This document shows, piece by piece, positions 1-22,902 of a DNA stretch of 22,902 nucleotides; the stretch's first letter is position 1; the number at the start of each line of letters is the position of its first letter. The position numbers and the translations under genes were made by a program. Source of the stretch: a virus. The stretch covers positions 1 to 22,902 of IMG/VR virus record IMGVR_UViG_3300010885_017145; one strand, given 5' to 3'. A model generated the notes under the pieces. It was given only the letters and a program-made list of their open reading frames with translations, had not been told where the DNA came from and did not search any database.

Positions 1-1
1 A

Positions 2-73
2 TTTAATTTAAAACAATCATCAACAGTTAATACCGCAGATTTAGCAGTTAGTTTGGCTATGGAGATAGCATAA
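2..73 (+). CDS. C-terminal end of an upstream gene (partial, 5' end outside window)
   Basis: Frame 2 is open from the window edge to a TAA at 71-73 and encodes 23 residues ending in ADLAVSLAMEIA. It is on the same strand as everything downstream, and the next start codon follows after 33 nt that contain a promoter. By position, just upstream of the head-tail adaptor, it could be a capsid or other head gene. The visible piece is too short to recognise, so no function is assigned. Confidence 0.6.
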   Translation, partial: FNLKQSSTVNTADLAVSLAMEIA

Positions 74-91
74 GGCTTGGAAGCTTTATTC

Positions 92-100
92 TGTTATAAT
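92..100 (+). promoter_or_regulatory. Extended -10 promoter (TGTTATAAT), probably giving a leaderless mRNA
   Basis: TGTTATAAT at 92-100 is a perfect extended -10 element (TGnTATAAT). I see no good -35 box at 16-18 nt spacing, as expected when an extended -10 is used. The last T is at 100, so the predicted start point, 7 nt on, is position 107. That is the A of the adaptor's ATG. There is no Shine-Dalgarno sequence before this ATG, which agrees with a leaderless transcript. Confidence 0.6.
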
Positions 101-106
101 TGAACT

Positions 107-1033
107 ATGGATGATGTAAAGATTGAAACAAGTAAAACACTAACTTTAACACTTCCAAGCGATCCAACATCTAATGTTGTGTCAGTTAGTCTTTATCATG
201 AATTTGGATCTCTTGTTTCTGGTCCGACCAATGCAACAAGATCAAGCGTTGGTGTTTACACCATCACCTACGGTCAGCAGGCATCTGGCATCTATATTTT
301 AAATGCTGCGGGGAGATACCGAGCTGACTTTACTTACACAGTAAGTGCAGTTTCGTACACTCAGTCTCAGTACTTTAATGTCTACACTCCGTATATAGAT
401 ATTGACACATTTTTTGAGGATCACCCTACTCTTGAAGATGATTGGTATGACAAGTTTGATAAATTAGAAAAGAAAGTAAGAAATATTATTAATACTTTCT
501 GTGGTCAATCTTTTGATTATTACCCAAATAAGTACATTGAGGTTATGGGTTCTGGAAAGAAATCAATTCATCTTCCAAACCCGATAGCAACCTTAAGAAA
601 AGTTACATCAGACCCAGGAACAGAAGACGAAATTGTACTTCATGACTATGCAGACGCAACAATGAACCATATTGAAAAAATTAAAGAACCGCACAATTTT
701 GGTGGTTCCTATTATGTTCAATTTAGAAAATCAGTTCTTGACAGCGTAAATGTTCTTTTAATTGTTAATAAATTCAATCCTCAGAGTGTGTATAAAATTG
801 AAGGGGATTTTGGTTGGAGGTTTGTTCCTAATAATATAGAGCAAGCCGCTGATCTGCTCCTGGAAGATATGATGAATGATGATTCAATTTACCGTAGGCA
901 TGGCATCTACAGCGCAGATATGGATGTTCTTAGAATCCAAACAGGTCAGAACTTCTATGAATCAACAGGGAACATTGATGCAGACATATTGCTTATGGAC
1001 TACACATTGTTTGTTATGGACTATGTGGTTTAA
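107..1033 (+). CDS. Head-tail connector adaptor with N-terminal Ig-like beta domain
   Basis: A 308-residue protein expected to bind the portal ring and start the head-tail interface (HK97 gp6 / SPP1 gp15 type adaptor). Residues about 103-308 look like the adaptor: an acidic helical start (DTFFEDHPTLEDDWYDKF), a middle beta region, then the typical signature GDFGWRFVPNNIEQAADLLLED followed by a helix. This is more than half again the usual adaptor length (roughly 100-200). The excess is residues about 5-95, an alternating hydrophobic/polar, Ser/Thr-rich stretch (TLTLTLP, SVGVYTITY, GRYRADFTYTV) that reads as an Ig-like beta sandwich. The ATG at 107 sits exactly where the promoter would start the RNA; no ribosome binding site is visible. 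Assignment rests on the C-terminal signature and on the connector-terminator-tube gene order downstream. Confidence 0.72.
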   Translation: MDDVKIETSKTLTLTLPSDPTSNVVSVSLYHEFGSLVSGPTNATRSSVGVYTITYGQQASGIYILNAAGRYRADFTYTVSAVSYTQSQYFNVYTPYIDIDTFFEDHPTLEDDWYDKFDKLEKKVRNIINTFCGQSFDYYPNKYIEVMGSGKKSIHLPNPIATLRKVTSDPGTEDEIVLHDYADATMNHIEKIKEPHNFGGSYYVQFRKSVLDSVNVLLIVNKFNPQSVYKIEGDFGWRFVPNNIEQAADLLLEDMMNDDSIYRRHGIYSADMDVLRIQTGQNFYESTGNIDADILLMDYTLFVMDYVV

Positions 1034-1426
1034 ATGGCTTCACAGACTTATTTTAAATTCACTCATAAAGGTGATATATACACAAAAAGCACAAGCACAA
1101 ATGCTGCTGGTCAACAATATGCTTCTTATTCAAAAATAGATACAATATCTTTTCAGTTTCAAGCTCCGACCTCAACCCCCGCTTCTGGCGATGAAAGAAG
1201 ACTCAGTCCTTATCAGGACAGTATCCCAAAATTTGAAGCACTTGTCCCCAAAAAATCTGACGCAAATATTATATATGGCAGCAGATTGCAAAATATAAAA
1301 GATAGGAATGGGAATGTTGTTGATAGTTATGTTTATGAAGTTGTAGGTATACAGCCAAAATTTGGTTTTAGTGGTGCAAAACATCATACGATAGTTACTC
1401 TGAGAAGGGTGGTAGAAACAGAATGA
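1034..1426 (+). CDS. Head closure / stopper protein (head-tail connector 2)
   Basis: A 130-residue beta-rich protein, directly abutting the adaptor gene (TAAATG), so probably translated by coupling; the Shine-Dalgarno is weak. Position two of the connector set and size match the stopper family (SPP1 gp16-like), which closes the DNA channel below the adaptor. Visible features fit a small beta-barrel: a charged loop (SGDERRLSPYQDSIPKFEA), then VYEVVGIQPKFGF and a final HHTIVTLRRVVE strand. The ending 'describes a measured property then ...vtLrrv' is common in this family. No catalytic motif is seen. The family call is by size, position and overall pattern, not by a diagnostic motif. Confidence 0.55.
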   Translation: MASQTYFKFTHKGDIYTKSTSTNAAGQQYASYSKIDTISFQFQAPTSTPASGDERRLSPYQDSIPKFEALVPKKSDANIIYGSRLQNIKDRNGNVVDSYVYEVVGIQPKFGFSGAKHHTIVTLRRVVETE

Positions 1427-1758
1427 TAAAAATAAATGATAACTTGCAAAACCTTATTAACAGAATTGATAAATTTCCTATGGAACTTGAATCATCAGTT
1501 GCAGAGGCATTGATGTTAAGCGAGCAAGGTATTAAAGATTCTATATTATCTGAGTACTCAGATATTTTCCAAAACTATGAATTTGAATTAAATTCAGATT
1601 TGAGTATTAAATTATTACTGGATTCTGGCGATGTTCTCCATTTTGAGAATGCTACGGGAAGTTCAGTTGATGATTTGGTTCAACCAATCACAAACATCGT
1701 TAATGACAACATGAGGCAGTCTATTTCTAAATGCATGGGGGTAAGCTTTGGCTCTTAG
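1423..1758 (+). CDS. Neck / tail completion protein (HK97 gp10-like by position)
   Basis: A 111-residue acidic protein whose ATG overlaps the previous stop codon (ATGA), a coupled start with GAAGGG upstream at 1404-1409. It begins with a helix (NLQNLINRIDKFPMELESSVAEALMLSEQ), has a short beta middle (YEFELNSDLSIKLLLDSGDVLHFENATG) and ends with a helix (VNDNMRQSISKCM). The gene between the stopper and the tail terminator is usually an HK97 gp10-like neck protein in siphoviruses, and the helix-beta-helix pattern with a C-terminal 'i....n.r....' helix fits. Sequence alone would not have identified it. Confidence 0.45.
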   Translation: MIKINDNLQNLINRIDKFPMELESSVAEALMLSEQGIKDSILSEYSDIFQNYEFELNSDLSIKLLLDSGDVLHFENATGSSVDDLVQPITNIVNDNMRQSISKCMGVSFGS

Positions 1759-2158
1759 CGTTTACGACATAAATACTGCTTTAAAAGCAGACAGTAGCTT
1801 GGCTAATATTGCTGGGAAGACCATGAATTTTTTCCCAGTTGTAGCAACTAACGGCGAGACTGCTCCATTTGTGATATATTATTACCAGCCTTCAATTCCA
1901 AGCAGCGAAGCTTATTGGATGAGAAAAGATATAATTAGGTATTCAATATTTGACACTGATGCTGATCGTTTATTTAGGCTTTCCGAAAGGGTTCTCGCAA
2001 TCCTGGGGAAATCTGACCAAGTGGCTCAGGCAGGCGGGATTACGGGGACTAACTCCAGAATTCTGTCAAGTTATCAAATAGGGTCAAGCCTAGCAGCGCC
2101 ATTGGAGAAAGAAGGTTGGTATAGGATGAATTTAGATTTTAGAGTTTGTAATGTCTAA
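1748..2158 (+). CDS. Tail terminator protein
   Basis: A 136-residue alpha/beta protein. Position just before the tube gene and the pattern of an N-terminal helix, a segment on variable 'apfviyyyqp' strands, IRYSIFDTDADRLFRLSERVLAIL (strand then helix) and a closing YRMNLDFRVCN strand match the tail terminator fold (lambda gpU / SPP1 gp17 type), a hexameric ring that caps the finished tube and joins it to the head. The start is TTG at 1748: the reading frame has a stop at 1742-1744, so this is the first possible start, and a run of five G at 1737-1741 may serve as a weak ribosome binding site. It overlaps the neck gene by 11 nt. Confidence 0.65.
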   Translation: MALSVYDINTALKADSSLANIAGKTMNFFPVVATNGETAPFVIYYYQPSIPSSEAYWMRKDIIRYSIFDTDADRLFRLSERVLAILGKSDQVAQAGGITGTNSRILSSYQIGSSLAAPLEKEGWYRMNLDFRVCNV

Positions 2159-2171
2159 CGAGAAAAGGGTA

Positions 2172-2180
2172 TGGTAAAAT
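2172..2180 (+). promoter_or_regulatory. Extended -10 promoter (TGGTAAAAT) for the tail tube unit
   Basis: TGGTAAAAT at 2172-2180 matches TGnTANNNT. It lies in the 30-nt gap between the terminator gene and the 65-residue gene whose ATG is at 2189, 8 nt after the element, so the mRNA would have a leader of about 0-2 nt. No Shine-Dalgarno sequence is present. The layout copies that of the promoter at 92-100. Confidence 0.5.
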
Positions 2181-2188
2181 AATAACAT

Positions 2189-2386
2189 ATGGAGTATAGT
2201 ACTATTACATACATTGGTAAAACACCTAGTTATGTCGTTAAACTTCGTAATTCAGTTTACGAATTTGAATGGAATAAAGGTCTCGGTATTGGTAATCGCC
2301 TTGGCGAAGTCAATGCCAAAGATATAGAAAAGATCGCTAAATGGCGTGATAAGAAAGGCAGAAAGATATTTCGCCTGGATAAATAG
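2189..2386 (+). CDS. Small basic protein of unknown function before the tail tube gene
   Basis: A 65-residue, Lys/Arg-rich protein I do not recognise. It has a beta-like first half (TYIGKTPSYVVKLRNSVYEFEW) and a basic helical tail (AKDIEKIAKWRDKKGRKIF). No signal peptide or membrane segment is seen. It has its own upstream promoter-like element and no ribosome binding site, and lies 11 nt before the tail tube start, within the same short transcription unit. Small genes sometimes occupy this slot in siphovirus tail modules, but I cannot assign a role. Confidence 0.6.
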   Translation: MEYSTITYIGKTPSYVVKLRNSVYEFEWNKGLGIGNRLGEVNAKDIEKIAKWRDKKGRKIFRLDK

Positions 2387-2390
2387 GAGG
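2385..2390 (+). promoter_or_regulatory. Consensus ribosome binding site of the tail tube gene
   Basis: AGGAGG at 2385-2390, 7 nt before the ATG at 2398. It is the only full-consensus Shine-Dalgarno directly upstream of a gene start in this window; the others are partial or absent. This fits the high copy number of the tube subunit. Confidence 0.85.
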
Positions 2391-2397
2391 AAGTAAT

Positions 2398-2979
2398 ATG
2401 GCAGTTAATGTTTCTAACATTATTGTTGGCGAGGCAACCCTGAAAATGGGAACTAACGCTAACGCAACATCCATCGCAGCAATGAATAACTTTGCTGATG
2501 TTGGTGCAACACAAAACGGTTTGGAAATCTCGTGGGAACCAGACATGGTTGATATTGAAATTGACCAATTTGGTGATGCCGCTAAGGTAATTCAATCAAA
2601 GGTAAAAGTAATGGTTAAGACAACCCTTGCAGAAGGAACCCTCAATAACCTCGCAACAGCTTGGAACTACGATAACACCACTGGTGGAGCAGACATCCTT
2701 GCTAACAATGATGGCGCAAATACAAAGACATTCTTGTTTGGTGCACAGGGAGTAATCCCATTTGAGAAGGCTCTTGTTGTTACAGGTACAGCACCTGGTT
2801 CAACAGCAGGTGCTACCCTTACCCGTACATTCTACACGAAGCGTGCAATTTCAATGGAATCATCCACAATTGCAATGAAGCGTGCAGAAGCAACAATGTT
2901 TACAGTTGGCTTTAGAATTTTGCCAACAGTAGCAGATTCTGGTTACGAGTACGGCAAGATCATTGATCAAACCGCATAA
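2398..2979 (+). CDS. Major tail tube protein
   Basis: A 193-residue beta-rich protein that polymerises as hexameric rings to make the tail tube around the tape measure. The core DVGATQNGLEISWEPDMVDIE followed by a Q/D-rich 'IDQFGDAAKVIQSKVKVMVKTTLAEGTLNNL' segment is the classic tail tube pattern, where a strand-rich domain compares a target value and then lists an alpha helix. An Ala/Gly/Thr loop (TGTAPGSTAGATLT) precedes a final beta hairpin. Length fits the family. The context is decisive: tail terminator upstream, frameshifting chaperones and tape measure downstream. It has the best ribosome binding site in the window, its own upstream promoter and a strong terminator after it. Its codons end in C more often than those of its neighbours (AAC, ATC, ACC, TTC), as expected for a very highly expressed gene. 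Confidence 0.87.
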   Translation: MAVNVSNIIVGEATLKMGTNANATSIAAMNNFADVGATQNGLEISWEPDMVDIEIDQFGDAAKVIQSKVKVMVKTTLAEGTLNNLATAWNYDNTTGGADILANNDGANTKTFLFGAQGVIPFEKALVVTGTAPGSTAGATLTRTFYTKRAISMESSTIAMKRAEATMFTVGFRILPTVADSGYEYGKIIDQTA

Positions 2980-3006
2980 TTGTAAATAAATAATTTAGCT
3001 AAAAAC

Positions 3007-3061
3007 TTCACCCCTTGGGTATTTTGTGATAAACTTAATACTCAAGGGGTGAACCCTTTTT
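3007..3061 (+). terminator. Intrinsic terminator after the tail tube gene
   Basis: A 17-bp stem pairs 3007-3023 with 3037-3053 (TTCACCCCTTGGGTATT with its near-perfect complement; the single irregular pair is G-U). The loop is 13 nt. After the stem come CCC and five T (3057-3061). It lies 28 nt past the tube stop codon and 25 nt before the chaperone start. It would end most transcripts there and let a minority continue, lowering chaperone and tape measure levels relative to the tube. A run of A at 3001-3005 on the other side could make it work in both directions. Confidence 0.85.
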
Positions 3062-3085
3062 AACGGAAACAAGGATGGATATACT

Positions 3086-3391
3086 TTGAGCGATAAAAAT
3101 AAAGACATTTTGGCTGGAACAGAGATTCTGTTCGCAGATGGAAAGACAAGAACAATTAAGCCTTTGACAATTCGTAATCTTAGAAAGTTTATGAAAGTTG
3201 TTAAGGATCTTAAGAGTGAAGATACACTCAATGACGAAGATATTGATGTCATGGTGGAAGCTGCTGGTATTGCACTCGCAGCTGTTGACCCAGAATTGGG
3301 TAATGATAGAGAAAAACTTGAAGATGTGCTTGACCTTCGTTCATTCGGTGAACTGATGGCAGCCGCAATGGGTTCAGACCCTTCCTTCTAG
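3086..3391 (+). CDS. Tail assembly chaperone, short form (lambda gpG-like)
   Basis: A 101-residue, strongly charged protein (many Asp, Glu, Lys) of the kind that coats the tape measure during tail assembly and is absent from the finished virion. It opens with IKPLTIRNLRKFMKVVKDL, a typical chaperone start ('plt.r.lr.f...'), then acidic helices. Start is TTG at 3086 with AAGGATGG at 3071-3078 upstream; the frame has a stop at 3050-3052, leaving no ATG choice. The stop (TAG, 3389-3391) comes just after the predicted slip site, so most ribosomes make this short form. Its place between tube and tape measure is the standard one. Confidence 0.8.
   Translation: MSDKNKDILAGTEILFADGKTRTIKPLTIRNLRKFMKVVKDLKSEDTLNDEDIDVMVEAAGIALAAVDPELGNDREKLEDVLDLRSFGELMAAAMGSDPSF
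3379..3385 (+). promoter_or_regulatory. Predicted -1 ribosomal frameshift site (C CCT TCC)
   Basis: The downstream frame (-1 relative to the chaperone) has a stop at 3349-3351 and is open from 3352, so any slip must fall within 3352-3389. Within that stretch the best candidate is CCT at 3380-3382 preceded by C: a proline tRNA can re-pair on CCC at 3379-3381. It is not a textbook X XXY YYZ heptamer, since the second codon (TCC to TTC) re-pairs badly. The downstream stem starts 8 nt after this heptamer, the usual spacing for a stimulator. Another weaker candidate is GGT at 3371-3373, re-pairing on GGG. Confidence 0.55.
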
Positions 3392-3717
3392 GCGAAGAGG
3401 GGGCTGGTTCATCTGACCAATCTTGGGAAGATCTCCCTCTTCTAAAATACGAATCGGAAGTATTTGTCAAGACTGGGTCTTGGGTGAACTTTGAATCACT
3501 TGAGACCCATCTGACATTAAACGAATTATTTTTACTCTATCGTGCCTGCATGAATGAAACGAATACTGCGATGAAAATTGCCGCAGCTGCGCAAGGTGCA
3601 GAAGTAGATTTTGAAGAAGATTGGTATGACCCCGAACCACCTCGTGTTGCGCAAGCGCACGATATTTTGGATATGAAGTTTGGTATGGGTTATGAGGTGG
3701 TAAAAAAGAGTGATTAA
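3382..3717 (+). CDS. Tail assembly chaperone, frameshift extension (lambda gpT-like part of gpGT)
   Basis: This frame is the C-terminal part of the long chaperone. Reading on from the slip it encodes GEEGAGSSDQSWEDLPLLKY and continues without a break through the 92 nt after the short form's stop and into a helical, acidic domain (LNELFLLYRACMNETNTAMK, then an Asp/Glu/Pro stretch with EEDWYDPEPPR). The fused product would be 210 residues: 99 from the first frame (through the Pro codon at 3380) and 111 from the second. A free-standing gene could start only at GTG 3484, which has no ribosome binding site, so fusion is preferred. 'YRACMNETNTAMKIAAA' followed by 'EE.W.' resembles chaperone C-terminal domains that bind the tape measure. 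Confidence 0.72.
   Translation, partial: FLLGEEGAGSSDQSWEDLPLLKYESEVFVKTGSWVNFESLETHLTLNELFLLYRACMNETNTAMKIAAAAQGAEVDFEEDWYDPEPPRVAQAHDILDMKFGMGYEVVKKSD
3394..3442 (+). promoter_or_regulatory. Stem-loop likely to stimulate frameshifting
   Basis: GAAGAGGG at 3394-3401 pairs perfectly with CCCTCTTC at 3435-3442. The stem extends inward by a G-U (3402/3434) and a G-C (3403/3433) to 10 bp. The large loop holds a smaller possible hairpin (TGGT 3405-3408 with ACCA 3416-3419). It begins 3 nt after the stop of the short chaperone, inside sequence that is coding in the -1 frame, which is where frameshift stimulators sit. Confidence 0.6.
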
Positions 3718-3739
3718 TTTTGCTTTAATTGACCTAATA

Positions 3740-3748
3740 TGCGATAAT
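3740..3748 (+). promoter_or_regulatory. Possible extended -10 promoter (TGCGATAAT) before the tape measure gene
   Basis: TGCGATAAT at 3740-3748, in the 47-nt gap between the chaperone and tape measure genes, matches TGnNATAAT with one change from consensus. It would start RNA near 3755, leaving a leader of about 10 nt before the ATG at 3765. No Shine-Dalgarno sequence is present. It is the weakest of the three elements of this kind in the window. Confidence 0.35.
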
Positions 3749-3764
3749 TGTACTTGGCTGAATT

Positions 3765-6700
3765 ATGTCCGACACTGGTGACTTTGCAACACGAATAGGT
3801 ATAGAAGCGTCTGTATCAGGCGTTGAATCTGTTGCGGGCTTAAGCACTGGCGTTGCCTCTCTTTCCCAGCAATTAATTAATCTTTCTAATGCCGCATTAA
3901 AGGGTTTCTCTGTTCAAGAGCAGTTAAATGCGGCTATGGAAAAGACTAGAAGAAGCGTTGGTGCGCTGGCTTCTGCCAGAGTTGAAGAAGCAAAAAATAC
4001 TCAATTATCAATTCGGGCAACTAAAGAGTATACGCAACAATTAAACGCATTATCCCAGGCTCAATCAAGAGTGTCGGCTGCAGGGAAGATGACACCGCAA
4101 CTTGCGGCTGGTTTTAAAACGCAATCTACTTATCTTAATCAAGCTGCAGGAAGCGCTGGTGCTCTTGCAGATGCATTAAATAATCCAAACATTAGTCAAT
4201 TTGGAACTAGAATGATGAAGCAAGGTCAGGCTGCACAGCGTTCAGCTTACTATATGGCTGCAGCTACTATGCCATTGCTTCTTGGGTTGAAGTCAGCATT
4301 CTTTAGCATGCTAAAGCTAGAGACAGAAACAGTGAGATTGAAAAAGCTTGTTGGTGATGCTTTCTCTGGTGCAACTGATGCTGTAGAGCAAACTAATAAG
4401 GCAGTGAATGATCTTAGTCTTCAATTAGATAAGATAACTGAAAAGTTTGGTACATCAAGAGTGCTCATTCAAAGTTTGGCTGGAGACTTTGCTGAATTAG
4501 GTTTGCCGATTGATGCAATAGCTAGGCTTACTGAATTCACAGCTGCTGCTGAAAAATTAGGTAATCTTGATATCTCAGCATCTCAGGGTTTTATTCAATC
4601 TCTCTATCAAAATATTGTAAGAGTGAAAAGAGAAGCCTCTCAAGATTTGGGGCTGGCTTTTGATCTTACAGATGCAAATACGCTAGTTGAAGTTCTTGAT
4701 GAAATTCAAGGTCAACTTTCAATTTTCAACCTTGTTGAAAATAAAACATCTCTTTCATTGAAAGACATTGCTGATGCTTTTCCTGAAGCGTCTGCTGCTG
4801 CAACAACATTTGGTTTAACAGCAACAGAGACTGCGGCAATGTTGGTACCAATGGTCGCCGCTAATATGCAAGTTGGTGCGTCAGCAAACTCTATTAAGGT
4901 TTCTTTGCAAAGAATGGTTGCTGTTACAAAACAAAATACAGTAATGATGGATCAATTGAGTGGGTCTTTAGATAACTTCCATGTTTCGGCAGGTATCGGT
5001 ATGAGTGCAATTCAAGATCTTGTTGATGGCTTTGATGCACTTAAGGAAGCTAAGGGCGCTCAAGGTGCTCTGGAGTTCTTCTCTAGGTTGTTCGGTGTTC
5101 GTCAAGGTCCAAGAATGCTGACATCTTTTCAACAGATGGCTGCTTTTCAAAAATCAATGAATAACAGCGCAGCTGATGAATACACAATTTCTCAGCAATT
5201 GCAACAAAGTGTTAATGCTAGATTGACTGCAACAGGTCATGATGCGATACAAATAAAAAAAATAATAGATCTAACAACTCTGCACAGAGCGGCTATTGAA
5301 AAAGTAAACGGTAAATATACAGAAAGAGCTGAAGCGATTCAAAAGGGTCAAAAAGATGCAGACAAAGCATTAAAGGCTTCGTTTAAAGCTTCTAATAATA
5401 CAGCAGATTATCTCGGACAAGTCTCAACTGAGACTGGCAGAGTGTATTTTATGGAAGCAATTGGTGGTGTTGAGGGTGCAAATGCTGCGATGCAGCAGGA
5501 ATTGAATTACAGCATAAGTACTGTCACTACAAAATTTAATATTTTGCGTGAAACTATGCTTGGCATTGGTCGTTCTATCGTTCCAATTATTGGAGTCTTT
5601 ATTGACTTGCTTCTTCCAGTAGTTAAAAAGGTTAAAGCTTTTTTTGATGGCTTAAGTTTGACCACAAAGAAATGGATTGGTCTTATGTTGATTTTGCCAA
5701 TCTTAATTCCTCAAATGAAATTGCTGGGTGCTGCAGTTAAAATTGTTGCGGGTGGGCTTGCTCAAATGTGGACAAGATCAATATCTGGCTCAACTAGCAC
5801 TCTCAGAGCGATTAGGGGTTTAAAGACAGAATTAGTTAGCCTTGAGGATCTATTAAATAATCCAGGAATTACAAAAGGATATAATAAATTAACACAACAA
5901 GGTGACACTGATAAGTTTTTGTTACAACAAGATCCAAATCATGCTGGTTATAAAAAAGGGTTTTTAAATAGTAGAAAAATGAGACCAGGATCTGAAGGCG
6001 TTTCTTTGCCTCTTCAGGAAGTTTTGCAAAGGAATGGTGTTGTTGGTGCAACAGATAAGAAGTCAATAAAAGCCCTTATGGGTAAAGCAACAAAGACTGG
6101 TTTACCTGATACAGAAGCTTTGATTCATACAATGCTTACTAATCTAGGTGCTATGCCTGAAGAGATTGCGGCTGCAACTACGAAAGCTGCAGATAAAGCA
6201 GCTACGAGTACTGCAGATAAACTTACGAAGGCAATGAAAGGAACTATCTTCCAGAATAACACTTTTGTTGGAAACAAGTTTGGTGGTGGAACTTCTGGTC
6301 CAGGCGGTACTGGTACTGGACCACGCACTCCAAAAACTCCAACAACAGGTGGAACACCAACTGTGCCAACACCAACTGTGCCAACACCAACTGTGCCTGG
6401 TTCTACAATTCCTACGCCAACGGCTCCTACAGCACCAGCAGCACCAAGTCGCTACTTGACAGATTCAAGGTTTGATCAAGCCAGCACTAGAAAGATTTCA
6501 ATTCCATCGGCTAAAGACATGGGTAAGGCTGCAACGATTAGTGCACCTATTGCGGCAGGTGTTAAGGAAGTAGCTGATGAAGCTAAAGCTGAATTGGAAG
6601 CACTCAGTAAAACAGTTACAGAAGAAGTTGATAAAGCTGGCGATATTGTTAGAGAATCTGTTAAACCAAGAGCAAACACAACTCGTGGTTCGCCAAGGAA

Positions 6701-9700
6701 AGTAAAACAAACACTTGATGCAGTTGTTGGTGAAGCTGCTAGTGCAACAGTGGCTCCTGTAGCGGGAGCTGTTGAGGTAGTAGCAGAGTCATCAAAAGCA
6801 GCGGCTGATGTTGTTGGGCAAGCGGCTAATGATATAAAGAACGCTACTAAGGGGGCTACTGGAGCTGCTATAAAATCAGCCAAAACTGTGGCTTCTGGTG
6901 GTGGTGCTGGAAAAATTGTTTCTCTTTCATTTAAAGAAATGGCAGATGTTTTCCAAAAAGCTGGTGTTGCAGTTCCAGATGAATGGGCATTCATTAAGCA
7001 TGTAGATAGGGAATTTCAAGTTGCTCAAGGTCAAAAGAAAGCATTCCTGAAAAAACTTCAAGAACAAATTGCACTAAGTCCACAAAACCCATTTGGCGAG
7101 TTTGACGCTAATCCAACAGTTCAGAAAAGAAAGTTCTTTCCATTTAGATCAGCATACGAAAAATCGCAAAAATCAAGACCGACTGAAATCTTGTCTCAAA
7201 GGCATGCAACTAAGTTGCCAATATTTGAAGGTTTGTTTGAAGAACAATTAAAAGATCAAGGCAAAGCAATGCCAGGTCCAGAAAAGTCTTTGAGACAAAA
7301 TCTACTTAAGAAAATAAACAAACAAAAAAATAAACTTGTTGGTGGTGGTATAAAAGCCCAAGCTGAAAGCGCTGCAGCTGCTCAAGCATATCAAGACATG
7401 CTTGCAGCTAAGAGAGCAGCTGAATATGCTGCCTTAGATTCAATCAAGGGTGCTGTTATTCCTGAAGGTGTTGAAAATGTTCTTGTATCTTCAAGTCAAG
7501 AATATATTACTGAACTTGAAGATCAAGTTAAAGCTGCTCAATCTCAATTGAGTAAATTGGAAAATGATAGAGCTAAATTAAAAAATATTAGTGGTCCAAA
7601 AGCTGCACAGACTAGAAAGGCTATAGATGCAGCAATACAGTCTCAAAAAATAGAAGTTGAAACATTAAGGGATGCACTTGAGTATAATTCTTATAACCGC
7701 TTTGAAAGAATAATCCCAGCAACAAAAGCAGACACTGCAATGTTGATGGCTCAAACACATCCTGATATTGCAAGTCAATCTGGTATACAAAATTTTGCAA
7801 GGAATAAACAAGATTATAGTAATTTATTTAAATCGCATGTTTCATCAATTCCTGTTCAGGGTGTAGACGGTAAAGCAAGAGCATTGTACGAACTTGCATT
7901 AACTAAAGAAATGCAAACAATTTCTTCTTCAATGGATGAAGCTACGGCGGAAGCTATTGCCGAACGAATGAGGAAAGGTGCAGCAAGTAAAGCTGACGCA
8001 ATTAGAGATATTGCTAGACAAAAACTTAATATGGATGTCTACAATCCAATGTCTCAAGCGTATAATCCATCTGCTCAAGCTGATTTATTTAAGACAAAAG
8101 GTCTTACTACAGAGGCAAAAAAAGCATTTAAGGCTGCTGGTGGAAGTGACGAAGACGGCACTGCTCTTGGAAAGCATTTTACAGAAATGAGAAAAGAACT
8201 GTCGGCTGCAGCAACCGCTGCAAGAGCAAAATCAGCTGCTGATTTTGCTGTAGTAAGAACAGAATATATTGCAGCTGAAGAGGCTATGCGTTTTCCAAAA
8301 CCACCTGTTCTTCCGCCAAAAGGTGCACAGTCAAGAGGTATGTTTGGTATGGCTCGTGGTCTTATGGGACCAGGTGGTGCTTATTTTGCTAATGCTGGTG
8401 GTGCTGCTAAGGAAGCGGCTCTGGAAGCAACAAAGACTTATAGAGAGTTAGTAACTCAAACAATAGATAATATTGTTAACAAGCTTCCTGCATCAATGGG
8501 TGCAGTCAGAAAAGATCTTCTAAAAGCGGTCTCTGAAGAAGTATTGAGAATACAACCGCTTGGCGCTGGAAAGAATGCGAAGAAAGTTGCTCAATTGCTT
8601 GATATGTCAGTCATCCCTGAAACTCAAGGGAGAGTTGTAACCGCACTTGCTGCTGTTGAAAATCAAGTCGTTCAAGATTTTAGTAGAGCAGTAAATGAAG
8701 GTTGGACATATGCCGCATCAGAAACTGCCAAGACTGGTAAGAAAGCAGCAAATAATAGTATTGGTTTTTGGAGAAAGTCTCTTGGCTTGTTTGCAAAGAA
8801 TGGAGACGATTTAGCAGTAACATTGCAGGGCGTTGTCTACGACATGATGACTTCTGCTTCTGTAGGTCTTAATGATTTAGAAGATCAGATTTCATCTGGC
8901 GGTTTTACAAAAGCTAAATTGAAAGCAAAGCTTGTTGGTGATGATGGTCTTCTTTCTAGAGTGACTCGTCAAAGAGCAGGCGAGAGTGGGCTTCTCAAGC
9001 CTATCATCCGACCAGTAGAAGAACCAGTTCCAACGGAAACTGTAGAGAAAGTTAAGTCTGTCAAAGCTAAGGAAGAAAACACATCTACTACTGAAATTGA
9101 CACAAAAACTACGGAGCAAAATGTTGTTTCAACAGAAACAAATACAGCGGCAACAGATGAAAATACTGCTCTTACAAAAACGGAAACAATAGCGACAGAG
9201 AAATCTGCCGTTGCTACGGAAACATCTGCTGTTTCCACAGAAGTTGACGCTGCTGCTACATCTGCTCACACTGCAACAGTAGAAGCCAGCACTGCTGCCA
9301 CTGGTAGAAGTATTGCTCTAACTAATTTGATGAGCAGGGCAGATGCATTGCTTGTCGGAGCAAAATCTCAACAAATTGCTTTGATTGATGCACAGATAGC
9401 AGGATTGACTGCAGAGCAGTTGTCAAGCAAAGCTGGTGCATCTCTAGTAGCACAAAGAAATGAGGTCAGTAAGAAACTGGCTACATTGGAAACTGTAAAA
9501 GCTAAATTAATAAAAGCTGAGAATGCAACCATAGAGAATGGTCTTGGGGCAAGAAATGCTAACTTAGTTAAAGCAAAAGCTGACTTTGAAAAAGCTGTTA
9601 AGAATGCTTCAAAAGAATTTGATAAGTTAAAAACTGTTGCTGCTTCTTCAGCGAAAGAATTAGCAAGTGCTGCTTCATCTGTTGCCCCTGCTGCTGGCAC

Positions 9701-12700
9701 AAAGACTGCCCCTGCTGCTGGTACAAAGACTGCCCCTGCTGCTGGCACAAAGACTGCTGCTACCACTGCTGGCTCTGGTGCTGTAAGAACAGCATCTAGG
9801 AAAACTATACACATTGCAGAAGATGTAGCTAAGAAGGGTGGAGCTTCTGGAATTATTAAAGCAATTGAAAAGCAAACATTACAGTTTGATAGTTCTCTTG
9901 CAAACTTCTTTAAGGGTCCGAATTTCTTCCAAGGTCCAAACATCTTTCAAGGGAAGATTATAACTGCAGATAAGTTAAATCTTAAGATTAAGGATTCTGG
10001 TAAAGCCGCTAAGGATTCAGCAAAAGCTTTAACATCTGAAGATCCACTTGTTAAGCAAGCAAGAGGCAGAAGAGCTTATACCGAATTATTAAAGAGACAG
10101 GAAAGTAAAAAAGGTGTTCCTTATTCTGATGCGCAGAAAGATAGATTAGCAAGGCTTGTTGGTTTTAAGAAGCCAACAATGCCAGCTGCAATGGCAGCAA
10201 CTAAGGCTTCTGATATGAAGGCGAGAGTTCTTGCAAATATTGCTGCGTCAAAAGCAGCAACTGAAGCCGCAAAAGATGCAGCAAAGATGGGTGGTCTTAG
10301 GTCTGGAATCTCCACTGGCAAATCTGGTGGTTTTGCTGCGTTGTCTAAGCCAATCCCTATTTTCCCAGGCTTAGCAAAGATGACTGCAGGTGTGGGTGGA
10401 TCTTTTGATAAAATTACCAAAAAAATTAGTGTACTCGGTGAAGTTGGCAAGAAAGTAACTTCATTAATTTCAAATGGTTTTAGGTCAAGCTCTTCATTGG
10501 CTGGCAAAGCGGTTGAAACTTTTGCACAAAAGTTTGTAAACAGATTCTTAAGTATGTCAAAAGCTGGAATTGCCGCTAGCTCCAATATGACAAAAGCTAT
10601 GACATATATTCTTTCTGCTACTAAAGTAACCATTAAAGAATTTGAAAGAGTAAATAAGTATTTGAAATTGATGGGTCGTATTGACTCATCAATTGCTAAA
10701 TCAATGAAAAACTCTGCTAGAGAAGTTTCATTTGTATTGCGAAATATAGGCACGGTTGTTAAAACTGATTTGATTTCTAATTTTGCAATTCTAAAATCAT
10801 CATTGGCAAATAGTAAAGTTTTGAAAATTTGGTCTTTCTTATTATTCACTGGAATGACAAGGGGTGCTGGCGCAGTAGGTTTATTGATTAAAGGCGTAAA
10901 GGCTTTAGGCACTAATGCACAAAGAGTTGAAGCAGTTAGATTGTCGCTTTCAAAATATTCAGCTTTAAGAGAGGCAAGAGGTCTTTCTCGCACAATACCA
11001 TTGTTCCAAAAATTAATTGTCGCTGGTAGCGCATACACAGGTATCGGAAGAGGAATCAAGACCGTATTCTCAGCGGCTACTAAAACAATATTTAATATGA
11101 TTGGCGTTGCTATGAAATTAAACGCTTCGTTGATGATGATAGCTCCAGTAGTTATTCTCATAATGGGTCTTATTATTGGATTGAAATCTGGACTTGCTGG
11201 AACAAAAGGCTCAACTGATAATCTTAAAGAAGCTTGGAGAGCAATAAAGGAAGCAATCCTAGCTTTGGCTAGACCATTGATGGACTTGATTGGTGTCTTT
11301 GGTGGTCTTGGTAAAGCATCCTCTGGGGCTGGAGCAGTTTCTAATGCCTTGAATACTATGACTAGAGCAGTTAAGGCTGGCGCTCAAGCGTTTGAAAGAT
11401 TCGCCAAAGGTCCTGGTGTCCAGTTCATGAAGAATGTTTTGGTGCCAATTGTTACTCGTTTAGTTAATAGATTTATTATGCTCGGCAGGGCTATTGCTGG
11501 ATTGTTTAAAAACGATAGTGCTGCTGCTGCAAAAAATTTCACAGGTTTGTTCTTGTCTCTTGCTTGGGAAGCCGTGAATGCAATACAAAAAATATTTAAA
11601 ATTCTGGCTGAGATTCTTCCAGCGATGGGACCAATCTTGGCTTCTATGATAGAAGCTGTTCTTAATGCAACAATAGATGCATTTATGTATATTATGAATT
11701 TTGGAAAAGAAGTTGCTTTGTTCTTTGGAGTGATGTTAACCACTATTGGCTTGGCTCTTTCCGTGTTCACTGGTGGAGCGTTCCTTCCTGTTGCTGGGTT
11801 TGGTGCCGCATTGATTGCAGCAGCTGGTGCTGCTTCTTTGCTAGATAGGCACATTGGCTCGGTAAAAAAGAAAGTTAAAGGATTCTCAAATACGCTAGGC
11901 AAGGGCATTGCTGATGGCTTAGGCGCAGCAGCTGGTTATATACAAAAAGATATGTTGGGATCTATCAAGGACAAGATTTCTGAAAAATATGGTGAAGCAA
12001 TGGGTAAAGATATAAATGAAGCTTTAACCAACACCATGAAAGACCCAGCCGATGTCAAGAAAGCCATAGCGGATGCTCTCGGTGGTGCTGTTAAAAACCC
12101 AGAGGCTGCAAATGCGGCTGGAGAATCTTTAGGTTCAGCCATAGCTAAAGGTATAAAAGACAAGTTAATTTCATTGAAAGAAGATTTTACGGGCGCTTTC
12201 TTTGGTAAAGCTGATGACCAAGTAAGCAAGATTGTTGATGATTATAAGTCAGCGATTGATAAGCAAAAAGAAGCTGCTCTAAAGGCTTTTGACACTCAAG
12301 TTGAGGCAATTGAAGCACTTGGAAAAGCTGAAGAAGAACTCACTGCGAAAATGGATTATGAAGAAAAACGCAGAGAGATGATTAAAGAAAGAGCAATGAA
12401 TAAAGAAAATTATTTAAGAGAAAGGAAGATTGCTAAGTACGAAGGTCGTACAGAAGATGTCCGTTCTCTTGATCTTTCATTTAGAAAAACAGATAAAGCC
12501 GCTGGAAAAGAAATTACCAATCTAGACACGGATAGGGCGAAGACACTCCAGGAGCAGCAGAGGGCGATTGCTATTTCAGTCATTAACCGTGAAAAAGATA
12601 TTATGGCAGAAACATTTGATGAAATGCAAAAACAATTTGATATCAATCTTGCCAAAATATTGAATAAGGGCTTTTCAACAAAAGAAGAGTTTGACTCTTT

Positions 12701-15700
12701 GCTGAAAGAAATTGGTGGGGCTGCACAGGGCTTTTCTGGGGAGATTAATAAAGTATTTGAAGATACAATGTTTGCTCTTCCTTCAACTATTGCAAAATAC
12801 ACAGACCCATCAGTAGGAATGTTCAGTATAACAATGGACAAGCTTGTTACACAGGCGCAGATGGCATTTGGTGCAAATTTAAAAACTGGCGATGCCAAGT
12901 CAATACTGGGCGCTGCATATGCAATGGCTAATGGTCTCCCTGATGCATTCAAGCAAGCGTTTAGTGATGGAATAGTTACTGAATCGGTAACTCCTTTTGT
13001 TACAAAGATTACAACAATAATGGGTGGAGTTAATGTTGACACAATTTGGATAGAGGCTGGAAGGTCTGCAATTGAAGCAATGATTGGAGAAATGAAGCGC
13101 AAATTGCGTGCTTTGCGTGGGGATCTCTATGATGAGTTTAAAACATTGTTTGCTGGGATGGGTGCTGACTACAATCAACTTTTCCCAGAGCTTGAAAGGC
13201 TTGCAAAGCAAATTGCAAAAATTGAAGCAATCAGATCGCAAAGCGGTGGCGGTGGCGGTGGAGATAAGGTTAAAAAGCCTGTTCCCCCTGGTGGCGGTGG
13301 AATGGGCGATGACAAGATTGACCCGAAAGCATATTCCGATGGCACTCCAGACAAGATTGGGTATAAGACAGTGCCAGATAAGAAGGGTAGCGGTTTCTTT
13401 GGTGGAATAATGGATGGCATGAAATCATTGGTTGACTACCTTGGACCTGTTAAGACAGCAATTCTCGGAGTTGTCGGTGTGTTCGCTGGATTCTTTGCTC
13501 TACAAGGATTGTTTAGCGTAATAGCTAGCGCATTTGAAACAATGATGATTATCGCTATGTATGCAATCCAACCGATTGGAACAGCGGTAGCTGGTATTAG
13601 CGCTGGAGTTGCTGCTGTAGTTGCTGCAATTGCTGTAGTTATTGGCGTAATCATATATATGTATATTAGGTTTAAATGGTTTAGAGATATGGTTAATGAC
13701 ACATTTAAGAGTGTTATTGATTTCTTTGTTACTGGCTTTAAGATGCTTAAAGATCCTGTCATGGGTTTCTTGGGCGCAGTTTGGGACGGAGTAAAACAAA
13801 TATTTGATTCGCTCTTTGGTCCAATTATTGATTTTGGTAAAAAAATAATAGCTGGTATTTTAATTGCTATTGGTGGAGTTGTTGCTGCAATAGTCGTAGT
13901 TCTTCGTGGAATTTCAATTGCACTTGATTTTATCAAAGAGCCATTGTTCAAGATAATCGGTTGGGTCATAAATCTTGCTACTGGAATAGTAAATGTTCTT
14001 GCAGATATTATCTCTGGGGCGATTGACTTTGTTTACAAGATTATCGGAGCGCTGTTCTCAGTTGGAATTGGCGGTCCAATCAAGCTTATTATTGGAGCAT
14101 TTAAAATTGCATTTGACATTATTGTTGGAATAGTTAAGATAGCAATTGATTTGATTATTAAGGCATTTGATTTCCTTAAGGGTGGATTGTCTGGTCCATT
14201 TGAAGTTGGATTTGGAATTATTAAAGACATCTTTAATAAGATAAAAGATATTGTTTCTGGAGTAATTGATTTTGTAAAAGGCATATTTAGCGGGCTTACA
14301 AGTCCTCTATCAGGTCCATTTGAAACTATTTTGGGGATTATTGAAACAGTGTTTGAAAAGATAAAGGGTGTTATTTCTGGAGTAATTGATTTTGTAAAAG
14401 GCATATTTGACGGTTTTGATATGGCACCTTATGCTAAGCCAATAATAGCTCCATTTAAAATTGCATTTGATTTTATTAAAGATATCTTTGGAAAAATATC
14501 TGGTGTTGTTGCGGATGTCTTTGGAAAAGTATTTGATGTGTACACGGCTATCTGGGGGAAAATATTTGATGTTGTTAGAGGAGTGTTTGAAGGTATAGTC
14601 TCATTCCTCCAGCCAATTGCGGAAACTATATTAAAGATTCTAATTGCTCCATTTAAAATATTGTTTGATGTATTTAAAGCAATTGCGAATAATCCAATAG
14701 TTGGTTTCATTGCAAGAGTGGTTGCTGGTCTTGCAATATTTGCTGCAATTATAGCGACTTGGGGTGTAAAATTTGCATTTGAGTTGCTAGCTGACACGAT
14801 TCAGTGGGTGTGGGAAAAAGTTAAAGCCCTTGCTGACGCTATATGGGATATACTTGGTGTAGCGTTTTCTTGGCTTGGAGATAAAATTTCTGCAGTATGG
14901 AATGCAATTTCCGATACATGGAATAAAATAACTGCTAAATTCCGAGAGTTCAAAGAGTGGTTCAATTCAAATTTTGGATCTCTTTGGAATCTTGTGTTTC
15001 TCCCCTTTGTTCTAATCTATGAAGGCATAAGATGGGTCTTCAATTATATAAAGGAACACGCTGGTCCGATAATCAAAGAATTCTGGCAAAATTTTAAAGA
15101 CCGTATTGATGCTGTCTGGGACAAGATAACTGCTTTTGCTGACTGGGTTTCTAATATCTTTAGTGCTGTTTGGGATGCCATTAGACCAATGATTAATAAG
15201 TTCTGGGAAGGTCTCAAGGATGCTATCGGTAGTGTTTGGGATGCAATAACAGGATTTGCTGACTGGGTCTCTAATGTGTTTGGCGGTATATGGAGTCGTA
15301 TAAAAGATATAGTATCTAGCGTGTGGGGTGGAATAAAAGATGCCGTAGATATTGTTTGGAATAAGCTACTGGATTTTGCTCTTTGGCTTAATAATATATT
15401 TGAAGCGGCATGGGATAGTATTGGACCTATAATTTCTGCCCTCTGGGATGGTCTAAAGAAATCCGTTGATGTTGCATGGAATGCATTAAAAGATTTCGGT
15501 TCTTGGCTGTCAGATGTATTCCATAAGATATGGGATGGCATCGGTCCAGTAATACAGAAAGCATGGGATGGCATAGTCGCAGCAGTTGATTATGTATGGG
15601 AGAAATTAAAAGCATTTGCCTCTTGGCTGAACGACAAATTAGGAGGTGCATGGAATGCAGTTTCTGATATCATTTCTAAAGTTTGGGATAAGATTACCAG

Positions 15701-17387
15701 TGGTGTCGCATTAGTTAAAGACAAACTTATTGAGCTTAGGAATTGGCTGTTAGATAAATTAGGAATGTCGTGGGAAGAGTTCAAGTGGAAAGCCGTTATA
15801 GTTTTTAAAATAATCAAGCGGGAACTTAAAAAAGTATATGACAAACTACGAGATTTTGCTTCTTGGCTAAAGGATAAGTTGAGTGGTGCATGGGATGCTG
15901 TATCTGAAGCCGCAGGGAAGCTTTGGGATTTAATACAGGCAGGTTGGGATAAAGTTGGTCCAGTTCTTGGGTGGATATGGGATAAGGTAACTGCTCTGGC
16001 TGGTGCAATCAAGGATAAGCTCCAGCCAGCGTTTGAAAAAATTAGCGAGGTCATTCAAGATCTTTGGGAGATTACTGAACCAATATTTGGTTACTTCTGG
16101 GACAAGTTAATCTGGCTTGGTGGAATAATTAATGATTATGTCATCGGACCTTTCAGAATTCTATGGGATCTTATTGTTGCTGGATGGAATCTTGTTAAAC
16201 CAATATTTGAAGCAATGTGGGATTGGCTTGGACCGAGAATTGGTCCAGTTATTGATTATATAAAAGAAGGTTTCCATATAGTTTGGGACACCATAGGAAA
16301 GGGCTGGACTTGGGTTAAAGATATATTTAGTGGTATGTACGATTGGCTCAAAGATAAGATTGGATCAGCTGTTAGTAAATTAGCAGATCTATGGGATAAA
16401 GTTTGGGATTCTATAAAGAAGGGCTGGGATTGGGTTAAGGGCATATTTAGCGATATGTACAATTGGCTTAAGGATAAAATTGCCTGGGTCCTTGATAACA
16501 TAAGAGAACTATGGGACAAATTTGTTAACAAAATCAAAGACACATGGAATGGTATTGTTGAAATTTTCCAAAAAATAAGTGACAAGATTAGAAATGCAAT
16601 TGGCGGCGCAATTGCAAATATAGTTGAAAAGTGGAATGACTTCACGGCAAAGATGGACGAAATTTGGGAACAAGTTAAGACTATTGCAACGAACATTGGT
16701 AATTGGATTAAAGATAAAATCGGTGGAGCTATTAACTTCATTAGAGACTTAATAGGTCTTATACCAGCAACATTTAAAGGTGTAGTCAATATTATTATTA
16801 ATGCTTGGAATACCATGTGGAAGAAAATGGACTCGGTTGCTTTCCCGAAGACTATTTGGGGCATACCACTGCCACCATTTATGGCTGGAAAGAGCATTAG
16901 TGATTATATTAATCTTCCTTTGATTACGGAATTGAAATACAACGGTGGGAAGGTTGGTACCTACATGAAGGGCGGCATGGCATATGGTGATGGCGGTATG
17001 ACTTACGGTCCTGCTCAACAGGGTATCCCAGCTGTCTTGCATGGTGGTGAGTATGTCATTAATCATAAGGCAGTACAGAGGATTGGCACTGATACACTAG
17101 ACAGGCTTAATAATTACAGACTCTCTAAGCCAAACTTGCCAACAATGCCATCTGTCCCTAATATTAAGATGCCAGCAGTTGGGGCGAATAATCCACAGTA
17201 TGCACAGTCAGGAACTAACTCCACGCAGAATGTAAACATTTATGTGGATAACTTTATTGGTGAGCCAGAGTGGTTTAACACAATGATGAAGACATATAAC
17301 ACAACAGTGCTGCCAAGAAATCAGAAATCAGCTGGTCTTGAGAGTCGTGTTATAAATTCATACAATGGATTAAATAGAGGTTTGTAA
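3765..17387 (+). CDS. Giant tail tape measure protein (4540 residues)
   Basis: This protein spans the inside of the growing tail, sets its length, and is later ejected ahead of the DNA. Order of parts: residues 28-105 coiled coil; 160-183 hydrophobic; about 185-620 the conserved N-terminal tape measure region (TP901/PhageMin_Tail type, ending in 'RETMLGIGRSIVPIIGVFI'); 637-669 hydrophobic; 846-896 Pro/Thr linker with TPTVP repeats; 897-1771 Ala/Lys helices (clear coiled coil 1244-1309); 1773-1856 Thr-core heptads; 1974-1997 APAAGTKT repeats; hydrophobic clusters 2452-2480 and 2650-2693; charged coiled coil 2817-2965; Gly linker 3160-3185; hydrophobic 3231-3303, 3361-3387 and 3647-3672; Trp repeats 3678-4325; and a C-terminal GIPAVLHGGEYVINHKAV motif (4426-4433 = HGGEYVIN) seen in many tape measures. 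No lysozyme, transglycosylase or peptidase motif was found. The start at 3765 lacks a ribosome binding site. Confidence 0.95.
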   Translation: MSDTGDFATRIGIEASVSGVESVAGLSTGVASLSQQLINLSNAALKGFSVQEQLNAAMEKTRRSVGALASARVEEAKNTQLSIRATKEYTQQLNALSQAQSRVSAAGKMTPQLAAGFKTQSTYLNQAAGSAGALADALNNPNISQFGTRMMKQGQAAQRSAYYMAAATMPLLLGLKSAFFSMLKLETETVRLKKLVGDAFSGATDAVEQTNKAVNDLSLQLDKITEKFGTSRVLIQSLAGDFAELGLPIDAIARLTEFTAAAEKLGNLDISASQGFIQSLYQNIVRVKREASQDLGLAFDLTDANTLVEVLDEIQGQLSIFNLVENKTSLSLKDIADAFPEASAAATTFGLTATETAAMLVPMVAANMQVGASANSIKVSLQRMVAVTKQNTVMMDQLSGSLDNFHVSAGIGMSAIQDLVDGFDALKEAKGAQGALEFFSRLFGVRQGPRMLTSFQQMAAFQKSMNNSAADEYTISQQLQQSVNARLTATGHDAIQIKKIIDLTTLHRAAIEKVNGKYTERAEAIQKGQKDADKALKASFKASNNTADYLGQVSTETGRVYFMEAIGGVEGANAAMQQELNYSISTVTTKFNILRETMLGIGRSIVPIIGVFIDLLLPVVKKVKAFFDGLSLTTKKWIGLMLILPILIPQMKLLGAAVKIVAGGLAQMWTRSISGSTSTLRAIRGLKTELVSLEDLLNNPGITKGYNKLTQQGDTDKFLLQQDPNHAGYKKGFLNSRKMRPGSEGVSLPLQEVLQRNGVVGATDKKSIKALMGKATKTGLPDTEALIHTMLTNLGAMPEEIAAATTKAADKAATSTADKLTKAMKGTIFQNNTFVGNKFGGGTSGPGGTGTGPRTPKTPTTGGTPTVPTPTVPTPTVPGSTIPTPTAPTAPAAPSRYLTDSRFDQASTRKISIPSAKDMGKAATISAPIAAGVKEVADEAKAELEALSKTVTEEVDKAGDIVRESVKPRANTTRGSPRKVKQTLDAVVGEAASATVAPVAGAVEVVAESSKAAADVVGQAANDIKNATKGATGAAIKSAKTVASGGGAGKIVSLSFKEMADVFQKAGVAVPDEWAFIKHVDREFQVAQGQKKAFLKKLQEQIALSPQNPFGEFDANPTVQKRKFFPFRSAYEKSQKSRPTEILSQRHATKLPIFEGLFEEQLKDQGKAMPGPEKSLRQNLLKKINKQKNKLVGGGIKAQAESAAAAQAYQDMLAAKRAAEYAALDSIKGAVIPEGVENVLVSSSQEYITELEDQVKAAQSQLSKLENDRAKLKNISGPKAAQTRKAIDAAIQSQKIEVETLRDALEYNSYNRFERIIPATKADTAMLMAQTHPDIASQSGIQNFARNKQDYSNLFKSHVSSIPVQGVDGKARALYELALTKEMQTISSSMDEATAEAIAERMRKGAASKADAIRDIARQKLNMDVYNPMSQAYNPSAQADLFKTKGLTTEAKKAFKAAGGSDEDGTALGKHFTEMRKELSAAATAARAKSAADFAVVRTEYIAAEEAMRFPKPPVLPPKGAQSRGMFGMARGLMGPGGAYFANAGGAAKEAALEATKTYRELVTQTIDNIVNKLPASMGAVRKDLLKAVSEEVLRIQPLGAGKNAKKVAQLLDMSVIPETQGRVVTALAAVENQVVQDFSRAVNEGWTYAASETAKTGKKAANNSIGFWRKSLGLFAKNGDDLAVTLQGVVYDMMTSASVGLNDLEDQISSGGFTKAKLKAKLVGDDGLLSRVTRQRAGESGLLKPIIRPVEEPVPTETVEKVKSVKAKEENTSTTEIDTKTTEQNVVSTETNTAATDENTALTKTETIATEKSAVATETSAVSTEVDAAATSAHTATVEASTAATGRSIALTNLMSRADALLVGAKSQQIALIDAQIAGLTAEQLSSKAGASLVAQRNEVSKKLATLETVKAKLIKAENATIENGLGARNANLVKAKADFEKAVKNASKEFDKLKTVAASSAKELASAASSVAPAAGTKTAPAAGTKTAPAAGTKTAATTAGSGAVRTASRKTIHIAEDVAKKGGASGIIKAIEKQTLQFDSSLANFFKGPNFFQGPNIFQGKIITADKLNLKIKDSGKAAKDSAKALTSEDPLVKQARGRRAYTELLKRQESKKGVPYSDAQKDRLARLVGFKKPTMPAAMAATKASDMKARVLANIAASKAATEAAKDAAKMGGLRSGISTGKSGGFAALSKPIPIFPGLAKMTAGVGGSFDKITKKISVLGEVGKKVTSLISNGFRSSSSLAGKAVETFAQKFVNRFLSMSKAGIAASSNMTKAMTYILSATKVTIKEFERVNKYLKLMGRIDSSIAKSMKNSAREVSFVLRNIGTVVKTDLISNFAILKSSLANSKVLKIWSFLLFTGMTRGAGAVGLLIKGVKALGTNAQRVEAVRLSLSKYSALREARGLSRTIPLFQKLIVAGSAYTGIGRGIKTVFSAATKTIFNMIGVAMKLNASLMMIAPVVILIMGLIIGLKSGLAGTKGSTDNLKEAWRAIKEAILALARPLMDLIGVFGGLGKASSGAGAVSNALNTMTRAVKAGAQAFERFAKGPGVQFMKNVLVPIVTRLVNRFIMLGRAIAGLFKNDSAAAAKNFTGLFLSLAWEAVNAIQKIFKILAEILPAMGPILASMIEAVLNATIDAFMYIMNFGKEVALFFGVMLTTIGLALSVFTGGAFLPVAGFGAALIAAAGAASLLDRHIGSVKKKVKGFSNTLGKGIADGLGAAAGYIQKDMLGSIKDKISEKYGEAMGKDINEALTNTMKDPADVKKAIADALGGAVKNPEAANAAGESLGSAIAKGIKDKLISLKEDFTGAFFGKADDQVSKIVDDYKSAIDKQKEAALKAFDTQVEAIEALGKAEEELTAKMDYEEKRREMIKERAMNKENYLRERKIAKYEGRTEDVRSLDLSFRKTDKAAGKEITNLDTDRAKTLQEQQRAIAISVINREKDIMAETFDEMQKQFDINLAKILNKGFSTKEEFDSLLKEIGGAAQGFSGEINKVFEDTMFALPSTIAKYTDPSVGMFSITMDKLVTQAQMAFGANLKTGDAKSILGAAYAMANGLPDAFKQAFSDGIVTESVTPFVTKITTIMGGVNVDTIWIEAGRSAIEAMIGEMKRKLRALRGDLYDEFKTLFAGMGADYNQLFPELERLAKQIAKIEAIRSQSGGGGGGDKVKKPVPPGGGGMGDDKIDPKAYSDGTPDKIGYKTVPDKKGSGFFGGIMDGMKSLVDYLGPVKTAILGVVGVFAGFFALQGLFSVIASAFETMMIIAMYAIQPIGTAVAGISAGVAAVVAAIAVVIGVIIYMYIRFKWFRDMVNDTFKSVIDFFVTGFKMLKDPVMGFLGAVWDGVKQIFDSLFGPIIDFGKKIIAGILIAIGGVVAAIVVVLRGISIALDFIKEPLFKIIGWVINLATGIVNVLADIISGAIDFVYKIIGALFSVGIGGPIKLIIGAFKIAFDIIVGIVKIAIDLIIKAFDFLKGGLSGPFEVGFGIIKDIFNKIKDIVSGVIDFVKGIFSGLTSPLSGPFETILGIIETVFEKIKGVISGVIDFVKGIFDGFDMAPYAKPIIAPFKIAFDFIKDIFGKISGVVADVFGKVFDVYTAIWGKIFDVVRGVFEGIVSFLQPIAETILKILIAPFKILFDVFKAIANNPIVGFIARVVAGLAIFAAIIATWGVKFAFELLADTIQWVWEKVKALADAIWDILGVAFSWLGDKISAVWNAISDTWNKITAKFREFKEWFNSNFGSLWNLVFLPFVLIYEGIRWVFNYIKEHAGPIIKEFWQNFKDRIDAVWDKITAFADWVSNIFSAVWDAIRPMINKFWEGLKDAIGSVWDAITGFADWVSNVFGGIWSRIKDIVSSVWGGIKDAVDIVWNKLLDFALWLNNIFEAAWDSIGPIISALWDGLKKSVDVAWNALKDFGSWLSDVFHKIWDGIGPVIQKAWDGIVAAVDYVWEKLKAFASWLNDKLGGAWNAVSDIISKVWDKITSGVALVKDKLIELRNWLLDKLGMSWEEFKWKAVIVFKIIKRELKKVYDKLRDFASWLKDKLSGAWDAVSEAAGKLWDLIQAGWDKVGPVLGWIWDKVTALAGAIKDKLQPAFEKISEVIQDLWEITEPIFGYFWDKLIWLGGIINDYVIGPFRILWDLIVAGWNLVKPIFEAMWDWLGPRIGPVIDYIKEGFHIVWDTIGKGWTWVKDIFSGMYDWLKDKIGSAVSKLADLWDKVWDSIKKGWDWVKGIFSDMYNWLKDKIAWVLDNIRELWDKFVNKIKDTWNGIVEIFQKISDKIRNAIGGAIANIVEKWNDFTAKMDEIWEQVKTIATNIGNWIKDKIGGAINFIRDLIGLIPATFKGVVNIIINAWNTMWKKMDSVAFPKTIWGIPLPPFMAGKSISDYINLPLITELKYNGGKVGTYMKGGMAYGDGGMTYGPAQQGIPAVLHGGEYVINHKAVQRIGTDTLDRLNNYRLSKPNLPTMPSVPNIKMPAVGANNPQYAQSGTNSTQNVNIYVDNFIGEPEWFNTMMKTYNTTVLPRNQKSAGLESRVINSYNGLNRGL
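6354..6398 (+). repeat. Three tandem 15-nt units (TPTVP) in the Pro/Thr linker
   Basis: Units at 6354-6368, 6369-6383 and 6384-6398 each encode TPTVP. They differ only at the last base (CCA, CCA, CCT). They lie in a low-complexity Pro/Thr linker (residues 846-896) between the conserved N-terminal region and the helical body of the tape measure. Confidence 0.9.
9081..9332 (+). repeat. Twelve 7-residue repeats with Thr in the core (tape measure 1773-1856)
   Basis: The 84 residues from T1773 to M1856 fall into twelve units of seven with no gap. Position 4 is Thr in 11 of 12 units (Val in one) and is followed by Glu in 7 of 12. Position 1 is Thr, Ala, Val or Ile throughout. Examples: TSTTEID, TKTTEQN, TIATEKS, AVSTEVD. 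Positions 1 and 4 match the a and d core sites of a coiled coil, here filled mainly by Thr/Ala instead of Leu. The DNA has diverged, so the pattern is kept at the protein level. Confidence 0.85.
9684..9755 (+). repeat. Three tandem 24-nt units (APAAGTKT)
   Basis: Units at 9684-9707, 9708-9731 and 9732-9755 are identical except for one silent base (GGC/GGT) and encode APAAGTKT three times (residues 1974-1997). Near-identity of the DNA points to recent duplication, probably by slippage. They lie between two coiled-coil stretches and likely form a flexible spacer. Confidence 0.92.
14185..14550 (+). repeat. 40-residue imperfect tandem repeats in the tape measure
   Basis: Two units (SGPFEVGFGIIKDIF... 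and SGPFETILGIIETVF...) are 120 nt apart, followed by a more diverged third (APFKIAFDFIKDIF...). They share 'GPFE..-GII...F.KIK..-SGVIDFVKGIF'. A 35-nt stretch is identical between 14254-14288 and 14374-14408, so the last duplication is fairly recent. They lead into the Trp-rich region. Confidence 0.8.
14796..16740 (+). repeat. Tryptophan-rich repeat region of the tape measure (residues 3678-4325)
   Basis: About 60 Trp occur in about 650 residues, against very few elsewhere in this protein. They recur in units such as VWDKITAFADW-VSNIFSAVWDAI, with Trp or Phe about every 7-12 residues and Asp/Asn after many of them. Trp/Phe at near-11-residue spacing is an established hallmark of tape measure repeats. 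Units are diverged at the DNA level, so copy number is best counted from the protein. Confidence 0.85.
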
Positions 17388-17782
17388 TGTCTATATCTAA
17401 TGTAATGACCATAAACGGAACAGAGGTTACTGAACACAACAGGAAGCTCAGTATCTCTGAGCAAATTTCTGCTAATGATGTTGATCTTGCGTCTGGTCAT
17501 AGAAGAAGGTATTTTACTACAAACAAGAAACAATTTACTCTTTCTTGGTCGTACTTGCCAGATTTGGTTGTCAAAACCGTTGATAACCGAAGTGCTAGGA
17601 ATTTTTTATTTGGAATTGTAAATACAAGTGCTTTTGCAACAGTTGGGGTTGAGTTGGAGCCAGGAGCTGGTTTTTCAGAATATGAATGCTATGTTGATTC
17701 ATATAGTGAGTCTTTAATCAGAAGAGACTTATCAACTGGGTGTACTTATTACGATGTCTCTTTGACATTGACGGAAAGATAG
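17387..17782 (+). CDS. Distal tail / minor tail protein (Dit-position), paralogue A
   Basis: A 131-residue protein following the tape measure with a 1-nt overlap (TAATG); AGAGG at 17376-17380 is a good ribosome binding site. The slot between the tape measure and the hub gene usually holds the distal tail protein, the ring joining tube and hub, and this size fits a minimal one; I saw no diagnostic Dit motif. Landmarks are HNRKL (about residue 17), RRRYF, KKQFTLSWSYLP, TVDNRSARNF and YSESLIRRD followed by YYDVSLTLTER. All recur in the C-terminal 141 residues of the next gene, so the two are paralogues. Confidence 0.6.
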   Translation: MSISNVMTINGTEVTEHNRKLSISEQISANDVDLASGHRRRYFTTNKKQFTLSWSYLPDLVVKTVDNRSARNFLFGIVNTSAFATVGVELEPGAGFSEYECYVDSYSESLIRRDLSTGCTYYDVSLTLTER

Positions 17783-17783
17783 T

Positions 17784-18854
17784 ATGGCTGGTAGTTGGTT
17801 CAGTTTTTCAGAACCGTTTAATAGCGGTATTGACTTTAATCAAAGAGATTCTGCTGATGTTGAAGTTGCATTAAGTTCGCTGTCCAGCTTGACGGTTACT
17901 TCTTACAAGATAGCATTTGCATCAATATCTCTTTCATCTAATTCAGATGTAGCAGCATCGTCAATAAAAATTGCTTATGCTCAAGTAAATATCAATGATA
18001 TCTTATCAACAACAGTAACAGTTGCAGATAAGATAAAATTAATAGATATATCAATGTCTGTACAATCAAATGTTGTTACTAATGCTACAAAAATAGCGTT
18101 TGCTGCAATATCTGCATCATCTTCAGCATCTATATCTGCAACATCTACAAAGATAGCGCAATCTCAATCAGTACTGTCATCATCCGCAAGTCTTAACGCT
18201 TCGGCTACAAAAATAGCGCTTGCTGCAATATCTGCATCTGCTTCAGCATCATTGACAAGCGCCGCAACTAGGGTTGCACTAGCAATTTCTGCATTGTCAT
18301 CTTCAGTACATCTCGCTGTTGCTGGAAAGATATCTCTTGCAACAATACAAATTGTCCTCCAAGAAGTTGGGGCTGTAGTTGTTCAGACACCAGTTGTCTT
18401 TGCACAAAATGTTGCTAGCGGTATTGACGCAAGTATTTACAGGACACTTGTTTTGCTTGATGGCAAGCCATTGACAATGCACAACAGGAAGCTTGATATG
18501 GGTATAGATCAAATATTCACAGAAACTGTCAATTGGAATAATAGAAAAACAAGATATTATAAATCAAGTTCAAGAGCTGGCAGGCGTACATTTAGCATGT
18601 CTTGGTCATGGTTGCCAAACTCAATCAATTATACGGTTGATGGCAATAGTGGTCGTGATTTTATAAAAAAAGTAGCTGAAGACCCAAGGCACCATGTCCT
18701 CAAGATAATTAATATGGATGAGACTGGGGCAACGCCGTACTCAGAAACGAGTTATAATGTATTAGTGAAAGATTATAGCGAAACATTAATTAGAAGAGAT
18801 ATCCCAAATGATGTCTACTTCTGGGATTGCTCTATGAGCCTGGAAGAGGTATAA
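17784..18854 (+). CDS. Minor tail protein: 20-residue repeat array plus paralogue B domain
   Basis: A 356-residue protein starting one base after the previous stop, with GGAAAG at 17773-17778. Residues about 30-200 are a Ser/Ala/Ile array of eight units of 19-21 residues, each starting near KIA (residues 42, 62, 83, 103, 123, 143, 163, 182). The alternating hydrophobic/Ser pattern suggests stacked beta strands. Similar Ser/Ala-Gly repeats occur in minor tail proteins of actinobacterial phages. Residues 216-356 match the whole of the preceding protein: MHNRKL, RTFSMSWSWLP, TVDGNSGRDF, YSETLIRRD, and a final SMSLEEV. It is probably a second, extended ring or side-fibre component at the tail tip. 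The repeat function is unknown. Confidence 0.6.
   Translation: MAGSWFSFSEPFNSGIDFNQRDSADVEVALSSLSSLTVTSYKIAFASISLSSNSDVAASSIKIAYAQVNINDILSTTVTVADKIKLIDISMSVQSNVVTNATKIAFAAISASSSASISATSTKIAQSQSVLSSSASLNASATKIALAAISASASASLTSAATRVALAISALSSSVHLAVAGKISLATIQIVLQEVGAVVVQTPVVFAQNVASGIDASIYRTLVLLDGKPLTMHNRKLDMGIDQIFTETVNWNNRKTRYYKSSSRAGRRTFSMSWSWLPNSINYTVDGNSGRDFIKKVAEDPRHHVLKIINMDETGATPYSETSYNVLVKDYSETLIRRDIPNDVYFWDCSMSLEEV
17907..18386 (+). repeat. Eight tandem repeats of about 60 nt (20 residues) in the minor tail gene
   Basis: Unit starts (the K/R codon) are at 17907, 17967, 18030, 18090, 18150, 18210, 18270 and 18327. Consensus is roughly [KR]IA-A-IS-SSS-S-A-T. Units 4 and 6 are nearly identical in DNA over 18084-18118 and 18204-18238, with one silent base different, exactly 120 nt apart. 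Units 2, 3 and 8 have drifted furthest. This looks like duplication of two-unit blocks. Confidence 0.88.
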
Positions 18855-21800
18855 ATGCTTCAGTACGGGTTGTATGATAAAGAGATATCCAATTCGTTTG
18901 ATGCGGCTATAAATGCAATATCTCAAAGTGTAAAGCCATTAGTTATGGTTGACTGGCTTGATAGTCGGCACATTGATAAATATTCAAATACCGAGATTGC
19001 TAGTAGTAATGATACCTGTACCCAGAAATCTGAAGCTACGGTTAATTTAAATGTTACTGGGATGTTGTCCAGTGGAAGGTCACTCTCTGCTAATGAGAAT
19101 CTTTTTAACAGATCAAGAGGTAGGGATTTTTATTTTACTCCAAATGAGTCAATTAATGGGATAGAACGCCAATCTTTTACATGGGCAGTGTGTGATGCAA
19201 AAGATGTTAATGGTAAAACAATTACGGCTAATGGGCAGTGGCACTGCCTTCCCACCACTAAAGAGGAAAATTATGAATTTGGGTATCAATCATCAACTAA
19301 AAGCACGGGAACTTTACATTCAACTTTAAACGGGTACCAATTTTCTTCTCCAGTTATATTGACATATGTTTTTACAGAGAGAAAAGTTAATTTACTTAAA
19401 GTAATTACATCTGAATATAATGGTCAAATTAAAGCTTATAATATTAAAGCTTATAATAATACAAGTAATTTAGTATACAACCAAGATGCAGAGATCCCTG
19501 ATGACAATTATTTCTTTGAGCACTATCTTGATGGTGTTACATCAAATGATATTAACAAAATTTTATTAACAATATACACAACAAAAAACTCATACGACTA
19601 TGCAAGAATTAATGAAATGTGTCCAATTTACAGGTTGGACATGACAGATTATGTTATGAATTTTAATGTTTCAAAAGTAAGAGATGTACATGAGACAAGC
19701 CTGCCTATCGCTGGAAGCGGCAGTAATACATCTTCAATTACATTTGATAATGCCCTAAAAGACTTCAATCTTTTCAATTCTAACTCAACTTTTGGAAAGT
19801 ATATGAAAAAGGACATTCGTTTTAATATTTATGCTGGGTGGGAAATACATCCTGTTGATGACATATATACTGACGCTCTTCTGAATGCCAGTATCACATC
19901 TACAAGCACAACATGGAATGTGAATAGCGTTAATGATTTCCCTGCTGGTGGTGTTGGGGATTACTACCTGCTCACTATAGAGCCAGGTACTGTAAATAAA
20001 GAAATAGTTATTGCAACAAAAGGTTCGGGCAATACATTTACAATAATTCAGCGTGGAGTTGGAGGCACAGCCGCTCGTGCCCATAACTCTGGGTCTATAG
20101 TTAGATTTGATAAGTATGAGTATGTCCCATACGGGACATTCTATGTTGATGAATGGCAAGGTTCGTCATCAAGCATGACGGTTAGTGCAAACTTAACTGA
20201 TAGAAGTAAATTCGGTCAAGAAAAAATGTTGACAAAAGGATTCCTGCTACAGGATTCAACCGTAGCGGAAGCTGTTGAGCATTTACTATTGATGACTAAT
20301 TTTCCAAAATCTGATATTCAATATTTATCAAATCCAGCAAAAACTTATAAAAAAAATAATGCCATTCTACATTATGGGTTTGATGAGAACAGTATAGATA
20401 GGGCTAATTCGCAAAAGGTTGTCTCAACTTCGTTAAGAGCCAGGTTTGTACAGGTTCCAGGAACTGATTTAAATTCAGTTCGTGATATAAAGCTTGACGC
20501 TAATGATAGGGAATTGAACACATATGAAAAAGCGCTTGATGTAAAAGCTTTCATATCGCCATCGTTAACAACCACATCAGCAGCGATTTCTACGAGTAAT
20601 TCCCTAGCCCTTGATTTCATCAGTGGGCAATTTACAAATAAAGATGGCGATGTTGTTAATGAATACTTTAATGGTGTGTTTGATGGATATTATGTTCCAT
20701 CTGCTACTGGAACATATTCTTTTGTAATTGGCATTAATAAAGGTGGGTTTCGTGTTTACTTGAATAAGGTAAGGATCATTGATGAATGGAGAATTATTGA
20801 TTCTGGCACTAGCTCACAGGAGTATTTTTTTTCTGGTGAGTATGACCTGACAGCTGGCAACCCATATGAATTAAGAATTGAGTTTTTTACAGAGCAATAT
20901 GTAAGCGGCGAACCATTTAAAATATCTCTTGGAAGGGAATATAACGGTACTCAAGACAACATATATGCAGCTGAATGCTACACAATGGTCGCTAGCGATA
21001 GGATTGGAAATAAAAATGATTATTCTTATTTAACTTTTGCATCAAATTCATGGACGCAAACTGCAGGTGTGAACTTGATTGAAAGGTCTGCTAGAAGAAA
21101 TGATGCTATCTATAAAGGCTCAGTTTCTATATCCCAGCCAAGCGGCGTAGTGTCTGATAGCGCAAATAAGAGTGTGCTACTTGCTTCAAATTCTTATTTA
21201 AGAACGCCATATCATATATCTTATGATGTGTTCAATACATCATCAAATTCTTATACTGGTGAATTCAGTATTCAGCTTTATGCAAAATTTCATAACGGAT
21301 CTTTTTCTAGTGATGGTGAGTATATTAGCAATTGGAGCAACTCAACTTCAAACGCTGGTTTTGAATTTTTTAATAATTCATCATCTAATGGCTTTAAATT
21401 TAAAACAAGTACTGGTACGCAGACCGTAAGCAGTAATACTGCTCTATCTAGTTCTGTATACAATCATATTGCGGTTACATATAAAAATAATTCTATTAAG
21501 TATTATGTAAATGGAGCTTTAGCTAATACAGTAACCACAACAGGTAATCTTGCCGCTTTTACTGGTAAGAGTTTAACCTTTGGCGGCAGAGGGGCGGCAT
21601 TCACCTCGGGTTCAGAAGTAGCACCCGCAACGATTAGAAGCTTTTATATTGATGAATTTGCAATCTTTAATAAATGCCTACCTAGTCAACAAATAACTAA
21701 TGATTATATTGAAACACAAATGAAAGAAGCGAGGGTGATGCCATTTATTTATGGTAATGATGCCTCAGTTCAGCAGATCATTGACAATATAAGCCTTGCT

Positions 21801-22850
21801 GATTTTGGAAGATTATATATAGACGAAAATAATAAAGCTAGGTATGAACATTTTAATAGATTCTTTGAATCATCAATAGACCAGCATGCCAATATCCAAT
21901 ATGAGTTATCTGATTCTTCAAACATTATTGATGCAAGTTACAATGTTCAGCTGCAAGCTAATAAAATAGTTATAAAAGTGAATGGCGTTGCAAATAATTT
22001 GATTGAGAAGCAAAGCCTATGGCGTGCTGAAGACCCCACGACATTAGGTGTCACTAAATTGTCTTCATCAATGGCGAATAATGATTTGAGTATGAATGTT
22101 TTATCAACTGATAATCCTTATTTTGCCAAATCTGGTTATTTAAAAATTGATAATGAAATTGTTAAATACAGCAATACCACAAGTAACTCGTTCTTGACAT
22201 TGGAAAGAGCACAATTTGACACATTTGCTGCATCTCATAACTCAAATACTTTAGTAAGAGAAGCTAAGAACTACGACTTGCTTTTTGATAAAGCTCCAGC
22301 GTTTAAAATAGAGAACCCTTTAATCACAAACTTGTCTACTGTCAATCCAGCAATGATTGAATTGGTTAAATACAACCCAACTCCGTATGGTGCTAAGCTG
22401 ATATTGGCTGCATCTAACAATACCGTTAGTGGAGATATTGTTTACATTGAAGGCGAGAACCCGTTGACTGGGGAAAAGCATTTTGCTGGAATTGCTGGTA
22501 TCCCCGTGATCATTACTGATAAAACTGGGGATGTCAAAGAGCAAAAAGCTGTTCTTGATGACAATGTAAGAAAATATGGCTTAAAAGAAATTGTAATAGA
22601 AAACGAATTTATTACAGACCTTGCGCACGCACAAAGTTTGGCGGATTTTATTATTTCTAAAATGTCAGATCCTGTGCCAGTTCTTAATTTAAATATATTG
22701 CCTATACCTAAATTGCAATTAGGAGACAGAATTCGGATATCTACAATGGATTCTTTTGATATAATTAATGGTGACTATTGGTTGATAAGTACAGATTTCT
22801 CGTATGCGGAAAGTTTGACGCAATCAATTGTCATAAGGAAGGTTGTTTAA
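18855..22850 (+). CDS. Tail tip hub / adhesin with PA14-like and LamG-like insertions
   Basis: A 1331-residue protein abutting the previous gene (TAAATG), with GGAAGAGG at 18842-18849. Order: 1-330 N-terminal hub part (YRLDMTDYVMNFNVSKVRD...FNIYAGWEI); 339-420 a small beta module (EIVIATKGSGN, RGVGGTAARAHNSGS); about 425-510 more hub; about 560-715 a PA14-like domain (FNGVFDGYYVPSATGTYSF, then FRVYLNKVRIIDEW); about 770-955 a LamG-like jelly roll (FSIQLYAKF, HIAVTYKNNSIKYYVNG, YIDEFAIFNK); 965-1331 C-terminal hub, holding a second module of the RG/AAxH kind (1059-1137; IDNEIVKYSN, ERAQFDTFAASHNS). The ending LQLGDRIRIS...YWLISTDFSYAESLTQSIVIRK is typical of Tal/gp27-like hubs. The hub closes the tube and the insertions probably bind surface glycans. 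I saw no peptidase or lysozyme motif. Domain calls are by pattern. Confidence 0.72.
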   Translation: MLQYGLYDKEISNSFDAAINAISQSVKPLVMVDWLDSRHIDKYSNTEIASSNDTCTQKSEATVNLNVTGMLSSGRSLSANENLFNRSRGRDFYFTPNESINGIERQSFTWAVCDAKDVNGKTITANGQWHCLPTTKEENYEFGYQSSTKSTGTLHSTLNGYQFSSPVILTYVFTERKVNLLKVITSEYNGQIKAYNIKAYNNTSNLVYNQDAEIPDDNYFFEHYLDGVTSNDINKILLTIYTTKNSYDYARINEMCPIYRLDMTDYVMNFNVSKVRDVHETSLPIAGSGSNTSSITFDNALKDFNLFNSNSTFGKYMKKDIRFNIYAGWEIHPVDDIYTDALLNASITSTSTTWNVNSVNDFPAGGVGDYYLLTIEPGTVNKEIVIATKGSGNTFTIIQRGVGGTAARAHNSGSIVRFDKYEYVPYGTFYVDEWQGSSSSMTVSANLTDRSKFGQEKMLTKGFLLQDSTVAEAVEHLLLMTNFPKSDIQYLSNPAKTYKKNNAILHYGFDENSIDRANSQKVVSTSLRARFVQVPGTDLNSVRDIKLDANDRELNTYEKALDVKAFISPSLTTTSAAISTSNSLALDFISGQFTNKDGDVVNEYFNGVFDGYYVPSATGTYSFVIGINKGGFRVYLNKVRIIDEWRIIDSGTSSQEYFFSGEYDLTAGNPYELRIEFFTEQYVSGEPFKISLGREYNGTQDNIYAAECYTMVASDRIGNKNDYSYLTFASNSWTQTAGVNLIERSARRNDAIYKGSVSISQPSGVVSDSANKSVLLASNSYLRTPYHISYDVFNTSSNSYTGEFSIQLYAKFHNGSFSSDGEYISNWSNSTSNAGFEFFNNSSSNGFKFKTSTGTQTVSSNTALSSSVYNHIAVTYKNNSIKYYVNGALANTVTTTGNLAAFTGKSLTFGGRGAAFTSGSEVAPATIRSFYIDEFAIFNKCLPSQQITNDYIETQMKEARVMPFIYGNDASVQQIIDNISLADFGRLYIDENNKARYEHFNRFFESSIDQHANIQYELSDSSNIIDASYNVQLQANKIVIKVNGVANNLIEKQSLWRAEDPTTLGVTKLSSSMANNDLSMNVLSTDNPYFAKSGYLKIDNEIVKYSNTTSNSFLTLERAQFDTFAASHNSNTLVREAKNYDLLFDKAPAFKIENPLITNLSTVNPAMIELVKYNPTPYGAKLILAASNNTVSGDIVYIEGENPLTGEKHFAGIAGIPVIITDKTGDVKEQKAVLDDNVRKYGLKEIVIENEFITDLAHAQSLADFIISKMSDPVPVLNLNILPIPKLQLGDRIRISTMDSFDIINGDYWLISTDFSYAESLTQSIVIRKVV

Positions 22851-22902
22851 TGCCATTCTCAAAAGGTACTTCTGAAAATTCTATTCTTTTCTTTCAAGGC
22901 GG
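22850..22902 (+). CDS. Start of a further tail gene (partial, 3' end outside window)
   Basis: ATG at 22850 overlaps the hub stop by 1 nt (TAATG); AAGGAAGG at 22835-22842 is a good ribosome binding site at 7 nt spacing. The 17 visible residues read MPFSKGTSENSILFFQG. Following the hub it is probably another tail tip or fibre protein. Too little is seen to name it. Confidence 0.65.
   Translation, partial: MPFSKGTSENSILFFQG

Follow-up and report, generated by a model that had tools for sequence, protein, structure and literature searches.

A phage tail assembly chaperone with a predicted programmed −1 frameshift at the non-canonical heptamer C CCT TCC

The question raised by this locus is how ribosomes could reach the second of two overlapping reading frames in a phage tail module when no canonical slip heptamer is found where the two frames overlap. 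The window, which is the whole stretch of DNA that was analysed, corresponds to a phage contig deposited as a virus record of 22,902 bases. In its tail module, a major tail protein (2398-2979) is followed by a gpG-like ORF (3086-3391), an extension in the −1 frame that runs to 3717, and an ORF of tape-measure size (3765-17387), all on the plus strand. The same order (major tail protein, G, T extension, tape measure) is found for lambda G/GT and the chaperones of other dsDNA phages, and the lambda arrangement of a short product and a −1 fusion, with the slip near the end of G, is also shared, as read here from sequence comparison. The gpG-type chaperone is encoded in the zero frame from a TTG start and comprises 101 aa ending in GSDPSF-UAG; by tblastn it presented 33-38% identity to Streptomyces phage genes annotated as 'tail assembly chaperone', and it matched phrog_10504 (E 3.5e-12), for which no function is named. 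The upstream neighbour was identified by tblastn against Streptomyces phage major tail proteins (36-38% identity, E values down to 1e-29) and by phrog_2175, 476 and 885. The downstream neighbour, of 4540 aa, was assigned as the tape measure protein from its ORF and its placement, which is that of annotated Streptomyces phages, and it gave no tape-measure match in Pfam. Both the major tail protein and gpG match Streptomyces phages of the Stanwilliamsviridae, whose records name the corresponding genes major tail protein, tail assembly chaperone and tape measure.

The −1 frame is closed by a TGA at 3349-3351, open over 3352-3714 and terminated by a TAA at 3715-3717, in agreement with the original prediction that it would be open from 3352 and encode a chaperone C-terminus. 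The extension itself, a T-like domain recognised from its frame and from homologue comparison, spans 3385-3717, and thus two overlapping frames, the second in −1, lie between the major tail protein and the tape measure, as in G/GT. Inspection of the sequence also agreed with the earlier statement that the overlap (3352-3391) holds no classic X_XXY_YYZ heptamer. The slip heptamer of lambda is G GGA AAG, whereas the one proposed here, C CCT TCC (3379-3385, read as CCC TTC in −1), does not follow the X_XXY_YYZ form. It is followed by an 8-nt spacer (3386-3393) that includes the zero-frame UAG (3389-3391) and then by the presumed stimulatory stem, whose 5′ arm, GAAGAGGGGG (3394-3403), begins just after the stop and whose 3′ arm, CTCCCTCTTC (3433-3442), lies within the codons of the extension's conserved PLLK motif. 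The pairing of GAAGAGGGGG with CTCCCTCTTC comprises 10 bp with one G·U, and the combination of C CCT TCC and a stem after 8 nt was therefore recovered as first described.

Homologues were collected by scanning IMG/VR with gpG and the extension, which yielded several hundred loci, 421 of them with a readable gpG end and 404 with the extension in −1. The 17 loci without the extension in that frame (for example, L406, L409 and L418; L319 and L371 end soon after gpG) were left out, and, as the same contig was often fetched more than once in overlapping pieces, distinct sequences are the count to use. In 401 of the 404 loci, C CCT TCY, C CCA AAY or C CCG GAA was found at the same place. These loci comprise 135 distinct sequences, of which 49 carry C CCT TCC or C CCT TCT, 70 carry C CCA AAC or C CCA AAT, and 16, from Streptomyces phages and their relatives, carry C CCG GAA. 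The site of the window is invariably C CCT TCC or C CCT TCT in its own group (49/49 distinct homologues) and aligns with C CCA AAC/T and C CCG GAA in remoter relatives. The other three loci (L393, L395 and L407) are distant, are devoid of the Asp-Pro slip site and present a canonical A AAT TTA in the same region. As in G/GT, a slip site in the overlap is thus conserved across homologues, which supports the predicted tail-chaperone −1 frameshift with its slip at C CCT TCC; since relatives have a canonical heptamer at this position, namely C CCA AAC, its description as an unusual version of a conserved device also proved apt. The chaperones of Stanwilliamsviridae (LukeCage, Coruscant and Annadreamy) share homologous proteins, gene order and a slip at the same Asp-Pro codons, but their heptamer is C CCG GAA (Boydwoodruffvirinae) or C CCA AAT (Loccivirinae), and their zero frame extends 10-18 codons past the slip.

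Several distant gpG relatives, including L406, L415, L418 and L422, presented no long −1 extension. Some extension-less relatives end in GAT CCT TCC or GAC CCA TCT, which resemble the slip codons, and their −1 frame closes within ~30 nt.

It might be supposed that no frameshift occurs and that the second ORF is an independent gene translated from a start codon of its own, as it is annotated as an ORF of its own in several Streptomyces phage records, and a GTG is available at 3484 in the window. However, this first candidate start lies downstream of the extension's conserved WED(I/L)PLLKYESE motif, and 43 of the 49 distinct homologues have no ATG, GTG or TTG in the extension frame before the conserved WEDIPLLKYESE part, while the first candidate start shifts between 3 and 64 residues past the slip. 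In the Yaboi record, this gene is annotated as a join of two pieces, and an independent start would leave both the heptamer and the covarying stem described below unexplained, which makes a separate gene highly improbable. Even less credit can be given to transcriptional slippage or a sequencing indel, in favour of which nothing specific was found: the longest run at the slip site is three bases, and the same arrangement recurs in 49 distinct sequences from many separate assemblies.

The place of the shift is delimited by stop codons. A −1-frame stop immediately upstream was found in 28 of the 135 distinct sequences, so that the heptamer is the first place where the shift can happen; such a stop occurs in four C CCT TCY sequences (L069, L070, L181 and L262), and in L069 and L070 a zero-frame stop directly after TCC confines the shift on both sides. 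The original prediction further proposed that the slip could be assisted by the nearby UAG, which would then be waiting in the A site. The zero-frame stop does lie 0 or 1 codon past the heptamer in all 49 C CCT TCY sequences; however, a sense codon intervenes in 36 of them, placing the stop outside the A site when CCT and TCC occupy the P and A sites, the triplet varies among UAG, UAA and UGA, and the stop is 10-18 codons away in the C CCG GAA relatives and many of the C CCA AAY ones. Assistance by the stop was thus not supported and is considered very unlikely. An alternative slip site in the window, G GGT TCA, was rejected, as it is not conserved and is excluded in relatives that have a −1 stop between it and the heptamer. 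A Shine-Dalgarno-like stimulator was sought 6-17 nt upstream of the slip site and was found in none of the 49 C CCT TCY sequences.

The downstream stem was evaluated by the pairing of its arms. Taken alone, the fold of 3377-3447 was not significant (z −1.2; 30 of 200 shuffles were as good). The stem register differs among subgroups, and with more than one register in use among the relatives a fixed-column pair count was weak; for this reason, an arm-swap test was used, in which the pairing of each sequence's own 5′ and 3′ arms was compared with that of arms from other homologues over 20,000 permutations. Cognate arms paired at −17.7 kcal/mol versus −14.7 kcal/mol for swapped ones (z −8.0, p 5e-5), and none of the 20,000 permutations was as good. 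The covariation held in 21 representatives less than 85% alike (p 5e-5) and, separately, in the C CCA AAY relatives (z −5.3), while control segments shifted by 27-108 nt or taken upstream showed no effect. Relatedness, which is partly left by the permutation, is an unlikely cause of the covariation because it holds among dissimilar representatives and the control segments are null. A downstream structure, which is common, although not universal, in G/GT-type systems, is therefore present with covarying arms, and the stem would likely act as a stimulator of the shift. Comparison among homologues thus shows the −1 extension, the exact slip site and a conserved stem with covarying arms. We consider the device genuine and conserved, a programmed −1 frameshift of familiar type whose heptamer departs from the classic rule, and its conservation points to shifting by ribosomes.

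The codons of the slip site are themselves constrained. GAC CCT was invariant in the 49 distinct homologues and was followed by TCC in 46 and TCT in three, whereas conserved prolines elsewhere in gpG vary freely, with four proline codons used in the PLTI motif and three in the DPEL motif. TCC accounts for only 24 of the 588 serine codons in the window's genes (4%). Because GAC CCT TCY is invariant while other prolines vary and TCC is scarce, the slip arrangement is far beyond chance. This conservation on its own would nevertheless be compatible with the slip of a single tRNA, as the same bases encode Phe in the −1 frame.

Such a slip was the mechanism first proposed for this locus. In this case, only tRNA-Pro would re-pair, from CCU to CCC (a C_CCU tetramer), UUC would be read as Phe, and the shift would be driven by the stem, with GSDPFLLGEEG as the junction. 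The only feature that never changes among the three alleles is a proline re-paired at CCC, and the re-pairing of tRNA-Ser in the A site is imperfect, both of which favour this alternative. In addition, C_CC.U was among six tetramers clearly above background in E. coli when combined with the IS3 pseudoknot (Sharma et al. 2014, PMC4066793), and the C_CCU tetramer is contained in the natural site. However, the tetramer alone is weak in E. coli, and the natural site also constrains the following codon, which would be free in a tetramer, although −1 frame coding could be the cause of this constraint. Although TCA, AGT, AGC and TCG account for 63% of serine codons in the window, the next codon at the slip site is TCY in 49/49 homologues. 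Moreover, C_CC.A and C_CC.G exceeded background only 1.8- to 3.6-fold in that work (PMC4066793), yet these proline codons occupy the homologous site, followed by AAY or GAA. Finally, a proline-only slip leaves unexplained that, in all three alleles, the proline codon ends with the base that opens the following codon (A-A, T-T and G-G). The single-tRNA mechanism is therefore possible but disfavoured by this match and by the re-pairing of the A-site codon in −1 across the alleles, and we hold it as a minority reading.

The reading that we consider the most probable, with some reserve, is a lambda G/GT-type programmed −1 frameshift of the tail chaperone by tandem slippage at C CCU UCC with a middle G·U. 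Most ribosomes would terminate at the UAG and produce gpG, whereas a minority, held up by the stem 8 nt downstream while tRNA-Pro and tRNA-Ser occupy their P and A sites, respectively, would shift back one base at C CCU UCC. In this event, tRNA-Pro would re-pair from CCU to CCC, tRNA-Ser(GGA) would exchange UCC for UUC with a G·U at the second codon position, and reading on into the extension would produce gpGT. After a tandem −1 slip, tRNA-Pro would stand on CCC in every allele, and the A-site tRNA on AAA (from AAY, the third position being imperfect), UUC (from UCY, middle G·U) or GGA (from GAA, middle U·G); both non-canonical A-site codons would thus re-pair with exactly one middle G·U. The A-site residue differs by allele (Asn, Ser or Glu), and the ability to re-pair is retained. 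Tandem slippage is favoured because the wobble-base match and A-site re-pairing are common to the three alleles and a proline-only slip needs neither. The heptamers shared at one place by 401 of 404 loci, the codon invariance, the pinning upstream −1 stops, the tree described below, the covariation of the stem arms, the gene position and the G:U idea of PRFect also contribute to this view. The tandem mechanism with its middle G·U, the participating tRNAs, the efficiency of the shift and the role in tail assembly are our inferences; in G/GT-type systems, the fusion protein is produced at a low ratio and is required for tail assembly. The two mechanisms differ by one residue at the junction, which is predicted to be GSDPSLLGEEG for the tandem slip (GSDP-S-LLGEEG) and GSDP-F-LLGEEG for the single-tRNA slip, the latter being the peptide given in the original prediction. 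Against tandem slippage, ribosomes normally treat a G·U at the second position of the A-site codon as near-cognate and discriminate against it, and the best motifs in E. coli allow cognate A-site re-pairing (Sharma et al. 2014, PMC4066793), which counts against a middle G·U. The match in the A site may also be incidental in part, given that C_CC.U by itself is weakly shift-prone in E. coli.

A related proposal is made in the PRFect paper (PMC10885494), which describes a hypothetical 'threetwotwo' motif whose commonest form, CCCGGAA, would mimic the classic motif through G:U pairing, an idea put forward there for both CCCGGAA and GGGGGAA. Taking the pattern from the motif name and the CCCGGAA example, the site of the window conforms to it as CCC TT CC, sharing the three-two-two run and an A-site re-pairing through a middle G:U. 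The present site differs in being the pyrimidine form, CCCTTCC, in which G35·U replaces U35·G, and in that its C CCT TCT variants break the run pattern while keeping the re-pairing. No paper on CCCTTCC or CCCUUCC as a slip site was found by title and abstract in the open-access literature. The device would thus be ordinary and its slip letters a little-described variant, of a type that frameshift predictors, which mainly seek X_XXY_YYZ, overlook.

The history of the alleles was traced on a tree of 132 fusions from which the slip codons were omitted. The three alleles need three changes in all. C CCG GAA forms a single group with full support and a separate single origin, whereas C CCT TCY is nested within a grade of C CCA AAY sequences, with 47 members in a single group and the other two, L260 and L262, beside C CCA AAC relatives. 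The tree is consistent with only one or two origins of C CCT TCY and is compatible with either gain or loss; intermediate forms such as C CCT TTC were not encountered among the homologous loci. The chances appear evenly balanced that phages adopted, on two or more occasions at a single homologous site, non-canonical heptamers with second-position G·U re-pairing in the A site (UCY to UUC and GAA to GGA). If true, the slip rule would be extended, Watson-Crick pairing at the first position together with a middle G·U being sufficient, and this would explain many tail-chaperone frameshifts without X_XXY_YYZ. With three alleles, canonical and non-canonical, at one homologous site in at least 135 distinct sequences, the G:U idea of the 'threetwotwo' motif becomes testable.

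Regarding the host, WhiB proteins are encoded by nine of the ten longer records of relatives and, among 14 control genomes, only in Corynebacterium; from the relatives' records, the host is probably actinobacterial. A scan of bacterial genomes revealed no gpG relatives, hence no prophage or host link. The tRNAs of related phages include Arg, Ala, Asn, Thr and Leu, with no Pro or Ser among those read.

Other features of the module were also observed. An intergenic hairpin between the major tail protein and gpG (3007-3053) has an outer stem of 17 bp (z −6.5); in most of the ten sequences inspected, the stem letters vary with pairing kept, and the loop TTGTGATAAACTTAA is near-constant. It matched no Rfam family at threshold and could be a terminator, a processing site or a promoter-bearing element. 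At the tape-measure site of related records, the longest open stretches range from ~1890 to 4650 codons, and one reaches at least 6248 codons, the fetched region ending inside it. Tape measures usually scale at 1.5 angstrom per residue, by which the 4540-aa ORF would correspond to a tail of ~0.7 micrometre. Further downstream, a tail protein of 1331 aa (18855-22850) carries a PA14 domain and a concanavalin A-like lectin domain and is a candidate host-binding protein.

Follow-up and report, generated by a model that had tools for sequence, protein, structure and literature searches.

An open reading frame of 13.6 kb in a viral DNA record raises the question of whether such a frame encodes one giant tape measure protein (TMP) and, if so, what tail this protein would set. 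The DNA analysed here, called the window, is the whole of IMG/VR record IMGVR_UViG_3300010885_017145 (22,902 nt), which is probably a fragment of a larger phage genome. Very probably, the protein sets tail length in an uncultured siphovirus that is a distant relative of Stanwilliamsviridae; the predicted tail is about 680 nm long, the length of the protein changes mainly through repeats, and its middle region has been recombined.

The long frame and its tail genes

The frame (positions 3765–17387, plus strand) runs through 4540 codons from ATG to stop without interruption, as the first-pass annotation had stated. TMP families of PHROGs match the N-terminus and the C-terminal third of the 4540-aa product, and the Pfam family PhageMin_Tail (PF10145) matches residues 231–433 with 36.7 bits against a cutoff of 33.2. 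The earlier assignment as a tape measure is borne out by these matches and by the site of the gene between the chaperones and the distal tail genes; judged from its sequence, the 4540-aa protein is a siphovirus tape measure protein. The tail genes of the window are as follows.

2398..2979, plus strand: major tail protein, 193 aa (PHROG 2175, Ig domain; 476; 885)
3086..3391, plus strand: tail assembly chaperone, upstream (gpG-like) part; conserved, between the major tail protein and TMP genes
3377..3401, plus strand: candidate −1 frameshift site GACCCTTCCTTCTAGGCGAAGAGGG, 25 bases around the chaperone stop
3392..3717, plus strand: tail assembly chaperone, −1 frame extension (GT-like); conserved open frame overlapping the upstream stop
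3765..17387, plus strand: TMP gene, 4540 aa (open frame, PHROG TMP families, PF10145, orthologues)
17387..17782, plus strand: 131-aa protein directly after the TMP, probably distal tail (phrog_1194; conserved position)
17784..18854, plus strand: 356-aa tail protein with a C-terminus paralogous to the 131-aa protein
18855..22850, plus strand: 1331-aa minor tail/adhesin protein (PA14 and laminin-G-like domains)

The −1 frame is open across the chaperone stop codon at 3389–3391 and is kept in relatives, predicting a frameshift. Among contigs alignable in this region, the 25 bases around the stop show at most one difference, which lies at the edge, and these bases are probably the −1 frameshift site; no canonical slippery heptamer was found within this conserved stretch. 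The paralogy of the two genes downstream of the TMP is seen as 35% identity over about 130 aa, and the N-terminus of the 356-aa protein carries a Ser/Ala-rich repeat stretch. The order major tail protein, chaperone with −1 frame, TMP, 131-aa protein, protein of about 355 aa and large adhesin is kept in relatives, and its first half is found in Stanwilliamsviridae too.

The first-pass annotation had raised the possibility of a chimaera of misassembled reads. In that case, or if the frame were an artefactual fusion, the true TMP would be shorter. Such an origin would agree with the mosaic nature of the TMP gene, which diverges more than its neighbours, and with the fact that the window's pairing of flank and segment (see below) is known from a single contig. 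However, IMG/VR contigs contain six distinct full-length versions of 4214, 4269, 4354, 4409, 4514 and 4540 aa, the window included, some of which were found in two or three contigs. The orthologues of 4214–4514 aa come from independent assemblies and different samples, all begin with MSDTGD, and share the C-terminal module of the window TMP. In addition, the mosaic of the relative L003 is carried by L004, which derives from another sample. Because the independent full-length orthologues have the same start, end and size class, a misassembled frame was rejected and is considered extremely improbable.

Repeats and recombination within the protein

A piecewise scan of the protein showed that TMP PHROGs match only residues 1–640 and 3151–4540; residues 641–3150 gave no PHROG match and, in the piecewise Pfam scan, sub-cutoff matches only. 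The following parts can be distinguished.

3765..5684, plus strand: N-terminal TMP module, residues 1–640, with PhageMin_Tail
6762..9314, plus strand: exchangeable helical segment (predicted), residues ~1000–1850, two allele types ~28% identical
11685..13214, plus strand: clade-specific core, residues 2641–3150; conserved, hydrophobic stretches on either side, no PHROG match
13440..14177, plus strand: cluster of transmembrane-like hydrophobic segments, residues 3226–3471 (hydropathy; TMP PHROG matches)
14265..16754, plus strand: aromatic repeat zone, residues 3501–4330; 40-residue unit of 11+11+18 with Trp/Phe on one predicted helix face
16935..17384, plus strand: C-terminal TMP module, residues 4391–4540, with the LHGGEYVINHKAVQRIG motif (PHROG scan, relatives)

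The N-terminal module was found in all clade TMPs examined. The core, with 45–76% identity to the window, is likewise shared by all complete clade TMPs read, even the shortest. Besides the cluster listed above, hydropathy revealed hydrophobic clusters at residues 597–661, 2445–2515, 2649–2694 and 3622–3676, and Pro/Thr-rich and Thr/Glu-rich linkers lie at residues ~860–960 and 1850–1915. PDB sequence searches with the core, the swapped segment, the N-terminus and the C-terminal part returned weak, uninformative matches, including the TMPs CD1366 and FtbJ. AlphaFold models of the swapped segment and the core are near all-helical, and since both models have low confidence (pLDDT 43), they do no more than suggest that the middle of the TMP, about 2.5k residues, is helical.

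The window TMP lacks cysteine, which was considered as a special trait and rejected because other long TMPs share it, with 0–1 cysteine in eight TMPs of named phages. A few clade TMPs have 2–7 cysteines.

The first-pass annotation had described many built-in repeats. These are real, but they cover only about a quarter of the protein, since nearly all of them, two short outliers apart, lie in residues 3307–4358. The 40-residue self-similarity reached its best score of 152 at lag 40, compared with at most 56 in block shuffles, and windowed self-BLAST marked 1198 self-similar residues in total, 901 of which fall within residues 3440–4340. The double unit [FW]-x10-[FW]-x10-[FW]-x17 has five exact matches vs. 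none in 100 shuffles. The combined phase of Trp and Phe has a period of 3.635 residues with R = 0.42 vs. a shuffle maximum of 0.31 (residues 3681–4320) and exceeded the null in the main ranges, placing Trp and Phe, on the basis of this periodicity, on one face of a predicted helix in the repeat zone. For Trp only, the phase did not exceed the null in three of four ranges, and the best period in the fourth is not the helical repeat. Aromatic repeats of the 11-11-18 type are known in about 5% of TMPs (PMC3271669, PMC5099701).

Growth by duplication, also proposed earlier, accounts for part of the size of the protein. Among close relatives, the repeat zone varies from 463 to 830 aa and holds most of the differences in TMP length, and indels between relatives are often 40, 11, 22, 29 or 80 residues, although these pairwise counts are not independent. 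However, the excess over the 2102-aa TMPs of Stanwilliamsviridae, the nearest named phages (see below), lies mostly in the largely non-repetitive, family-specific middle.

Within this middle, residues 1000–1850 occur as two allele types that are swapped between lineages. The pair L003/L006 shows 96% identity for the N-terminus and core and 29% for residues 1000–1850, whereas identity between the window and L003 is 55% for the N-terminus and rises to 79% for residues 1000–1850. The synonymous divergence (dS) between the window and L003 follows the same pattern: it is 2.1 for the N-terminus and 1.5 for the core, and drops to 0.42 for residues 1000–1850. The flanking tail genes show dS of 0.25–0.96 among the window, L003, L004, L006, L009 and L018, reaching up to 1.7 in the 131-aa gene of the more divergent L017. 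Among close relatives, the TMP is far more variable than the major tail protein, which is 91–94% identical. The low dS of the segment compared with the high dS of the TMP parts around it, together with the uniformity of the tail genes, indicates that the TMP is, as read from these alignments, a recombination mosaic within a more uniform tail operon. The dN/dS of residues 1000–1850 (0.17–0.31) corresponds to purifying selection.

Predicted tail length, assembly and possible cargo

A line through five phages for which TMP size and measured tail are available (TP901-1, Tsamsa, Gsput1, GordTnk2 and lambda) has a slope of 0.149 nm per residue; for 4540 aa, it predicts a tail of 682 nm. The lambda TMP has 853 residues. 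These phages range from 0.126 to 0.176 nm per residue, so that the ratios alone would give 572–798 nm, and the TP901-1 deletions correspond to 0.144 nm per residue, in keeping with the 0.15 nm per residue on which the first-pass annotation had relied. The reported tails are 118 nm for TP901-1 (PMC5099701), 150 nm for lambda (PMC9022992), 229 nm for Gsput1 with a TMP of 1431 aa (PMC4563357), 440 nm for Tsamsa with 3123 aa (PMC3903500) and 519 nm for GordTnk2 with 3272 aa (PMC4563357). Hotorobo, with a TMP gene of 9984 bp and a tail of about 540 nm (PMC4982279), is consistent with the calibration, and P23-45 (5002 aa, tail > 800 nm) has a longer tail than the line predicts. The tail of about 680 nm proposed earlier is thus reproduced as a calculated value; from the gene alone, we infer a length of about 680 nm (570–800 nm), which is reasonable if the whole protein serves as the ruler.

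The tail would be shorter if the TMP were cut during assembly and only a fragment set its length. For the Tsamsa TMP, two bands (280 and 100 kDa) have been reported (PMC3903500), and the two linkers of the window TMP could be sites of cutting. However, neither a protease site nor a TMP-linked protease was found, and Gordonia TMPs of 3272–3327 aa yield near full-length tails. Cleavage is accordingly considered improbable.

The proposed mechanism combines what was observed here, namely the gene with its family and neighbourhood, its repeats and mosaic structure, and the range of TMP lengths in relatives, with assembly, ejection and tail-length behaviour taken from studied phages. The chaperone pair, joined by the predicted frameshift, would cover the TMP, and the major tail protein would assemble around it in rings, starting at the tip and ending at the head, such that the mostly helical chain of 4540 residues would set the predicted length. 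The chain would be released from the tail during infection, and the hydrophobic clusters in it would take part in forming the DNA channel. Length would shift mainly through gain or loss of helical repeats of 11, 18 and 40 residues near the C-terminus, and the middle would be reshuffled among related phages by recombination.

Wall cutting would fall to proteins other than the TMP. Pfam profiles revealed no muralytic domain (lysozyme, NlpC/P60, M23, SLT or similar) in the window TMP, and a motif scan found neither HExxH nor DxDxD, in agreement with the earlier observation that such a domain was not seen. An RNA polymerase or metallopeptidase within the window TMP was rejected on the same empty scans. 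A match to phrog_971, labelled 'endolysin', was rejected as evidence of a lysin because it is confined to TMP-like profile positions. Upstream of their major tail protein gene, relatives encode a protein of 279–280 aa that combines VanY and PG_binding_1 domains (L006:706-1548; L035:9991-10830). This protein is a candidate wall-cutting enzyme of the virion, or may simply be an endolysin; the window lacks this gene because the contig starts after that position.

A second reading concerns the swapped segment, residues 1000–1850, perhaps together with the core. These residues may form a folded cargo or channel domain that enters the host with the DNA, with alleles exchanged according to differences in host or defence, and the rest of the protein would act as the ruler; leaving out the 850-residue segment gives about 550 nm. 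The exchange of the segment as a block, the contrast between its dS and that of the adjoining TMP parts in the same pair, and its purifying selection are in line with this reading, as are the RNA polymerase in P23-45 and the sortase domain and HExxH motifs in relatives' TMPs. However, the segment has no curated match in Pfam, PHROGs or PDB, it is modelled, at low confidence, as all-helical with no compact fold, and the window TMP has neither of the two enzyme motifs. Cargo in the middle of the TMP is considered unlikely, though less so than cleavage, and a ruler that uses its whole length is preferred. If the cargo reading is correct, the clade TMP would be both a ruler and an injected multi-domain carrier, as in the sortase and HExxH relatives of up to 6438 aa.

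These relatives come from a scan of IMG/VR with the major tail protein, which gave 194 relatives. The long contigs, when extended, contain closed TMPs of 1876–6438 aa next to major tail proteins 72–94% identical to that of the window, and four TMPs exceed 5002 aa (6438, 5369, 5362 and 5068). The longest (L124 and L146; contig IMGVR_UViG_3300020193_000009, 76740–57424, minus strand) contains, in L124, an HELMH motif, and the C-terminal HGGE motif occurs there three times. The TMP of 5068 aa (L133:1351-16557) carries a sortase domain (PF04203, E = 3.5e-21) and an HEFGH motif, and a Cys/His stretch that resembles a zinc finger separates copies of its C-terminal module. The clade, with similar major tail proteins and a threefold range of TMP length, constitutes a natural length series in which the per-residue ruler rule can be tested. 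Moreover, given the recombination in the middle and the enzyme-like inserts of relatives, very long TMPs may have added functions.

Elsewhere, a relative's contig encodes a tryptophan halogenase-like protein (L035:15345-16829), a class II ribonucleotide reductase (L036:11499-13427), a glycosyltransferase (L036:13499-14512) and a TauD-like oxygenase (L037:1432-2223).

Comparison with known phages

The giant case named in the literature covered here is the Thermus phage TMP of 5002 aa. Thermus phages P23-45 and P74-26 (5002 aa, tail > 800 nm) resemble the window in having a giant single TMP gene and an extreme tail, which for the window is predicted, and neither the P23-45 TMP nor that of the window has cysteine. 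However, the P23-45 TMP contains a metallopeptidase domain and, at its N-terminus, an RNA polymerase with DFDGD; the signatures of both are missing from the window TMP, and the aromatic repeat zone is found in the window TMP and not in P23-45. Lactococcal TMPs (p2, TP901-1) share with the window the 11-11-18 arithmetic of aromatic repeats and hydrophobic regions, but the TP901-1 TMP, at 937 aa, lacks the long family-specific middle.

The nearest named phages, by protein identity and gene order, are Stanwilliamsviridae; the kinship is distant, and membership of the family is not claimed. The major tail proteins of the Streptomyces phages BillNye and Jay2Jay are 40–42% identical to that of the window, and the LukeCage portal is 44% identical to the portal of a close relative of the window. 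The gene order is also alike (major tail protein, two small genes, TMP, a protein of about 133 aa, minor tail), whereas the TMPs are 2102–2103 aa long and align to the window TMP in their N-terminal part alone. Scans of species genomes for prophages or hosts gave no relative; an actinobacterial host is a guess based on the kinship to Streptomyces phages.

Phages of Gordonia, Tsukamurella and Rhodococcus (GTE7, GordTnk2, TIN4, Hotorobo) have TMPs of 2909–3327 aa, 27–36% shorter than that of the window, and their tail-tip genes differ from those of the window. Nevertheless, the TMPs of GTE7, GordTnk2, TIN4 and DocB7 resemble the window TMP in the N-terminus and the repeat zone, and the tails of GordTnk2 and Hotorobo have been measured at 519–540 nm.
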